A stretch of DNA of 64,000 nt from Luteibacter jiangsuensis (lineage in GTDB: Bacteria > Pseudomonadota > Gammaproteobacteria > Xanthomonadales > Rhodanobacteraceae): assembly GCF_030812295.1 (NCBI RefSeq), contig NZ_JAUSSK010000002.1:496001-560000 (forward strand), written 5' to 3'. Every line of letters starts with the position of its first letter. Positions within the stretch are counted from its first letter, which is position 1. Below are positions 1-64,000 of this stretch, piece by piece. The translations under genes were made by a program, and so were the position numbers. The notes beneath the pieces are model-generated. The model was not told the DNA's origin, made no database searches, and saw nothing but the letters and a program-made list of their open reading frames with translations.

Positions 1-1
1 G

Positions 2-1174
2 GCGCCGGCACCGAAGAGCCGTCGCGGCTTCTTCCTCAAGCTCCTTGTCCTGGTGCTCGTCCTGGCCGCCATCGGTTGGACCGTCTGGTATTTCGTGGAC
101 GGGCGCTGGTACGAGGACACCGACGACGCCTACGTCAATGGCAACGTCGTGCAGATCACGCCGCAGATCGCCGGCACCGTCACCTCGATCGGTGCGGACG
201 ACGGCGACCTGGTGCACCAGGGCGACGTGCTGGTGAAGCTCGATCCGAGCGACGCCGAAGTGGCCCTGGAAAGCGCGCGCGCCAACCTCGCCAATACCGT
301 GCGCCGCGTGCGCGGCCTGTACAACAACGTGGCTTCGGCGCAGGCCGATGTGGCCGTGCGCCAGACCGCCGTGGCGCGTGCCCGTGCCGACTACAACCGC
401 CGCCGCGATCTCGCCAAGTCTGGCGCGATCTCAGCCGAGGAACTGTCGCACGCCCTGGATACGCTGACCTCCGCCGAGGACAGCCTGTCTTCGGCCAAGC
501 AGGCGTACAGCAGCAGCAAGGTCCTGGTCGACGACACCGTCGTCGCCTCGCATCCGGACGTGCGCGCCGCCGCCGCCAAGCTGCGCTCGGCGTACCTCGA
601 CGACGTGCGTTCCACGCTGATCGCTCCCGTCGACGGCTATGTCGCCAAGCGCACCGTGCAGGTGGGCCAGCGCGTGCAGCCGGGTGCGGCGCTGATGGCC
701 GTGGTGCCGTTGCACCAGGTATGGATCGACGCGAACTTCAAGGAAACCCAGTTGACCCACATGCGCATCGGCCAGCCGGTCGATGTGACCGCCGACGTCT
801 ACGGCAGCGACATCGTCTACAAGGCCAGGGTTCGCAGCCTCGGCGTCGGCAGTGGCAGCGCTTTCTCGATCCTGCCGGCGCAGAACGCCACGGGCAACTG
901 GATCAAGATCGTGCAGCGCGTGCCGGTCCGCGTCGTGTTCACCGATCCCAAGCAGCTGGAAGAAAAGCCGCTGCGTCTCGGCCTGTCTACCAAGGTCACG
1001 GTGTCGCTGCACGACCAGAGTGGTCCGCTGCTGGCGAAGCAGGCGCCCACCGCGCCGGAGTTCTCCACGCCGATCTACGACAAGCAGCTCGCCGATGCCG
1101 ACAAGGACATCGCTCGCGTGATCCACGAGAACGCCTCCGCCGGCGAAGGCGAGCAACAGCAGGCCCCGAAGTAA
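2..1174 (+). CDS. emrA: EmrA-type membrane fusion protein of an MFS drug efflux pump (5' end missing)
   Basis: Periplasmic adaptor (HlyD family) that links an EmrB-type inner-membrane transporter to an outer-membrane channel. The frame is open from base 2, so the gene begins before the window. A GTG at position 53 is unlikely as the start because it falls inside the single N-terminal membrane segment, which is preceded by the basic stretch KSRRG. After the membrane anchor comes the motif DDAYVNGNVVQITPQIAGTV, typical of the EmrA lipoyl half-domain, then a long Ala/Asp/Arg-rich coiled-coil hairpin, and the second lipoyl half with APVDGYVAKRTVQVGQRVQ. It ends 10 bases before emrB and is surely in the same operon. 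The first codons and any upstream regulator (often MarR/TetR) lie outside the window. Confidence 0.93.
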   Translation, partial: APAPKSRRGFFLKLLVLVLVLAAIGWTVWYFVDGRWYEDTDDAYVNGNVVQITPQIAGTVTSIGADDGDLVHQGDVLVKLDPSDAEVALESARANLANTVRRVRGLYNNVASAQADVAVRQTAVARARADYNRRRDLAKSGAISAEELSHALDTLTSAEDSLSSAKQAYSSSKVLVDDTVVASHPDVRAAAAKLRSAYLDDVRSTLIAPVDGYVAKRTVQVGQRVQPGAALMAVVPLHQVWIDANFKETQLTHMRIGQPVDVTADVYGSDIVYKARVRSLGVGSGSAFSILPAQNATGNWIKIVQRVPVRVVFTDPKQLEEKPLRLGLSTKVTVSLHDQSGPLLAKQAPTAPEFSTPIYDKQLADADKDIARVIHENASAGEGEQQQAPK

Positions 1175-1184
1175 GGGAGCGGCC

Positions 1185-2711
1185 ATGAGCACCGAATTTC
1201 GACCGCCGAACCTGGCGCTGTCCACGGTCGGGCTGTCGCTCGCGACCTTCATGCAGGTGCTCGACACCACGATCGCGAACGTCTCGCTGCCGACCATCGC
1301 CGGCAACCTGGGCGTCAGCTCCAACCAGAGCACCTGGGTCATCACCTCGTTCGCGGTGAGCAACGCGATCGCCTTGCCGCTGACCGGCTTCCTCACCCGG
1401 CGTTTCGGTGAAACGAAGCTGTTCGTCTGGGCGACGCTGTTGTTCTCGCTTGCTTCATTCCTGTGCGGCATCGCGCAGAGCATGAGCATGCTCATCCTGT
1501 TCCGCGCCATCCAGGGCGCGGTGGCCGGCCCGATGTATCCGATCACGCAGAGCTTGTTGATCTCGATCTATCCACCGGCCAAACGCGGCATGGCGCTGGC
1601 ATTGCTGGCGATGGTCACCGTCGTCGCGCCCATCGCGGGTCCGATCCTCGGCGGCTGGATCACCGACAACTACACCTGGCCGTGGATCTTCTTCATCAAC
1701 GTACCGATCGGCATCTTCGCCAGCTTCGTCGTGGCCAACCAGATGAAGGGGCGCCCGGAAGTCACCGAGAAACCCAAGGTCGACTATGTGGGCCTCATCA
1801 CGTTGATCATCGGCGTGGGAGCGCTGCAGGTCGTGCTCGACAAGGGCAACGACGAAGACTGGTTCTCCTCCACCTTCATCGTCATCACGGCGATCGTCGC
1901 GGCGATCGGCCTGATCGTGTTCCTTATCTGGGAACTCACCGACAAGGACCCGATCGTCAACCTGAAGCTGTTCCGCCACCGTAACTTCGCGATGGGCACG
2001 TTGTGCCTCGTGCTGGCTTACGCGGCGTTTTTCGCCATCGGCCTGCTCGTGCCGCAATGGTTGCAGCGCAACGTCGGCTATACGTCCACCTGGGCGGGTT
2101 TCGCCGCGGCTCCCCTGGGTATCCTGCCGGTGATACTCACGCCCTTCGTGGGCCGCTATGCGCACAAGTTCGACCTGCGCATCCTGGCCTCGGGCGCGTT
2201 CATCGTGATGGGTGCGACGTGCTTCATGCGCGCCGACTTTTTCCTGGACATCGACTTCTACAGCGTCGCGATGGTGCAGCTGATCCAGGGCCTGGGCGTG
2301 GCGCTGTTCTTCATGCCGGTGCTCAGCATCCTGCTGTCCGACCTGCAACCGCGCGAGATCGCGGCGGGCTCCGGCCTCGCCACCTTCCTGCGCACGCTGG
2401 GTGGCAGCTTCGCGGCATCGCTCACCACCTTCCTGTGGGATCACCGCGCGATCGTCCATCACGAAAGGTTGGCCGAACACATCACGCCGTTCGACCCCAC
2501 GGCGCAACAGGCGCTCACCCAGATCGGTCACGGGGACCCGCAGTACGCGGCGGCGGCGATGAACCAGATGATCACCCAGCAGGGTTACCAGATCTCGTTC
2601 AACGAGGTATTCCACCTGCTCGGCTATGTGTTCGTGGCCTTGATCTTCGTGGTATGGCTGGCCAAGCCACCCTTCGCGGCGAAGGCGGGACCGGCAGCCT
2701 CGGGTCACTGA
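1185..2711 (+). CDS. emrB: EmrB/QacA-type MFS drug efflux transporter (DHA2 family)
   Basis: Proton-driven exporter of the inner membrane with 14 predicted helices, 508 residues, the usual length of the DHA2 family. It has the DHA2 signature LDTTIANVSLPTIA in helix 1 and a motif-A loop (GFLTRRFGETK) between helices 2 and 3, and motif C-like glycines in GPILGGWITD. The ATG follows a good ribosome site (AAGGGAG) that overlaps the emrA stop region, so the two are translationally close. With EmrA it would form a tripartite pump for hydrophobic drugs, uncouplers or host phenolics; the outer-membrane partner is not downstream and may lie upstream of the window. A strong terminator follows at once. 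Confidence 0.95.
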   Translation: MSTEFRPPNLALSTVGLSLATFMQVLDTTIANVSLPTIAGNLGVSSNQSTWVITSFAVSNAIALPLTGFLTRRFGETKLFVWATLLFSLASFLCGIAQSMSMLILFRAIQGAVAGPMYPITQSLLISIYPPAKRGMALALLAMVTVVAPIAGPILGGWITDNYTWPWIFFINVPIGIFASFVVANQMKGRPEVTEKPKVDYVGLITLIIGVGALQVVLDKGNDEDWFSSTFIVITAIVAAIGLIVFLIWELTDKDPIVNLKLFRHRNFAMGTLCLVLAYAAFFAIGLLVPQWLQRNVGYTSTWAGFAAAPLGILPVILTPFVGRYAHKFDLRILASGAFIVMGATCFMRADFFLDIDFYSVAMVQLIQGLGVALFFMPVLSILLSDLQPREIAAGSGLATFLRTLGGSFAASLTTFLWDHRAIVHHERLAEHITPFDPTAQQALTQIGHGDPQYAAAAMNQMITQQGYQISFNEVFHLLGYVFVALIFVVWLAKPPFAAKAGPAASGH

Positions 2712-2728
2712 GGCCGTTCCCGAAGAAC

Positions 2729-2762
2729 AAAAAAGCCGGCGTTGCGAAACGCCGGCTTTTTT
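2729..2762. terminator. Bidirectional intrinsic terminator between emrB and pagL
   Basis: A 9-bp stem GCCGGCGTT / AACGCCGGC with a GCGA loop is flanked by an A-run on the left and a T-run on the right, so it can stop transcription from emrB on the plus strand and from pagL on the minus strand. The two genes converge here. Confidence 0.92.
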
Positions 2763-2779
2763 GTTGGTGAGAAACGCGG

Positions 2780-3313
2780 TCAGATATCGAAGCCGATACC
2801 CACCAGGGCCATCGTCTCGCCACGGTTCGGTTCCTTGAAGCTGCCGTTGGAGATATGGCGGATCTGGAAGCTCACGTTCTTGTACTGCCAGCCCAGCGTG
2901 CTGACGAATTGGTAAGCGCTGGAGAGCGCCTGGGTGCGGCCGCCCGCCGTGCCCGCCAGCTGGAAGCTGAAGAAAAACGGCTGGTACCAGTCACCGGCGC
3001 TGCCGTAGTGGAAGCGCGCGCCGGCGGCGCCGACCCAGACATTGTTCGTCACGCCCGGGTGTGCGTCGCGGTACTCGCCGACGTGACGGCCGCTGATATA
3101 GCCGAGCGATACATCCGGCGACCAGGTGAAGCGGCTCTGCCCCATCGCTCGGGGATCGAACACGGCTTCGACGAAGAAGGCATCGGTGCCGTGGCTGTCC
3201 ATGTAGCTGCGGCCACCCTGGACTTCCAGGTGGGTCTGCGCGGCGGCGGGGACGGTCACGGCGGCGAGGGAGATGGAGGCGAGGACGCCGAGTGCGAGGC
3301 GGGACGAGCGCAT
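2780..3313 (-). CDS. pagL: PagL-family lipid A 3-O-deacylase (acyloxyacyl hydrolase)
   Basis: Outer-membrane beta-barrel esterase that removes the 3-linked acyl chain of lipid A, altering immune recognition and membrane packing. The predicted protein is 177 residues with a Sec signal peptide ending in VPAAA-Q. The C-terminal active-site motif FQIRHISNGSFKEPN carries the His-x-Ser pair typical of PagL, and the chain ends with an aromatic/hydrophobic barrel strand (LVGIGFDI). I chose the ATG at 3313 because the frame upstream of it (to 3511) lacks membrane-protein character and the signal peptide begins here. It is monocistronic and convergent with emrB. Confidence 0.85.
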   Translation of the reverse strand: MRSSRLALGVLASISLAAVTVPAAAQTHLEVQGGRSYMDSHGTDAFFVEAVFDPRAMGQSRFTWSPDVSLGYISGRHVGEYRDAHPGVTNNVWVGAAGARFHYGSAGDWYQPFFFSFQLAGTAGGRTQALSSAYQFVSTLGWQYKNVSFQIRHISNGSFKEPNRGETMALVGIGFDI

Positions 3314-3562
3314 GGGGAAACAGGCCTTGTAATGGGACGTTAGTGAACTGGATCGTTCGGTAAATAGTGTCCAGTGGGCGTGAATAAAGGGGGGAGGTGC
3401 AATTATTTGATTCGCGGCTTCCGGGGGCTTGGTCGGAACCACCTCCAAAGGGGAGGCACGATGTTCAATCGGCCATCGGCGCCAGCCATTCGGATGTATA
3501 ACCGGGCCCACGGGGTAGCCTGTTCAATCGTTGCGTGGCACTTGGACCATCGAGGCACATCC

Positions 3563-3955
3563 ATGACAGCAATCCTGCAAGCCATCCACCCGGTGCTTAT
3601 GGCCAAAGACGTGGCCGCGTCGGTGCGGTTCTACCGCGCTCTCGGTTTCAGGCTGTCGTTCCAGGATTCACCCGGCGAGCCAAAATATGCTGGCGTTATC
3701 CGCGACAACGTCGAACTGCACCTTCAATGGGGGGACCCGAGTCAATGGACTTACCCGGCGGACCGTCCTGCATACCGGTTCGTTGTGAGTGACGTCGATG
3801 CGATCTATCGGGAGTTCCTTGCGAGCGGCGGTATCGAGGCAGCGACGGGCCGGGGCGGCCCTTGGTCGTCACCGGCGGCAACGCCCTGGAGCACCCGCGA
3901 GTTCCACGTGGGTGATCCCGGCCAGAACTCGCTCCAGTTCTACCAATCCTTGTAA
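3563..3955 (+). CDS. VOC superfamily (glyoxalase/bleomycin-resistance-like) protein
   Basis: A 130-residue single-module vicinal-oxygen-chelate protein. The opening AIHPVLMAKDVAASVRFYRALGF is the classical first beta-alpha-beta unit, and the end HVGDPGQNSLQFYQSL matches the last strand with the family's D-P-x-x-N-x-L-x-F motif. The sequence is nearest to bleomycin-resistance-like proteins that dimerise and bind rather than cleave ligands; substrate unknown. The ATG at 3563 is preceded by CGAGG at proper distance; the open frame reaches 63 codons further upstream but that part has no VOC similarity and no ribosome site. It lies alone between pagL and the ygiD-like gene. Confidence 0.82.
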   Translation: MTAILQAIHPVLMAKDVAASVRFYRALGFRLSFQDSPGEPKYAGVIRDNVELHLQWGDPSQWTYPADRPAYRFVVSDVDAIYREFLASGGIEAATGRGGPWSSPAATPWSTREFHVGDPGQNSLQFYQSL

Positions 3956-4099
3956 GGCGCCCCTGGCAATTTCTTCAGTGGCGGCTGCCGTCGTTCGTTC
4001 CCGGCGCCAATGTGTTCGCCGCAGGACGATTTATCCGGTGGCTCGGAGTGCCTACATTGAGGCGAGGTGGCATCGCGCCACGTCCCCGGTGATCTTTCC

Positions 4100-4876
4100 A
4101 TGTTCCGCGCCCCCGCGATCTTCGTTTCCCATGGTGCTCCCACCTTCGCCCTGGAACCCGGCCTGCTGGGTTCGCGACTGACCGAGCTCGGTCGACGGTT
4201 GGCGAGCGCCACGGCCATCGTTGTGGTTTCGCCGCATTGGCAAACCTGCGGCATTCGCGTCACCGGGGCAGCATGGCCGGAAACGATCCACGACTTCGGC
4301 GGCTTTCCGCCGCCGCTGTACAGCCTCACGTATCCGTCGCCGGGCTTGCCCGCTCTCGCCGCCGAGACGGCTTCGATGCTTATCGACAGCGGTTTCGCCG
4401 CGATGGTGGACGCGGAGCGCGGCTACGACCATGGGACGTGGGTGCCTTTGCGCTACCTGCGACCCGACGCCGACACGCCGGTGATCCAGGTCTCGATGCC
4501 ACACAACCTCGATGCCGCCGGCGCCCTTCGACTCGGCAAGGCGCTGGCGCCGTTGCGGGATCGCGGCGTCGCGGTGGTGGGCTCGGGCAGTCTCACCCAT
4601 AACCTGCACGAGGTTCGCCGTGCGGGCGAATCGGCGGCCTATGCGAAGGCGTTCGCGGCGTGGAGCCGCGAGGCCGTGCTGTCGGGCCACGTCGACGCCC
4701 TGGTCGACTATCGCCGCCTTGCCCCGAGCGCCATCCGCGCCCATCCGACCGAAGAGCATTACCTTCCCTTGCTGGTGGCGGTGGGCGCCGCCCGTGGCGA
4801 CACGCCGATGGCGATCGATGGCGGCATCACCTACGGCGTGCTCGCGATGGATTCCTACGCGTGGGGCGTCGCGTAG
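4100..4876 (+). CDS. ygiD: 4,5-DOPA extradiol dioxygenase family protein (YgiD-like)
   Basis: Non-haem Zn/Fe class III extradiol dioxygenase fold, 258 residues, close to the usual 260. Metal and active-site histidines are visible in FVSHGAPT near the N-terminus, VVSPHWQT, the GYDHGTWVPLRYL motif, SMPHN and the C-terminal HPTEEHYLPLLVA. In plants the homologous enzyme opens the DOPA ring to betalamic acid; bacterial YgiD does this in vitro, and the true substrate here is not known. The ATG at 4100 gives the family's normal N-terminus (MFRAPAIFVSHG); a GTG 33 bases upstream would add a foreign-looking extension. Convergent with the SDR gene, with a gap of only nine bases. Confidence 0.88.
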   Translation: MFRAPAIFVSHGAPTFALEPGLLGSRLTELGRRLASATAIVVVSPHWQTCGIRVTGAAWPETIHDFGGFPPPLYSLTYPSPGLPALAAETASMLIDSGFAAMVDAERGYDHGTWVPLRYLRPDADTPVIQVSMPHNLDAAGALRLGKALAPLRDRGVAVVGSGSLTHNLHEVRRAGESAAYAKAFAAWSREAVLSGHVDALVDYRRLAPSAIRAHPTEEHYLPLLVAVGAARGDTPMAIDGGITYGVLAMDSYAWGVA

Positions 4877-4885
4877 GAACGTTCC

Positions 4886-5662
4886 TCAGACCTGCGCCTG
4901 CCCACCGTCGACGAACAGTTCCACGCCGGTGATGTAGCTCGCCTCGTCGGAAGCGAGGAAGGACACCGCCTTCGCCACCTCGTCGGGGGTTCCGGTCCGG
5001 CCCAGCGGCGTGATGCCTTCCACGTAGGCCGTGTATTCGGCGATCTGCTCGTCGCTCATGCCCAGTTCCGTCTTGTACCCGGGCGTCACGATGACGCCCG
5101 GGGCCACCACGTTGACGCGGATGTCGCGGCCCTTGAGGTCACTGGCCCAGGTTCGCGCGAACGAGCGCAGCGCGGCCTTCGTGGCCGCATAGACGCCGAA
5201 CGCCGCCGGTCCCTTGATCGATACCATGGATCCGTTCAGGACGATCGCCGATCCCGGTCCCATCAGTTCGAGCCCCTTCTGCACGGTGAAGAGCGTGCCC
5301 TTCACGTTGATGCCGAAGTATTTGTCGAACTGGGCTTCGGTCACTTGGCCGAGGGCCACGAACTCGCCACCGCCCGCGTTGGCAAACAGGATGTCCAGGC
5401 GTCCGCTTTGACGGCGGATCGTGTCGAAGATGCGGTCGAGGTCGGCGGCCCGGGCGATATCACCCTGGATCGCGGTGACGCCGAGCTTCGCGGAGGCGGC
5501 GTCGAGCTCGGCCTGTCGGCGACCGGTGATGTAGACCGTGGCGCCTTCGCGTACGAAACGCTCCGCCGTGGCCAGGCCGATGCCGGAACTGCCGCCGGTG
5601 ACGAGCACGATCTTGCCGGCGTGGCGCGAGGTATGGACGTTGCTGGTGTCGAGGGTATGCAT
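4886..5662 (-). CDS. SDR-family NAD(P)-dependent oxidoreductase
   Basis: Classical short-chain dehydrogenase of 258 residues. The Rossmann motif is VTGGSSGIG, followed by NAG in LFANAGGG, the catalytic Ser in LNGSMVS, and YAATK (Tyr and Lys of the catalytic tetrad) about a dozen residues later; the C-terminus carries the common FVDGG motif. The GR in YITGRRQ after beta-2 favours NADPH. The ATG at 5662 has GGAGA in front. It diverges from a LysR regulator, which is a common arrangement in which the LysR protein controls the SDR; this resembles LysR/SDR pairs for reactive carbonyl or quinone stress, but the substrate cannot be read from the sequence. Confidence 0.93.
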
Positions 5663-5750
5663 GGGAGTTCTCCGAGGCCACCGCGTGGCCGATGAGTCCA
5701 ATCTAGTTATTCGTCCTCCGTGGATAAATAATCGAACCACGATTTCATTA

Positions 5751-5764
5751 TTCATGTGGGTGAA
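5751..5764. promoter_or_regulatory. Possible LysR operator in the SDR/LysR divergent region
   Basis: A dyad TTCA-N6-TGAA sits just upstream of the LysR start inside an AT-rich stretch that stands out from the GC-rich surroundings. LysR proteins bind imperfect dyads of this size and commonly repress their own gene while activating the divergent one. The intergenic region is 107 bases and holds both promoters. Assigned from position and symmetry only. Confidence 0.35.
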
Positions 5765-5769
5765 CAACC

Positions 5770-6678
5770 ATGGATCGTCTGCTTGCCATGCGGGTATTCG
5801 GCCGCCTCGTCGAGACCGGGGGCTTTGGGCGCGCGGCCGACGCATTGCGCATGCCCAAGTCCACGGTGACCAAGTTGATCCAGGGGCTCGAGGCGGAACT
5901 GGGCGTCCGTCTGCTTGAACGCACCACGCGCCGGGTGACGGTGACCGCCGAAGGCGACGCCTACTACGAACGCACCCGCCAATGGCTCGCCGAACTGGAC
6001 GACTTCGAAACCACGCTCGCCGGTGGCCGCCGCAACCCCGTGGGCAATCTGCGGGTGGATACCGGTGGTTCGGTGGCGGCAGCACTCATCCTGCCCAGGC
6101 TCCCGGAATTCCGCGCGCGTTATCCCGGTATCCGCGTGCAGCTGGGGGTGACCGACCGGACCGTGGACCTGATCGGCGAGGGCATCGACTGCGCCATTCG
6201 CAGCACCGCCGACGATCCGAACCTAGTGACCCGGCAAATCGCCGAATTGCCCTGGATGTTGTGTGCCACGCCCGGTTACCTTGCGCGCCGTGGAACGCCG
6301 GCCGTTCCGGTGGACATCCTGCGTGAGGGCCATGATGTGATCGGCTATTTCTCCGCGCGCAGCGGCCGCACCCAGCCGCTGAGGTTTCGCGAGGACGCGC
6401 GCGAGACCCTGATCGAGGTGAAGGCGGCCGTCGAGGTCAACGAGAGCAACGCCCGCACGGCGGCGGTGATGGCAGGCCTGGGGCTGGCGCAAACCCTGGC
6501 GTTCACGACGAACGAACACGTCGCTCGCGGACGCCTGGTTAGCCTGCTGCCGGAATATCAGCCCGTTCCTTTGCCGGTGTATCTCGTCTATCCGCCGGAG
6601 CGCAGGCACAACGCCCGGCTGCGGGCCTTCGTGGACTGGATCGCCGATGAACTGCCGGCCCAGGCAGCGGGGCTGTAG
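5770..6678 (+). CDS. LysR-family transcriptional regulator
   Basis: 302-residue LTTR. The N-terminal winged HTH is clear ([49 protein letters not shown]), followed by the linker helix and a PBP2-type effector domain (residues about 90-295). The [22 protein letters not shown] segment places it in the CrgA/AaeR-like subgroup that often regulates divergent oxidoreductases. It is divergent from the SDR gene and is its most likely regulator. The inducer is unknown. Confidence 0.94.
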
Positions 6679-6681
6679 AGA

Positions 6682-6726
6682 TTTTTACCCGGAGGTATTG
6701 ACCTTATATTTAACCCGGGTAATATG
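6682..6726 (+). promoter_or_regulatory. Sigma70-like promoter with two CCCGG-centred dyads upstream of the DUF2239 gene
   Basis: TTGACC at 6698-6703 and TAATAT at 6720-6725 with a 16-bp spacer make a good sigma70-type promoter. A dyad centred on CCCGGG (TTAACCCGGGTAA, 6710-6722) lies in the spacer and runs into the -10, and a second weaker dyad (TTACCCGGAGGTA) lies 26 bases upstream, overlapping the -35. Bound repressor would block RNA polymerase. The DNA is AT-rich apart from the dyad cores. Confidence 0.6.
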
Positions 6727-6754
6727 TAGACAACTTGAGATCGACGGCAGCACC

Positions 6755-7315
6755 ATGTCCACTTACACCGCTTTCCTCGAACATCGACACCTCGCGGCTG
6801 GCTCGCTCGCCGTGGTGGCCGAGCGCTGCAAGATGCTGCTCGACAGCGATCCCGGCGCCACGCCGATCATCTACGACGACAGCACCGGCCGGCCCGTCGA
6901 TATCGACTACCGTGGCACCGTCCACGATGTGCTCGCGCGGTTACCGGGGTTCGACCCGGTGGCGAAGCGTGGGCCGGGCCGGCCGAAGCTGGGCGTCGTG
7001 GCCCGCGAGGTGACCTTGCTTCCGCGGCACTGGGAATGGTTGGCCAACCAACCCGGCGGCGCATCCGTCGCCTTGCGCCGTCTCGTCGAAACGGCCAGCC
7101 GCGATGGAGCGCCAGCCGATCGCGTGCGGCAGGCGCGCGAGGCGGTGGACCGGGTGATGTCGGCGCTCGCCGGCAACCTGCCCGGGTATGAAGAAGCCTC
7201 GCGGGCTTTCCATCGTCACGAGACCGAGCGGTTCGAAGCCCTCATCCATGATTGGCCCCAAGACGTGCGCGACTACGTGCATATGCTGGCGTCGCGCGCT
7301 ATTGGCGAGGGATAA
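6755..7315 (+). CDS. DUF2239 family protein
   Basis: A 186-residue soluble protein of a widespread uncharacterised family. The conserved signature is the segment KRGPGRPKLGVVAREVTLLP followed by RHWEWLANQPGGASVALRRL, which looks like a DNA- or nucleic-acid-contacting basic loop followed by a short ribbon-helix-helix-like element; this is my reading, not established. The C-terminal part is helical (AREAVDRVMSALAG). I chose the ATG at 6755 because the promoter and its dyads lie between 6682 and 6726, so the open frame before it cannot be coding. The gene is monocistronic; a REP element starts two bases after its stop codon. Confidence 0.8.
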   Translation: MSTYTAFLEHRHLAAGSLAVVAERCKMLLDSDPGATPIIYDDSTGRPVDIDYRGTVHDVLARLPGFDPVAKRGPGRPKLGVVAREVTLLPRHWEWLANQPGGASVALRRLVETASRDGAPADRVRQAREAVDRVMSALAGNLPGYEEASRAFHRHETERFEALIHDWPQDVRDYVHMLASRAIGEG

Positions 7316-7316
7316 G

Positions 7317-7545
7317 GTGGGAGCCGACCCTGTCGGCGATGGGTGCTTGCGTCAACCTGGCCCGCTGCCGCGGGATCGCCGACGAAGTCGGCTCCCACAA
7401 GGTCTGCTTCGACCCGGACTGCTCAACGTGAAGAGTGGCGAGTTCCCCTGTTGTGGGAGCCGCTTCAGCGGCGATGGGTGCTTGCGTCAATCTGGCCCGC
7501 TGCCGCGGGATCGCCGACGAAGTCGGCTCCCACAGGGTCGGCTCC
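7317..7545. repeat. REP block: two tandem units, each an inverted REP pair (REPIN-like)
   Basis: Unit 1: GTGGGAGCCGACCCTGTCGG at 7317 and its inverted partner at 7375-7398. Unit 2, 136 bases on: GTGGGAGCCGCTTCAGCGGC at 7453 with inverted partner at 7510-7533. The two units share the same connector (GGGTGCTTGCGTCAA, then TGGCCCGCTGCCGCGGG). The single REPs form short hairpins and the pair can form a long one. This 240-base gap between the DUF2239 gene and the RND gene holds nothing else. Confidence 0.93.
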
Positions 7546-7555
7546 CAGCAGTCAT

Positions 7556-10500
7556 CTAGCCTCTAGCCTTGCGGATCTTCAACCAGCGCTTGTACCGGCG
7601 CTTCAGCTTGCGACGGTATTTGCGCTCCTTGCGATCGTGGTTCCACAGGTAGATCGCGGGCGTGCTGAGCAAGGTGAGCAACTGCGACACGAGCAGGCCG
7701 CCGACGATGGCGATGCCCAGTGGGCGGCGCATCTCCGAACCCACGCCGAAGCCGATCGCCAGCGGCAGGGCCGCGCCCATCGCCACCAGCGTGGTCATGG
7801 TGATCGGGCGGAAGCGCACCAGCGCCGCCTGGCGGATGGCTTCCACCGGTGACATGCCGTGCTCGCGCTGTGCGACCAGGGCGAAGTCCACCATGAGGAT
7901 CGCGTTCTTCTTCACGATGCCGATCAGCAGCAACACCGAGATGATCGCCATGAGGGTGAGCTGGGTCTGAGTGACCAGCATGGCGAGGAAGGCACCGGCG
8001 CCCGCGGCCGGCAAGGTCGAGATGATGGTCAGCGGATGGCCCAGGCTCTCGTACAGGATGCCGAGCACGATGTAGACGGCGAGAATGGCGCCGATCAGCA
8101 GCACCATGCCGTTCGACTGCGCGTCACGCAGGCGCTGGTTCGCGCCGGTGAAGTCCATGCGGACACCTTCGGGCAGGTTGATCGCATGCACCGCCTGTTC
8201 GACCAGGGTGTTGCCCTTGTCCGCCGTGATTTTCGGCGCGAGGTTGTAGGTGATATCCGCCGATTCGAGCTGGTTCTGGTGGGTCACCGCGCTCGGCACC
8301 GCGACTGGCGCGATCTTTGCGACGGCCGACAACGGGATCATCGTGCCCACGCTGTTCTTCACGTAGGTGTTGAGCAAGGCATCCGGGCTGAGTGTCTGCG
8401 CGGCCGCGGCCGTCAACACCACCCAGTACTGGTTGATGTCCGAATAGATGATGGAGACCTGGCGCTGGCCGAAGGCGTTGAACAGGGCCGAGTCGATCAT
8501 GCCCATGCCCACCTGGAGGCGCGAGGCCGCGTCGCGGTCGACCTTCACCATCTGCTGCTTGCCGACGATGTCGAAGTCGCTGCCGACGTCGCGGAACTCC
8601 TTCATGTTGCGCATCTGGCGCACGAGCTTCAGCACCCAGGGCTGCAGGTCCTCGCCGCCGGTGCTGATCAATTGGAACGAGTACTGGCCGCGATTGCTGT
8701 TGCCGCCACCACCGCCGAGGAACTGCACGGGGTTCATGAAGACCTGGACATCGGAAAACTTCTCGTACTCCTTGCCAAGCCTGTCCATGATCTCCTTGAT
8801 CGATTCCTTGCGCTGGCCGGGACCGCTGCCCTTGGGCTTGAGGTCGACGAACATCAGGCCCTGGTTGCCCACGGCGCCACCGTTGTCGCCGCCGAGGATC
8901 GTGGTGACGTCGGCCACCGTGCTGTCGTTCTGCATGAGCTCGCTGACGCGTTTCAGGCGGCGCGTCATCTCATCCGGCGAGATGTTGGCGTCGGCGCTGA
9001 TCTGTGCCTGCAGCATGCCGGTGTCCTCGTCGGGCATGAAATTGCCGCCGGCCGTCTTCACCACGGCGATGGCCAGCACGACCGTCGCGGCGAGCAGGAT
9101 CAAAGGCTGCCAGCGCATCAGGCGGCGATGGCGCATCGCCCAGTCGAGCGCACGCTGGTAGACCCCGAGGAAACCCCGGTCGAAACGCTCCAGGGCCAGT
9201 TCCCAGCGGCTCGGCTTGCGGTCCGGCGCGTCGTGCTTGAGGTAATGCGCGCACAAGGCCGGCGTGAGGGTCAGCGACACCACCGCCGAGATCAACACCG
9301 CGGCGGCAAGCGTCACCGAGAACTCGCGGAGCAGCTTGGTGATCATGTTGTTGCCGAACAGCAGCGGCGCGAACACCGCCACCAGCGACAGCGTGATGGA
9401 GATCACCGTGAAACCGATCTCGCGCACGCCTTCCAGTGCCGCGGCCATGGGTTTCGCACCGTTCTCCATGTGCCGGACGATGTTCTCGATGACCACGATG
9501 GCGTCATCGACGACGAAGCCGATGCACAGCACCAGTGCCATCAGCGACATCGTGTTCAGGGTATAGCCCAACGTCCACATCACGACGAACGCACCCGCCA
9601 GCGACAGCGGCACGCTGAGCGTGGCGATCATCGTCGGCCCCAGACGGCGCAGGAACACCAGCATCACCAGGATGACCATGACGATACTGATCATCAGCGC
9701 GACCTTGACCTCGTGCAGTGCGGACTGCGTGGTCTGGGTCAGGTCGAAGATCGGCGTGACCTTCGCATCCGCCGGCAGCAGCGCCTGGAACCGTGGCAAC
9801 GCCGCACGGATGGCTTCCGCGGTGGCGATGGAGTTCGCCTCCGGGCGCTTGCTGATCTGCATGGTGACCGAGCGCTCGCCCTGGAACCACGCGGCCTGGA
9901 ACTGGTCCTGCTGCCCGCTGTGGACATTGGCGATGTCCGAGAGCCGTACCGGAACCCCATTGCGCATGGCGATCAGGATATTGGCGAAGTCCTTCGGGTC
10001 GCGCAGCCCGTCGTTCGCGATCACCGTCATCTGCGTCTCGCCGTCGGAGAGCACGCCCTGCGGCGAGTTCACGTTGGCGGCCTGCAAGGCGTTGGAGACA
10101 TCGTTCGCGGTCAGCTGCTTCGCCGCCAGGGCGTTCGTGTCCAGCTCGATGCGCACCGCATGGGGTGTCCCTCCGAACACCTGTACACGCGACACGCCGT
10201 CGATCTGTGCCACCGCGGGGCGGATCAGCGTGTCCACCACGTCGTAGAGCTTGTCGGGCGGCATGGTCTTCGAGGTCATCGCGACCAGCAGCACCGGGAT
10301 CTGGCCGGTGTCGAACTTGAAGTACTGCGGTGGCGAGGGCATGCCGGCGGGGAGGTCGGCGGCCGCCGCGTTGATCGCGGCCTGCACGTCGCGGGCGGCG
10401 GCGTCGGTCGAGCGGTCCATGTTGAAGCGGACGCGGACGAAGCCGGAGTTCTCCGTGCTGTTGGAGTACATCTGGTCGACACCCGGGATCTGCCCCAGGT

Positions 10501-10708
10501 GGCGCTCCAGCGGCGCGATGACCGTCGACGCCATCGTCTGCGCGTTGGCGCCGGGCATCTGCGCCTGGATAAAGACCGCCGGTACCTCGATCGAAGGCAA
10601 CGCGGCGACGCCCAGCAGCATGTATGCGATCGCGCCGGCGAGGGTCAGGCCCGCCGCAAGCAACGAGGTACCGATCGGCCGGCGAATGAATGGTGCAAAA
10701 AAGTTCAC
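7556..10708 (-). CDS. RND efflux transporter permease (HAE1 family)
   Basis: Proton-driven inner-membrane exporter, 1050 residues and 12 helices, normal for AcrB/MdtB-type proteins. Visible are the GTSLLAAGLTLAG first helix, the paired aspartates in VVDDAIVVIEN near residue 400 that carry protons, the lysine-rich GIVKKNAILMVDFA motif in the second half, and the MRRPLGIAIVGGL signature of HAE1 pumps. It begins at GTG 10708 with AGGAAG in front. Odd points: no membrane-fusion or outer-membrane partner is adjacent, and the protein ends in a very basic tail (KERKYRRKLKRRYKRWLK). It lies 130 bases downstream of btuB on the same strand, separated by a hairpin, so it is probably transcribed separately. 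Its sequence resembles MdtB/MdtC and MuxB/MuxC more than AcrB. Confidence 0.93.
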   Translation of the reverse strand: MNFFAPFIRRPIGTSLLAAGLTLAGAIAYMLLGVAALPSIEVPAVFIQAQMPGANAQTMASTVIAPLERHLGQIPGVDQMYSNSTENSGFVRVRFNMDRSTDAAARDVQAAINAAAADLPAGMPSPPQYFKFDTGQIPVLLVAMTSKTMPPDKLYDVVDTLIRPAVAQIDGVSRVQVFGGTPHAVRIELDTNALAAKQLTANDVSNALQAANVNSPQGVLSDGETQMTVIANDGLRDPKDFANILIAMRNGVPVRLSDIANVHSGQQDQFQAAWFQGERSVTMQISKRPEANSIATAEAIRAALPRFQALLPADAKVTPIFDLTQTTQSALHEVKVALMISIVMVILVMLVFLRRLGPTMIATLSVPLSLAGAFVVMWTLGYTLNTMSLMALVLCIGFVVDDAIVVIENIVRHMENGAKPMAAALEGVREIGFTVISITLSLVAVFAPLLFGNNMITKLLREFSVTLAAAVLISAVVSLTLTPALCAHYLKHDAPDRKPSRWELALERFDRGFLGVYQRALDWAMRHRRLMRWQPLILLAATVVLAIAVVKTAGGNFMPDEDTGMLQAQISADANISPDEMTRRLKRVSELMQNDSTVADVTTILGGDNGGAVGNQGLMFVDLKPKGSGPGQRKESIKEIMDRLGKEYEKFSDVQVFMNPVQFLGGGGGNSNRGQYSFQLISTGGEDLQPWVLKLVRQMRNMKEFRDVGSDFDIVGKQQMVKVDRDAASRLQVGMGMIDSALFNAFGQRQVSIIYSDINQYWVVLTAAAAQTLSPDALLNTYVKNSVGTMIPLSAVAKIAPVAVPSAVTHQNQLESADITYNLAPKITADKGNTLVEQAVHAINLPEGVRMDFTGANQRLRDAQSNGMVLLIGAILAVYIVLGILYESLGHPLTIISTLPAAGAGAFLAMLVTQTQLTLMAIISVLLLIGIVKKNAILMVDFALVAQREHGMSPVEAIRQAALVRFRPITMTTLVAMGAALPLAIGFGVGSEMRRPLGIAIVGGLLVSQLLTLLSTPAIYLWNHDRKERKYRRKLKRRYKRWLKIRKARG

Positions 10709-10796
10709 GACACTTCCTGTGATCGCGGGAAGGCTCCCCGCGCCCGCGAACTTTATGACGTTCCGCTTGTTTCGTCGCGTGTGCCTTTAGTGGGGG

Positions 10797-10814
10797 CCCT
10801 GCCGGAAGGCAGGG
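10797..10814 (-). terminator. Hairpin after btuB (weak terminator)
   Basis: Perfect 7-bp stem CCCTGCC / GGCAGGG with a four-base loop, located just after the btuB stop. There is no T-run after it on the minus strand, so read-through into the RND gene is possible. Confidence 0.4.
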
Positions 10815-10838
10815 GTGCTCCGTTCATGCGGCGGCGCG

Positions 10839-12725
10839 TCAGTGCCCGGGTGCGTAGCGGAACGTCAGATAATATGTACGCCCCAACTGGTTGTAGAACG
10901 CCGCCGTCTCGTAGCGCTTGTCGGCGACGTTGGCGACCCTGCCCTGCACGCTCCAGTCCGTGTCCAGGTGCCAGGTCGCGCGGAGGTCGGCCGTGGCGTA
11001 GCCGCCAAGCCGGCGGGTGTTGGCCGCGTCGTCGTAGCTGTAGCCGGCCGCGTAGACCGAACCGCCCAGGGTGAAGCGGCCGAGGTCCTTGTCCAGGTCC
11101 ACCCGCGCGGTGCGCTCGGGACGGCGCGCCAGCAGGTTGTCCTCCTGCGCGCCCGAATCCCGGTTCTTCGGCTGTTGAAGCGTGGCATAGGCCCGTACGT
11201 GCCAGCCGCCGACGTCGGCGCCGACTTGTCCTTCCAGCCCGCGGATGCGCGCCTTGCTCACGTTTACCGGCAGGAAGTTGGCATCGAAGCCGATCAGGTC
11301 GTCGACCGTGGTCTGATAGGCGTTGACCGCCCAGTTCCACACGCCCGGCCGCGCCGAGAGGCCGATCTCGGCCGTGCGCGAGGTCTCGGGGCTCAGGTTC
11401 ACCGGCGCGCCGTAAGGGTAGAACTCGTCGTTGAACGTGGGCGCATGGAAGGCCGTGCCATACGACGCGGTGATCTTCATGCCGTTGTCGAAGCGGAAAC
11501 CGTAGGCCGCCGAGCCGGTCGTATGGTTGCCGAACTGGGTGTTGTGGTCGTGGCGCGCCGACAACTGGATCTCGTGCGGACCGAACAGACCCTGGTAGAG
11601 CGCGAACACGCCGGTATTGTTCCGTGAGTCCTTGAGGTAATCCGTATCGCTTTTCAGCTTTTCCTGTTGGAAATCCACGCCCGCGCTCAACGTCTGGTCC
11701 TTGGCCAGGACGAAGTCGTTCTGCCACGACGCCTGGTTGCGCTTCGAATAGAGGTAACCGACGCGGGCCTTGTCCACGCCGTAATGGACGAAGTCGAGGG
11801 TCTTGTCGGCTCCGTTGAGGTAATTGTCGGCACGGTCCTGGTTCTGGCCCAGGCCGAGGGACATGCGCCAGTTCCCAAGGACATCGAACGCCAGCTTCGC
11901 CCCGGCGACCTGTTGCGAGCGCCGGGTCAGGTTCTGGAAATCGCCGTCGTATTCGATATCACCCTTGCTGCGCAGCCAGCTGCCGGTCAACTCCGTGCCG
12001 TCGTCCCAGCGATAGCCACCCGACAGCGAGCCGTTATAGGTACGGGATGCATCGTGGTCGGGTTCGTCGGTGAAGCAGCCGGCAAAGGCGGCCGCGGTGC
12101 CGATGCGGCAGGCGTTGATGCCGGCCGTGTACTGCCCACCCAGGCTGGCGTTGTACCAGCCGTGCTGGCTTCCGCCGGACACGCCCACCTGGCCCGCTGC
12201 GTAGCCATGGCTGCCGCCGGTCACCGAGAGCGTCGGCGTGGGCGCTTCGCCGGCCTGGCCGTGGCGGGTGAAGATCTGGATCACGCCGCCGATGGCATCG
12301 GACCCGTACAGGGCGGAGCGGGGACCGCGGACGATCTCGATGTGATCGATCTGCTCCACGGGAAGCTGCTCGTAGGCCGGCAGGCCGGCGCCGACGGTGC
12401 CCACGCGGACGCCGTCCAGCAACACCAGGGTATGCGACGAATTGGTGCCGCGCATGAACAACGAGGTCTGCTGGCCGATGCCACCGGCATTGGCGATCGT
12501 CACGCCGGGCAGGCCGGCAAGCAGGTCCTGCACGCTCACCGGCTGCAGGCGCTCGATGTCCTCGCGGGTGATCAGCGTGACCGGCGCGAGTACCTCGTCC
12601 AGTGGCGTGGCGGCGCGATTGGCGGTCACCACGACCGGATCGAGCCGGTCGGGCGCGCCCTCGTCGGCGGCATGGGCCACGGCGATGGAGGACAGCAAGG
12701 CCGTCGCGAGCAGGGTCTTCTTCAT
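10839..12725 (-). CDS. btuB: TonB-dependent vitamin B12 receptor BtuB
   Basis: Outer-membrane beta-barrel that imports cobalamin with TonB energy. 628 residues; signal peptide ends at AVAHA-A, a TonB box (DPVVVTA) follows, then the plug domain with LLAGLPGVTI and the IEIVRGPRSALYGSDAIGGVIQIFT motif characteristic of BtuB-like receptors, and a 22-strand barrel ending in YYLTFRYAPGH. It is preceded by a cobalamin riboswitch on the same strand, which makes the assignment to B12 or another corrinoid secure. No btuCDF genes follow. Confidence 0.95.
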   Translation of the reverse strand: MKKTLLATALLSSIAVAHAADEGAPDRLDPVVVTANRAATPLDEVLAPVTLITREDIERLQPVSVQDLLAGLPGVTIANAGGIGQQTSLFMRGTNSSHTLVLLDGVRVGTVGAGLPAYEQLPVEQIDHIEIVRGPRSALYGSDAIGGVIQIFTRHGQAGEAPTPTLSVTGGSHGYAAGQVGVSGGSQHGWYNASLGGQYTAGINACRIGTAAAFAGCFTDEPDHDASRTYNGSLSGGYRWDDGTELTGSWLRSKGDIEYDGDFQNLTRRSQQVAGAKLAFDVLGNWRMSLGLGQNQDRADNYLNGADKTLDFVHYGVDKARVGYLYSKRNQASWQNDFVLAKDQTLSAGVDFQQEKLKSDTDYLKDSRNNTGVFALYQGLFGPHEIQLSARHDHNTQFGNHTTGSAAYGFRFDNGMKITASYGTAFHAPTFNDEFYPYGAPVNLSPETSRTAEIGLSARPGVWNWAVNAYQTTVDDLIGFDANFLPVNVSKARIRGLEGQVGADVGGWHVRAYATLQQPKNRDSGAQEDNLLARRPERTARVDLDKDLGRFTLGGSVYAAGYSYDDAANTRRLGGYATADLRATWHLDTDWSVQGRVANVADKRYETAAFYNQLGRTYYLTFRYAPGH

Positions 12726-12879
12726 GGAACCGTCTTCCTCTGCCGACAGGGCGGCAATGTGCGAAGGACGCTCGAGGAGGACGTGCGACGAACGGCGAAC
12801 GGGCGGGAACCCGGTGGCTGCCCGGATCCGCCCTCCGCGAATCGACCGAAACAGGGACGCCCGCCACGTGGGGCGGGAC

Positions 12880-13100
12880 GCTCATCGGGCCGGTCTCCGG
12901 ACTCGCGCCAGCCACCGCAGGGTGGCGAAATCGGTGCCTTCCCGCTTGCGCAGTGGCGTGAGCCGATTCCATGAGAAAGGTCTGACGACCTACCCGGATG
13001 GACGCTTACCGTTGCGGGGGCAGTGCCGGCCTTGCCACGACGTGGCGCACCGGCTTCCCGTTTCATCCTCTCCAGCCTTGGCCGGTCGGGACACCCGAAC
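12880..13100 (-). ncRNA. Cobalamin (adenosylcobalamin-type) riboswitch controlling btuB
   Basis: Read on the minus strand the leader holds the diagnostic pieces in order: GGGAAGCCGGTG (about 13059-13048), CCGGCACTGCCCCCGCAACG (about 13031-13012), the CCACTG element, and the B12 box GAGTCCGGAGACCGGCC (12904-12888). Cobalamin binding is known to turn off translation or transcription of btuB. Between the aptamer and the btuB ATG, a hairpin with arms CCCGCC / GGCGGG (about 12857-12876) may be the expression platform; there is no good T-run after it, so translational control is more likely. Confidence 0.93.
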
Positions 13101-13164
13101 CGGTCGATGGTACCCGTCGGGGTCCCCGCTGTCACGGATACTTAACGAAACTCTTAACATGCAC

Positions 13165-13193
13165 TTGACGAACGCAAAATAATTCGATTACAA
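13165..13193 (+). promoter_or_regulatory. Putative sigma70 promoter for the Oar-like TonB receptor
   Basis: TTGACG and TTACAA are separated by 17 bases in an AT-rich patch (AACGCAAAATAATTCGA). Transcription would start near 13200, giving a leader of about 150 bases before the receptor ATG at 13357. The remaining space between btuB and this gene (12726-13356) holds the riboswitch leader and the btuB promoter; nothing else is evident. Confidence 0.55.
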
Positions 13194-13356
13194 CCGCAAC
13201 CGATAGCCGTCGGGCGCAAGAAGTTGCGCACGGGGAGCATGAGCAGCCAGGCCGCATCCCGGGGGGGATGGGTACCGGGGCCCATGAGACGGCGTCGAAA
13301 CGAGTTCGGCCACCGCTTGTGGCCGGCTTATTTGCTGTTTATCGGGGAGACAAGAC

Positions 13357-16300
13357 ATGCAACGTTCCACCAAGCGTACCGGCGCACTGCGCCGATCGAC
13401 CCTTTGCACCGCGCTCGCCCTCTGCTTCGCCAGCGGCGCCGTGCTCGCCCAGTCCAATGCTTCCGGTGTCGTGTTCGGCCGCGTCGCGCAGCCTGAAGGC
13501 GCCGTCATCCACCTGCAGAACCTGGATACCGGCCTGACCCGCGACGTCGGCGTCGACGCCGATGGCCGCTACCGCGCCAGCTCGCTGCCGGTCGGCCGCT
13601 ACAAGGTCACCGTGGAGCGCGGCGGCCAGACCGTCGAGACCCGCGACAATGTCCAGGTGAACCTGGGCGGCGGCGTCGACGTGTCCTTCGCGGGCGCTTC
13701 CACCACCACCGCCGAGGCACAGAATCTCGAAGGCGTGCAGGTCACCGGCAACGTGCTTCCCGCGATCGACGTGTCGCAGGTGGACTCGCGCACGGTGCTG
13801 ACTTCGGAACAGCTGCAGAAGCTGCCGCTCGCTCGTGACGTCACCGCCGCCGCACTGCTCGCGCCGGGCGTCATCTCCGGCGACAGCCGCTACGGTAACG
13901 TGGCCTCGTTCGGTGGTTCGTCGGCTTCGGAGAACCAGTACTACATCAACGGTTACTCCGTCACGAACGCGCTTACCGGCCTCGGCTTCACGAGCCTGCC
14001 TTACGATGCGATCGACCAGCAGCAGATCTTCACCGGCGGCTACGGCGCGGAATACGGCCGCTCCACGGGCGGCGTGATCAACATCGTGTCCAAGCGTGGC
14101 GGTAACACCTGGAAGGGTGGCGTCGGCATGTACATCCAGCCGAACGGTGCGCGCCAGTCGCCGCGCAACATCTACCGCACGAACGGCCAGTTGTTCCAGA
14201 ACCGTGGCGGCAACGAACGCAGTGACACGCAATACACCGCCTATATCAGCGGTCCGTTGATCAAGGACAAGCTGTTCTTCTTCGGTGCCGGCGATTTCAC
14301 TCGTACCAATACGACCACGACCAGCAGCATCCTCGCTCCACAGCGCACGAATCAGACGCAGAAGGCGACGAAGTGGTTGGGCAAGATCGACTGGAATATC
14401 ACCGATAACCACCTGCTCGAATTGACCGGCATCGGCGACAAGACCAACACCGAGCGTAGCGTCTACGCCTACAACTATGCGACGCGCAGCCGCGGTAACT
14501 ATCTGGGCACGGACAACCTCAAGAATTTCGACGCGGGCGCGGGTTCGGCCCCCGGCGGCGATGTCTACATCGGAAAATACACTGGCTACATCACGGACGA
14601 CCTGACGGTTAATGCTCTGTACGGTCACACCACGACCAATCACGAGCGCGATATCGGATACTCCGGCTCGGCCAATTGTCCGTGGATCACCGATAACCGG
14701 CGCGGCATCGCCAACCCCATCACTGGTTGCGGCCTGGTGAATGGCACCGTGCTGAACGCAGGCGCGAAGGACAAGACCCACGGCTGGCGTCTCGACGTCG
14801 AATACCACGCGGGCGACCACGATCTGCGCGCGGGTCTGGACAACCAGACCCTGGAATCGACCTCGGGCCAGATATACGAGGGTGGCTATCGCTGGGTTTA
14901 TCGCAATGCGGGCCGGGTCACCGGTCGCCCGGATATCGTTCCGCCGCCGGGCACCACGTACGTCGTTGAAAAGCGTCTCTTCGAGACGGGCGCCACGGTC
15001 AAGACCGAACAGGAAGCTCAGTTCATCGAAGATAACTGGCAGGTCACTGATCGCTGGAGGATCTACGTCGGCCTTCGCAACGAGCAGTTCAAGAACTTGA
15101 ATGGCGACGGCACCACCTACGTCAAGCAACGCCACCAGCTCGCGCCTCGCCTGGGCGCCACCTGGGACGTCTTTGGCGACTCTACGTTCAAGATCTACGC
15201 GAATGCCGGTCGCTACCACTTGGCCATTCCGTCGAACGTCGCGATTCGCGGAGCCTCCGCGTCGACCTACTACAGCGAGTACTACACCTACGGTGGCGTG
15301 GGTCCGAACGGCGAGCCGACCGGCCTCACCCAGCTGGGTAGCCGCGCTTACCTCAACGGCGAGGACGGCACCACACCCGATCCGAAGACCGTCGCCGCCA
15401 AGGGTATCGACGCGTATTACCAGGACGAGTACATCCTGGGCTTCGACAAGGCGATCAACGAGAACTGGAGCTTCGGCGCGAAGGCTACGTATCGCAAGCT
15501 GAAGAGCTCGATCGACGACTTCTGCGATTCGCGTCCGTTCGAAGCGTATGCCGCGCGCAACAACATCGACATCAGCAATGCATCGTTGCCGGGCTGCTAC
15601 TTGTTCAATCCGGGCAAGTCGAACGAATTCCTGGTCGACGTCGGCGGTGGCAACTACGTTCCGTTCAATCTTCGCAAGGACGACTTCACCTCGCCCGAAG
15701 GTGTGGCATTCCCTGACCTGAAACGCAGCTACTACTCGCTCGATCTCTACCTCGAGCATCACTTCGCGGATGATTGGTACGGCCGCGTCGATTACACCTT
15801 CTCGCGCAGCTACGGCAACTCGGAAGGCCAGCTGAAGTCGGATATCGGCCAGCTCGATCCGTCGGTGACCCAGGACTGGGATGCGCCGGAGATCATGCAG
15901 TACGCGAATGGTCCGCTGCCCAACGATCGTACGCACCAGTTGAAGGCGTACGGTTACTGGCAGGCTTCGCAGGAATGGCTGCTCGGCGGCAACCTCGCGG
16001 TGGCCACGGGCCGTCCGAAGAACTGCATCGGCGTGGATCCGGTCGATGCGATCCAGTACGGCGCCTCGTACTTCGAGTGCGGCTTCCAGCCGTCGCCGCG
16101 CGGTTCGAAGGGCCGCCTGCCCTACACCTGGAACCTCGACCTGAACGCCGAATACCGTCCGCTGTGGGCCGGTGACAGGCAGCCGTTGGCATTCACCGCC
16201 ACGGTGTTCAATGTCGTCGGCAGCCAGCGTCCGGTGGGCCAGATCGACGTCGGCGAGACGGGTACGGTGGCGAACGGCGTGCCGGTGGTCAGCGACGACT

Positions 16301-16371
16301 ATCGCCGTCCGATTGCTTTCCAGAACCCGCGTTACCTGCGTCTGGGCGTGCGTTACGACTTCTCGCTCTAA
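13357..16371 (+). CDS. Oar-like TonB-dependent receptor with carboxypeptidase-regulatory-like N-domain
   Basis: Large outer-membrane receptor of 1004 residues. Signal peptide ends around GAVLAQ; residues about 35-115 form a carboxypeptidase-regulatory-like (Ig-type) domain recognisable from VFGRVAQPEGAVIHLQN and LPVGRYKVTVERGG; then a linker containing LEGVQVTGNVLP (TonB-box-like), the plug with DVTAAALLAPGVISGDSR, and GGYGAEYGRSTGGVINIVSKRG, followed by a long barrel ending in LGVRYDFSL. Such receptors in Xanthomonadales import peptides, polysaccharide fragments or colicin-like ligands; no substrate can be read here. GGGGAGA precedes the ATG. Two terminator hairpins follow. It stands between btuB and nagA but on its own promoter. 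Confidence 0.9.
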   Translation: MQRSTKRTGALRRSTLCTALALCFASGAVLAQSNASGVVFGRVAQPEGAVIHLQNLDTGLTRDVGVDADGRYRASSLPVGRYKVTVERGGQTVETRDNVQVNLGGGVDVSFAGASTTTAEAQNLEGVQVTGNVLPAIDVSQVDSRTVLTSEQLQKLPLARDVTAAALLAPGVISGDSRYGNVASFGGSSASENQYYINGYSVTNALTGLGFTSLPYDAIDQQQIFTGGYGAEYGRSTGGVINIVSKRGGNTWKGGVGMYIQPNGARQSPRNIYRTNGQLFQNRGGNERSDTQYTAYISGPLIKDKLFFFGAGDFTRTNTTTTSSILAPQRTNQTQKATKWLGKIDWNITDNHLLELTGIGDKTNTERSVYAYNYATRSRGNYLGTDNLKNFDAGAGSAPGGDVYIGKYTGYITDDLTVNALYGHTTTNHERDIGYSGSANCPWITDNRRGIANPITGCGLVNGTVLNAGAKDKTHGWRLDVEYHAGDHDLRAGLDNQTLESTSGQIYEGGYRWVYRNAGRVTGRPDIVPPPGTTYVVEKRLFETGATVKTEQEAQFIEDNWQVTDRWRIYVGLRNEQFKNLNGDGTTYVKQRHQLAPRLGATWDVFGDSTFKIYANAGRYHLAIPSNVAIRGASASTYYSEYYTYGGVGPNGEPTGLTQLGSRAYLNGEDGTTPDPKTVAAKGIDAYYQDEYILGFDKAINENWSFGAKATYRKLKSSIDDFCDSRPFEAYAARNNIDISNASLPGCYLFNPGKSNEFLVDVGGGNYVPFNLRKDDFTSPEGVAFPDLKRSYYSLDLYLEHHFADDWYGRVDYTFSRSYGNSEGQLKSDIGQLDPSVTQDWDAPEIMQYANGPLPNDRTHQLKAYGYWQASQEWLLGGNLAVATGRPKNCIGVDPVDAIQYGASYFECGFQPSPRGSKGRLPYTWNLDLNAEYRPLWAGDRQPLAFTATVFNVVGSQRPVGQIDVGETGTVANGVPVVSDDYRRPIAFQNPRYLRLGVRYDFSL

Positions 16372-16386
16372 GCAGCGGGAACAGCA

Positions 16387-16415
16387 GCGCGCCCGGACGA
16401 CGTATCCGGGCGCGC
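16387..16415 (+). other. Perfect 11-bp stem-loop downstream of the Oar-like receptor gene
   Basis: GCGCGCCCGGA / TCCGGGCGCGC with a seven-base loop, 15 bases after the stop codon. No T-run follows; it may stabilise the mRNA 3' end or work with the terminator hairpin 21 bases downstream. Confidence 0.7.
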
Positions 16416-16435
16416 GACGAGATCTCCCTGGAACT

Positions 16436-16462
16436 GGCCGGCGCGGAGCGCCGGCCTTTTTT
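16436..16462 (+). terminator. Intrinsic terminator of the Oar-like receptor gene
   Basis: 9-bp stem GGCCGGCGC / GCGCCGGCC with a GGA loop and six Ts. It separates the receptor gene from the convergent nagA. Confidence 0.92.
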
Positions 16463-16480
16463 GTCGTAGGGACTGTTGTT

Positions 16481-16503
16481 GTGGGAGCCGCTTCAGCGGC
16501 GAT
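16481..16503 (+). repeat. Single REP element
   Basis: GTGGGAGCCGCTTCAGCGGC followed by GATGGTTGCTTGCC, the same head, hairpin and connector start as the second unit of the block at 7453. It lies between two converging genes, next to the receptor terminator. Confidence 0.88.
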
Positions 16504-16527
16504 GGTTGCTTGCCCCGGTTACAGGTA

Positions 16528-17673
16528 TCAGCCGAAGACTTTCGTGCCGCCGATCCACGTCTCCGCGACATGGTGGCTGTCGTCCATCACCACGAAGTCG
16601 GCGCGGTAGCCGGCGGCGATGTGGCCGTGGCTGGCGCCGAGGCCCAGGAAATCGGCTGGGTACGTGGACGCCATGCGCGCGGCTTCGTCGTAGGCGACGC
16701 CGACCATGCCGACCGTGTTGCGTACCGCCGTCGCCATGTCCAGCGCGGAGCCCGCGAGCGTGCCGTCCGCCGTCTGGCAGACGCCGTCGCGCACGGTGAT
16801 GGTTTCACCCTTGAGCACGAAGCTCGGGTTGTCGGAGCCGACCGGCGGCATCGCGTCGGTCACCAGCATCATCTTCTCGCGCGCCTTCGCGGCGATGGCT
16901 ACGCGCAGCGACGCAGGGTGCACGTGATGGCCGTCGACGATCAGGCCGCACCAACTGGCGGCATCCTCCAGTGCGGCGCCGACCACGCCGGGTTCGCGGC
17001 TGGTGAACGGCGTCATCGCATTGAACAGGTGGGTGAAGCCGCGCACGCCCTTGGCAAGGGCTCCGCGCGTGGTCTCGTAGTCGGCGGCGGTGTGGCCGGT
17101 GGCGACGATCACACCGTGCGACACCAGTTGTTCGAGCACGTCGTCCGACGCGCGTTCCGGCGCGAGGGTGAGCAGGGTGACGCCGCCATGGCGCCGCGCG
17201 ACCATCGCTATGTCGTCGGCACCGGCGATGCGGAACTTGGCGGCGTCATGAACGCCCTTGCGCTCGGGTGCGATGAACGGTCCTTCGAGATGGATGCCGA
17301 GCACGCCGGGCACGCCCTGCTCCACCGCCGCGTTCACGGCGTCGATGGCCTTCGCCATCACCTCGGCGTCGTCGCTGATCAGCGTGGGCAGGAAACCGGT
17401 GGTGCCGAACTTCGCGTGCGCTTCGCCGATCGTGCGAATGGTCTCCACCGTGGGTGCGTCGTTGAACAGCGCGCCGCCGCCACCATTGACCTGGCAATCG
17501 ATGAAACCGGGCAGCAGCGTGCGGCCGCCGAGGTCGTGGCGTTCCGCGGCGCGCACACGCGGATCCGACGGCAACGCCAATCCCGTGATGGTGCCGCCGT
17601 CGACCAGCACGGCGAAGCCGCCCTGGAATCCGTTATCGGTGAGTACGCGACCGTTGACGAGGGCGATGGTCAT
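16528..17673 (-). CDS. nagA: N-acetylglucosamine-6-phosphate deacetylase
   Basis: Cytoplasmic amidohydrolase that turns GlcNAc-6-P into glucosamine-6-P and acetate. 381 residues, the family norm. Metal and catalytic residues are present: HLEGPF (Glu130), GHT (His194), THLFNAM (His215), DGHHVH (about 250) and the catalytic Asp in TDAM (Asp273). The N-terminal amidohydrolase signature LPGFIDCQVNGGGG is intact. AAGGA precedes the ATG. Last gene of the nagQ-nagB(II)-nagA operon, 66 bases after the isomerase gene; this gap carries a short REP remnant. Confidence 0.96.
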   Translation of the reverse strand: MTIALVNGRVLTDNGFQGGFAVLVDGGTITGLALPSDPRVRAAERHDLGGRTLLPGFIDCQVNGGGGALFNDAPTVETIRTIGEAHAKFGTTGFLPTLISDDAEVMAKAIDAVNAAVEQGVPGVLGIHLEGPFIAPERKGVHDAAKFRIAGADDIAMVARRHGGVTLLTLAPERASDDVLEQLVSHGVIVATGHTAADYETTRGALAKGVRGFTHLFNAMTPFTSREPGVVGAALEDAASWCGLIVDGHHVHPASLRVAIAAKAREKMMLVTDAMPPVGSDNPSFVLKGETITVRDGVCQTADGTLAGSALDMATAVRNTVGMVGVAYDEAARMASTYPADFLGLGASHGHIAAGYRADFVVMDDSHHVAETWIGGTKVFG

Positions 17674-17701
17674 TAGCGTGTTCCTTTATCTGAAACTTTT
17701 C

Positions 17702-17720
17702 GTGGGAGCCGGTGTTCCAC
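17702..17720 (+). repeat. REP remnant inside the nag operon
   Basis: GTGGGAGCCGGTGTTCCAC keeps the REP head but has a diverged hairpin. It lies in the 66-base gap between nagB(II) and nagA. Confidence 0.45.
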
Positions 17721-17739
17721 CCGAAGGGTGTTCTCGACG

Positions 17740-18774
17740 TCAGACCGTCTCCGTCACCTTGTTCAGGTGCGGCGGGACATCGGGATTGAAACCGCGCTTC
17801 AGGGAAAGCGCCGCGGTGGCGCGATAGAAGCTCTGTACGGCGAGCAGCGGCGCGCTGATCGGCGCGGATGCCACCAGCGGCAGCACGCCCTCGCCCGTCG
17901 CGCCTGGCGCGGCGATCCAGACCTTGGCGTCGCGCTTGCGGAATTCGGCGGCGACGTCGAGCACGCCTGGCAGCGTGTCGTCGTTCTGTGCGAAGAACAG
18001 CACCGGGAAGTCCGGGCCCACGAGCGCCATCGGTCCGTGCTTGACCTCGGCCGAACTGAACGCCTCGGCATGCAGACCGCAGGTTTCCTTGAACTTCAGC
18101 GCCGCTTCGAGGGCCCCGGCGAAGCCGAAGCCACGGCCGACCACGAAGAGGTTGTGCGCGTCGACGAGGCCATCCGTGAGTGCCGACCAGTCCGCGTCCC
18201 AACCTTCGCGCAGCTGCGCGGGCAACGCGGTGAGCGCGTCGCCGATGGCGGCGCTTCCGCTCCAGCGCGCGGCGATGTGAAGGATGGCGAACAACGCGCC
18301 GAGGTAGCTCTTCGTCGCGGCGACGCTCTTCTCCGGGCCCGCATGCAGGGGCACGACCACGTCGGCGACGGCGGCGAGCGGCGAATCGACCACGTTCACC
18401 AGCGCCACGACATAGGCGCCGGCTTTCTTCGCCGCGTCAGCGTTGCGGACCAGGTCGGGGCTCTTGCCCGATTGGGATACGGCGACATAGAGCGCGCCGT
18501 CGAGGTGCTGCGTGGCGTGGTAGATGGACGTCACCGACGGCGAGGCCGACGCGGTGACGACGCCGAGTTGGGTCTCGAACACGTACTTGGCATACATCGC
18601 CGCGTGATCGGAGCTGCCGCGCGCGCAGGTGATCACCATGCGCGGCGGGTTCGCGCGCAGGCGTCCGGCGAGCGCACCGATCACTTCTTCGTTGTGCGCC
18701 AGTTGCCGCTCGACGACCTCGGCGGTCTCGTGCGCTTCGCGGAACATCAGGGTGTCTTGCGGCTGGATCGTCAT
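17740..18774 (-). CDS. nagB: SIS-domain glucosamine-6-phosphate deaminase (NagB-II type)
   Basis: 344-residue protein with two SIS sugar-isomerase domains (about 35-165 and 200-330) and no glutaminase domain, the layout of the non-orthologous deaminase NagB-II. Visible are the ITCARGSSDHAAMYAKYVFE segment at the first phosphosugar site, VAVSQSGKSPD, GRGFGFAGALEAALKFKETC and the AEAFSSAEVKHGP motif in the second domain. It would convert glucosamine-6-P to fructose-6-P and ammonia, completing what NagA starts. Start chosen at 18774 (MTIQPQDTLMFREAHE); the upstream open frame overlaps nagQ. Separated from nagQ by only 16 bases. No classical NagB is in the window. Confidence 0.88.
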   Translation of the reverse strand: MTIQPQDTLMFREAHETAEVVERQLAHNEEVIGALAGRLRANPPRMVITCARGSSDHAAMYAKYVFETQLGVVTASASPSVTSIYHATQHLDGALYVAVSQSGKSPDLVRNADAAKKAGAYVVALVNVVDSPLAAVADVVVPLHAGPEKSVAATKSYLGALFAILHIAARWSGSAAIGDALTALPAQLREGWDADWSALTDGLVDAHNLFVVGRGFGFAGALEAALKFKETCGLHAEAFSSAEVKHGPMALVGPDFPVLFFAQNDDTLPGVLDVAAEFRKRDAKVWIAAPGATGEGVLPLVASAPISAPLLAVQSFYRATAALSLKRGFNPDVPPHLNKVTETV

Positions 18775-18790
18775 GGCGTGGTTGGGCTCT

Positions 18791-19543
18791 TCAGTCGCTT
18801 TGCAGTTCCGCGACGAAATCGTAGATATCGCCGCGGTACCAGGAACAGGTGAATTCGACGATGCGGCCATCTTCGAGGAAGCTGCGCCGTTCGATGTTGA
18901 GGCCGGCACTGCCGGCACCGAGGCGGAGCAGGCGGGTCTGCGCGGGTCCGAGTACCACGGCGCGCAGGCGTTGCAGCGCGCGCAGCGGGCGGTTGCCGAG
19001 CTTGTCGAGCGCTTCGTAGAGCGAATCCTCCACGAGGTTCGGATCGGGCAGGAGGTCCAGCGGCACCGCGCTGCGCTCGATCGCCAGCGGTTCGTCGCCC
19101 GCGTAGCGCAGGCGATGCAGGCGCACCACGAGCGTGCCCGGCGAGAGGTTCATCGCCATGGCTTCCTCCGGCGTGACCTCGCCGATGCCACGCTCGAAAA
19201 ACTCGGAGCGGGGATTCAGGCCACGGGCGCGCAGGTCCTCGGTGAAGCTGGTCATCCGCGACAGTGGCTTCACGATGCGCTCGGAGACGAAAGTGCCCGC
19301 GCCATGTCGCTGGGTGAGCAGGCCGTCCTCGACCAGCCCACCGATGGCCTTGCGCACGGTGACCCGCGACAGGGTGAGGGCCCTGGCGAGATCGCGTTCG
19401 CTGGGCAAGGCATGGCCCACCTGGACCTCGCCGTTCTCGATCACGTTGCGGATCGCCCGGCGCAGGCGCATGTACGCCAGCGGCTGCCGGGTAGCCGGGT
19501 CGTGTTGCAGGCGCTGGTATTCGGCGACGAGGGCACTTTCCAT
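18791..19543 (-). CDS. nagQ: GntR/HutC-family regulator, probable NagQ
   Basis: 250 residues: N-terminal winged HTH (PLAYMRLRRAIRNVIENGEV, LPSERDLARALTLSRVTVRKAI, QRHGAGTFV) and a C-terminal UTRA effector domain (about 95-240). The family includes NagR/YvoA/DasR, which bind TGGT-containing operators and release DNA on binding GlcN-6-P or GlcNAc-6-P. First gene of the operon with nagB(II) and nagA, so it should autoregulate and control GlcNAc use. Its promoter region faces zwf, raising joint control of the Entner-Doudoroff operon. Start at the ATG 19543; the open frame upstream runs into the operator region. Confidence 0.88.
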   Translation of the reverse strand: MESALVAEYQRLQHDPATRQPLAYMRLRRAIRNVIENGEVQVGHALPSERDLARALTLSRVTVRKAIGGLVEDGLLTQRHGAGTFVSERIVKPLSRMTSFTEDLRARGLNPRSEFFERGIGEVTPEEAMAMNLSPGTLVVRLHRLRYAGDEPLAIERSAVPLDLLPDPNLVEDSLYEALDKLGNRPLRALQRLRAVVLGPAQTRLLRLGAGSAGLNIERRSFLEDGRIVEFTCSWYRGDIYDFVAELQSD

Positions 19544-19553
19544 CCGCCGAAGA

Positions 19554-19602
19554 TACCAATCCACGACCACTGCGGCAAGACCGCGCAAGCCGGGGCATAC
19601 CA
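19554..19602 (-). promoter_or_regulatory. TGGTA repeats on the nagQ side of the shared intergenic region
   Basis: On the minus strand TGGTA occurs at 19558-19554 and 19602-19598, with a partial copy (AGTGGT) at 19571-19566. The GGT cores are 11 and 33 bases apart, i.e. whole helical turns, and read in the direction of nagQ. They mirror the array in front of zwf and may be NagQ sites. Confidence 0.4.
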
Positions 19603-19612
19603 GCCAACCGTT

Positions 19613-19655
19613 CAAACGGTCGTTTGCACGATCCAAATGGCGCTAGCAAACGTTT
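19613..19655. promoter_or_regulatory. Two LacI-type dyads in the nagQ-zwf intergenic region
   Basis: CAAACG-GT-CGTTTG (19613-19626) and AAACGTTT (19648-19655, within GCAAACGTTTCC). Their centres are 32 bases apart, close to three helical turns. AAACGTTT-type cores with central CG are typical of LacI/GalR-family operators. The cognate regulator is not proven; the LacI protein encoded at 25397-26425 is one candidate. Confidence 0.5.
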
Positions 19656-19701
19656 CCAAGCGGTTATCAGGCGGTGAAAGGTGACTAAACGTCGCGGCGA
19701 G

Positions 19702-19739
19702 TGGTACGGGGCTGGTACGTCCTGGTATGTCACTGGTAC
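19702..19739 (+). promoter_or_regulatory. Four TGGTA(C/T) direct repeats upstream of zwf, one per helical turn
   Basis: TGGTAC at 19702, TGGTAC at 19713, TGGTAT at 19723 and TGGTAC at 19734: start-to-start 11, 10 and 11 bases, so all lie on one face of the DNA. The last copy runs into TGGTACGAT, an extended -10-like sequence. A TGGT core is the hallmark of NagR/DasR/YvoA operators, though these are normally inverted, not direct. Confidence 0.6.
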
Positions 19740-19781
19740 GATCCGGAGGCATTCCATCCGATCCCTCAAGAGGCCACTGTC

Positions 19782-21254
19782 GTGAGCGCTCCCCTCCTGC
19801 CGATCGAACCGTTCGATCTGGTCATTTTCGGCGGCACCGGCGATCTCGCCGTCCGCAAGTTGTTGCCTGCCATGTACCACCGCTTCGCGGACGGGCAGAT
19901 CCAGGCGAAGAGCCGCATCATCGGCGTGGCCCGCGAAGGGCTTGATGATGCCGCGTACCGCGAGCAGGTGCGCGCCGCGGTCGAGAAGGGCGTCTCGCAC
20001 ATCGTGCCCGCCCAGCTGGACGCCTTCATCCAGATGATCGGCTACCGCTCGCTCGACGCGCGCAAGGCCGACGGCTGGGATGAATTCGCCGCCCTGATGG
20101 CCGCCGAGCCCAGCCACATCCGCGTGTTCTACCTGTCGACCTCGCCGGACATCTTCACCGACATCTGCCAGCGCCTGGGCTCACTCGGGCTCAATGGCGA
20201 GCGTTCGCGCGTGGTGCTGGAAAAGCCGATCGGCCGCGACCTCGACAGCGCCAACGCGATCAACGACGCCGTGGCGCGGGTCTTCGGCGAGTCGCAGACG
20301 TATCGCATCGACCATTACCTGGGCAAGGAAACGGTGCAGAACCTGCTGGCGTTGCGCTTCGGCAACGCCCTGTTCGAGCCGCTGTGGAACGCCCAGCACA
20401 TCGACCACGTGCAGATCACCGTGGCCGAAACGGTAGGCGTCGGCCATCGCGCCGGTTATTACGACCGTGCCGGCGCCCTGCGCGACATGGTCCAGAACCA
20501 CATCCTGCAGCTCCTGTGCATGCTTGCCATGGAGCCGCCGTCGTCGCTGGCGCCGGACGCCGTGCGCGACGAGAAACTGAAGGTGCTGCGTTCGCTGCGC
20601 CCGATCGACGCCAGCAACGCGGCACAACTCACCGTGCGTGGCCAGTACCGCGCCGGTGCGGCCGAAGGTCAAGGCGTCCCGGGCTATCTCGACGAGCTCG
20701 GCAGCGACCAGTCGAAAACCGAAACCTTCGTCGCCCTCAAGGCGGAGATCGGTAACTGGCGCTGGGCCGGCGTGCCGTTCTACCTGCGCACCGGCAAGCG
20801 CCTTCCCAGCCGGGTATCGGAGATCGTGGTGACGTTCCGCGCATTGCCACACTCCATCTTCGATCCCACCAGCGGTCCGCTGTTGCCCAACCGCCTCACG
20901 CTGCGCTTGCAGCCGGACGAAGGCGTGAAGCTGTGGCTGACCATCAAGCACCCGGGTCCGGGTGGCCTGCGCCTGCGCCACGTGCCGCTCGACATGAGCT
21001 TCGCGGCGGCCTTCGGCGTGCAGCAGCCCGACGCGTACGAACGGCTCATCCTCGATGTCGTGCGTGGCAATCCGACCCTGTTCATGCGCCGCGACGAGGT
21101 CGAGGCGGCATGGAACTGGGCCGGTCCCATCCTCGATGCGTGGGAGGCCGGCGGCGACACGCCGAAGCCGTATACCGCGGGCACCTGGGGTCCGAGCGCC
21201 GCCGTGGCGCTCATCGAACGCGATGGCCGCACCTGGGCCGAGGACGCCGCATGA
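19782..21254 (+). CDS. zwf: Glucose-6-phosphate dehydrogenase
   Basis: First enzyme of the oxidative pentose phosphate and Entner-Doudoroff routes: glucose-6-P + NAD(P)+ to 6-phosphogluconolactone. 490 residues. The NADP-binding motif GGTGDLA is at 17-23, EKPIGRDL at 147-154 and the active-site RIDHYLGKE at 175-183, with the catalytic His. I start it at GTG 19782, with AAGAGG eight bases in front; the GTG at 19701 is excluded because it lies on the operator array. It opens a four-gene operon with pgl (4-base ATGA overlap), edd and eda. Control is probably exerted by the repeats and dyads between nagQ and zwf. Confidence 0.97.
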   Translation: MSAPLLPIEPFDLVIFGGTGDLAVRKLLPAMYHRFADGQIQAKSRIIGVAREGLDDAAYREQVRAAVEKGVSHIVPAQLDAFIQMIGYRSLDARKADGWDEFAALMAAEPSHIRVFYLSTSPDIFTDICQRLGSLGLNGERSRVVLEKPIGRDLDSANAINDAVARVFGESQTYRIDHYLGKETVQNLLALRFGNALFEPLWNAQHIDHVQITVAETVGVGHRAGYYDRAGALRDMVQNHILQLLCMLAMEPPSSLAPDAVRDEKLKVLRSLRPIDASNAAQLTVRGQYRAGAAEGQGVPGYLDELGSDQSKTETFVALKAEIGNWRWAGVPFYLRTGKRLPSRVSEIVVTFRALPHSIFDPTSGPLLPNRLTLRLQPDEGVKLWLTIKHPGPGGLRLRHVPLDMSFAAAFGVQQPDAYERLILDVVRGNPTLFMRRDEVEAAWNWAGPILDAWEAGGDTPKPYTAGTWGPSAAVALIERDGRTWAEDAA

Positions 21255-21952
21255 ACGCAAAAGTGAACCGACACGAATTCGCCGACCGTCTCACCCTCGC
21301 CGACAAGCTCGCCCGCGAGGTCGCCGCGAAGCTCGACGCTGCGATCAAGGCACGCGGCAAGGCCACGATCGCCGTTTCGGGCGGCGGCACGCCGAAGGTG
21401 ATGTTCGCCGTGCTTGCCGAGCAGGAGATCGACTGGTCCAGGGTCACCGTCACGCTGGTCGACGAGCGCTGGGTCGACACCGACAGCGACCGCTCGAATG
21501 CGCGCATGGTCTCCAGCACGCTGCTCACCCACGAAGCGCGTGTCGCTTCCTTCCTGCCGCTGTTCGACCGCGCGCACAAGGACGACGTGGACGCCGCGCT
21601 CGCCGATGTCGGCAAGCGCGTCGACGCGCTTGGCTCTCCGTTCGACGTCGTATTGCTCGGCATGGGGCCGGATGGCCATACCGCGTCGTTCTTCCCGGGC
21701 GGCGATCATCTCGCCGAGGCGCTCGATCTCGCCGGCAAGCAACCCGTGCTGTCGATGCGCGCCGAGGGGGCGGGCGAGCCGCGCATCACGCTCAGCCTGC
21801 CGCGTGTACTCGATACGCGCGCGCTGTACCTGCACATCGAAGGCGACGACAAGAAGGACCTGCTGGGCAAGGCCCTGGCCGGCGCGGACTTTCCCATTGC
21901 CGCCGTGCTGAAGCAGGATCGCGTGCCGGTCGACGTCTACTGGGCACCGTAA
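21251..21952 (+). CDS. pgl: 6-phosphogluconolactonase
   Basis: Hydrolyses 6-phosphoglucono-lactone to 6-phosphogluconate. 233 residues, normal for the SOL/DevB type. It has [13 protein letters not shown] at the phosphate site, [20 protein letters not shown], and the [14 protein letters not shown] signature with the catalytic residues. The start ATG overlaps the zwf stop (ATGA), so translation is coupled; edd follows after four bases. Confidence 0.96.
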
Positions 21953-21956
21953 CGCC

Positions 21957-23768
21957 ATGAGTATCCATCCCACCCTCGCCGAGGTGACCCGGCGAATCGT
22001 CGAGCGTAGCCGCACCTCGCGCGCGGCTTACCTTGCCAAGATCGACGGGGCGCGCGGCAAGGGTGCCAAGCGCCACCACCTGTCGTGCGGCAACCTCGCA
22101 CACGGCTTCGCCGCCTGCGCGGAGACCGACAAGGACGCGCTGCGCAACGGTCATGCGGCGAACATCGCGATCGTCACCTCGTACAACGACATGCTTTCGG
22201 CGCATCAGCCGTATGAGCGCTATCCGGAACTCATCCGCCAGGCCGCCCGCTCGCTCGGTGCCACCGCGCAGGTCGCGGGTGGCGTGCCGGCGATGTGCGA
22301 CGGCGTGACCCAGGGCCGTCCCGGCATGGAGTTGTCGCTGTTCTCGCGCGACCTCATCGCCATGGCCACGGCGGTTTCGCTTTCGCACGACATGTACGAG
22401 GGGGCGTTGTACCTGGGCATCTGCGACAAGATCGTGCCGGGCATGCTGATCGGTGCACTGAGCTTCGGCCACCTTGCCGGTGCCTTCGTGCCCTCGGGTC
22501 CGATGCCCTCGGGCATCCCGAACGAGGAGAAGTCGAAGGTGCGCCAGGCGTTCGCCGCCGGCAAGGCCACGCGTGCCGAACTGCTCGAAGCCGAAGCGCG
22601 CTCGTACCATGGCTCGGGTACGTGCACCTTCTACGGGACCGCCAACTCCAACCAGATGTTGATGGAGATCATGGGCCTGCACCTGCCTGGCGCGAGCTTC
22701 GAGGCACCGGACACGCCGCTGCGCGATGCGCTCACCCGGGCCACCGTGGAACGCGTGCTGGCCATCGATACGCTGGGCGAGCACTACCTGCCCCTGGGTC
22801 GTATCGTCGACGAGCGCGCCATCGTCAACGGCGTGGTCGGCCTGCACGCCACGGGCGGTTCCACCAACCACCTGCTGCATCTCGTCGCCATCGCGCGCGC
22901 GGCCGGCGTGGAGTTGCGCTGGGACGACTTCGATGCCCTCTCCGCCGTGGTGCCGTTGCTGGCACGCGTGTACCCCAACGGCTATGCCGACGTGAACCAC
23001 TTCCATGAAGCCGGAGGCATGGGCTTCCTGATCGACCAGCTGCTCGACGCGGGCCTGCTGCACGACGACGTGAACACGATCATGGGTCACGGCCTGCGCC
23101 ACTACCGCACCACCCCTGTGCTCGAGGACGGAGCACTCGTGTGGAAGCCGGTGTCGAAGGAGAGCGGCAACCGTGGCGTGCTTCGCTCCATCACCGAACC
23201 GTTCCGCCACGACGGCGGCTTGCGCATGCTCGACGGCAACATCGGCCGTGGCGTGATCAAGGTGTCCTCGGTGCCGGACGACCGCATGGTCGTCGAGGCC
23301 CCCGCGATCGTGTTCGACGAACAGGACGACGTGAAGGCGGCCTTCGACCGTGGCGAGCTCAATCGCGATTTCATCGCGGTGGTCCGCTTCCAGGGGCCTC
23401 GTGCGCGTGGCATGCCCGAGCTGCACAAGCTCACGCCGACGCTGAGCCTGTTGCAGGACCGCGGGTACCGCGTGGCCCTGGTCACCGATGGCCGCATGTC
23501 CGGCGCATCCGGGCGTGTGCCGGCGGCGATCCACGTCACGCCGGAAGCCGAGGCGGGCGGACCCATCGCACGCATCCGCACGGGCGATCTCGTGCGCGTC
23601 GATGCCGTCAACGGCACGCTCCAGGTGCTGGTCGATGCCGACGAGTGGAACAGCCGCGTCCCCGACCACGTCGACCTTGCCGTGCATCACACCGGCATGG
23701 GTCGTGAACTCTTCGCCATGTTCCGCCAGTCGGCCGTCACGGCCGATCTGGGCGCGGGCGTCTTTTGA
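21957..23768 (+). CDS. edd: Phosphogluconate dehydratase (Entner-Doudoroff)
   Basis: [4Fe-4S] dehydratase of the IlvD/Edd family that converts 6-phosphogluconate to KDPG. 603 residues, the standard length. Cluster cysteines are seen in [21 protein letters not shown] and [16 protein letters not shown]; the C-terminal [20 protein letters not shown] motif is fully kept. Third gene of the zwf-pgl-edd-eda operon; no promoter between pgl and edd. Confidence 0.97.
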
Positions 23769-23787
23769 TTTACCGGAGCAGTACCTG

Positions 23788-24438
23788 ATGAGTAACGAAG
23801 CGAAGCAGAAACTCGTCGAAGCCACGTTGCGCCTCGCGCCGGTGGTTCCCGTGGTGATCATCGACGACGCCTCGAAGGCCGTGGGCATGGCGCGCGCCCT
23901 GGTCGCGGGCGGCGTTCCCGCGATCGAGGTGACACTGCGCACGCCCGCCGCCCTGGACGCGGTGCGCGCGATCGCCGCCGAAGTGGAAGGTGCCTTCGTC
24001 GGTGTCGGCACGGTGCTTACCGCGCGCGACCTCGAGAACGCATACAAGGCGGGCGCGAAGTTCGCGGTGTCGCCGGGCAGCGCGCCGCGCCTGCTCGATG
24101 CGGCGGACGATTCGGAACTGCCCCTGCTGCCGGGCGCGGCGACATCCAGCGAGGCGATGGAGTTGCTCGAGCGCGGCTACCGCTTTCAGAAGTTTTTTCC
24201 GGCGGTCCCGGCCGGTGGCGCGAAGCTGATCGGCGCCTGGGCCAGCCCGCTGCCGCAGATCCGGTTTTGCCCGACCGGCGGTATCGGCCTCGCCAATGCG
24301 CCCGACTTCCTTGCCTTGCCCAACGTCGTCTGCGTCGGCGGTTCCTGGCTCACCCCTGCCGACAAGTTGGCCGCTTCGGACTGGGCCGGCATCGAAGCCC
24401 TCGCACGCGAGGCGGCGACACTGACGCGCAAGGCCTGA
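23788..24438 (+). CDS. eda: KDPG aldolase (2-dehydro-3-deoxyphosphogluconate aldolase)
   Basis: Class I aldolase that splits KDPG into pyruvate and glyceraldehyde-3-P. 216 residues. Glu47 and Arg51 in IEVTLRT and the Schiff-base Lys135 in RFQKFFPA match the family; GQ in the usual loop is replaced by AVSPGSAPRLL as in other proteobacteria. The ATG at 23788 has CCGGAG in front. It closes the Entner-Doudoroff operon, and is followed by a 90-base gap without a clear terminator. Confidence 0.96.
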   Translation: MSNEAKQKLVEATLRLAPVVPVVIIDDASKAVGMARALVAGGVPAIEVTLRTPAALDAVRAIAAEVEGAFVGVGTVLTARDLENAYKAGAKFAVSPGSAPRLLDAADDSELPLLPGAATSSEAMELLERGYRFQKFFPAVPAGGAKLIGAWASPLPQIRFCPTGGIGLANAPDFLALPNVVCVGGSWLTPADKLAASDWAGIEALAREAATLTRKA

Positions 24439-24531
24439 GAACCATCGCTGCCTGGGTAGCGCGAAGGTAGTCGTCGGCTGTCGCGCCCATGTGCGATCCT
24501 TCGCAGCCCTGCCGTGCTGCGCGCCGTGCCC

Positions 24532-25383
24532 ATGACCTACATCCTCCTTGCCGTCGTTTTCAGCGTCGCCGTTTCGGTCCTGCTCAAGCTCGCGCGCCGC
24601 GCGAACGTCGACATCGTGCAGGCGGTGGCGACGAATTACGTCGTGGCAGCATCGCTCTGCGTATGGCTGCTTCACGCGACACCGCAGGCCGCGATCGACG
24701 CGAAGGCCACCTACGCACCCCTGGCGATACTCGGCATCTTGTTGCCTGCGATCTTCCTGATGCTGGCGCGCTCGGTCCGCAGCGCCGGTATCGTTCGCAC
24801 CGACGTGGCACAGCGCCTTTCGTTGTTTCTTTCGCTCGTCGCCGCCTTCGCCTTCCTCGGCGATACGCTCACAGGGATCAAGTCGCTGGGCATCGTCCTC
24901 GCGCTCCTGGCGGTATTTTGCGTGCTATGGCGGAAGGAGCGCGGCGGCATGGAGCGCGGTGGCTGGCTGGCGCCGTTGTCCGTGTTCGTGGGGTTCGGCG
25001 CGATCGACATCTGCTTCAAGCTGATCGCGCAGGCGGGCGCCCCGTTCGCGAGCGCGTTGCTCGCGTCGTTCCTCATCGCCATGGTGCTGTGCTGGGTCAC
25101 GGTGCTGGTGCGAGCCGCCATGCGGCAGGCGCCGGTCACGGCGCGCAGCATGGGTTTCGGCGTCCTGCTGGGCGCCGCCAACTTCGCGAACATCCTGTTC
25201 TATGTGCGTGGCCACCAGGCCTTGCCAAAGGACCCGTCGCTCGTGTTCGCGTCGATGAACGTAGGTGTCGTGGTGCTCGGCGCCTTCGTGGGCGCCTTCG
25301 GCTTCAAGGAGCGCCTGGCGGCGGTCAACTGGTTCGGCGTGGTTCTGGCGATCGGCGCGATCGGCGTGATGACCATCGCCTGA
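24532..25383 (+). CDS. EamA/DMT-superfamily transporter
   Basis: Inner-membrane protein of 283 residues with about ten helices in two EamA repeats (about 1-140 and 145-280); it is rich in Ala, Leu and Val and lacks a binding domain. The ATG at 24532 (MTYILLAVVFSVAVSVLLK) begins directly with helix 1; a GTG six codons upstream is possible. No convincing ribosome site precedes either. It may be read from the Entner-Doudoroff transcript. Substrate unknown; family members export amino acids and other metabolites. Convergent with the LacI gene. Confidence 0.85.
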   Translation: MTYILLAVVFSVAVSVLLKLARRANVDIVQAVATNYVVAASLCVWLLHATPQAAIDAKATYAPLAILGILLPAIFLMLARSVRSAGIVRTDVAQRLSLFLSLVAAFAFLGDTLTGIKSLGIVLALLAVFCVLWRKERGGMERGGWLAPLSVFVGFGAIDICFKLIAQAGAPFASALLASFLIAMVLCWVTVLVRAAMRQAPVTARSMGFGVLLGAANFANILFYVRGHQALPKDPSLVFASMNVGVVVLGAFVGAFGFKERLAAVNWFGVVLAIGAIGVMTIA

Positions 25384-25396
25384 TAGCGGCGAACGG

Positions 25397-26425
25397 TTAC
25401 AACCGCCGAGGGGCCGTCGATCCGCGCACGACGAGATCCGGGCTGAAGCCCTCGTTCTCGATCATCGGCTCGTTGTCCTCGCGTTCGAGTTCCGCGATGA
25501 GGCGTTGTGCCGCGTGACGGCCGATCTCCTCGGTGTTCTGGCGTGCGGTGGTCAGTGCGGGCCAGGACTGCTTGGAGAACGGGCTGTCCTCGAAACCGGC
25601 GATGGACAACTCCCAGGGCACGTCCACGCCTCCGGAACGGGCGGCGGCAAGCACGCCGGCCGCGATCTCGTCGTTCGAGCCGAAGATCGCCGTGGGCGGT
25701 TCCTTCAAGGCGAGCAGCTTGCGCGCGCCGCGGAAGCCATCGTCGAACGAATAATCACCCTCCACCACGAGCTTTTTGTCCACCGCGATGCCGTACTCGC
25801 GCAGCGCGTCCTCGTAGCCCTGGTAGCGCTCGGGGCTGGAGCGGTGTTCCTTGCCGCCCCAGAGGAAGCCGATGCGGTGGTGTCCAAGCTGGATGAGGTG
25901 CTCGGTGATGGCGTAGGCCGCGTCGCGGTCGTCGACGAAGACGCAGGGCCAGCCGTCCTTGGGGTCCTGCCGCGCCGAGATGATCCGCACGAAAGGCACT
26001 TTCTGTTCCGTCAGCGTCGCCAGCAGACCCGGCTGCTCCGACATCGGCGGGCAGAGCACGAGGCCGGCCAGCCGGTTGCGCCGTACCAGGTCGCCCAGTT
26101 GCTCGGCCAGGCGTGGGGCGGAGGAGTCGCAGGGATGGATCTGCAGGCCGAAGCCACGCTCGCGGCATACCGAAAGCACGCCGTTCTGCATGGCGATGAC
26201 GTAGTGCGCGTTGGGGTTGTCGTAGACCAGGCCCAGCGCGTAGGTACGCGAGCTGCGCAGGCTGCGCGCGGCCTGGTCGGGCTGGTAATCGAGCGCCTCG
26301 ATCGCGCGCTGCACCCTCTCGCGGGTACGCGCATGGACCGACGGCTCGTGGTTGATCACGCGGGAGACGGTCTTGAGCGATACGCCCGCGCGCTCGGCGA
26401 CGTCCTTAATGGTAGGGCTACGCAA
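25397..26425 (-). CDS. nagR: LacI-family transcriptional regulator, probable NagR
   Basis: LacI/GalR regulator of 342 residues with the N-terminal HTH (SPTIKDVAERAGVSLKTVSRVINHEPSV) and a periplasmic-binding-protein-like effector domain; CVFVDDRDAAYAITEHLI, GHHRIGFLWGG and FGSNDEIAAGVL are typical motifs. I prefer the TTG start at 26425: it is preceded by GAGGGG seven bases upstream and gives a normal LacI N-terminus. The ATG at 26455 would add ten hydrophobic/basic residues behind a weak site. It lies downstream of the sugar transporter on the same strand, and a perfect TGACAACGTTGTCA palindrome near glk fits the known NagR site type in Xanthomonas. The name is inferred. Confidence 0.85.
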   Translation of the reverse strand: MRSPTIKDVAERAGVSLKTVSRVINHEPSVHARTRERVQRAIEALDYQPDQAARSLRSSRTYALGLVYDNPNAHYVIAMQNGVLSVCRERGFGLQIHPCDSSAPRLAEQLGDLVRRNRLAGLVLCPPMSEQPGLLATLTEQKVPFVRIISARQDPKDGWPCVFVDDRDAAYAITEHLIQLGHHRIGFLWGGKEHRSSPERYQGYEDALREYGIAVDKKLVVEGDYSFDDGFRGARKLLALKEPPTAIFGSNDEIAAGVLAAARSGGVDVPWELSIAGFEDSPFSKQSWPALTTARQNTEEIGRHAAQRLIAELEREDNEPMIENEGFSPDLVVRGSTAPRRL

Positions 26426-26491
26426 TCTACGACCCCTCAATAGCAAGACGGCCATCCTAGCGGATGACCGTTACTTAGCGAAGGTGGGACC

Positions 26492-27781
26492 TCAGTCCTT
26501 GACGTGCTGGCCCACCCGGTGGCCCGCCGCGCCGTAGTACAGGATGTAGAGGTAGCAGGGGACCATGAGGCACAGGAACACGGCCTGGAAATCGAAGGTC
26601 TGCTTCAGGTGGGCGAAGATCACCGGGATGATCGCACCGCCGGCGATGCCCATGATGAGGAAAGCCGAGCCGAACTCGGTGAGGGCGCCCAGGCCCTTGA
26701 TCGCCAGCGGGAAGATCGCCGGCCACATCATCGCGTTGGCGAAGCCGAGCGCGGCGACGAAGCCCACCGAGACATAACCGCTGGTGACATAGGTGCCGAT
26801 CGAGAAGACCACGCCCAGGACGGCGGAGAAGGCCAGGTAACGCTGCTGCGAGACGAACTTCGGAATCAGGAGCAGGCCGGCGATGTAACCCACCAGCATC
26901 GCGATGAGCGTGTACGAGGTGAAGTGCTGCGTGTCGGCGGGCGTCATGCCGAAGCCCTGGCCGTACGTGCCGATGGCGTCGCCGGCCATCACTTCCACGC
27001 CCACGTAGACGAACAGGCAGAGCACGCCCAGCCACAGGTGCGGAAAGCTGAAGAGGCTGCCCTTGGCATGGCCGATGGCGCGCTCGGAATTGTCGCTCGA
27101 CGGCTTGATCTCCGGCAGCGATGAGCGGACCACCCATACCGCCAGTACCACCAGCAGGCCGGCCATCACCATGTACGGCAGGTGCACCTTCGCGGCGAAG
27201 GCCGCGAGCAGGGCATCCTTCGCCTCCGGGGAACCAGCCGCCGCGATCTGCTTGTCGAAATTGCCGATGTCGCTCATCACCACCGCGCCGAACACGAAGG
27301 GTGCCGCCGCGCCGGCGAGCTTGTTGCAGATGCCCATGAAGGCGATGCGCTGCGCACCGCTGTCGATCGGGCCGAGAATGGAGATGTACGGGTTGGAGGC
27401 GGTCTGCAGCAGCGAGAGGCCGGCGCCGATCACGAACAGGCCGGTGAGTGCTCCCGGGTAGACGCGCATCGTGACGAACTGGCCGAACATCACCGCGCCG
27501 ATCGCCATGACGAACAGGCCCAGGCCCATCCCTTTCTTCATGCCCGTCTTCTTCAGGATGAAGGAGGAGGGCAGGGCGAGGAAGAAATACGAGAGGTAGA
27601 AGGCCATCGGCACCAGGAAGGCGTTCACGTCGTCGAGGTTGAAGGCGAGCTTGACGAAGGTGATCAGTGGCCCGTTGAGCCAGGTGACGAAGCCGAAAAT
27701 GAAGAACAGGACGCCGATGATGATCATCGGGACCAGGCTTGAATGACGCGTCTCGTCGACGGCGACCGCGGTGGACGACAT
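26492..27781 (-). CDS. nagP: FucP/GluP/NagP-type sugar:H+ symporter (MFS)
   Basis: Twelve-helix inner-membrane importer, 429 residues. Typical family features are FGFVTWLNGPLITFVKLAF in helix 1, FFLALPSSFILKKTGMKKGMGLGL, and SNPYISILGP; the helix 9-12 half has EFGSAFLIMGIAGGAIIPV. NagP in Xanthomonas and Shewanella imports GlcNAc; GluP relatives import glucose or galactose, so the sugar is not certain. The ATG at 27781 has GAGGGGAG in front; an upstream ATG (27826) is less likely. It precedes the LacI gene in a probable operon and faces glk across a 363-base regulatory region. Confidence 0.88.
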   Translation of the reverse strand: MSSTAVAVDETRHSSLVPMIIIGVLFFIFGFVTWLNGPLITFVKLAFNLDDVNAFLVPMAFYLSYFFLALPSSFILKKTGMKKGMGLGLFVMAIGAVMFGQFVTMRVYPGALTGLFVIGAGLSLLQTASNPYISILGPIDSGAQRIAFMGICNKLAGAAAPFVFGAVVMSDIGNFDKQIAAAGSPEAKDALLAAFAAKVHLPYMVMAGLLVVLAVWVVRSSLPEIKPSSDNSERAIGHAKGSLFSFPHLWLGVLCLFVYVGVEVMAGDAIGTYGQGFGMTPADTQHFTSYTLIAMLVGYIAGLLLIPKFVSQQRYLAFSAVLGVVFSIGTYVTSGYVSVGFVAALGFANAMMWPAIFPLAIKGLGALTEFGSAFLIMGIAGGAIIPVIFAHLKQTFDFQAVFLCLMVPCYLYILYYGAAGHRVGQHVKD

Positions 27782-28144
27782 GGGTGGCTCCCCTCGTGTG
27801 ATGTTCGGCATCCGGAACGGCGGCACCGCCGGAGACGCCCCGATTTGTCCCCTTTATTGACTCGTGTGCGTAACGTTGTCAATCGCCGCCGCCGTGCGGC
27901 GCGTGACCGATGGCAGGGGGTGCGACTTTCGATGTCGCGGCGCGTCAAGCCACTGATCCGCCATGCGACGTGCATGCCAGCGGCCACACGGCGCTTCGTT
28001 GGCGGGGGAACGGGTGCGGCGGGATAAGGATTCCTGTTGCAGCGCGTTATGGAATCGCGCTTGTCCTAGCCATTTGTCCTGTTGACAACGTTGTCATCGG
28101 CCTCACAGACTCGGCGGCAACAGGGGAGTCACAAGGGGCACGGG
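27782..28144. promoter_or_regulatory. Divergent regulatory region between nagP and glk
   Basis: Contains a half-conserved NagR-like site (AACGTTGTCAA, 27872-27882) on the nagP side and a perfect one on the glk side. The rest (about 27885-28070) is GC-rich and shows no convincing ORF or hairpin terminator. Confidence 0.55.
28083..28096. promoter_or_regulatory. Perfect LacI/NagR-type operator TGACAACGTTGTCA
   Basis: A 14-bp perfect palindrome 49 bases before the glk start. TTGACA (28082-28087), part of the same site, can serve as a -35 box, so bound repressor would occlude the promoter. The motif agrees with the palindromes described for NagR of Xanthomonas (TGACA-rCGy-TGTCA core). Confidence 0.8.
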
Positions 28145-29170
28145 ATGGGCGAGTCGGCCAAACAACGGGGAGTCGTGCGTGCATCGCGGGCCGGGGCGTT
28201 CATCGCCGCCGACGTGGGCGGCACCCATGCCCGTATCGGCCTGGTTCGCCGTGCCGCCGGTTCCTCCGCGATCGAAGTGCTCCGCTACGAGCGCTACGCC
28301 TGCGCTGACTGGCCCAGCCTGACCGCCGTCCTGCAGGATTTCGTCGGCCGTCTGGAAGGCCACGACGTCATTGAACATTGCGCCGTGGCGAGTGCCGGCT
28401 ACGTGCTCGGCGACGCCATCGTCAACGAGAACCTTCCCTGGCCGGTCTCCATCGGCGACATTCGCGAAACCCTGGGGCTGACCGGGCTCGCCGTCGTCAA
28501 CGATTTCGAAGCCGTGGCCTACGCCTGCCAGTTCCTGCAGGGCCACGAAACCACGCCCATCATCGAGACGTCCGCCGAACCGGCGGAGGGACCGATCCTC
28601 GTGATGGGGCCCGGCACGGGGCTCGGTTCGGCTGTGCTCCTGCCCGGCAAGCCACACGCCACCGTGCTGCCGACCGAAGCCGGACAGATATCCCTGGCCC
28701 CGGGCAACGAGCGCGAAGTCGCCATCCTCGGCGAACTGGCGCGCGGCCGTGACTATGTTTCCTATGAGAACGCGCTTTCCGGCCCGGGCCTCCTCAATCT
28801 TTATCGAGCCATTTCCACGCTGCGCGGCACGGCCGCGACGCTGCCCCACCCCGCGGCCGTCACCGGCGCCGCGCTCGACGGCAGCGACATCGCCGCGACC
28901 GAAGCGCTGGACGTTTTCTGCGGTCTGCTCGGCAGCTTCGTCGGCGATCTCGCCATGCTCTACGGCGCCCGTGGTGGCGTGTATCTCGCCGGCGGGATCC
29001 TGCCGCAGGTACGCGACCGCCTGCTCGCCAGCAGCTTCGCCACCAGGTTCTTCAACAAGGGCGTCATGCGCGCCTTTCTCCAGCAAGTGCCGGTACGTCT
29101 GATGGACCACGGACAGTTGGGTGTGATCGGTGCCGCCGGTCTCTACCTGCACGGTTCGACCGCTCATTGA
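28145..29170 (+). CDS. glk: Glucokinase-family sugar kinase
   Basis: Cytosolic ATP-dependent hexokinase of the Glk type (PF02685), 341 residues. AADVGGTHARIGLV carries the phosphate-1 motif and LAVVNDFEAVAYA the catalytic Asp; the GPGTGLGSAVLLPG loop and the C-terminal VYLAGGILPQV are also clear. It phosphorylates glucose, or may serve GlcNAc given the neighbours (NagP, NagR, GH20). Start at ATG 28145 with AAGGGG in front; the open frame from 28082 is discarded since it starts inside the operator. A TonB receptor follows after 120 bases. Confidence 0.9.
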   Translation: MGESAKQRGVVRASRAGAFIAADVGGTHARIGLVRRAAGSSAIEVLRYERYACADWPSLTAVLQDFVGRLEGHDVIEHCAVASAGYVLGDAIVNENLPWPVSIGDIRETLGLTGLAVVNDFEAVAYACQFLQGHETTPIIETSAEPAEGPILVMGPGTGLGSAVLLPGKPHATVLPTEAGQISLAPGNEREVAILGELARGRDYVSYENALSGPGLLNLYRAISTLRGTAATLPHPAAVTGAALDGSDIAATEALDVFCGLLGSFVGDLAMLYGARGGVYLAGGILPQVRDRLLASSFATRFFNKGVMRAFLQQVPVRLMDHGQLGVIGAAGLYLHGSTAH

Positions 29171-29207
29171 AGAGCGGGAAAGGAACGCTTCGCTTAGTTC
29201 AAAAACC

Positions 29208-29221
29208 GGGCCGCAAGGCCC
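29208..29221 (+). other. Short stem-loop between glk and the sugar TonB receptor
   Basis: GGGCC-GCAA-GGCCC, followed by a second small stem CTTCG / CGAAG. No T-run, so perhaps only an attenuating or mRNA-processing structure. Confidence 0.35.
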
Positions 29222-29290
29222 TTCGATAGCAACGAAGCACGGCGCGGCCGCGAAACCCGTCGTCGCTACATCCTCTGAGGGGAGGACATC

Positions 29291-32026
29291 ATGTCGCATC
29301 GTAGAAACCTGCTTACGGCGAGCATCGTCGCCGGATTGTGTTGTTTCACCGGGATCGCCGCCGCGCAAGACGCCGCGCCGCCTCCGGCGAAAGCCCAGAC
29401 CGCCCAGGAAAAGGCGGATGCCGCGAAGGCCGCACAGCTCGAAGGCATCACCGTCACCGGTATCCGCGCCAGCCTGGAGAAGTCGCTGGATACCAAACGC
29501 AACGCCGACGCCGTCGTCGAAGCGGTCACCGCCGAGGACATCGGCAAGTTCCCGAACACCAACGTCGCCGAGGCGATGACGCAGATCCCGGGCGTCGTGA
29601 TCGACCGCGCTTTCGGCCAGGGTGACCGTGTCTCGATCGACGGCACCGATCCCAGCCTCAACCTCACCTTCCTCAACGGCCAGCCGATCTCGCAGACGCC
29701 GTGGCAGTACGGCGCGCAGCCGAACCGCGGCTTCGACTTCACCATGCTCGCCCCGGAAATCGTCGGCCGCCTGGAAGTCTACAAGTCGCCGGAAGCGCGC
29801 CTGCCGGAAGGCAGCCTCGGCGGCACCATCCTGCTGCATACACTGCAGCCGTTGGATCTGCCGGCGAATACCATCCGTGGCTCGTTCGGCCTCAACTACA
29901 ACGACCAGGCCACGCCGGGCACCCGCCCGAACGGCTCGGCGCTGTACAGTTGGAAGAACGCCAGCAATACCTTCGGCGTGATCGGTTCGATCCAGCACTA
30001 CGAAGAGAAGATCGATCGCCAGGGCTTCGAGATCTTCAGCTACAGCCCGGTATCGAAATGGGCATCCAGCCCCGCCGTGGCCGCCGGCATCGCCAACGGC
30101 ACGCTCGATCCGAACGCGAAGGTTCCCGACGAGGTGAACTCGGCGTGGTTCCAGCAGAAGCGCAAGCGCGACACCGCCACGCTGGGCTTCCAGATCCGCC
30201 CGACGGATAACTGGGATATCGACATCAACAACCTGTTCGTCCGCGAGAACTTCGACAACTGGAACCAGTCGCTGTATCCGTTCACCGGCGCCACGCCGGG
30301 CAACGTCACCAGCTTCAACCAGGGTCCGGACGGCGTCGTCACCGGCGGCCATGTCTGCGGCAACGATACGGTGGGCTGTCCGGCCATCGCGCAGGGCACC
30401 TTCGACAGCAACATCCGCAAGTCCGTGGTGCGCACGTCGGCGTTCGACCTGAAGTCGACCTATCGCGGCGACGGCTGGAAGCTGGGTGGCGCGGCGGGCT
30501 ACAGCAAGGCCACCAACAACAACATCTCGCAGGCGGTGATGGAGCCGGTCTATGCCGGCGGTTACACCTGGGACATCAACAAGGGCTTCGCCTTCGACAA
30601 CCCGGCCGCCGCGCGCGATCCGGCGAACTGGCACATGGGCGACGTGGACGGCCTCGGCGGCTGGCCAGGCAACTACGGCGATTACTCGGCGCAGTCGCGT
30701 GACACCTATGCGCAGCTGGACTTCTCGAAGTACTTCGATTCGTTCTTCAACGAACTGGCCTTCGGCTATCGCTGGAACCGCCATGAGGAAGGCATGCAGG
30801 CGCATGTCTACGGCGGCAACGCACCGACCAACCTCGCCGCGCTCGGCTTCGGTGGTTTCACCGACACGCTGGACGCGTTCGACGGCGCGCTGGATGGTTC
30901 GTCGAGCCACGTGATGCCGGACCGTGACGCCCAGTACGCCTGGGTGCGCAACACGAACGGCGGCAACGAAGACCCGGGCACCTACCTCAACGGCACCTAC
31001 AAGCTGGTCGAGAAGACCAATGCGGCCTATGTGCAGGGCAACTTCGCCGGTGGCGACTTCCACGGCAACGTGGGCTTCCGCTACGTCGACACCAAGACCG
31101 ACGGCACGGGCTTCGTCTACAGCGGCGCCCCGGTACTGCCCGCCCCGGCCGGCTCCTGGCAGACCTCGTCGAAGACCACGAAGAACTGGCTGCCCAGCCT
31201 GAACGTGGCCTACGACGTCAGTGAAGACGTGGTGCTGCGCCTGGCGGCGGCGAAGGTCATCGCCCGCCCGCCATACAACATGCAGGTGAACAACCTGTTC
31301 CTCAACGATTCCGTGCTCACCGGTTCCGGCGGCAACCCCGACCTGAAGCCGTACAAGTCGAAGAACTTCTCGCTCTCGGCGGAGTGGTACTTCGCGCCGC
31401 AGTCGTACGTGGCCCTGACCGGCTTCTACAAGAAGATCGAGAACTACACCTTCGTCGATTCCGCGCCGGAGCAGCAGTTCAACTCGGGCATCTTCAACGA
31501 CCAGACGACGTTCGCGCGCCAGGTCGCCCAGGGCCTCTGCACGCCGGACGGCTTCTGCACCTATAGCATCAGCCGCCCGCGCGACACCGGTTCGGGCAAG
31601 GTGCGCGGTGGCAGCCTGAGCTACCAGCAGGCATTCTGGGATACGGGTTTCGGCGTGACCGCCAACTACACGTATGCCAAGGGCACGCTGGATTCGGGTG
31701 GTTCGCTGCCGTACAACTCGAAGAACTCGTACTCGGTCAGCCCGTACTACGAAATGGGTCCGTTCAGCGCCCGCCTCACCTACAACTGGCGTGGCAAGTA
31801 CCTTGCCGGCGGCTACATCGCCGGTGCGCCGCCGGCCACCACGGCCGACTACGGCGACCTCGGCGCGACCCTGGGCTGGAAGCTCAACAAGCAGGTGTCG
31901 TTCACCCTCGCTGGCATGAACCTCACCAACGAGAAGTACAAGCAGTACCTCGGCATCACGGCGATGCCGGTGGCCAAGTACACCACCGGCCGCCGCTACA
32001 TGGCCTCGGTGCATTTCGACCTCTGA
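29291..32026 (+). CDS. TonB-dependent receptor, TIGR01782 (TonB-Xanth-Caul) type, probable oligosaccharide receptor
   Basis: 911-residue outer-membrane importer. Signal peptide ends at GIAAA-Q; a TonB box lies in LEGITVTGIRASLEKSLDTK, the family's hallmark, followed by DAVVEAVTAEDIGKFPNTNV, the plug and a barrel closed by RRYMASVHFDL. Receptors with IRASLEKSLDTKR are abundant in Xanthomonas and Caulobacter and serve carbohydrate uptake (CUT) loci. Its position between glk and a GH20 hexosaminidase suggests chitin or N-glycan oligosaccharides. GGGGAGG precedes the ATG. A strong terminator follows. Confidence 0.93.
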   Translation: MSHRRNLLTASIVAGLCCFTGIAAAQDAAPPPAKAQTAQEKADAAKAAQLEGITVTGIRASLEKSLDTKRNADAVVEAVTAEDIGKFPNTNVAEAMTQIPGVVIDRAFGQGDRVSIDGTDPSLNLTFLNGQPISQTPWQYGAQPNRGFDFTMLAPEIVGRLEVYKSPEARLPEGSLGGTILLHTLQPLDLPANTIRGSFGLNYNDQATPGTRPNGSALYSWKNASNTFGVIGSIQHYEEKIDRQGFEIFSYSPVSKWASSPAVAAGIANGTLDPNAKVPDEVNSAWFQQKRKRDTATLGFQIRPTDNWDIDINNLFVRENFDNWNQSLYPFTGATPGNVTSFNQGPDGVVTGGHVCGNDTVGCPAIAQGTFDSNIRKSVVRTSAFDLKSTYRGDGWKLGGAAGYSKATNNNISQAVMEPVYAGGYTWDINKGFAFDNPAAARDPANWHMGDVDGLGGWPGNYGDYSAQSRDTYAQLDFSKYFDSFFNELAFGYRWNRHEEGMQAHVYGGNAPTNLAALGFGGFTDTLDAFDGALDGSSSHVMPDRDAQYAWVRNTNGGNEDPGTYLNGTYKLVEKTNAAYVQGNFAGGDFHGNVGFRYVDTKTDGTGFVYSGAPVLPAPAGSWQTSSKTTKNWLPSLNVAYDVSEDVVLRLAAAKVIARPPYNMQVNNLFLNDSVLTGSGGNPDLKPYKSKNFSLSAEWYFAPQSYVALTGFYKKIENYTFVDSAPEQQFNSGIFNDQTTFARQVAQGLCTPDGFCTYSISRPRDTGSGKVRGGSLSYQQAFWDTGFGVTANYTYAKGTLDSGGSLPYNSKNSYSVSPYYEMGPFSARLTYNWRGKYLAGGYIAGAPPATTADYGDLGATLGWKLNKQVSFTLAGMNLTNEKYKQYLGITAMPVAKYTTGRRYMASVHFDL

Positions 32027-32040
32027 TAACACGTCCCGGA

Positions 32041-32127
32041 CGTGCGGCCACGGACGGCCGCACGCGCACCCCTCGAAGCTCCATTCCCCTCGGGCCCGAC
32101 GCATCTTCATCGGGCCCGTTTTTTTTT
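32041..32127 (+). terminator. Double hairpin terminator after the sugar TonB receptor
   Basis: First hairpin CGTGCGGCC / GGCCGCACG (32041-32064), then CGGGCCCGA / TCGGGCCCG (32091-32118) followed by nine Ts. The second is a strong intrinsic terminator. A REP remnant (GTCGGCTCCCACC) starts right after. Confidence 0.93.
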
Positions 32128-32128
32128 G

Positions 32129-32142
32129 GGTCGGCTCCCACC
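32129..32142 (-). repeat. REP remnant
   Basis: GGTCGGCTCCCACC is the inverse of the REP head GTGGGAGCCGAC; no partner remains. Confidence 0.5.
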
Positions 32143-32210
32143 ACGGTAGGCAGCGTCACCGGTTACCGCCACAATCGACCGACCATCAACCGATCCGACA
32201 GGAGCCCTCG

Positions 32211-34487
32211 ATGCGCCGAATCCTCCTCCTCGCCATGGCCGCAGGCCTTGCCGCCTGTGCCAACCAGCCGAGGCATGAAGCCGGTCCCGTCGACGACACT
32301 CCGCTATCCCTCATTCCCATGCCCGCGCAGCTGCAGCGCGCTCCCGGGCATTTCCGCCTCGACGCCGGCACGTCGATCAGCGTGGCGCCGGGCGACACGC
32401 AGGCCAGGCGCGTCGCGGTTCAACTGCAGGGCTGGATCCGCCAGGCCAGGGGCTTCACTCCGGCCATCGTCGAGGGCAAGCCCAAGAGCGGTGGCATCGC
32501 CCTCGCCACCGTATCCAGCATCAAGGGACGCGAGGCGTACACGCTCGACGTCGATAGCGGTGGCGTGCGTATCGCCGCGAATGACGAAACCGGCCTGTTC
32601 TACGGCGCGGTTACCTACTGGCAGTTGCTGACCGACCCCGCGGCGCAGAACGGCGTCCCCGGCGTGCATATCGTCGACGCGCCTCGCTTCGAGTGGCGCG
32701 GCCTGATGCTCGATTCCAGCCGCCATTTCCAGTCGGTGAACGAGATCGAGCACCTGCTCGACCAGATGGCGATGCACAAGCTCAACACCTTCCACTGGCA
32801 CCTGACCGATGACCAGGGCTGGCGCCTGCAGATCGAGAAGTATCCCCGGCTCACGGAAACCGGCGCATGCCGCAAGCCCGTCGGCCCCGACGTCGCGTTG
32901 ACCGGCGACCCCGATCGTCCGTACTGCGGGTTCTACACGCAGGACGAGGCGAAGCAGATCGTGGCCTACGCGGCGGAGCGTCATATCACCGTGGTTCCGG
33001 AAATCGAGATGCCGGGACACGCGCAGGCCGCGGTCGCCGCTTATCCGAAGTTCGGCGCCGGTGGCAAGAAGCTCCCCGTATCGTCCGATTGGGGCGTCAA
33101 CACCGCGCTGTACAACGTCGATGACGGCACCTTCGTCTTCCTGCAGGACGTGCTGGACGAGGTGATGGCGGTCTTCCCGTCCACGTACATCCACGTCGGT
33201 GGCGACGAGGCGGCGAAGGACGAGTGGGAACGTTCGAAGACGGTGCAGGCGAAGATGAAATCGCTCGGCATCGCCGACGAGGAACAGATGCAGGGCTGGT
33301 TCATCGCGCGCATCGGCGACTACCTCGAAAAACATGGCCGCCGCCTGATCGGCTGGGACGAAATCCTCGACGGCAAGGTACCCGCCAGTGCCACGGTGAT
33401 GTCGTGGCGGGGTACCAAGGGTGCGATCAAGGCGGCCAACGCCGGCCATGACGTCGTGCTCGCACCGTCGCCGACGCTCTACCTCGACCAGCTGCAATCC
33501 AGCCTCCCCGACGAGCAGCCGGGCCGCCCCTCCGGGCAGACGCTGAGGACGCTTTACGATTTCGATCCGGTGCCGGCGGAGATAGCGCCGGACAAGGCCA
33601 GTCACGTACTCGGTGCGCAGGTCACGGTATTCAGCGAGTACCTGCCGAACTGGTACCGCACGCAGCACGCCATTTTCCCCCGCATGGCCGCGATCGCCGA
33701 ACGCACCTGGTCGCCAAAGGCGGACTGGAGTGGATTCATCGCGCGCCTTCCGGTGCAGATGTCCCGTTATCGTGCGGCGGGCATCGTTCCTTCCGACGGT
33801 GCGTATGCGGTCGCCATCCAGGCCGAGGCGGCCGGCGGGGACAAGGCGAAGATCGTGCTGTCCAACCAGAGCGGTTACGGCACGCTGCGCTACACCACGG
33901 ACGGTTCCGCGCCGACGTCCCAATCCACCGCCTATGGCGGCCCCTTCGACGTGCCGTTGCCGACGACGGTTCGCGCCAACGCGTTCGCCGGTGGATTCGG
34001 CCTGGCCGGCCCGCGCGATCGCGAGATAGACGCCAAGTCGCTCTTGCACCGGACCAGCGACGAGCTGGACACGTGCAGCGACAAGCTCGTGCTGCGCCTG
34101 GAGTCGCCCAACGCGGTGAATGGCCAGCGTCCCGTGTACAAGGTGGACATCATGGACACCTGCTGGATGTGGAAGGGTGTAAAGCTCGACGGACGTTATG
34201 GCGTCGCGGTGACGGTCGACCGCCTGCCCTACAACTATGCGCTGTGGAAGGATGCCAAGGGCATCGTCGCCCGCAAGGCGCGCTCGGGCGCGGGTGAACT
34301 GGAAGTGCACCAGGACACTTGCGACGGGCCCAAGCTCACGAGTATTCCATTGGCGAAGGCGAAGGATGGCCGCGCGACACTCGATGGCGTCTTGCCCAAG
34401 CGCGAAGGCACGCACGACCTCTGCTTCGTCGTCACCGGGAAGCCGGGCCCGAAGCTATGGGTGTTGGGAGACGTGCAACTCCGCTGA
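32211..34487 (+). CDS. Beta-N-acetylhexosaminidase (GH20), lipoprotein
   Basis: Releases terminal GlcNAc/GalNAc from chitooligosaccharides or glycans in the periplasm or at the outer membrane. 758 residues. Lipobox LAAC with Cys16 marks a lipoprotein; residues 30-150 are the GH20b domain, the catalytic TIM barrel runs from about 160 to 510, with FHWHLTDDQGWR at 194-205 and the catalytic pair Asp332-Glu333 in HVGGDE. A C-terminal region (about 560-758) with a FN3/chitobiase-like fold (LRYTTDGSAPTS) and a Cys-containing extra domain is present. It is the last gene of the NAG-type locus and supplies monomer to NagP. Confidence 0.95.
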   Translation: MRRILLLAMAAGLAACANQPRHEAGPVDDTPLSLIPMPAQLQRAPGHFRLDAGTSISVAPGDTQARRVAVQLQGWIRQARGFTPAIVEGKPKSGGIALATVSSIKGREAYTLDVDSGGVRIAANDETGLFYGAVTYWQLLTDPAAQNGVPGVHIVDAPRFEWRGLMLDSSRHFQSVNEIEHLLDQMAMHKLNTFHWHLTDDQGWRLQIEKYPRLTETGACRKPVGPDVALTGDPDRPYCGFYTQDEAKQIVAYAAERHITVVPEIEMPGHAQAAVAAYPKFGAGGKKLPVSSDWGVNTALYNVDDGTFVFLQDVLDEVMAVFPSTYIHVGGDEAAKDEWERSKTVQAKMKSLGIADEEQMQGWFIARIGDYLEKHGRRLIGWDEILDGKVPASATVMSWRGTKGAIKAANAGHDVVLAPSPTLYLDQLQSSLPDEQPGRPSGQTLRTLYDFDPVPAEIAPDKASHVLGAQVTVFSEYLPNWYRTQHAIFPRMAAIAERTWSPKADWSGFIARLPVQMSRYRAAGIVPSDGAYAVAIQAEAAGGDKAKIVLSNQSGYGTLRYTTDGSAPTSQSTAYGGPFDVPLPTTVRANAFAGGFGLAGPRDREIDAKSLLHRTSDELDTCSDKLVLRLESPNAVNGQRPVYKVDIMDTCWMWKGVKLDGRYGVAVTVDRLPYNYALWKDAKGIVARKARSGAGELEVHQDTCDGPKLTSIPLAKAKDGRATLDGVLPKREGTHDLCFVVTGKPGPKLWVLGDVQLR

Positions 34488-34531
34488 TGGCCGACGGCCC
34501 ATGAGCCTGACCGCTCGGTGAGAGGTCTTTG

Positions 34532-34672
34532 GTGGGAACCGACCTTGTCGGCGATGGGAGCTTGCCTCAGGCCCTGGTAGGGGCCCTTGGGGGAGCCGAC
34601 CTTGTCGGCGATTGGGAGCTTGCCTCAAGCTGGCCCGCTGCCGCGGGATCGCCGACAAGGTCGGCTCCCACC
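34532..34672. repeat. REP cluster: two direct copies plus one inverted
   Basis: GTGGGAACCGACCTTGTCGG at 34532, GGGGGAGCCGACCTTGTCGG at 34589, and an inverted copy (CCGACAAGGTCGGCTCCCAC) ending at 34671. The second and third form a REPIN-like pair around the connector TGGCCCGCTGCCGCGGG also found at 7.3 kb. This fills the gap between the hexosaminidase and lhr genes. Confidence 0.92.
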
Positions 34673-34697
34673 AGAGCGGGTTCCCAAAAAAGGGGCT

Positions 34698-37600
34698 TCA
34701 GGCCGGAATGGAGCGCATGTCGGCCTTGCGCTGCAAGGCCGAGCGGGCTTCGCGCTCGTCGTCGCCTTCCAATGGCGTGAGCGTGACGAACTTGCCGGCG
34801 ATCATCGCGGCCAGTGGAATGCCGTCGCGGATGGCGATGCGGTTGCCGATCGTCGATGGCACCTTGCCCCCGGCGACGATGCTGCCGACCAGGTTCAGCG
34901 GATCGGTTCCCGCGATGCATACGATCTCGCCATCGTGCGCACGATGGCGGATCTGGCGTAGCGCAGCCAGTGCCTCGGGCAAGGCGAATTGTTCGCCGAC
35001 GAGGCCGTCGACAAAACGGCCGCCGCGGATTTCGCCGCGTGCTTCGAGGCGGTGATACACGCGCCGTAGCTCGCGCCATGCGGGTAGCCATGCGGCCTCG
35101 CGTTCCAGGATGCGCCAACTGACCACGCCGTAACGGCGCAACAAGGTGCGGGCGATGTGCTCGAGGCCATCCGCATCGTTACGCTGTTCGCTCGGCCGCC
35201 GCGCCAATGCCCAGCGGCCGGCGTCCTCGATGCCGCTGAGCATGTGCCGTCGCGTGCGCCGGTGGCGATTACCGTTTCGCTTGGCGGCGGGAAGCAGGAG
35301 CGCGCGCAATCCGGCGAAGCTATCGGCCGTGGCGCGGCCTGCGGCGACCAGCTCGCCGAGCGCATCTTCGAGCTCGGTGCGCAACAGGCGTGTCGTCGAC
35401 GCGAGTTCGTCGAAGAACAAAGCCCCCTCGTCGCGCAAGGCATCGGCAACGGCCTGCGCACGTGACGACAGTGGCTGCTCGTCGTTCGCGGCGGGTGCCG
35501 CCGCCGACCAGACGGCCAACTGACGACGTGGCAGCAACACGATCGGCGTCGCCCTTACCGGGCCACCGTTGCCGGTACCGAGGCGCAACCGGCTCCAGAC
35601 CACGCGCCCGGCGCGGCAGAGGTCGTCGAGCCAACCGATGCTGTAGTCGCCGACGCGGGCCGGCAGCAATTCCGATTCCCACGCGCCCGCCGCGGCTTCG
35701 AAACCTTCGAGCTGGCCGATCACACCGGCCAGTGCGTCGGGCCCCGCGACCCGTGTGGCCCGCGTCACGTGCTGCCAGTCGAGCAGGAAGCGGAGGAAGT
35801 CGCGTGGAGCGACCGGTTCGATCTCCCGGCGCAGGCGTCCGATGGTATAGCGATGGATGCGCGCGAGCAGGTGGCGTTCGCACCATTCCACCTCGGAGGT
35901 ACCCGGCGAGAAGGGGCCGCGCATCACGTAGCCTTCGCTCTCCAGCGAAGCCAGGGCCAGCTCGACATCGACCACCGCGATCCCAAGGGAAGCGGCGAGG
36001 ACGATGGCGGGCACCGGTCCGAGTCCGCCGAGGCGTCCGCGGACGATATCGACGAGCGCGGATTCGGTTGTCCATGCCTGCGCCTCGAATTCGGCGGGCG
36101 CCGCGATCGCTGGTGCCATGCTGGCGCCGGGATGGATGGCCCGCCATGCAGGCAGGCGCTCCGCGGCGACCCACAACGACACGCCCTCATGGGAGAGCCG
36201 CGTCGCACGCGCATCGGCCGAGAGCGTCGCCAGCAGCTTCGCCCAGCCGGCGTTGTCGCGTACCTCGTCGAGCGTGATGGCGCCGAGCTGGACCAGCGCC
36301 TCGTGCATCTCGTCCGCGCTGCGTGCTTCGGGCCAGGCCTCTTCCCGTACCGAAGCGATCGCCTCCGGATCGAGCCGGCCGAGGTCGTCGGCGCTCTCCG
36401 CCTCGTTCCAGCGGCGCGACTGCACCGCCTGCGTGCGGCGTTCCTCGAGCGGCGCGTCGTCGAGGAACGCGTACGGTGCCGCGCTGAGCACTTCCGCCGC
36501 CAATGGCGAAGGGGTGGCGAGGTCGCGCGCGATCATGGTGATCGCGCCGGACTCGAGCCCACGCAGCACGCCGAGCAGGCCTTCGCTATCCATCGCCTCG
36601 TGCAGGCAATCCTCGAGCGTCTGCTTCACCAGCGGGTGATCGGGTACCTCCCGCTCGCCGACGAGGTTCTCGGCGCAAGCGACCTGGTCGGGGAAGACCG
36701 TGGCGAGCAGATCTTCGCTCTTCATCCGCTGCAACTGCGGCGGAACCTTCTTGCCGCCACTGAAGCGTGGCAGGGCGAGCGCCGTGGTGGCGTTCCAGCG
36801 CCACCGCACACCGAACAGGGGCGCGTCGAGCAGGGCCTGGACAAGCACGTGCTCGGCCGAGTTCGAATGCAGGTAGCGCGCCACCTCGTCCAGGGGAAAG
36901 CTGTGGCTGGTGGACAGCGACAGCACGATCGCATCTTCGGTGGCGGCCGCCTGCAGCTCGAAGTTGAACTTGCGGCAGAAACGCTTGCGCAAGGCCAGGC
37001 CCCAGGCCCGGTTGATGCGGCTGCCGAAGGGTGTGTGGATGATGAGCTGGGTGCCGCCGGACTCGTCGAAGAAGCGTTCCATCACCAGGGTGTCGTGCGT
37101 CGGCAGGGCGCCGAGCGCGGCACGCGCCCGGAACAGGTAGTCGACGACCTGTTCGGCCGCGGCTTTCGACAGCGACAGGGTTTCCACGAGGTACGCGAGC
37201 GCGGCTTCGCGGCCGCCTTCGTCGAAGGCCGCCGAGATGTCGGCACGCAGGCGCGACACGCCGAAGGACAGTTCGTCGGTGCGGCCCGGGGCCTCGCCCA
37301 GCCAGAAGGGAATGTTCGGCGGCGCGCCTTGCGCATCCTCGACGCGCAGGCGGCCCATTTCCACGCGCAGGATGCGGTAAGAGCGGTTGCCCAACTGGAA
37401 GACGTCACCGGCGAGGCTTTCCACCGCGAAGTCTTCGTTCACCGTGCCGACGACGATCGCCTGTGGTTCGAGCAGCACGTTGTAATCGCCGGTGTCGGGG
37501 ATGGTGCCACCGGAGGTCACGGCGGTCAGCCGGGCGCCGCGGCGCTCGCGCAGGCGCTTGTTCACGGCATCGCGGTGGATGTACGAACCACGCGGGCCGA

Positions 37601-38999
37601 CGCGTGTGGTGAATCCCTCGGCCAGCATGCGCACGGTCTCGTCGAAGGTCTCGCGTTTCAGGTCCTTGAACGGGTATGCGCGACGGACGAGGTCGAACAA
37701 TGCGTCCTCGTCCCATTCCTGGCAGGCGACCTCGGCCACGATCTGTTGGGCGAGCACGTCGAGGGGCTCGTGCGGAAGGACCAGTGCATCCAATTCGCCA
37801 CGGCGCACGCAATCGAGCAGCGCGGCGCATTCGACGAGATCGTCGCGCGACGTAGGGAAGAGGCGGGCCTTGGGCGTGCCGCCCACGGCGTGACCGGCAC
37901 GCCCCGCGCGTTGCAGGAAGGCCGCGATGGAGCGTGGCGAGGCGATCTGGCAGACCAGGTCGACATCACCGATGTCGATGCCCAGTTCGAGCGAGGCCGT
38001 GGCGACGAGTGCGCGCAGTTCGCCACGTTTCAGCCTTTGCTCGGCGTCGAGGCGCTGCTCGCGCGAAAGGCTGCCGTGGTGCGCGGTGACAGCCTCCTTG
38101 CCGAGTCGCTCGGAAAGGTGCCGCGAGACGCGTTCCGCCATGCGCCGCGTGTTCACGAAGACGAGCGTGGTGCGATGCTGCTCGATCAGGTTGCCGAGCC
38201 GGTTGTAGACCAACTCCCACATGTCGTTCGACATCACCGCTTCGAGCGGCACCGGCGGCACCTCGAGCGCGAGGTCGCGACGGCGCGAGTGGCCGATGTC
38301 GACGATGGCGCAATCTTCGCGCTCGCTTCCAGTGAGGAAGGCGGCGACCTTCTCGATCGGCTTTTGCGTGGCGGAGAGGCCGATACGGGTGATCCGCCGC
38401 TGGGCGAGGGATTCCAGCCGCTCCAGCGAAATAGCCAGGTGGCTGCCACGCTTGCTGGCCGCCACGGCGTGGATTTCGTCGACGATCACCTCGCGGATGT
38501 CGCGCAGCATCGCCCGGCCCGATTCCGAGCCGAGCAATACGTAGAGCGATTCGGGCGTGGTCACGAGGATATGCGGCGGCCGGCGCTTCATCCGCTCGCG
38601 GTCGGACGAGGGTGTATCGCCCGTGCGCACGGCGCTGCGGATTTCGAGGTCGGGCAGCCCTTGCTTGCGCAGTTCCTCGCGGATGCCCGCCAGCGGCGCT
38701 TCGAGGTTGATCCGGATGTCGTTCGACAACGCTTTCAGCGGCGAGACGTAGAGGATCGTCGTGCGGTCGCGCAAGCCGCCCTCTTCCACGCCTTCGCGCA
38801 CCAGCATGTCGATGGCGGAAAGGAAGGCGGTGAGGGTCTTGCCCGAGCCCGTCGGCGCGGCGACCAGGGTATGCCGGCCGGAACGGATCGCCGGCCACGC
38901 CGCCGCCTGCGCCGCCGTGGGCTCGGCGAAGGTGCTCGCGAACCAATCGGCGACGGCGGGGTGGAAAGCGGCGAGTGGCGTCGACTTTTGTGAATTCAT
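34698..38999 (-). CDS. lhr: Lhr-type large DEAD/DEAH-box helicase
   Basis: Superfamily 2 3'-5' helicase of DNA repair, 1433 residues (Lhr-core plus Lhr-CTD, matching the longer bacterial form). Walker A APTGSGKT at 48-55, DEIH at 174-177, SAT at 209-211, and QRAGRAGH (motif VI) at 363-370. The region 420-900 has the Lhr winged-helix and beta-sheet core; the C-terminal third carries the extra Lhr-CTD. In Mycobacterium and Pseudomonas homologues unwind RNA:DNA hybrids. ATG 38999 chosen: it gives [20 protein letters not shown]; the frame upstream is the shadow of bglX. No exonuclease or phosphoesterase partner is adjacent. Confidence 0.95.
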
Positions 39000-39126
39000 T
39001 GAATCACTTAAGTGGGGCCGAAAGGCCCGGTTGGCAAGCCGAAGGGTAACCCGGGACGGTCGCATGGGTTGCGATGAAAGCGTTACTTGGCGATGGTTGG
39101 TGTTTCCCCCGGATCGAATCGTGACC

Positions 39127-41337
39127 ATGCCCGATATCGCGCGCCGCACCACCCTCGCCCTTGCGCTCTCCGCCGGCCTTGCCGGCGCCGTACACGCCGC
39201 CCCTCCGGCCGAGCGGCCGTGGATGGATCGTTCGCTGTCGCCGGACCGCCGCGCCGAACTGATCGTGGCGGCGATGACCGACGATGAGAAATTCCGGCTG
39301 ATCCGGTCGGATTTCGGCCAGAAGAACGACAAGCTGCCCCACCCGGCGGATTCCCTCGATGGCGCCGGGTATGTTCCCGCCATTCCGCGCCTGGGCTTGC
39401 CCGTACTGAACGAGACCGATGCCGGTCTTGGCGTAACCCGGCCCGGCAGCGACCAGGCGGGCGCCATCTCGTTGCCCGCCGGCCTCGCCACCGCGGCCAG
39501 CTTCGATCCCGCCGTGGCGCACGCCGGGGGCCGCATGATCGGCGGCGAAGCGCGCGGCAAGGGCTACGGCGTGATCCTCTCCGGTGGCGTGAACCTGGTG
39601 CGCGATCCACGCAACGGACGCAATTTCGAATACGCGGGCGAAGACCCGGTGCTGGCCGGCACGATGGTCGGTGCCGCGGTGAAGGGCGTCCAGGAGCGCA
39701 AGGTGGTCGCCACGGTGAAGCACTTCGCCATCAACGACCTCGAGTCCGGCCGCAATACGCTGAGTGCCGACATCGATCCGGTCGCCTTGCGCGAATCCGA
39801 CCTGCTGGCCTTCCAGATCGCCATCGCCAAGGGCGATCCCGGCTCGGTGATGTCCTCGTACAACAGGGTCAACGGCACCTATGCCGGCGAACACGACTGG
39901 CTGCTCAACCAGGTGCTCAAGCAGGAATGGGGCTTCAAGGGCTGGGTCATGTCCGATTGGGGTGGCGTCCACAGCGCGGCCAAGGCCGCGATGGCCGGCC
40001 TCGACCAGGAATCGGCGGGCGAGGTGTTCGACAAGGAGGTGTTCTTCGACAAGCCCTTGCGCGAGGCCTATGCCTCGGGCCAGTTCCCGAAGGCGCGGCT
40101 GGACGACATGGTGAAACGCATCATGCGCAGCCTGTTCGCGCACGGCGTCATCGACGAGCCGATGAAGAAGACCAAGGTGCCGTACGAGGCCGACCGCGTC
40201 GTGGCGCGTGACACCCTCGAAGCGGGCGCGGTGCTACTGCGTAACGAGGCGGACTTGCTGCCGCTGGCACGGAAGGGCCAGTCGATCGCCGTGATCGGCG
40301 GTCATGCCGACAAGGGCGTGCTCGCCGGTGGCGGGTCGTCGCTGGTCTCCGACGTGGCGGGCGACCCCGTGCCCGGCCTGGAGCCGAAGGCCTGGCCCGG
40401 CCCGATGAAGTACCACGCGTCGGCACCGCTCGCCTTCATCCAGAAGCTGGCCGGTGGCAAGGTGAGTTTCGATCCGGGTTCCGACCTGGCGGCTGCCGCC
40501 AAGGCCGCCGCCAGCGCGGACGTCGCGGTCGTCTTCGTCACCAAGTGGGCGGCTGAGTCGTTCGACTGGACCGACCTGTCGCTTCCGGACGGCCAGGATG
40601 CGTTGGTCGCCGCCGTGGCCAAGGCCAACCCGAAGACGATCGTGGTGCTGGAAACCAACGGCCCGGTGAACATGCCCTGGCTGGGCCAGGTCGGCGCCGT
40701 GATGGAAGCCTGGTATCCCGGCTCGGGAGGTGGCGAAGCCATCGCGCGCCTGCTCTACGGCGTGACGGCGCCTTCCGGGCGCTTGCCGGTGAGTTGGCCG
40801 AAGGACGAATCGCAGCTGCCGCGGACGACGATCGAAGCGGCCGGGCTCTATTCCAAGGCGAAGCCGGCGGATAACGTCGACTACAACATCGAAGGCGCCG
40901 ATGTCGGCTATCGCTGGTTCGAGAAGACGCATCGCGAGCCGCTGTTCGCCTTCGGTCATGGCCTGACCTACACCGGCTTCGCGTACAGCGATTTCGTGGT
41001 CGACAAGGATGCGGCGGGCCATCCCGTGGCACACGTCACCGTGAAGAACACGGGCAAGGTGGCCGGTGCGGATGTCCCCCAGATCTACGTGACGGCACCT
41101 GGCGCCGCCACGCGCCGGCTCGCCGGTTGGAGCAAGGTGAAGCTGTCGCCGGGCGACAGCCGCCGCGTCGACATTCCGCTGGAACCCCTGGCGCTCGCCC
41201 GCTACGACGATGCCGGCAAGCGCTGGCGCGTCGCACCCGGCCGTTACACGGTCAAGCTCGGCCGTTCGGCCAGCGACATCGCAGGCGAAGCGGCCGTCGA
41301 TGTCGCGGAGAGCTTTCCCGTGGTGAAAGCGCCCTGA
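39127..41337 (+). CDS. bglX: GH3 beta-glucosidase, secreted
   Basis: 736-residue glycoside hydrolase family 3 enzyme with a Sec signal peptide ([16 protein letters not shown]). The (alpha/beta)8 domain holds [23 protein letters not shown] (198-200) and the nucleophile Asp277 in VMSDWGG; the second domain (about 380-600) has the GH3 C-domain, and a fibronectin-III-like domain ends it. It releases terminal beta-glucose from cello-oligosaccharides or similar. Start at ATG 39127, divergent from lhr by 127 bases. Probably monocistronic. Confidence 0.93.
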
Positions 41338-41356
41338 TGATCGGAGGACCGATAGG

Positions 41357-41407
41357 GTGGGAGCCGACCTTAAGCGGCTTCCATGGAAAAGCCGCTTCCA
41401 TGGAAGG
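41357..41407 (+). repeat. REP copy fused to a duplicated inverted repeat
   Basis: GTGGGAGCCGACCTTAAGCGG, then AAGCGGCTTCCATGGA and AAGCCGCTTCCATGGA back to back. The REP loop has been replaced by a short duplicated stem; it lies between bglX and the convergent LtaS-like gene. Confidence 0.7.
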
Positions 41408-41416
41408 AATGGGGGC

Positions 41417-43366
41417 TCAGTTGGCTGGAGGTGACTTCCGCTTCATCAGTCCATTCGTGAAAAGGTACGCAGCGGTCTGGTAGTAGGTCACCGCGTCCTT
41501 CGCATCCACCGGATCCATCTTCTCGACCGGCGTGGCGTCACCCGTGGTCTTCTGCGGGATCATCTCCTTCACCGGCTGGCGCGGGATCAACGATGTCAGC
41601 CGGTCGCCGTGCAGGTAGCCCAGTTCCTGGTAGGTGCTGAGGAAGGCGCGCTCGCGACCGGGCTCGAGCTTGAAGATGTCATAGCCGTAGAAGCGCGAGG
41701 TATAGCTGAAGTTGAGCATGCCCAGGATCGTCGGCGGAATGTCGATCTGGCTCATCAGGCGATCCACCCGGCCGGGCGGCACATGCTTGGGCGAATAGAT
41801 GAACAACGGGATGTGGTAGCGGTCGACGGGCAGGCTCGTCTTGCCGGCACTGGTCGCGCAATGGTCCGCCGTGATCACGAAGATCGTGTCGTCGAACCAG
41901 GGCTTGGTCGAGGCGCGCTTGAGGAAATCGGCGATCGCCCAGTCGGTGTATTGCACGGCGGCGCGGCGCGAACCCTGCGGCAATTTCACGCGGCCTTCGG
42001 GGAAGGTGAACGGCCGGTGGTTCGAGGTGGTCATCACGTGACCGAAGAACGGCTTGCCCTTCGCGTACGCGTCGTCCATGCGCTTCATCACGAGGGTGTA
42101 GAGATCCTCGTCGGCCACGCCCCAGACGTTCTCCGCATGGATGTCCTTGTCGTCGATCGCACCGCGGTCCACCGCGGTATAGCCGTTGCTGGAGAAGAAG
42201 TGGTCCATGTTGTCGAAGTACCCGTAACCGCCGTACAGGAACTCGGACTCATACCCCTTCGCGTTGAACACGTCGGCCAGGGACCAGAGGCCCTCGTTGT
42301 CCGGCCGCTTCACGATGGACTCGCCCGGCGTCGGCGGCACCGAGAGCGACAATGCCTCCAGACCGCGCACGGTGCGCGTGCCGTTCGCGTAGAGCTGGGT
42401 GAAGAACAGGCTCTTCGACGCCAGCGCGTCGAGATTCGGCATCAGGTGCTTGTGCTTGCTGACGTCGAGGCCCTCGACGTAGTCGCCGGACAGGCTCTCG
42501 ACGCTGATCAGGACGATGTTGAGCTTCTTCTCCGGCCCGCTCGCCGCGATGGTGCGGGTGATATCCATCGGATCGTCGCTGGTGAAGGTCGCCTCGGGCG
42601 TCTTCAGCAGGCCGCGCAGGTTGCCGAAGGCTTCATCCTTGGGCAGCGTGGGATAGTACTTCGCGTAGTCCAGTTCATTGTTGCGGAACGCGGCGAAGAA
42701 CTGGTAAATGCCGTTGCCCGCCAACTCGTTGACGTAGTTGTTGCTCGAACGGTCCTTCATGGAGCCGTCGACGGCGAAACTCACCGCCACGGTGAGCAGC
42801 AGCCATACGCCCACCACGGCGCTGCGGCCGCGGAATCGCGAACCGTCGTCGCGAGCCGCCAGCACCCGGCGGCTGAAGAAGATCACCAGTACCGTCGCCA
42901 GCACGAGCAGGGCCGACCAGGTACCGATCGGGTACGACTCGCGGATGTTGCCGACCACCTCGTGCGTGTAGACCAGGTAGTCCACCGCGATGAAGTTGAA
43001 GCGCGCGCTGAACTCGCCCCAGAACACCAGTTCCGCCGCGCCGAGATAGAGCACGGCGAACGCCAGCACGAAGCACAACCCGAGGAAGATCCGGTGGCCC
43101 CATCGCGACAGGTAGGCCCGGCGGGGCAGCAACCATAGCGCCAGCAACAGGGGCCAGGCGAAATAGATGTAGGTGACCAGGTCGTAACCCAGGCCGACCA
43201 GGAACAGGTACAGCCACTGGCCCAGGTTCGGCGGAACCTCGTGCCGGGTTTTCACCAGCAGGATCAGGCGGACCAGGAAGGCCACGCCGACGAAGAGGAT
43301 GCCGAACCACAGGAGCGGCCGGAAACGCTGGCGCAGGGCGCCGGGGGCCGGGGAGTCAGGACGCAT
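41417..43366 (-). CDS. LtaS/OpgB-like phosphoglycerol transferase (sulfatase superfamily)
   Basis: 649 residues: five or so N-terminal helices (about 20-200) and a periplasmic sulfatase-like domain (about 280-600). NIVLISVESLSGDYVEG holds the metal Glu; YANGTRTVRGLEA the nucleophile Thr (NGTRT, 328-332); ITADHCATS the metal Asp/His. Such proteins move sn-glycerol-1-phosphate from phosphatidylglycerol to lipoteichoic acid in Gram-positives, or to periplasmic glucans (OpgB) in proteobacteria. Here a glucan or other envelope acceptor is likely. It diverges from mprF, also a phosphatidylglycerol-using gene. Start at ATG 43366. Confidence 0.88.
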   Translation of the reverse strand: MRPDSPAPGALRQRFRPLLWFGILFVGVAFLVRLILLVKTRHEVPPNLGQWLYLFLVGLGYDLVTYIYFAWPLLLALWLLPRRAYLSRWGHRIFLGLCFVLAFAVLYLGAAELVFWGEFSARFNFIAVDYLVYTHEVVGNIRESYPIGTWSALLVLATVLVIFFSRRVLAARDDGSRFRGRSAVVGVWLLLTVAVSFAVDGSMKDRSSNNYVNELAGNGIYQFFAAFRNNELDYAKYYPTLPKDEAFGNLRGLLKTPEATFTSDDPMDITRTIAASGPEKKLNIVLISVESLSGDYVEGLDVSKHKHLMPNLDALASKSLFFTQLYANGTRTVRGLEALSLSVPPTPGESIVKRPDNEGLWSLADVFNAKGYESEFLYGGYGYFDNMDHFFSSNGYTAVDRGAIDDKDIHAENVWGVADEDLYTLVMKRMDDAYAKGKPFFGHVMTTSNHRPFTFPEGRVKLPQGSRRAAVQYTDWAIADFLKRASTKPWFDDTIFVITADHCATSAGKTSLPVDRYHIPLFIYSPKHVPPGRVDRLMSQIDIPPTILGMLNFSYTSRFYGYDIFKLEPGRERAFLSTYQELGYLHGDRLTSLIPRQPVKEMIPQKTTGDATPVEKMDPVDAKDAVTYYQTAAYLFTNGLMKRKSPPAN

Positions 43367-43589
43367 GGAGCCTCACGAAACAGATCCGGCTCCGGGGACG
43401 GGCGCGGCATGCCTCGCAGGGTAAGAACCTGTGCTTACGTCGAGCTTTCCCCAACCTTAGCGGAACCTTTCGTCGCCAGGCTGGTTGACCGGCCGTTCAC
43501 CCAGGTGACACGCCCTGCCGTACCCGCGCGCTCTGTGGCAACCTACACGACCTTACGACCACCGAACGACCATTGGAGTCAGCGCGCAC

Positions 43590-46199
43590 GTGGAGCACGA
43601 AACGAGGGCGGAGCTCCCGACGACAGATCAGCCTTTGGCCAAGCGCGCACTCTATGTGACCCTGCTGCGTCGCGCGGGCGGCCCCGTGCTGTCCGTGGTC
43701 TTGCTTTGCCTGGCGCTGTGGGCCCTCCACGCCATGGCCAGCGAGGTCACCTACCGGCAGATCGCCGGTTACGTGCACGCGTTGCCCAACACCGACATCG
43801 CGTTGGCGGTGCTGCTGACCGCGGCCGGCTACGTCGTCATGACCCTTTACGACTGGTTCGGCCTGGCCAGCATCGGTCGTCGGCTGCCGGCCCGGCGGGT
43901 GGGCCTGATTTCCTTCATCAGCTATGCGTTTTCGAACGCGCTGGGCATGTCCCTGCTGGTCTCCGGCTCCATCCGCTATCGGTTCTACGTCCAAGCCGGG
44001 CTCAGTACCGGCGAAGTGGCGCGGGTGGTGCTGTACACGACCCTGAGCTTCTGGCTCGGCCTCGCCGCGCTCACCGGCGTCACCTTGCTGCTGGTGCCGA
44101 TTCCTCCCGATGTACCGCTTTCCGGCCTGCGTATCCCGCTGGCGATCGTGCTGGCGCTGGTGCCTCTGGCCTGGTTCGGCGTCGCGGTGGCGGTGCGCCG
44201 GCCGGTGCGCGTGTGGCGCTGGGCGGTCAACACGCCGACTCCTGCCGTGGCCATGCGCCAGATCCTGACGGGCGCGCTCGACTGGGGCCTCGCCGCCGGC
44301 GTGCTCTACGTGCTGATGCCCGAGGCGATTTCGGGTGGCTTCGGCCACTTCCTGGCCATTTTCGTGGTAGCGCAGATGGCGGGGCTGATCAGCCACGTCC
44401 CGGGCGGCCTGGGGGTGTTCGAGGCGGTGATGCTGGCGGGCTTCGGCGCCACCGGTAACCACGGTCTGGAAGCGCCCATCCTGGGTTCGCTCGCCGCCTT
44501 CCGCCTCGTGTATTACCTGTTGCCGCTGTGCGTGGCGACGGTGATGGTCATCTGGCGGGAGGTCCGCGCGCTGCGCCATGCGGCCCTGGTCACCCCGTGG
44601 TTCAGCAGCCTGTTGCCGCCGTTCTTCGCCGGGTTGACCCTGGTCTGCGGCGCCGTGCTGCTGTTCTCCGGCGCCACCCTCGCGATTCCGGGACGCATGG
44701 AGATCCTCCGGGGCTTCGTGCCCTTGCCGCTGGTGGAGGTATCGCACTTCCTCTCCAGTGTGGTGGGCATGCTGCTGCTGATCCTGGCCCGCGGTCTTCA
44801 GCGGCGGCTCGACGCCGCCTACGTGCTGACCCTGGTCCTGCTCATCCTCGGCGCCATCCTGTCGCTGCTCAAGGGCATCGATTACGAGGAAGCCACCCTG
44901 CTTTCCCTGCTCGCCCTCGCCCTGGCTCCCGCGCACCGGCACTTCTACCGGCGCGCGTCGTTGTTCCGCGCCAGCTTCTCGCCCGGCTGGGTGCTGGCGA
45001 TCGGCGCCGTGCTGGCCTGTTCCACGTGGCTGGTGTTCTTCAGCTTCAAACACGTCGAATACAGCAACAACCTGTGGTGGGAATTCAGCTTCCATCACGG
45101 TGGCGCGCCGCGTGCCCTCCGCGCGCTGGTGGGTGCGACGGCGGTGGTGATGCTGGTCGCTCTGGCCAACCTGATCCGGCCGGCGCGGCCGCGCCGCGCG
45201 TATCCGGGCGAGGCGGACCTGGCCCGGGCGATGCCACTGTTGAAGCACTTCGATTCCGCGCAGGCGCATCTCGCCCTGGTCGGCGACAAGATGCTGATGT
45301 TCGCCCCGGGAGACCAGGCCTTCATCATGTATGACATCGAAGGACGCAGTTGGGTGGCCATGGGCGACCCGGTCGGCACCGACGAGGCGGCGCGCAGGGA
45401 ACTGGTCTGGTCGTTCCGGGAGAGTTGCGAGCGCGCGGGTGGCTGGCCGATCTTCTACCAGGTGCGCCCTGCCGACCTCGACCTCTATCTCGACGTGGGC
45501 ATGAACCTGCTCAAGATCGGCGAAGAGGCGCGTGTCCGGCTGGAAACCTTCAATCTCGACGGCAAATCGAAGAAAACCCTGCGCGGGACGGTGAACAAGC
45601 TGTCACGCGACGGCTTGCGCATGGAGATCGTGCCGGCCGAGGCCGTTCCCGCCTTGATGCCGAAACTGAAATGCGTCTCCGATGCATGGATGCGCGACAA
45701 GAAGGTGCGCGAGAAGCGTTTCTCGCTCGGCCTGTTCGATGAACGCTATCTCGCACGCACCCCGATGGCGGTGGTCTGGCAGGGCGACGAGCTGGTGGCC
45801 TTCGCCAATGTTTTCGTTACCGCGACGAAGGAAGAAGCCTCCGTCGATCTCATGCGCCACCTGCCCGAAGGCCCCTCCGGCATCATGGATTTTCTGTTCA
45901 TCGAACTGATGGTCTGGGCGAAAGCCGAAGGCTATCGCTGGTTCAACCTCGGCATGGCCCCACTATCGGGCCTGCAAAATCGACGTACCGCGCCACTGTG
46001 GAGCCGCTTCGGCGCCATGGTGTTCGGCCGTGGCGAGCGCTTCTACAACTTCCGCGGATTGCATCGCTACAAGGACAAGTTCGATCCCGAGTGGGAGCCG
46101 CGCTATATCGCCGTTCCCGGTGGCATCGCCTTGCCGCTGGCGCTGGCCAACGTCGCCAGCCTGATCTCGGGTGGCATCGGCGGGGTAGTGCGCCGGTGA
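43590..46199 (+). CDS. mprF: MprF: lysyl-phosphatidylglycerol synthase and flippase
   Basis: 869-residue inner-membrane protein. The N-terminal half has about 14 helices (the UPF0104 flippase), with LISHVPGGLGVFEAVML as its signature; the C-terminal cytosolic DUF2156 domain (about 540-845) transfers lysine (or alanine) from tRNA to phosphatidylglycerol, with GDPVG, LDGKSKKTLRGTVNKL and NLGMAPLSGL among the conserved parts. This reduces membrane negative charge and gives resistance to cationic peptides and acid. GTG at 43590 with a distant GGAG; a start at 43590 is supported by the family's length. The last bases overlap the VirJ-type gene (GTGA). Confidence 0.93.
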   Translation: MEHETRAELPTTDQPLAKRALYVTLLRRAGGPVLSVVLLCLALWALHAMASEVTYRQIAGYVHALPNTDIALAVLLTAAGYVVMTLYDWFGLASIGRRLPARRVGLISFISYAFSNALGMSLLVSGSIRYRFYVQAGLSTGEVARVVLYTTLSFWLGLAALTGVTLLLVPIPPDVPLSGLRIPLAIVLALVPLAWFGVAVAVRRPVRVWRWAVNTPTPAVAMRQILTGALDWGLAAGVLYVLMPEAISGGFGHFLAIFVVAQMAGLISHVPGGLGVFEAVMLAGFGATGNHGLEAPILGSLAAFRLVYYLLPLCVATVMVIWREVRALRHAALVTPWFSSLLPPFFAGLTLVCGAVLLFSGATLAIPGRMEILRGFVPLPLVEVSHFLSSVVGMLLLILARGLQRRLDAAYVLTLVLLILGAILSLLKGIDYEEATLLSLLALALAPAHRHFYRRASLFRASFSPGWVLAIGAVLACSTWLVFFSFKHVEYSNNLWWEFSFHHGGAPRALRALVGATAVVMLVALANLIRPARPRRAYPGEADLARAMPLLKHFDSAQAHLALVGDKMLMFAPGDQAFIMYDIEGRSWVAMGDPVGTDEAARRELVWSFRESCERAGGWPIFYQVRPADLDLYLDVGMNLLKIGEEARVRLETFNLDGKSKKTLRGTVNKLSRDGLRMEIVPAEAVPALMPKLKCVSDAWMRDKKVREKRFSLGLFDERYLARTPMAVVWQGDELVAFANVFVTATKEEASVDLMRHLPEGPSGIMDFLFIELMVWAKAEGYRWFNLGMAPLSGLQNRRTAPLWSRFGAMVFGRGERFYNFRGLHRYKDKFDPEWEPRYIAVPGGIALPLALANVASLISGGIGGVVRR

Positions 46200-47002
46200 A
46201 GCGTTCCCTGAAGAAGACGGTTCGTTACGTACTGCTCGGCATCGCCGGCTTGCTCGTGCTGGCTTTGCTCGCCTGGCATCCGTGGACGCGCGCCTCGATG
46301 GAAAAGTCCACCGTGGAGCTGCCCGCACTGAAGGCCGCACCCGCTGGCGAGGAAGACCTCCTGGTGGTGATCTACTCAGGCGACGGTGGTTGGTGGGACC
46401 TCGACCAGCGCCTCGGGGCCGTATTCACACAGCGTGGCATCCCCGTCGCGGGGGTGAGCACGTTCAAGTATTTCTGGCGCTATCGCTCACCGGAAGAATC
46501 CGCGCACGACCTGGACGGCCTGCTCGATCGTTACACCCTTCAGTGGAACAAGCGCCGCGTGCTGCTGGTCGGCTACTCGTTCGGCGCCGATGTGCTGCCG
46601 ACGATCGTTGGCAAGCTGCGTCCTGACAATCGCGACAGGCTCAGTCAGCTCGTCCTGCTCTCGGCCAGCCGCGATGTGAACTTCGAGATCGAGCTCGAGG
46701 GTTACATGCAGCAGGGCTGGTGGACCACGCACACGCACAACTTCCTGCAATGGCTGAACCCGGTGGTGCACACCGACGCCATTCCGCCTATCGCGGCCCT
46801 TGGCGGACGTCCACCCATGGCCTGCTACTACGGCGCGGAGGACGCGGACGACAGCGGTTGCACCGATCGCCGGCTGCCGGCCTTCGTCACCGTGTACAAG
46901 AAGCCCGGTTCGCACCATTTCGACGAAGACTACGAAAAGCTCGCCACCGAATTGATCCAGCGCATGCCCGGACACCTTCCGGAGGTCTCGACACCGCCTT
47001 AA
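46196..47002 (+). CDS. virJ: VirJ/AcvB-family alpha/beta hydrolase, probable lysyl-PG hydrolase
   Basis: 268 residues: an N-terminal signal-anchor helix (11-28) then one VirJ domain. The nucleophile Ser128 lies in GYSFGAD, an Asp/His pair probably in the late half (PGSHHFDEDY). Agrobacterium AcvB, whose second half is this domain, hydrolyses lysyl-phosphatidylglycerol in the periplasm and is cotranscribed with the lysyl-PG synthase lpiA. Here the GTG start overlaps the mprF stop by four bases, an independent sign of the same partnership. This gives reversible control of envelope charge. Confidence 0.88.
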   Translation: MKRSLKKTVRYVLLGIAGLLVLALLAWHPWTRASMEKSTVELPALKAAPAGEEDLLVVIYSGDGGWWDLDQRLGAVFTQRGIPVAGVSTFKYFWRYRSPEESAHDLDGLLDRYTLQWNKRRVLLVGYSFGADVLPTIVGKLRPDNRDRLSQLVLLSASRDVNFEIELEGYMQQGWWTTHTHNFLQWLNPVVHTDAIPPIAALGGRPPMACYYGAEDADDSGCTDRRLPAFVTVYKKPGSHHFDEDYEKLATELIQRMPGHLPEVSTPP

Positions 47003-47124
47003 CGAAAATCCCGGGTTCGATGACGTGAAGGCGTGTCACGAAACATTCACGGCCGCGCCACCAGAAATTTCCTCTTTTCCGCTCAACCTGTCGGTCCGGG
47101 CGGAAAGAAAAGCAGGAGATGGCC

Positions 47125-47298
47125 ATGCATCGAGAGCCAGGAAAACGCGATTACGGATCGTCCGACTGCGCAGCCTTGCGGAGTCTGGCCAGCCGTGGCG
47201 TGAGCGTGCCGCAATCGGCCCCGAAACCGCCCCCGCGTCCCGTTCACACGGAGCGTCCGCGTCATGAACAGCGGCGCGAGACCCGCATCCCAGCCTGA
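47125..47298 (+). CDS. Candidate small protein of 57 residues
   Basis: ATG at 47125 with AGGAG seven bases upstream (an in-frame ATG at 47119 touches the ribosome site and is a weaker start). The product is Arg/Pro/Ser-rich (RSLASRGVSVPQSAPKPPPR), hydrophilic, without a signal peptide or membrane helix. No homology recognised. In this gap (47003-47809), between mprF-virJ and nadV, there is no other plausible coding frame. Codon use is Arg- and Pro-heavy as expected of chance ORFs in GC-rich DNA, so it may be spurious. Confidence 0.3.
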   Translation: MHREPGKRDYGSSDCAALRSLASRGVSVPQSAPKPPPRPVHTERPRHEQRRETRIPA

Positions 47299-47331
47299 AC
47301 GTAAGGGTTCGCTGAGGCCTGCCGAGGCAAA

Positions 47332-47362
47332 TTGGCACTAATTTTAAGAATCCTCCTATATC
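47332..47362 (+). promoter_or_regulatory. Putative sigma70 promoter of the RNA candidate
   Basis: TTGGCA (47332-47337) and TATATC (47357-47362) with a 19-base spacer, in the only AT-rich stretch (ACTAATTTTAAGAATCC) of this gap. The spacer is slightly long. Transcription would begin near 47369. Confidence 0.45.
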
Positions 47363-47368
47363 CGTCGT

Positions 47369-47606
47369 CGGTCGACCTACGCAACATTAGGTCCGTGCCC
47401 CGCCCGGCTGTCGGGCAGGGCGAACGAATCGCCGATGACCGATCCGACGGCAGGATGCCGTCCGTCCCTAGCGCCAGGATCGATCCCCCCCTTCATCGGC
47501 GGTAACGCCGCGCCGGCTTTGCCGGGCCGCGTTCGGGTGGCCACGGCCACCAGACCAAGGGACGGTCGCCATGGCCCTCCGCGTGAGCGTGAGGGCCATG
47601 TTTTTT
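47369..47606 (+). ncRNA. Candidate structured small RNA
   Basis: An orphan transcript of about 240 bases inferred from a promoter-like sequence at 47332 and a strong terminator at 47570. Inside are stable stems: GCCCG/CGGGC (47402-47416), GACGGC/GCCGTC (47446-47462), CCGGC/GCCGG (47513-47525), GGTGGC/GCCACC (47536-47551), and a long-range 8-bp pair CCGTCCCT (47462-47469) / AGGGACGG (47558-47565). No gene follows on this strand, so it is not a riboswitch of a downstream gene. I do not recognise the family; it is not 6S, tmRNA, SRP or RNase P RNA. Confidence 0.4.
47570..47606 (+). terminator. Intrinsic terminator ending the RNA candidate
   Basis: 10-bp stem CATGGCCCTC / GAGGGCCATG with an 11-base loop and six Ts. 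No gene ends on this strand for more than 560 bases before it, which implies an unannotated transcript upstream. Confidence 0.88.
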
Positions 47607-47615
47607 CCGGATCCG

Positions 47616-47710
47616 GTGAAAGCCGGCCCCGGTGCAGCCCCGGCCTGATGAAAGCCGACCCTGGCGGAGCCCCGGCATGGTGAAAGCCGCCCTGGTGAAA
47701 GCCAACCTTT
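47616..47710. repeat. Tandem repeat with 16-base period, REP-related
   Basis: Six imperfect copies starting at 47616, 47632, 47648, 47664, 47680 and 47695 (steps 16, 16, 16, 16, 15). Odd copies read GTGAAAGCCGGCCCCG-like, even ones GYGNAGCCCCGGCNTG. GTGAAAGCCGACCCTG matches the REP 5' half GTGGGAGCCGACCTTG at 13 of 16 positions, and the array runs straight into a complete REP. Confidence 0.75.
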
Positions 47711-47790
47711 GGGGGAGCCGACCTTGTCGGCGATCCCGCGGCAGCGGACCAGGGTGAGGCAAGCCCCATCGCCGCTGAAGCGGCTCCCAC
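47711..47790. repeat. REP pair (REPIN-like) next to nadV
   Basis: GGGGGAGCCGACCTTGTCGG at 47711 and an inverted copy (CCGCTGAAGCGGCTCCCAC) ending at 47790. They end 20 bases from the 3' end of nadV. Confidence 0.9.
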
Positions 47791-47809
47791 AAAGGCAAAG
47801 GCGGTTCCG

Positions 47810-49246
47810 TCAGCGGCCCGCGGCAGCCCTTTCCCGCACTTCGGCGAACGACCATTCGCGTTTCAGTTCTCCGTTTTCCCACACCGTCTGCATGACTTCT
47901 TCCCAACTGGGTTCGATCGCGTCGGCCGGGAGCGACACGGCATCGCCGGGTAGCGGCACGGTGCGGTAGCTACCGTATTCGCGATGGCGCAGGAGGGTCA
48001 TCCGCCCGCGCTTGGACAGCTTGCCCTGGTCGGTGACCGGGTCCTTCCATACATCGCGCCACGTGCCGTCGATGCGGGCCGCCGAGCACTTCAGCGCGAA
48101 CTTCTGGGTGTCGCGGGTGAGCTTCTGCAAGAGCGCGCCACCCATGCCGAAGGCGAGGTTGTCGGCGGCGTAACCGGCGGCGGTGATGCGCTCGAGGATG
48201 GCTCGGATACTCTCCGGGTTCACGCCGTCACCCTGGATCACGCGGACGTGATTGAGTACGCGATAGCCCTTGCCATTCACGGTGCTGCCGAAGGCTTCGT
48301 TCAACAGGCTTACGCAACGGTGCACCACTTCCACCGGATCGCCGGAGTCCGGTCGCACGACCACGGTGGCGCCCGAGGCGATGACTTCGTCGCGAAGTGT
48401 CTTGCCCCAGTGTTCGACGATGGCTTGGTAGATGTCGTAGCTGTCCGATACCACCGCCACCAACGATCCGGGACGCGCGAAGCGGCGAAGCATGTTGCGA
48501 TACGCGTCGACTTCGTGTTCCTTGCCCCAACTGGTAATCGTGCTGTGCTCGGCGGCGGGGATCGAATAGCCGGCCATGGCCTCGCCGTAGTACGTGCGCG
48601 CGGCGAGCACCCCCGAGACGGTGTCGGTACCGAGGAAGTTGACCAGATGGGCCATGCCGCCGAGGCCGGCGGATTCCGCGCTCGATACGCCGCGGGCACC
48701 GAAGTCGTGCAGCTTGAAGGGAATCTGGCCTGCCGGATCGTCGGAGGTGCGTTCGAGGTACTGCAGGATCGTCCGACGGGCCTGCCAGCTGGTCGTCGCG
48801 ACCGTTACCGGATACCAAAGGCGCAACAGCAGCGTTTCCAGGTACGAAGGCAGCCAGAAGGCTTTCGGGTCCGTGGATTCGATCGTGACCAGCACCTGGT
48901 GCGTCGGCACCACGCTGCCTTCGGAAACGGCGCGCACGCGCACCGGGAGGCGGCCGCCGTGCGTGTCGACGATATGGCGCCAGCCTTCCTCGTTGAAGGG
49001 TTCGCCGTGGGCGGCGAAGAAGTCGCGCGCCTCGTCGACATCGGCGTGCGTGACGGGGCGGCCGAGTCGCGCCTTCAGGACGGCCTGGAGGCCGAAGAAC
49101 ACCGTGCTCTCATAGGTTCCGCCTCGTGATTCCACATAGAAGAACGTGGCATCGGTGCCTGGCGGATATTGCAGCCAGTGGCTTGCCTTGTAGCTGTCGG
49201 TGTCGAGGATGGGATTGTCGAGATAGGGGGTGCCGTGGGTCGTCAT
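47810..49246 (-). CDS. nadV: Nicotinamide phosphoribosyltransferase
   Basis: NAD salvage enzyme that joins nicotinamide and PRPP to NMN. 478 residues, the NAMPT/NadV length, longer than nicotinate PRTases. Diagnostic parts are NPILDTDSYKASHWLQYPPG, FHDFGARG-like KLHDFGARGVSS, AEHSTITSWGKEHEVDAYRN, RPDSGDPVEVV and the phosphate loop GDGVNPESI. Start at ATG 49246 (MTTHGTPYLDNPI). Lies 25 bases after the pirin gene on the same strand, a probable operon. No NMN adenylyltransferase is adjacent. Confidence 0.92.
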   Translation of the reverse strand: MTTHGTPYLDNPILDTDSYKASHWLQYPPGTDATFFYVESRGGTYESTVFFGLQAVLKARLGRPVTHADVDEARDFFAAHGEPFNEEGWRHIVDTHGGRLPVRVRAVSEGSVVPTHQVLVTIESTDPKAFWLPSYLETLLLRLWYPVTVATTSWQARRTILQYLERTSDDPAGQIPFKLHDFGARGVSSAESAGLGGMAHLVNFLGTDTVSGVLAARTYYGEAMAGYSIPAAEHSTITSWGKEHEVDAYRNMLRRFARPGSLVAVVSDSYDIYQAIVEHWGKTLRDEVIASGATVVVRPDSGDPVEVVHRCVSLLNEAFGSTVNGKGYRVLNHVRVIQGDGVNPESIRAILERITAAGYAADNLAFGMGGALLQKLTRDTQKFALKCSAARIDGTWRDVWKDPVTDQGKLSKRGRMTLLRHREYGSYRTVPLPGDAVSLPADAIEPSWEEVMQTVWENGELKREWSFAEVRERAAAGR

Positions 49247-49271
49247 GACCCACAGCATACCCCTCGCTTCA

Positions 49272-49973
49272 TCAGGCGGCGGTGTCGACGAGCACCAGTT
49301 CCGCGTCGCTCGTGGCGGTGATGCGCAATGCCGTCTCGTCGCGGATCGCGGCGCCATCGCCCTTGTCCAGCGCGATACCGTTGACCACGACCGAACCGGC
49401 TGCCGGGACCATGTAGGCGTAACGGCCGGGAGCGAGCGGGTATTCCACCGTCTCGCCGGCCTTCACGCTGGCGCCCAGCACGCGGGCGTCGGTACGGATC
49501 GGCAGTGCGTCTTCATCGCCGGCGATGCCACTGGCCAGGGTGACGAAGCGTCCCGAGCGTTCGCCCTTCGGGAACGGACGGGTACCCCAGGCCGGCGCGT
49601 CGCGCTTGCCATCCGGAATGATCCAGATCTGGAAGATCCGGGTGGCGTCCGGCTCGGCGTTGTACTCGGCGTGGCGAATGCCGGTGCCGGCGCTCATCAC
49701 CTGCACGTCGCCCGCTTCGGTGCGGCCCTTGTTGCCCAGGCTGTCCTCATGGGTGATGGCTCCCTCGCGAACATAGGTGATGATTTCCATGTCCGAATGC
49801 GGGTGCGGCGGGAAGCCCGTGCCGGCGGCGATGGTGTCGTCGTTCCAGACGCGGAGCGCGCCCCACCCCATGCGCTTGGGATCGTGGTACGAGGCGAACG
49901 AGAAGTGGTGTTTGGCGTCGAGCCAGCCGTGGTTGGCACCGCCAAGACTGGTGAAGCGGCGGACGTCGATCAT
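49272..49973 (-). CDS. Pirin family protein (redox-type cupin)
   Basis: Bicupin of 233 residues. The metal site is intact: His57 and His59 in PPHPHSDMEIITY, His101 and Glu103 in GIRHAEYN. Related YhhW of E. coli cleaves quercetin; other pirins are redox sensors or bind transcription factors. Start at ATG 49973 with GGGGGAG in front. First gene of a probable pirin-nadV unit, divergent from an LLM flavoenzyme. Confidence 0.9.
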   Translation of the reverse strand: MIDVRRFTSLGGANHGWLDAKHHFSFASYHDPKRMGWGALRVWNDDTIAAGTGFPPHPHSDMEIITYVREGAITHEDSLGNKGRTEAGDVQVMSAGTGIRHAEYNAEPDATRIFQIWIIPDGKRDAPAWGTRPFPKGERSGRFVTLASGIAGDEDALPIRTDARVLGASVKAGETVEYPLAPGRYAYMVPAAGSVVVNGIALDKGDGAAIRDETALRITATSDAELVLVDTAA

Positions 49974-50008
49974 GTCGTGCTCCCCCGGGAATACCGGACT
50001 GGATGAGT

Positions 50009-50037
50009 GGATGGGTGTATTTTCCTCCGACCCATCC
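50009..50037. promoter_or_regulatory. Inverted repeat in the pirin/LLM divergent region
   Basis: GGATGGGT and ACCCATCC, 8-bp perfect arms, 13 bases apart, in the 195-base space between two divergent redox genes. Could be an operator for a shared regulator (centre-to-centre of arms is 21 bases, two helical turns) or a leader hairpin. Confidence 0.4.
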
Positions 50038-50168
50038 GCCGTGGAGCATCGCTTTCCGGAACGGATTGTTTCCTCGAAAGCGCCTTGCAGGGTTGCAAAC
50101 GAAACCCCTGCGCCCATGTGGGACGAATCGGCGGTGCCACGCCGCCTCCCCTTGCGAGGTATTCCCGA

Positions 50169-51176
50169 ATGATCCCGTTCTCGGTGCTCGACCTTTCCCC
50201 CGTCCCCCGTGGATCGACGCCCGGCGAATCGCTGCGCAACTCGCGCGACCTGGCCCGCCACGCGGAGGCTCTGGGTTTCCATCGCTACTGGCTCGCCGAG
50301 CACCACAACATGACGGGTATCGCCAGCGCGGCCACGTCGGTGGTCATCGGGTACATCGCCGAGGGCACCAGCACGATCCGCGTCGGCTCCGGCGGCATCA
50401 TGCTGCCCAACCACGCACCCCTGGTGATCGCCGAGCAGTTCGGCACCCTCGCCTCGCTGTATCCGGGCCGCATCGACCTGGGCCTGGGACGGGCACCGGG
50501 AACCGACCAGGGCACGGCTCGCGCGTTGCGCCGATCGCTCGGCCCCAGCGACGACCGCTTCCCCGACGACGTGCAGGAGCTGCAATTCTTCCTCGGGCCG
50601 CCGCAACCCGGACAGACCGTGCGTGCGGTGCCGGGCATGGATACCAACGTGCCTATCTGGCTGCTCGGCTCCAGTCTGTTCAGCGCGCGGCTGGCGGCGG
50701 AGCTGGGCTTGCCGTTCGCCTTCGCCTCGCACTTCGCGCCGGATCTGATGATGAAGGCGCTGGAGGTGTATCGGACGATGTTCAAGCCGTCCGACGTGCT
50801 GGACAAGCCCTATGCCATGCTCGGTATCAACGTGGTCGCCGCCGACACCGACGAGGAAGCGCGCCGCCTGTTCACCTCGCAACAGCAGGCCTTCTGGAAC
50901 CTGCGCCGTGGCGCGCCCGGCCAGTTGCCGCCACCGGTGAATTCGATGGAAGGTGTGTGGACGCCGATGGAGAAGGCCCAGGTGGACCACGCCTTGTCGT
51001 GTGCCGTGGTCGGCTCTCCCGGGACGGTGCGCGAAGGCCTTGCCGCGTTCATCGAACGCACCGGTGCCGACGAGTTGATCATCACCGCGCAGATCTTCGA
51101 CCACGAGGCGCGCAAGCGTTCCTACGCGATCGTCGCGGAGCAGCACGCGGAGCTGGCCCGCCGTACGGCGGCCTGA
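50169..51176 (+). CDS. LLM-class flavin-dependent oxidoreductase
   Basis: Luciferase-like monooxygenase fold, 335 residues, near the alkanal monooxygenase-like (MsnO8) group. Conserved: [27 protein letters not shown] (FMN site), [16 protein letters not shown]-like [13 protein letters not shown], and [20 protein letters not shown]. These enzymes oxidise unknown substrates using FMNH2 from a separate reductase. ATG at 50169 with GCGAGG upstream. Divergent from pirin; followed at 10 bases by a PIN gene, perhaps co-transcribed. Confidence 0.92.
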
Positions 51177-51186
51177 GCCAGCCCCC

Positions 51187-51621
51187 GTGAGGGTCGTCCT
51201 CGATACCAACGTGTGCCTGGACGCCTTCGTCTTCGCCGATCCGCGCGCGGATCGGCTCGTCGCGGCGATGGCGGCTGGCGACGTCGAGGCGGTGACGCGT
51301 GCCGACTGCCGCGACGAGTGGCTCGCGGTGCTGCGCTACCCGGTGTTGAAACTGGACGAGGCGAGCATCGAGGCGGCCATCGCCCGGTTCGATGCCTCGG
51401 TCACGTTGATTTCGGTGCCGCTGGCGGCCATGTCCTTGCCACGCTGCCGCGATCCCGACGACCAGAAATTCCTCGAACTGGCCGCCGCCGCGGGCGCGGC
51501 GGTGGTGTTCTCGCGCGATGCCGAGGTGTTGCGCCTCGGCCGTCGCACCATGCGCGACGGCCTTTTCGCGATCATGAAACCCGAGGACTGGACCCTCAAT
51601 CCATCGGCACCAGCGCGATGA
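51187..51621 (+). CDS. PIN-domain protein, putative toxin-type RNase (COG1569), no antitoxin beside it
   Basis: 144 residues with a single PIN domain. Acidic metal-site residues can be placed in MRVVLDTNVCLDAF (Asp6), ADCRDEWLAVLR (Glu), CRDPDDQKFLELAA (Asp) and FSRDAEVL (Asp). COG1569 members are annotated as putative toxins, normally with a small antitoxin gene upstream; here the neighbour is the LLM oxidoreductase (10-base gap), so it could be a housekeeping RNase. GTG start at 51187 because the catalytic beta-strand begins directly. Its end overlaps the convergent gene by 26 bases. Confidence 0.82.
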   Translation: MRVVLDTNVCLDAFVFADPRADRLVAAMAAGDVEAVTRADCRDEWLAVLRYPVLKLDEASIEAAIARFDASVTLISVPLAAMSLPRCRDPDDQKFLELAAAAGAAVVFSRDAEVLRLGRRTMRDGLFAIMKPEDWTLNPSAPAR

Positions 51622-52243
51622 AGTTGCGCAGGCTGTAGTAGCGCTCGTGCTGCGGCCAATCCACCGACGCGATGGCCTTGTGGCCCGCCGCCCAGGGTTC
51701 GTTGTCGAGCAGCACCTCGACCTGGGTCTTGCCGTCGCCGACGTTGCCGTAGAACACGCGTATCCAATGCACGTCGGCCGTGAGCGGTGCCGTGGCGATG
51801 GCCGCTTCCAGCGCCGACAGACCGTCCTCCGGGATCTCCATCGGCGCGTCCTTCTCGCCGCGCAGCGTGAAGTCGCCGATGTAGAGGGTGAACCGGTGCA
51901 CACCGGCGACCAGCTCGCGGACAGCGAGCTTCTTCGCGTTCACCCTGTGCCAGCAGGCCGCCAGCACGACGTGGAAATCGTTACGTGCGAAACCGTCCAG
52001 AGCATCGCGGCATCCCGCCTTGCCGGCACCGATGCCGCCGAAGCTTTCCTCGATGGTGCGCTCCTCGTCGAGCACGATATCGATGTCGAGGCGGCCCATC
52101 CCGCCACCGGCGCCCTCGTGCCAGATGCCGCGAATGGCGGGGAAATCCTCGCCTTCGGTGAGCAGCCAGTCTTCGTCGGCTTCGAGTTCGACGCCATGCT
52201 CGGCGAAAAGGTCGATCAGGTGGTTCTGGATGAGACGGTCCAT
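51596..52243 (-). CDS. Conserved hypothetical protein, possibly DUF6348
   Basis: 215-residue acidic cytosolic protein, no signal peptide or helices in the membrane. It starts with DRLIQNHLIDLFAEHGVELE and has GRLDIDIVLDEERTIEESFGGIG in the middle; the C-terminus holds DVHWIRVFYGNVGDGKTQVEVLLDN. It resembles what I recall of the DUF6348 family, without experimental function. Convergent overlap (26 bases) with the PIN gene; the order PIN-DUF on opposite strands argues against a toxin-antitoxin pair. Confidence 0.7.
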   Translation of the reverse strand: MDRLIQNHLIDLFAEHGVELEADEDWLLTEGEDFPAIRGIWHEGAGGGMGRLDIDIVLDEERTIEESFGGIGAGKAGCRDALDGFARNDFHVVLAACWHRVNAKKLAVRELVAGVHRFTLYIGDFTLRGEKDAPMEIPEDGLSALEAAIATAPLTADVHWIRVFYGNVGDGKTQVEVLLDNEPWAAGHKAIASVDWPQHERYYSLRNFIALVPMD

Positions 52244-52269
52244 GGTTCGTCCGGTCTGGGGATGGGCGA

Positions 52270-53100
52270 TTATGCGTTGTCGGTCAGCTTACCGAGTGCG
52301 ACCGCGGCCGCGGGGTTCCGTTCCTTGGCGGCCGAGATGAAGTAGACGAAGACATCCCGCGCGGCCGCCCTGGAAGCGGCCGGCCCCACATGCGGCAGGT
52401 CGGCCGGGTCTCCTCCCTCTGCCCAGGTCGCTGCACGCTCCGCCCAGGCCTTGAGGTCCTTCGCCCGATAGCCGTCGGTTTCGCTCGATACGCTGCGCAT
52501 CAATCGTGCATAGACGAAGGGGCCGGTCAGGTCGGCCAGGGACGGATATTTCGGGGAATCGGTGAACACCGTCGCCACGCCTCGATCGCGTGCGAGTTCC
52601 AGCCAGCGCTCGTCCATGAAGCTGTCGTGGCGCACTTCCACGGCGTGGCGAAGGGCCACGCCGGCATGCGTCTCGGGCAGCAGGTCGAGGAAGCCGGCGA
52701 TATCGTCGGCGTCGAACTTTCGCGTGGGCAGGAACTGCCAGAGCAAGGGGCCGAGACGGTCGCCGAGGGCGACCGCACCGTCGAGAAAGCGGCCGATCCG
52801 CTCGCCGGTGGACGCGAGCGCCTTGGTCTGCACGATATGCCGTGGCGCCTTCACCGAGAACACGAAGCCTTCCGGGGTTTCGGCCGCCCATTTCTCGTAG
52901 GTCGAGGCGTCGGGCGAACGGTAGTAGGTGCCGTTGATCTCGATGGCCCGGACCTGGCGGCTCGCGTATTCCAGTTCGCGCTTCTGGACGAGTCCTTCCG
53001 GGTAGAACACGCCGCGCCAGGGTGGAAAGATCCAACCACCCATGCCGGTGCGGATGTGTCCCCGCCTGGGGGCTTTGCTGCTCGCGCGGTGGGTCGCCAT
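52270..53100 (-). CDS. DUF72 (YecE-like) protein
   Basis: 276 residues with a TIM-barrel-like DUF72 domain: IRTGMGGWIFPPWRGVFYPEGL, EINGTYYRSPDASTYEKWA, FLPTRKFDADDIAGFLDLLP, and VALRHAVEVRHDSFMDERWL. DUF72 proteins are found beside DNA repair and Fe-S genes, but no activity is proven. The ATG at 53100 (MATHRASSK) is preferred over 53163, which overlaps the promoter region of the response regulator. Divergent from the response regulator gene. Confidence 0.88.
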   Translation of the reverse strand: MATHRASSKAPRRGHIRTGMGGWIFPPWRGVFYPEGLVQKRELEYASRQVRAIEINGTYYRSPDASTYEKWAAETPEGFVFSVKAPRHIVQTKALASTGERIGRFLDGAVALGDRLGPLLWQFLPTRKFDADDIAGFLDLLPETHAGVALRHAVEVRHDSFMDERWLELARDRGVATVFTDSPKYPSLADLTGPFVYARLMRSVSSETDGYRAKDLKAWAERAATWAEGGDPADLPHVGPAASRAAARDVFVYFISAAKERNPAAAVALGKLTDNA

Positions 53101-53204
53101 GGGAACCGATGCTCGCAAGGATGAAGTGGAGGGTTCGTCTTTACATGCGGTGCGCCGCATCATTGCGCGATACTCGCCGTTTCCGAGTTTCCCGCGAGCC
53201 GACC

Positions 53205-53825
53205 ATGCCGTCCATCCGCATCATGACCGTCGACGACCATCCCCTCCTGCGCGAAGGCATCGCCGCCGTGATCGAGGGGCAGGAGGGACTGGAACTGGTG
53301 GCCGAGGCGAGTTCGGGCGAGGAAGCCATCGAACGTTATCGCACGCACCGCCCGGACCTCACGCTGATGGACCTGCAGATGCCCGGCATCGGCGGGATCG
53401 CGGCCATCGAGGCCATTCGCGCCGAGTTCGCCGACGCCCGCATCCTCGTGCTCACGACATATCGCGGCGACGTACAGGCGCTGCGTGCGTTCCGTGCCGG
53501 CGCGCAGGGCTACCTGCTGAAGAGCGAACTGCGCAAGGACATGTTGGTCACCATCCGCCAGATCATGGAAGGAAAGCGCCGCGTACCCGAGGAAATCGCG
53601 CAGGAAATGGCCGGCCACGCGGATGACGACGAACTCACGCCGCGCGAAACCCAGGTGCTCACCCATGTCGCCCGTGGCGAGGCCAACCGCGATGTCGCCA
53701 CGGCCCTCGGTATCGCCGAGGAAACGGTGAAGGCGCACATGAAGAGCATCCTGGCCAAACTGCAGGCGAACGATCGCACGCACGCCGTCGCCATCGCCCT
53801 GCGCCGGGGCATCATCGAGCTCTGA
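53205..53825 (+). CDS. NarL/FixJ-family response regulator (orphan)
   Basis: 206 residues: receiver domain with Asp10-Asp11, phosphorylation Asp56 in LTLMDLQMPG, Thr in VLTTYRGD and Lys in YLLKSE; then a LuxR-type HTH (LTPRETQVLTHVARGEANRD, EETVKAHMKSILAKLQANDR). Typical NarL length. No histidine kinase adjacent, so its partner is elsewhere. ATG 53205 gives MPSIRIMTVDDHP; the upstream extension is not receiver-like. Confidence 0.94.
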   Translation: MPSIRIMTVDDHPLLREGIAAVIEGQEGLELVAEASSGEEAIERYRTHRPDLTLMDLQMPGIGGIAAIEAIRAEFADARILVLTTYRGDVQALRAFRAGAQGYLLKSELRKDMLVTIRQIMEGKRRVPEEIAQEMAGHADDDELTPRETQVLTHVARGEANRDVATALGIAEETVKAHMKSILAKLQANDRTHAVAIALRRGIIEL

Positions 53826-53920
53826 ACCCGGTGCCCGAGCGCGCGATCGACGAGAGGTCATCGTCGGTGGGCTCCGGACATGCGTTTCGCCGGGCCGGTC
53901 GAACCGGTGTGACGGCGGGG

Positions 53921-54895
53921 TCAAGCCCGCACGTGCGCGTGGCGCTTGCGGTATTCGGCCGGGGTGACACCGACCCGGCGCATGAAGGCGCGGCGCAATC
54001 CGTTGACGTCGGCATAGCCGCAGCGCGAAGCCACCCGCTTCGGGCTTTCATGGCCGTTCTCCAGCAGGCGGCGCGCCGCTTCCACTCGCATCGCCTCGAC
54101 GAAGGCGGCCGGCGTCATGCCCACTTCGTGCTGGAAGATGCGCGCGAAATGCCGGGCGCTCATGCCGACGCGCGCCGCCATCGACGCCACGGAATGGTCT
54201 TCGGCGGGATGGGCCACCACGTAGCGTTGCAATTCCTGCAGGGCGCCGCGTCCCGCAGGCGCCGCGTCGCCATGGCGGCTGAACTGCATCTGCCCGCCCG
54301 GCCGCCGGTAGAACACGACCAGTTCGGCCGCTACCGCCATGGCGATGTCTCGCCCGAGGTCTTCCTCGACCAGGGCCACCGCGAGATCCATGCCGGCCGT
54401 TACACCGGCCGCCGTGCATACCGGGCCGTCGCGAACCACGAAGGCATCCGCTTCGACCTTCAGCGAGGGATGCCGCTCGGCCAGCAGGGACGCCACGCGC
54501 CAGTGCGTGGTCACGCGGCGCCCATCGAGCAAGCCGGTACGGGCGAACAGCAGCGCGCCGCTGCAGATCGAGCCATAACGGCGGGCCCTTTCGCTGTGGC
54601 GCCGCATCCATGCCACCGCCGTCAGGTCGACGGCGGCGCGCGGCAGGCCGGGTGAGCCCGCGACGAGCAAGGTGTCCAGATGCTCAATGTCGTCGAGCAC
54701 GCTGCGGTCGGGCAGGAAATGCAGCCCGGACGAGGCGGCCACGGCCAGGGGCGCCGTGCCGACCGTGATCACCCGGTATACCTCGCGGCCCGCCTGGCGG
54801 TTGGCTTCCGCGAAGACGTCCGCCGGGCCGGCGACGTCCAGCATCTGCACGCCGGCCGGAGCAAGGATGGCGATGGTCAGGGGTGGCGGCCGCAT
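53921..54895 (-). CDS. GlxA-type regulator: DJ-1/PfpI domain plus AraC HTH
   Basis: 324 residues. N-terminal class I glutamine-amidotransferase-like (DJ-1/PfpI) domain (about 5-170), with SICSGALLFARTGLLDGRRVTTHW containing the nucleophile-elbow Cys; C-terminal AraC HTH (about 220-320) with VASMAARVGMSARHFARIFQ and PKRVASRCGYADVNGLRRAF. Start ATG 54895, with TTG nine bases upstream a less likely alternative. Divergent from an HD-domain hydrolase that it probably activates. Confidence 0.92.
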   Translation of the reverse strand: MRPPPLTIAILAPAGVQMLDVAGPADVFAEANRQAGREVYRVITVGTAPLAVAASSGLHFLPDRSVLDDIEHLDTLLVAGSPGLPRAAVDLTAVAWMRRHSERARRYGSICSGALLFARTGLLDGRRVTTHWRVASLLAERHPSLKVEADAFVVRDGPVCTAAGVTAGMDLAVALVEEDLGRDIAMAVAAELVVFYRRPGGQMQFSRHGDAAPAGRGALQELQRYVVAHPAEDHSVASMAARVGMSARHFARIFQHEVGMTPAAFVEAMRVEAARRLLENGHESPKRVASRCGYADVNGLRRAFMRRVGVTPAEYRKRHAHVRA

Positions 54896-54912
54896 GGTGA
54901 GCAATATGGCTG

Positions 54913-54935
54913 GATTTGATATATCAGGTCAAATC
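54913..54935. promoter_or_regulatory. Dyad operator between the GlxA-type regulator and the HD gene
   Basis: GATTTGA-N9-TCAAATC, perfect 7-bp arms, with the shorter palindrome TGATATATCA (54917-54926) inside. AT-rich island between two GC-rich genes. Likely the regulator's binding site and the promoter for the HD gene. Confidence 0.55.
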
Positions 54936-54990
54936 AGGACAGAGCGGGCGCGCGATGCAATGGTCCTCCCATCCCACGAGGCTTCCCGCC

Positions 54991-55629
54991 ATGAGCACCA
55001 TCGCCGGCATCGCCATTCCCGACAGCGCCCTCGCTCGCGAGATCACCGAACTGGTCCGCGACACCGAGACCGACCTGCTCTACCACCACTCGCGCCGCGT
55101 GTTCCTGTTCGGCGCGTTGACCGGTAAGGCCAGGGCACTCACCTACGATCCGGAACTGCTCTACGCCGCCGCCATGTTCCACGACATGGGCCTCATGCCC
55201 GCCCATGCGAGCAAGACGGAACGCTTCGAGGTGGACGGCGCCAACGCCGCCCGGGCGTTCCTGACGGGCAAGGGCATCGCGCAGGACGATATCGACGTGG
55301 TCTGGGCGTCGATCGCCTTGCACACCACCCCGGGTATCCCTCGGCACATGAAACCCGAGATCGCGCTGCTGACGGCCGGGGTGGAAATGGATGTCCTCGG
55401 ATTGGGCTTCGAAACCGTCCGGAGCGCCGATCGCGAGAAGGTCGCCGAGGTCCATCCGCGGGGCCCTTCCTTCAAGACCGGCATCGTCGACGCCTTCTAC
55501 GAGGGCATCCGCGCCAAGCCGGAGACCACCTTCGGCAACGTCAAGGCCGACGTCATGGCGTACAAGGAGCCGGGATTCCAGCGCACGGATTTCGTCCAGT
55601 GCATCCTGCACAACCCTTGGTCAAGGTAA
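54991..55629 (+). CDS. HD-domain metal-dependent hydrolase
   Basis: 212 residues with an HD domain: His33 in YHHSRRVFLFG, His64-Asp65 in MFHDMG, and a later Asp (ASIALHTTP and AGVEMDVLG regions). Such GlxA-regulated HD proteins are frequently annotated cyanamide hydratase-like; a phosphohydrolase or hydratase role is likely but not shown. ATG at 54991 with CGAGG upstream; the open frame from 54916 begins within the operator, so is excluded. Monocistronic. Confidence 0.87.
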   Translation: MSTIAGIAIPDSALAREITELVRDTETDLLYHHSRRVFLFGALTGKARALTYDPELLYAAAMFHDMGLMPAHASKTERFEVDGANAARAFLTGKGIAQDDIDVVWASIALHTTPGIPRHMKPEIALLTAGVEMDVLGLGFETVRSADREKVAEVHPRGPSFKTGIVDAFYEGIRAKPETTFGNVKADVMAYKEPGFQRTDFVQCILHNPWSR

Positions 55630-55642
55630 GCGCTGATTGCTC

Positions 55643-55657
55643 TGATAATCATTCGCA
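55643..55657 (+). promoter_or_regulatory. Fur-box-like site upstream of the TonB receptor
   Basis: TGATAAT-C-ATTCGCA fits the Fur 7-1-7 motif (TGATAAT-N-ATTATCA) at 12 of 14 arm positions, 40 bases before the receptor start. Iron repression of the receptor and the PepSY gene is therefore likely. Confidence 0.75.
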
Positions 55658-55697
55658 CTTACGATGGCGGCCTTTCGCCCATTAGCAAGGCCGCCTC

Positions 55698-57914
55698 ATG
55701 CGTTTCGGTCCCACCACCCTCGCCCTGGCGCTCGCGAGCGCCTTCGCCGCGCACTCCGCGGCAGGCCAGGAAACACCGCCGCCTCCGCCGTCCACCGACC
55801 TGGAAGGCGTCAAGGTGGTCGGCAACTGGTTGGGAGAGGCGGCCAGCAATACGGTGGCGAACCATCCGGGTGCCCGCACGGTGGTGCGCCGCGAGGAACT
55901 GCGCGAAGCCGGCGCGGTGAACCTGCGTGACGCCCTGCGTCGCATTCCCGGCGTGCAGGTGCAGGAAAGCAACGGCACGGGAGGCAGCGACGTGTCGCTC
56001 AACGTGGGCGTGCGTGGCCTCACCTCGCGCCTTTCGCCGCGTTCCACCATCCTGCTCGACGGGGTACCCATCGCCGTGGCGCCCTACGGCCAGCCCCAGG
56101 CGTCCATGGCGCCGGTCGGCCTCGGCAACCTGCAGGCGGTCGACGTGGTCCGCGGTGGCGGGTCTGTGCGTTATGGGCCGCAGAACGTGGGCGGCATCAT
56201 CAACTTCGTGACGCGGGACATCCCGCAAGCCTTCGGCGGCAGCGCAGGCGTGCAGATGCAGGGCGGCGAGCACGGCGGCATCCGCACCAATACCAACGCC
56301 TTCGTGGGCGGCACGATGGACAACGGGCTCGGCCTCGCCCTGCTCTACAACGGCCTGCATGGCCCGGGCTTCCGCGAGCACGAGGACAACGAGAGCATCG
56401 ACGACGTGATGCTCAAGGCGAAATACGCCTTCTCCCCCGAGGACACGCTCACCGGCAGCATCCATCACTACGACGGCCAGGCCGGCATGCCCGGTGGACT
56501 GAACCAGGCCGACTACGATGCGGACCCCTTCCAGTCCCGCCGCCCGTTCGACGATTTCCACGGCCGCCGCACGGACTATGTATTGAAGTACAGCCACGTC
56601 GACGACCGCCGCAGCTTCGAAGTGCAGTCGTACTACTCGGACAGCTTCCGTGGCAGCCACATCGAGACGATCACCCAGAACGCGAACGGCAGCTATACGC
56701 ACCAGCTCAACGCCTATCCACGCAACTACCACGTATTCGCCATCGAGCCGCGCTACTCGCAGTTGTTCGACTGGGGCCAGGTCACCCACGAGATCGGCAT
56801 CGGCTACCGCTATACCAGCGAGGCGATGCACGAGCGCACCCTGCGTAACAACCGCTACGTTTCCAACCTGTCCTATACCCCGTACGACAGCTTCCCTTAT
56901 GGCGGCCCCTACGTGCTCTCGGGCAACAACACCGGCAGCAACGAGGCGCATGCGCTGTATGTCGACGACACCATCAACGCGGGGAACTGGACGATCACGC
57001 CGGGTATCCGCTACGAGCGCATCGACAGCGAGTGGCAAGCGCATCCGGGCGCGACGGTGGTGGTAAGGGGGCCGACGGAGCGAACGAAGGACTATTCCAA
57101 GCCGCTGCCATCGCTCAATGTCATTTACCACCTGAGTGATGCGTTGAAGCTCTACGCGAACGCGGAAACCTCGTTCGGCTCGCTGCAATACTTCCAGATC
57201 GGGCAGAAGGATTCGAACAATCAGTTCGCGGCCGGGCTGAAACCCGAGACGGCGCGCACTTACGAAATCGGCACGCGCTACGACACGAAGGCGTGGGGCG
57301 GCGAGATCTCCTTGTTCCGGATCAACTTCGACCATGAGCTGCAACTGGTCGGCAAGCTGCCCAACGTGCCGGACTCGTACGAAGGCTGGACCAGCCTCGG
57401 CGCCACGACGCACAAGGGCGTCGAGTCCGCGGCGCATGTCGACCTGGGCGCCTTCAGCGACGCGCTGGATGGCCTCACGCTATGGGGTACGGCCACGTAC
57501 ACCCACGCGTTCTACAAGCACGGCTCGTTCGAAGGCCGCGACCTGCCGTTCTACTCGCGGCGCACGGCCAATCTCGGCTTGCGCTACGGCATCGCGCAAT
57601 GGACCTTCAACCTCGACGCGTTCGCGCAGTCGAAACAGCATTCGCCGGGTTCGCCGAGCTTCGATCCCGCGAACCCCACGGAATACATCACCGAGCCCTC
57701 GCCCGAAGGCGACCTCGGCGACATCCCCGGCTGGACGACCTGGAACGCCCGCGCCGAGTACGCCTTCGGCCCGTCGGCGTCGAACCTCCGCCTGGGCGTG
57801 GGTGTGAAGAACCTCACGGACAAGCGCTACTTCACGCGCTCGACCGATAACAACGACGGTATCTACGTCGGCCTGCCGCGCACCTATTTCGTGCAGGCGT
57901 CGGTGGATTTCTGA
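55698..57914 (+). CDS. TonB-dependent siderophore receptor (FecA/FpvA-like)
   Basis: 738-residue outer-membrane receptor with signal peptide ending at HSAAG-Q, TonB box near LEGVKVVGNWL, plug with LRDALRRIPGVQVQES and VRGGGSVRYGPQNVGGIINFVT, and a barrel ending LPRTYFVQASVDF. The plug resembles FecA-type ferric citrate receptors but no signalling (secretin/STN) extension is present. It has a Fur-box-like site upstream and is followed one base later by a PepSY gene, so this is an iron-uptake operon. Confidence 0.93.
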   Translation: MRFGPTTLALALASAFAAHSAAGQETPPPPPSTDLEGVKVVGNWLGEAASNTVANHPGARTVVRREELREAGAVNLRDALRRIPGVQVQESNGTGGSDVSLNVGVRGLTSRLSPRSTILLDGVPIAVAPYGQPQASMAPVGLGNLQAVDVVRGGGSVRYGPQNVGGIINFVTRDIPQAFGGSAGVQMQGGEHGGIRTNTNAFVGGTMDNGLGLALLYNGLHGPGFREHEDNESIDDVMLKAKYAFSPEDTLTGSIHHYDGQAGMPGGLNQADYDADPFQSRRPFDDFHGRRTDYVLKYSHVDDRRSFEVQSYYSDSFRGSHIETITQNANGSYTHQLNAYPRNYHVFAIEPRYSQLFDWGQVTHEIGIGYRYTSEAMHERTLRNNRYVSNLSYTPYDSFPYGGPYVLSGNNTGSNEAHALYVDDTINAGNWTITPGIRYERIDSEWQAHPGATVVVRGPTERTKDYSKPLPSLNVIYHLSDALKLYANAETSFGSLQYFQIGQKDSNNQFAAGLKPETARTYEIGTRYDTKAWGGEISLFRINFDHELQLVGKLPNVPDSYEGWTSLGATTHKGVESAAHVDLGAFSDALDGLTLWGTATYTHAFYKHGSFEGRDLPFYSRRTANLGLRYGIAQWTFNLDAFAQSKQHSPGSPSFDPANPTEYITEPSPEGDLGDIPGWTTWNARAEYAFGPSASNLRLGVGVKNLTDKRYFTRSTDNNDGIYVGLPRTYFVQASVDF

Positions 57915-57915
57915 C

Positions 57916-59001
57916 ATGACGCCTTCGCCACGCCGCTTCCGCTCCGCGTTGAAGACCTTGCACTTGTGGCTGGGGCTCAGCCTGGGCCTGCTGCTGGCGC
58001 TGGTGACGCTCTCGGGCAGCGTGCTGTTGTTCGAGCAGCCGCTTTTCGCCGCGGGACATCCGGAGTTGGCGTCGCGTTCCTTGCCGGATCTCGCGACACA
58101 AGGCAGGTCGTTGCAGGCGATCCTCTCGTCGCCCGAGGGGAAGGGGTTGCGCGGGCTATCGCTACCCGATGCGGAACTTCCGGTGTGGGAAGCACAGGAA
58201 CGCGGCGGCAACCGCAGCTATTTCGACGCGAGCACGGGCGAGCTGCTGTTGCGCCGGAGCAAGTCCGGAGACGGACTGCTTCTCCTGCTCGACTGGCATA
58301 CGCACCTGTTGACCGGCGAAGTGGGCGAGACCGTGCTCGGCGTCGTCGCCTGTACGGGATTGTTCATGCTGTTTTCCGGTGCGTGGCTTTACTGGCCTGG
58401 GCGCCGGCGTGCGCTGAAGCACCTGAAGCCCCATGCGAATCCGCCGGTGTTGCGCTGGGCGAGTTTTCACCGTTTGGTCGGCGTCGCCGCGTTGCCCTTG
58501 CTGATCGTGATGATCGGCACGGGGACGACCATGGCCTATCGCGGTGCCGTGCGTAGTGGCCTTGCCGCCGCGTTTGGCGAGCCGGCGCCTGCGAAGCCAC
58601 CAAGGATCGCGCCCACGGCGGCAACGATAGACTGGCCGGCCGTGCTCCGCGCCGCCCAGGCCGCGGCTCCCGAGGCGCAACTCACCCGCCTGACCCTGCC
58701 ATCGAAGGACAACGGCAGCGTGGTGCTGCGCATTCGCCGCCCGGGCGAGTGGAACCTCGCCGGACGCAGTTCTCTGTGGATGGACCCCGGCACGGCGGCG
58801 GTGGTCGGTGGCGTGGATGCGACAAAACTCGGGCCGGGCGGCCGCCTCGCCGACGCGCTGTTCCCGATTCACTCGGCCGCCGTGGGCGGCATGACCTGGC
58901 GCGTGATGGCCTGCTTCACCGGCCTGCTTCCGATGTTCCTGCTGGTGACCGGATTCCTCTTCTGGCGTGCGCGCACGCGCCGGAGACCCCGCCTCCCCTG
59001 A
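57916..59001 (+). CDS. PepSY-domain membrane protein (iron-uptake associated reductase-like)
   Basis: 361 residues with four transmembrane segments (about 12-40, 130-155, 185-205 and 335-355) and two periplasmic PepSY regions. The helix-proximal histidines in LHLWLGL, LDWHTHLLTGEVG and FHRLVGV can bind haem. PepSY proteins beside TonB receptors (PiuB/FoxB group) reduce siderophore-bound Fe(III) in the periplasm. It begins one base after the receptor stop, so the operon is certain. Confidence 0.9.
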   Translation: MTPSPRRFRSALKTLHLWLGLSLGLLLALVTLSGSVLLFEQPLFAAGHPELASRSLPDLATQGRSLQAILSSPEGKGLRGLSLPDAELPVWEAQERGGNRSYFDASTGELLLRRSKSGDGLLLLLDWHTHLLTGEVGETVLGVVACTGLFMLFSGAWLYWPGRRRALKHLKPHANPPVLRWASFHRLVGVAALPLLIVMIGTGTTMAYRGAVRSGLAAAFGEPAPAKPPRIAPTAATIDWPAVLRAAQAAAPEAQLTRLTLPSKDNGSVVLRIRRPGEWNLAGRSSLWMDPGTAAVVGGVDATKLGPGGRLADALFPIHSAAVGGMTWRVMACFTGLLPMFLLVTGFLFWRARTRRRPRLP

Positions 59002-59085
59002 GGTCCTCCACCCGAGAAAGCGGTTCGGCCGCGCGGAGCCACCTGAAAGCTGTCTCTATCCTCCGCAGGGTCGCCTCAACCCTCC

Positions 59086-59108
59086 GTGGGAGCCGCTTCA
59101 GCGGCGAA
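59086..59108 (+). repeat. Single REP element
   Basis: GTGGGAGCCGCTTCAGCGGC-GAA, as at 16481. Lies in the 202-base gap between the PepSY gene and the beta-lactamase gene; that gap holds nothing else clear. Confidence 0.87.
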
Positions 59109-59203
59109 GGCGACGCCACGCGCCCGCAGTTCGCCCCGATATCGACTCGCTGTCGCCCGGTAGTCCCCTTTATCCTCCGTCCCATCTTTCAAGGGGACTC
59201 CAC

Positions 59204-60007
59204 ATGCGCCGCACCCTGCTCGCCATCGCCACCCTCGCCGCCTGCACCGCCTTGCCCGCCGTCGCGGCGAACAACGGGGACTGGACCACACCCGTGGCGC
59301 CGCACAAGATCTACGGCAACACGTATTACGTCGGCACCAAGGGCCTGTCGGCCATCCTTGTCACATCGCCCCAGGGTCACGTGCTGATCGACGTGCCGAT
59401 GTCCGACAACGTCGCGCTCATCGAGGCGAACATTCGCAAGCTCGGTTTTCGCGTGGAGGACGTCAAGCTCGTCCTCAACTCACACGCGCACTTCGACCAT
59501 GCCGGCGGTATCGCGCAGTTCGCGAAGGACAGCGGGGCGACCGTGCGCGCCACGCCTGCCGGTGCGAAGGAGATGCAGCTCGGCGGTGACGACGCCACCG
59601 ATCCACAGCACGGCGAAGCGCCGCTGTACGCGAAGGTGGACGCTATCGGTGATATCAACGATGGCACCGTGGTACGCGTGGGCACGCTCGCGTTGACCGC
59701 ACACATCACACCTGGGCACACGCCCGGCGGTACGGCGTGGACATGGACATCGTGCGAGGGCAAGGCCTGCAAGACGATCGCCTATGTCGACAGCCTGTTC
59801 GCCTTCTCCGCCGATGGCTATCGCTATAGCGACCATCCCGCGTACGTGGCGGAGTATCGCAAGACCTTCGATCGCGTCGCGGCGTTGCCTTGCGACATGC
59901 TGATCACGCCGCATCCTTCGCAAGGCGAGGGGAAGACGTGCGCGGCGTACGCGAAGGCCGGCCGCCAACGGCTGGACGAGAAGCTCGCCGAGGAAGCCAA
60001 GCCGTAA
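59204..60007 (+). CDS. Subclass B3 metallo-beta-lactamase
   Basis: Periplasmic zinc hydrolase of 267 residues with signal peptide (LAACTALPAVAA). Zinc ligands of B3 are complete: His94, His96, Asp98 and His99 in HAHFDHAGG, His172 in PGHTPGG, and His237 in TPHPSQ. The VDSLFAFSADGYRYSDHP stretch corresponds to the B3 SPGY loop. It probably hydrolyses penicillins, cephalosporins and carbapenems. No ampR-type regulator is adjacent; AAGGGG precedes the ATG. A soil-type, chromosomally intrinsic resistance gene. Confidence 0.92.
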   Translation: MRRTLLAIATLAACTALPAVAANNGDWTTPVAPHKIYGNTYYVGTKGLSAILVTSPQGHVLIDVPMSDNVALIEANIRKLGFRVEDVKLVLNSHAHFDHAGGIAQFAKDSGATVRATPAGAKEMQLGGDDATDPQHGEAPLYAKVDAIGDINDGTVVRVGTLALTAHITPGHTPGGTAWTWTSCEGKACKTIAYVDSLFAFSADGYRYSDHPAYVAEYRKTFDRVAALPCDMLITPHPSQGEGKTCAAYAKAGRQRLDEKLAEEAKP

Positions 60008-60048
60008 GCCTGCGTCGCCGCGGGAGCACCTTCTGCAAGGCTTTCAAG

Positions 60049-60115
60049 GTGAGAGCCGACCCTGTGCCGGCAAGGTTGGTTCTCACCGGGTATCCGGCCA
60101 GTCGGCTCTCACCGG
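60049..60115. repeat. Variant REP set with GTGAGAGCC head
   Basis: GTGAGAGCCGACCCTG at 60049 and inverted copies near 60074-60087 (GTTGGTTCTCACC) and 60099-60115. The head is intermediate between GTGGGAGCC and the GTGAAAGCC of the tandem array at 47.6 kb. Confidence 0.75.
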
Positions 60116-60129
60116 CTTGGCCGGCGCAT

Positions 60130-61026
60130 TTACAGGGGCTTTGCCAGCATGGTTGCGATGCGGGCGTCCTTCTCGGCCCAGAGCTGGTTCACCCAGGCCT
60201 GGAAGCGTTCGCGGAACGCGTCGTCGTTTTCGTAGTCGCCACGCAGCGAGGGAAGGATCGGCAGGCGGCGAACATGGATGCGGATCTCGCGGATCCGGCC
60301 TGCGATCATGTCCATCATCGTGCTCGGGCCTCCCGGATACACGATGGTGACGTCGAGCACCTGGCGGATCGCATCGCCCATGGCGTCGATCACGAAGGCC
60401 ACGCCGCCGGCCTTCGGGCGCAGGAGATGGGTGTAAGGCGATTTCTGCGCATCGTGCTTGGCCTGGGTGAACCGGGTGCCTTCGGTGAAGTTCATGATCG
60501 ATACCGGCAGGTGCCGGAACTTCTCGCAGGCACGGCGCGTGGCTTCGCGGTCCTTGCCGCGCAGTTCCGGCCGCGCTTCGAGTTGCTGCCGCGAATGGCG
60601 CTTCATGAACGGGAAATCGAGGGCCCACCACGCCGGTCCGAGCAAGGGCACCCAGATGAGTTCGCTCTTCAGGAAAAAGCGCATGAACGGAATCCGGCGG
60701 TTGAAGATTTTCTGCAATGCCGGAATGTCGACCCAGCTCTGGTGGTTGCACACCACCAGATAATTCTCACGCCGGCCGAGGTCCTCGATCCCCTCCACCT
60801 GCCAACGCGTGCGCGTGAATGCGCCGAATAGCCAGCCATTGAACCCCAGCCAGCTTTCCGCGATCCATACCAGCACGGCACCGATGGAGCGGCGCAGCGA
60901 AGCCAGCGGAACGACCAGGCGCAGCCCCGTCACGACGAACAGCGGCAGCACGTGGCATACCGTGCTGACGAACAGCAAGAGGCAGGCAAGAGGGACGCGC
61001 AGGAAGACGGGGAGTTTGGCGAACAT
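60130..61026 (-). CDS. PlsC-type acyltransferase (YihG-like)
   Basis: 298 residues, N-terminal hydrophobic helices (about 8-35) then the acyltransferase domain. HX4D motif is His95 and Asp100 in NHQSWVD; FTEGTRF (about 180-186) is the glycerol-phosphate binding block; FPFMKRHS follows block II. Uses acyl-ACP or acyl-CoA to make phosphatidic acid or to acylate other lysolipids; the YihG subgroup prefers polyunsaturated or longer chains. Monocistronic, next to ligD on the same strand. Confidence 0.9.
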   Translation of the reverse strand: MFAKLPVFLRVPLACLLLFVSTVCHVLPLFVVTGLRLVVPLASLRRSIGAVLVWIAESWLGFNGWLFGAFTRTRWQVEGIEDLGRRENYLVVCNHQSWVDIPALQKIFNRRIPFMRFFLKSELIWVPLLGPAWWALDFPFMKRHSRQQLEARPELRGKDREATRRACEKFRHLPVSIMNFTEGTRFTQAKHDAQKSPYTHLLRPKAGGVAFVIDAMGDAIRQVLDVTIVYPGGPSTMMDMIAGRIREIRIHVRRLPILPSLRGDYENDDAFRERFQAWVNQLWAEKDARIATMLAKPL

Positions 61027-61073
61027 GGACGGGCAGATGGGGAAGGAATGCCGAGTCTACAGCGCGCGGCGGG

Positions 61074-63620
61074 TCAGGCACCCAGCTTCTCGTTCACCGA
61101 GGCCAGGTCCTGGCGGACCTTGTCTATCCCATCCCAGGGATCCTTCTTCAACCGCGCCAGGCGCTTGGGTACGTTGCGAAGGTCGAACGCATTGCCGGAT
61201 TTGACCTTGCCCAGCTCCTCCCAGCGCAAGGGAACCGCCACCGGCGCCCCCGGGCGTGAGCGCAGGGAATAGGAGGCCACCGCGGTGGCGCCGCGTCCGT
61301 TGCGCAGGTAGTCCACGTAGATCTTCCCGCGCCGGAAGCGTTTGGTGGCCGTCGCCACGAATTCCAGCGGATGCAATGCCGCCATCGCTTCCGCGAAGCC
61401 TCGGGCGAACGTCTTCACCGTGCCCCAGTCGGCGCCGGGGTTGAGCGGTACGACCACATGCAGCCCCTTGCCGCCGGTGGTGCGCAAGAAGGAGACCAGG
61501 CCGAGTTCCTCGAGGAATCCACGCACCATGCGGGCCGCCGCGACCACCCGCCGCCAGTCCACGTCTTCGCCGGGATCGAGATCGAAAACCACGCGGTCTG
61601 CCAGGTCGGGCGAGCCCACGTGGGAGCCCCATGGGTGGAATTCCACCGCGCCGAACTGGACGAGTTCGATCATGCCCGCCTCGTCACGCGGATACAGATA
61701 CACCGCCTGCGCGCCCGTTTCTTCTTTCAGTTTCGCCGTACCCACATGCTCCAGTCCGGCCATCACGTGCTTCTGGAAGAAGCAGGGCGAGCCGATGCCG
61801 CCCGGGCAACGGATGGTCGAAGTGGGCCGGTCGGCGATCGCCGGAAGCATCCATGGCATGACGGTCCGGTAGTAATCCACCACGTCCTGCTTGGTGATTC
61901 CATCGTCCGGGAAGACCACGCGATCGGGATGGGTGATGACGATCGCATCGGCGCTCGCCCTGGCCGGAACGCCCCTGGTCTTCGCCTTCTTCTTCGCCGG
62001 CGCCGGTGCGGCGCGGTCGGAATCGCGCAGGTCCGCCGGCGACTTGTCGACGCGCAATGCCTTCAGGCTAGGCTGGCGCAGCAGGTTCTGGTTGCCGATG
62101 CCACGGTAATAGACCTCCGCGACCGCCGTCGGCGGCACCCAGAGCGCACCGCGCAGGGCAGGGTCGATCTGCCCGATCTTCACCGTCGGCTTTTTCGTTC
62201 CGCCCTTCGCCAGCGTCTCGCCGAGCGAGCGCAGCATCTGGTCCGTGAAGCCTGTGCCGACGCGGCCGACATAGGTCCAGCCGCCTTCCGCATCCGGACG
62301 GGCCAGCAGCAGCGACCCAAAGACCAGGCGGGAACCTTTCGCCGGTGTGTAACCGACCACGGCGAATTCATCGCTTTCGAGCCGCTTGATCTTCTGCCAG
62401 TCGTCACCGCGTCCTGCGTGATAACCACCGTCCGCGCGCTTGGAGACGATGCCCTCAAGCTTCTGTTCCATGGCCATGGCGAACACCTCGTCGCCGTGGC
62501 CGACGTGGTGTCCGCTATAGGCGAGGTGCGCGGGTGCATGCGCGAGCAGGCGCTCCAGCAGCGCCTTGCGTTGGTAAAGCGGCACGCGGGTAAGGTCATA
62601 GCCCTCCAGGTAGGGCAGGTCGAACAGCATGTACACCAGTGGTGCTTGCGCTTCACCCGACAAGGTCCGTTGCAGGGCGTTGAAGTCGCTGCGCCCTTGC
62701 GCGTCGAGTGCGATCAGTTCGCCGTCCAACCGCAGGCTGTCCAGGCCGAGACTTTCGATGGCTCCGACGATTTCCGGCAGGCGATCTTTCCAGGGCAGGG
62801 CATTGCGCGACCAGAGCATCACCTTGCCCTTGGCCACGCTCGCGAGGATCCGGTAACCGTCCCACTTCACTTCGTGCAACCAGCCGTCCCCCTGAGGCGG
62901 AGACTCACGAAGACGGGCGAGTTGCGGCGCGAAGAAATCGTTGCTGGCTCGCGCCTTGCGGGCGCCATCCAACGCGGCCGCCGCCTTGGCGAGGGTGGCG
63001 GCCGGAACCTTGCGCGTCTTCGGCGGCGCTTTTTTACGCGAGGTGGATTTCTTCGCCGCGGCGCGCAGCCCGGGTGTCGTCGCCGCGCGGCGCGTGCTCT
63101 CGCGCATTCTCGCGTCCAGCAGGTCGTCCGCTTCCACATCGCCCGCGTAGGCATCGTCCGCCTTGATCAGGAACCACGTGGGCTGTCGCTCTTTCTTCGC
63201 GCCACGCACGAGATGCCATTCACCCTTGAGCCGCTTGCCGAACAGTTCGAAGGTGAGATGGCCCTTGCGGATCTGCGCCTCGGCGTCGCCTCGCGTCGCC
63301 CATACGCCGCGATCGAACAGATCGACGTGCCCCTTCCCGTAGCCTTCCTCGATGTCGCCCTCGAAGCTGGCGTAGGAGACCGGATGGTCCTCCACTTCCA
63401 CCGCCAGCCGCTTTACCTTGGGGTCGTAGCTGGGTCCCTTGGGTACCGCCCAGCTGCGCAGCACATCACCCACCTGGAGGCGAAAATCGAAGTGCCGGCG
63501 CGAGGCATGGTGCAGCTGCACGACGAAGATGGCGCGGCCGCTGCCGAGGGCGGAATCGTCCGGCGCGGGTTCGCGGGTCTTCGCGAAGTTTCGCTTGCGG
63601 CGGTAGTCCTGCAGACTCAT
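61074..63620 (-). CDS. ligD: DNA ligase D (NHEJ): phosphoesterase-ligase-polymerase
   Basis: 848 residues in the Pseudomonas order. N-terminal 3'-phosphoesterase (about 25-150; LHHASRRHFDFRL at 37-49); a basic linker (about 175-225); the ATP-dependent ligase domain with catalytic Lys252 in HEVKWDGYR; then the AEP primase/polymerase (about 555-840) with DLDPGEDVDW and HVVVPL. Repairs double-strand breaks with Ku, which is not found in the window. Start at ATG 63620 (MSLQDYRRKRNFAKT); an earlier start 17 codons upstream is unlikely. Confidence 0.96.
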   Translation of the reverse strand: MSLQDYRRKRNFAKTREPAPDDSALGSGRAIFVVQLHHASRRHFDFRLQVGDVLRSWAVPKGPSYDPKVKRLAVEVEDHPVSYASFEGDIEEGYGKGHVDLFDRGVWATRGDAEAQIRKGHLTFELFGKRLKGEWHLVRGAKKERQPTWFLIKADDAYAGDVEADDLLDARMRESTRRAATTPGLRAAAKKSTSRKKAPPKTRKVPAATLAKAAAALDGARKARASNDFFAPQLARLRESPPQGDGWLHEVKWDGYRILASVAKGKVMLWSRNALPWKDRLPEIVGAIESLGLDSLRLDGELIALDAQGRSDFNALQRTLSGEAQAPLVYMLFDLPYLEGYDLTRVPLYQRKALLERLLAHAPAHLAYSGHHVGHGDEVFAMAMEQKLEGIVSKRADGGYHAGRGDDWQKIKRLESDEFAVVGYTPAKGSRLVFGSLLLARPDAEGGWTYVGRVGTGFTDQMLRSLGETLAKGGTKKPTVKIGQIDPALRGALWVPPTAVAEVYYRGIGNQNLLRQPSLKALRVDKSPADLRDSDRAAPAPAKKKAKTRGVPARASADAIVITHPDRVVFPDDGITKQDVVDYYRTVMPWMLPAIADRPTSTIRCPGGIGSPCFFQKHVMAGLEHVGTAKLKEETGAQAVYLYPRDEAGMIELVQFGAVEFHPWGSHVGSPDLADRVVFDLDPGEDVDWRRVVAAARMVRGFLEELGLVSFLRTTGGKGLHVVVPLNPGADWGTVKTFARGFAEAMAALHPLEFVATATKRFRRGKIYVDYLRNGRGATAVASYSLRSRPGAPVAVPLRWEELGKVKSGNAFDLRNVPKRLARLKKDPWDGIDKVRQDLASVNEKLGA

Positions 63621-63761
63621 GCGCCGATGGTTGGCGAGGCCGGGTGAACGCGCCGTGCAATGCAGACGCACACTGTCATCGCATTTTCAGATTCGTCGTA
63701 TGGGATGCGTGTCCGTCGCTGGGCAGACTTCCAAGACATATGTCCCCAGGGAAGCCGCTCC

Positions 63762-64000
63762 ATGTCCTTGCCATCCACGCACCGGTTCATCGTCGTCGCC
63801 ACCGTCCTCCTTGCGGCAGGCCAGTCGCAGGCGGGATGCCTGGGCCATCCGTCCCAGGGCACGCCGCAGCCGCTTTCCTTCGGTACCGTCGAGGCGGCGG
63901 TGGATGCGGCACCGCGAACCGTGCTCGCGGAGCGTGTCACCACCGGTTGGAATTCACCCGGCTTCAAGTGCTTCAAGCCGACGCGTACCGGTAGCCTGGG
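63762..64000 (+). CDS. Start of a secreted hypothetical protein (cut by window end)
   Basis: An open frame from ATG 63762 with AGGGAAG ten bases upstream and no stop up to the window end (79 codons). The N-terminus is a signal peptide (RFIVVATVLLAAG) with a possible cleavage before a Cys at residue 26 (SQAGC), so lipoprotein is conceivable. The mature part contains VEAAVDAAPRTVLAERVTTGWNS, where family is not clear. A frame of the same strand from 63644 is not coding by its composition. Confidence 0.6.
   Translation, partial: MSLPSTHRFIVVATVLLAAGQSQAGCLGHPSQGTPQPLSFGTVEAAVDAAPRTVLAERVTTGWNSPGFKCFKPTRTGSL

Follow-up and report, generated by a model that had tools for sequence, protein, structure and literature searches.

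A candidate NagQ operator of head-to-tail TGGTA units between nagQ and zwf in Luteibacter and related bacteria

Four copies of TGGTA stand in close to regular step in front of zwf in a 64-kb stretch of the Luteibacter jiangsuensis genome (hereafter the window). They raise the question of which protein reads them, and with what effect on the genes to either side. The copies lie in a 238-bp spacer (19544-19781) between two divergent genes, nagQ on the minus strand and zwf on the plus strand. The original prediction had this spacer separating a nagQ-nagB(II)-nagA operon from zwf-pgl-edd-eda, and the gene calls hold (Table 1). The nagB-II-like protein scores below the curated cut-off of NF046059 (338.8 vs 430 bits), while eda, read within ORF 23488-24438, has matches at the equivalent place in relatives, e.g. 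L008 and L205. Downstream of the zwf operon, a LacI-family gene (25397-26455) adjoins a NagP/GluP-like transporter gene. Luteibacter genomes hold up to three zwf-like matches each, the window's zwf included, so that the latter may be the inducible copy. The zwf of named Luteibacter records is 94% identical to it.

Table 1. Features of the nagQ/zwf region in window coordinates
Feature	Position	Strand	Basis
nagA, GlcNAc-6-phosphate deacetylase	16528..17673	-	TIGR00221 above cut-off
nagB-II-like glucosamine-6-phosphate deaminase (SIS)	17740..18774	-	start read from ORF by eye
nagQ, GntR/HutC regulator	18791..19543	-	domain profiles, solved-structure matches
Candidate nagQ operator pair TGGTC-N6-TGGTA; copy 2 is the probable extended -10 (TATCTT, 19555-19550)	19550..19569	-	
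Probable nagQ -35 TTGCCG, 17-bp spacer	19573..19578	-	TTG at conserved spacing
LacI-type CG-centred palindrome GCAAACGTTTCC, second conserved site of the spacer	19646..19657	+	Luteibacter alignment
Putative zwf operator array, four TGGTA copies, 11-10-11 bp	19702..19742	+	spacing, genus alignment, family pair conservation
Probable zwf -10 hexamer TACGAT inside the last copy	19737..19742	+	extended -10 TG at 19734-19735
zwf, glucose-6-phosphate dehydrogenase, GTG start at 19782	19782..21254	+	TIGR00871 above cut-off
pgl, 6-phosphogluconolactonase	21251..21952	+	TIGR01198 above cut-off
edd, phosphogluconate dehydratase	21957..23768	+	TIGR01196 above cut-off
eda, KDPG aldolase	23788..24438	+	start by eye in ORF; position after edd

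On the plus strand TGGTA starts at 19702, 19713, 19723 and 19734, precisely where it had been placed from the sequence. The spacing is regular and close to a turn, although the wording 'exactly one helical turn' was slightly loose, the steps being 11, 10 and 11 bp; together they make 32 bp, or three turns of about 10.7. The minus strand carries TGGTA at 19558-19554 and at 19602-19598, 44 bp apart, and TGGTC at 19569-19565, 11 bp upstream of the nagQ-proximal copy. The spacings of 11 and 33 bases announced for the nagQ leader are therefore recovered if the TGGTC is counted, but not from the exact pair. The nagQ side of the window is thus degenerate in its first unit, and the distal minus-strand copy (19598) lies where the Luteibacter alignment shows little conservation (53% identity). 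TGGTA occurs 68 times in the whole window against 29 expected from dinucleotide shuffles, so single copies carry little meaning. The spaced form TGGTA-N5/6-TGGTA has six matches in the 4.32-Mb genome to which the window belongs. Three of these are the array itself and three lie inside long ORFs (alpha-L-fucosidase-like, LysR-like and GH92-like, assigned by reading and not by profile). No ACCA half site occurs within 19690-19750, which rules out reading the array as the inverted, palindromic TGGT...ACCA dre-site of NagR and DasR.

Within the genus, 22 of 23 Luteibacter genomes (own genome included) have zwf, the missing one being the 80% complete G011. All 22 spacers keep four TGGT units at 10- or 11-bp steps. 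Conservation of the repeats and of their phasing in close relatives, the check proposed along with the original prediction, was therefore found throughout. The four units are exact TGGTA in 20 of the 22; in the other two the second unit is TGGTC or TGGTT. In a MAFFT alignment of the 22 spacers (21 besides the window), the 41-bp array has a mean identity of 96% to the window, compared with 51% over the 44 bp before it, 60% over the 39 bp after it, 82% for the nagQ core promoter and 70% for the spacer as a whole. It is the best conserved of the spacer segments measured. A further block at 19614-19637 (window letters CAAACG-N2-CGTTTGCACGATCCAAAT) is largely retained in Luteibacter.

The comparison was extended to 127 genomes, an even draw from the larger family Rhodanobacteraceae. 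At the thresholds used (E up to 1e-190 for zwf, up to 1e-40 for nagQ) each gene was found in 98 genomes, both in 97, one alone in two and neither in 28. The two single cases are G126, with zwf at a place where the contig ends just past the gene, and G064, with nagQ. Where both genes are present they are divergent and within 1 kb of each other in 96 of the 97 genomes. In the remaining one, G068, an insertion parts them by about 7.6 kb and both retain a TGGTA pair. By eye, positions 4300-11900 of this locus (L212) hold an apparent chaperone-usher fimbrial cluster, with an usher-like ORF at 6653-9529 and an extra nagQ-promoter-like pair at 4468. In G187, where zwf was not found, nagQ keeps its own TGGTA pair.

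The 98 family loci and 12 further Luteibacter upstream stretches, the window among them, make up 110 zwf loci. Upstream of zwf, exact TGGTA-N6-TGGTA is present in 101 of them and TGGT-N7-TGGTA or better in 107. Some of these letters are fixed by construction, since the finder looked for TGGTA at 0 preceded at -11 by TGG or GGT; the count of 101 exact pairs is not produced by this requirement. Starts of zwf were estimated from alignment, and in some loci the estimate is not a start codon. Between consecutive TGGTA copies up to 40 bp apart, in the sense of zwf, the step is 11 bp in 121 cases, 10 bp in 32, 12 bp in one, 21 bp in two and 25 bp in eight. The dominance of the 11-bp step makes a pair at 11 bp the family-wide unit. 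A third in-step TGGT unit appears in 8 of 24 genera, and a fourth in Luteibacter only. On the nagQ side 100 of the 110 loci were scored; left out were five without a nagQ start in their stretch (L121, L164, L166, L169, L181), three with TGGTA more than 16 nt from the start (L123, L132, L142) and two in which the aligned position holds no start codon (L188, L189). TGGT stands upstream of the last TGGTA in 96 of these 100, at 11 bp in 75 and at 12 bp in 21, a placement at the nag genes that agrees with an autoregulatory NagQ operator. Since all these loci are related by descent, the counts are not independent.

A second family, which is probably Xanthomonadaceae (its named members are Lysobacter and Pseudoxanthomonas), was represented by ten loci. 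With a pattern that requires T at +8 and allows 10-12 bp, the pair was found at nagQ in all ten and at zwf in nine. More distant nagQ-like genes, in families f4 (2 genes) and f8 (8 of 9 found), lack the 11-bp pair, four of them showing no pair and six a different TTGGTA arrangement; hence the pair is not universal among NagQ-like proteins. In the f8 leaders L197-L202, an ATAT stretch is flanked by at least two TTGGTA units. The pair was absent from all zwf loci without nagQ in the examined stretch, 68 named loci and 3 from genomes of the order. This contrast is confounded with phylogeny, the 68, from among 80 named loci (the best 80 of 591), being mostly of Alphaproteobacteria; some of the stretches were also short upstream.

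How specific is the pattern to this spacer? The three-unit form TGGTA-N5/6-TGGTA-N5/6-TGGTA gave 30 matches in 21 of the 127 family genomes, each close upstream of zwf, and none when written backward. The form TGGTAT-N5-TGGTAY-NNT gave 108 matches in 96 genomes, against one for the backward control. Of these, 106 fall within 1 kb of the 5' end of zwf (95 genomes), so that strong sites, to the extent that this pattern captures them, occur almost exclusively in the nagQ/zwf spacer. The other two are one match 7 nt before nagQ in G064 and one stray in G045. Three genomes with zwf but without a match (G084, G119, G138) do have the repeat, with C after the first TGGTA of the pair. G126 supplies the only match among the 29 genomes without a detected nagQ. 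A looser search of the window's own genome (TGGTA-N6-TGGTA-N3-T, up to one mismatch) returned 9 matches against 19 for the backward control, and further NagQ targets can therefore not be claimed there. The 64-kb window has no array-type site elsewhere, and hence none at the NagP-like gene.

The regulator encoded beside the array has a GntR winged helix (PF00392) and a UTRA domain (PF07702), both above cut-off, and its best solved-structure matches are NagR/YvoA and DasR. All three DNA-contact residues of NagR (Arg38, Arg48, Gly69) are retained, as are 13 of the 15 residues that contact GlcN-6-P or GlcNAc-6-P, the changes being I166 to L and A224 to T; both sets are named in a passage of PMC4333415. 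We call the protein NagQ on the strength of its subfamily, the motif and the neighbouring genes. In the literature, NagQ is described as recognising direct repeats of TGGTATT, as an exception within the HutC subfamily (PMC4494728), its motif is given as tandem repeats, and its targets in two Xanthomonas species are nagAB and nagP (PMC5343134). Direct repeats are thus unusual for the HutC subfamily, as had been remarked, but they are already on record for NagQ. The zwf-side pair fits this motif; the published passage gives the repeat, and the 11-bp period was measured here. The seventh letter of the motif, the second T, is not kept in the window's array. With nagQ next to zwf in almost every genome, the identity of the binding protein cannot be proved from the motif alone. 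A link to NagQ is nevertheless the best reading, since the array matches the published motif and sits on both divergent promoters. The central claim of the original prediction, a conserved operator-like array tying GlcNAc catabolism to the Entner-Doudoroff route, can accordingly be retained as the best reading of the sequence. The cooperative binding along one face that it also proposed is more conjectural, and the unit common to the family is a pair.

An extended -10 element has the form TGnTAnnnT. The last unit before zwf carries T at +8 in 109 of the 110 loci, and the last unit before nagQ does so in all 100 scored, while the copy 11 bp upstream on the zwf side has T at the equivalent place in only 9 of 110. 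At either end of the spacer, then, the operator probably also serves as the extended -10, and transcription of zwf is predicted to start near 19749, downstream of the array. On the nagQ side, a TTG at spacer 17 or 18 marks a probable -35 in 91 of 100 loci; a -35 of zwf is not recognisable (TTG at spacer 16-18 in 11 of 110). A general promoter scan at its own thresholds reported no sigma-70 site in 19480-19850, and the nagQ -35 is weak. The start codon of nagQ follows TGGTA by 10, 11, 12 or 13 nt in 57, 32, 10 and 1 loci, respectively. This range is partly a product of the filter that dropped the three loci beyond 16 nt, which did not act on the T at +8. Relative to the +1 expected from the extended -10, the start codon of all 100 scored loci is at that position or within a few bases. 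Shine-Dalgarno-like letters precede nagQ in 4 of 100 loci, as against 98 of 110 at zwf. It appears that nagQ is probably leaderless, its +1 being the A of the ATG at 19543. Neither this nor the overlap with the -10 elements was part of the original prediction.

We think it likely that the array is the zwf-side operator of NagQ, which would repress both divergent operons until released by an amino-sugar 6-phosphate. The proposal has as its sequence-based parts the repeats, their phasing, conservation and near restriction to the spacer, the -10-like form and the NagQ contact residues; NagQ binding, repression, the effector, the leaderless start and cooperativity are what we infer from them. NagQ would read head-to-tail TGGTA units about one helical turn apart, the last unit at each end of the spacer being the extended -10 and the next lying just upstream. 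Bound there, it would exclude RNA polymerase from nagQ-nagB-nagA and zwf-pgl-edd-eda together, and both operons would be shut at once because its units cover the -10. Upon uptake of GlcNAc, GlcNAc-6-P or GlcN-6-P would bind the UTRA domain and release NagQ, so that the nag and Entner-Doudoroff enzymes would appear jointly. Once isomerised, the fructose-6-P made by NagB can pass into the Entner-Doudoroff route, which would make sense of a joint induction in which NagB products feed the co-induced pathway. In Luteibacter, the two extra phased units would extend the site across and past the -35 region, which probably tightens repression, and the nagQ message would probably start at its own start codon. 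To the stricter version, in which repressor site and promoter are one, the two divergent extended -10s are NagQ half sites, extra copies set how tightly zwf is shut off and nagQ is leaderless, we give about even chances.

Other explanations must be weighed against this. LacI operators are CG-centred palindromes; the spacer itself has a conserved one of this type, and downstream of the zwf operon, beside the NagP-like transporter, there is a LacI gene. The array might then serve the product of that gene (25397-26455), or yet another regulator, with NagQ merely a neighbour. We regard this as improbable, given that the array consists of direct TGGTA repeats, the published NagQ motif, unlike LacI palindromes. 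Moreover, the pair is also present on the nagQ promoter, where it is kept even with zwf 7.6 kb away or not found, and among genomes without a detected nagQ the only match is the one at a contig end. About as improbable, in our view, is that the bound NagQ acts on zwf as an activator, or does no more than tune it. Activator-dependent promoters may have no recognisable -35, and zwf has none; yet an extended -10 can work without a -35. A protein sitting on these units, which cover the probable -10 and the bases immediately upstream, would block polymerase. The title of PMC6141813, on the other hand, terms NagR of Bacillus thuringiensis a dual regulator.

It could also be argued that the conserved letters are promoter elements only, a duplicated extended -10 with no operator role, as the last copy has the -10 form almost everywhere. 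We hold this to be very unlikely: the copy 11 bp upstream is conserved as exact TGGTA but seldom has the -10 T, Luteibacter keeps four copies in fixed phase, and an ordinary promoter element would recur elsewhere instead of being nearly restricted to the nagQ/zwf spacer. Least probable of all is that the array arose by chance, is coding sequence of a longer zwf or acts as an RNA element in the zwf leader, even though the ORF of zwf can be extended as far as a GTG at 19701. Chance is rejected on the strength of 200,000 first-order Markov sequences built from the 238-bp spacer, of which 122 had a chain of two TGGTA copies in phase, one a chain of three and none a chain of four. A coding extension is rejected because the steps add up to 32 bp, which is not divisible by 3, and because a Shine-Dalgarno-like stretch precedes the downstream zwf start in most loci. 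An RNA element is rejected as 19400-19900 has no Rfam match at gathering score; the predicted zwf transcription start, too, lies downstream of the array.

How does the proposed NagQ operator compare with known systems? Like the NagQ box of Xanthomonas, it has direct TGGTATT-type repeats and a GntR/HutC gene clustered with nagB-II and nagA. It differs in up to four phased units and in the predicted targeting of zwf-pgl-edd-eda as well, the Xanthomonas passages naming nagAB and nagP but not zwf. NagR/YvoA and DasR belong to the same GntR/HutC subfamily, and the three DNA-contact residues of NagR are kept here, but their dre-sites are described as palindromic or near-palindromic, whereas the units here run head to tail. 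NanR of E. coli, acting on (GGTATA)3, is likewise a GntR-type repressor on tandem promoter repeats, which is reported to bind as three dimers, cooperatively. It belongs, however, to the FadR subfamily, its effector domain being alpha-helical and its cooperativity mediated by an N-terminal extension of 32 residues, while the regulator here has a UTRA domain and so lies outside that subfamily. The repeat period of NanR also differs from that of the array. HexR, GluR, PckR and GapR regulate zwf-pgl-edd type operons too; HexR is of the RpiR family and the others are LacI proteins, the sites of GluR and GapR are palindromic and, as these sources describe them, none is an amino-sugar regulator.

The direct-repeat form is thus not new, having been published for NagQ, and the motif type and the regulator were already known. 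As a predicted NagQ target, zwf-pgl-edd-eda appears to be new, together with the wide family conservation, the phased four-unit form and the promoter overlap. A partial literature search, whose scope did not take in the 2010 Xanthomonas target list (PMC2832512), found no report of zwf as a NagQ target, and by term count 'zwf' is absent from the main text of a Pseudomonas paper with a NagQ gene set (PMC9023270). If the proposal is true, the operon for entry into the Entner-Doudoroff pathway joins an amino-sugar repressor regulon across a large bacterial family, and amino-sugar supply is tied directly to the main hexose route, through a compact arrangement that makes one sequence serve as operator and -10 element. 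The head-to-tail arrangement sets NagQ apart from most of the HutC subfamily, and the genera provide a natural series (2, 3 or 4 phased units, with 11- or 12-bp steps) for learning how a dimeric GntR protein reads such sites.

It is probable that NagQ is not alone in controlling zwf, since the LacI-type site of the spacer is conserved too (87% identity in the Luteibacter alignment) and suggests a second input on this gene. Allowing up to one mismatch, GNAAACGTTTNC occurs in the window solely at this site. The LacI gene downstream is a candidate for its regulator. The CG-centred palindromes are of the AAACGTTT type in Luteibacter and of the ATGAATTCGTATGCAT and TTGCATACGATTGCAA types in other genera; such other forms lie about 102-138 bp before zwf in several genera, though not in all.
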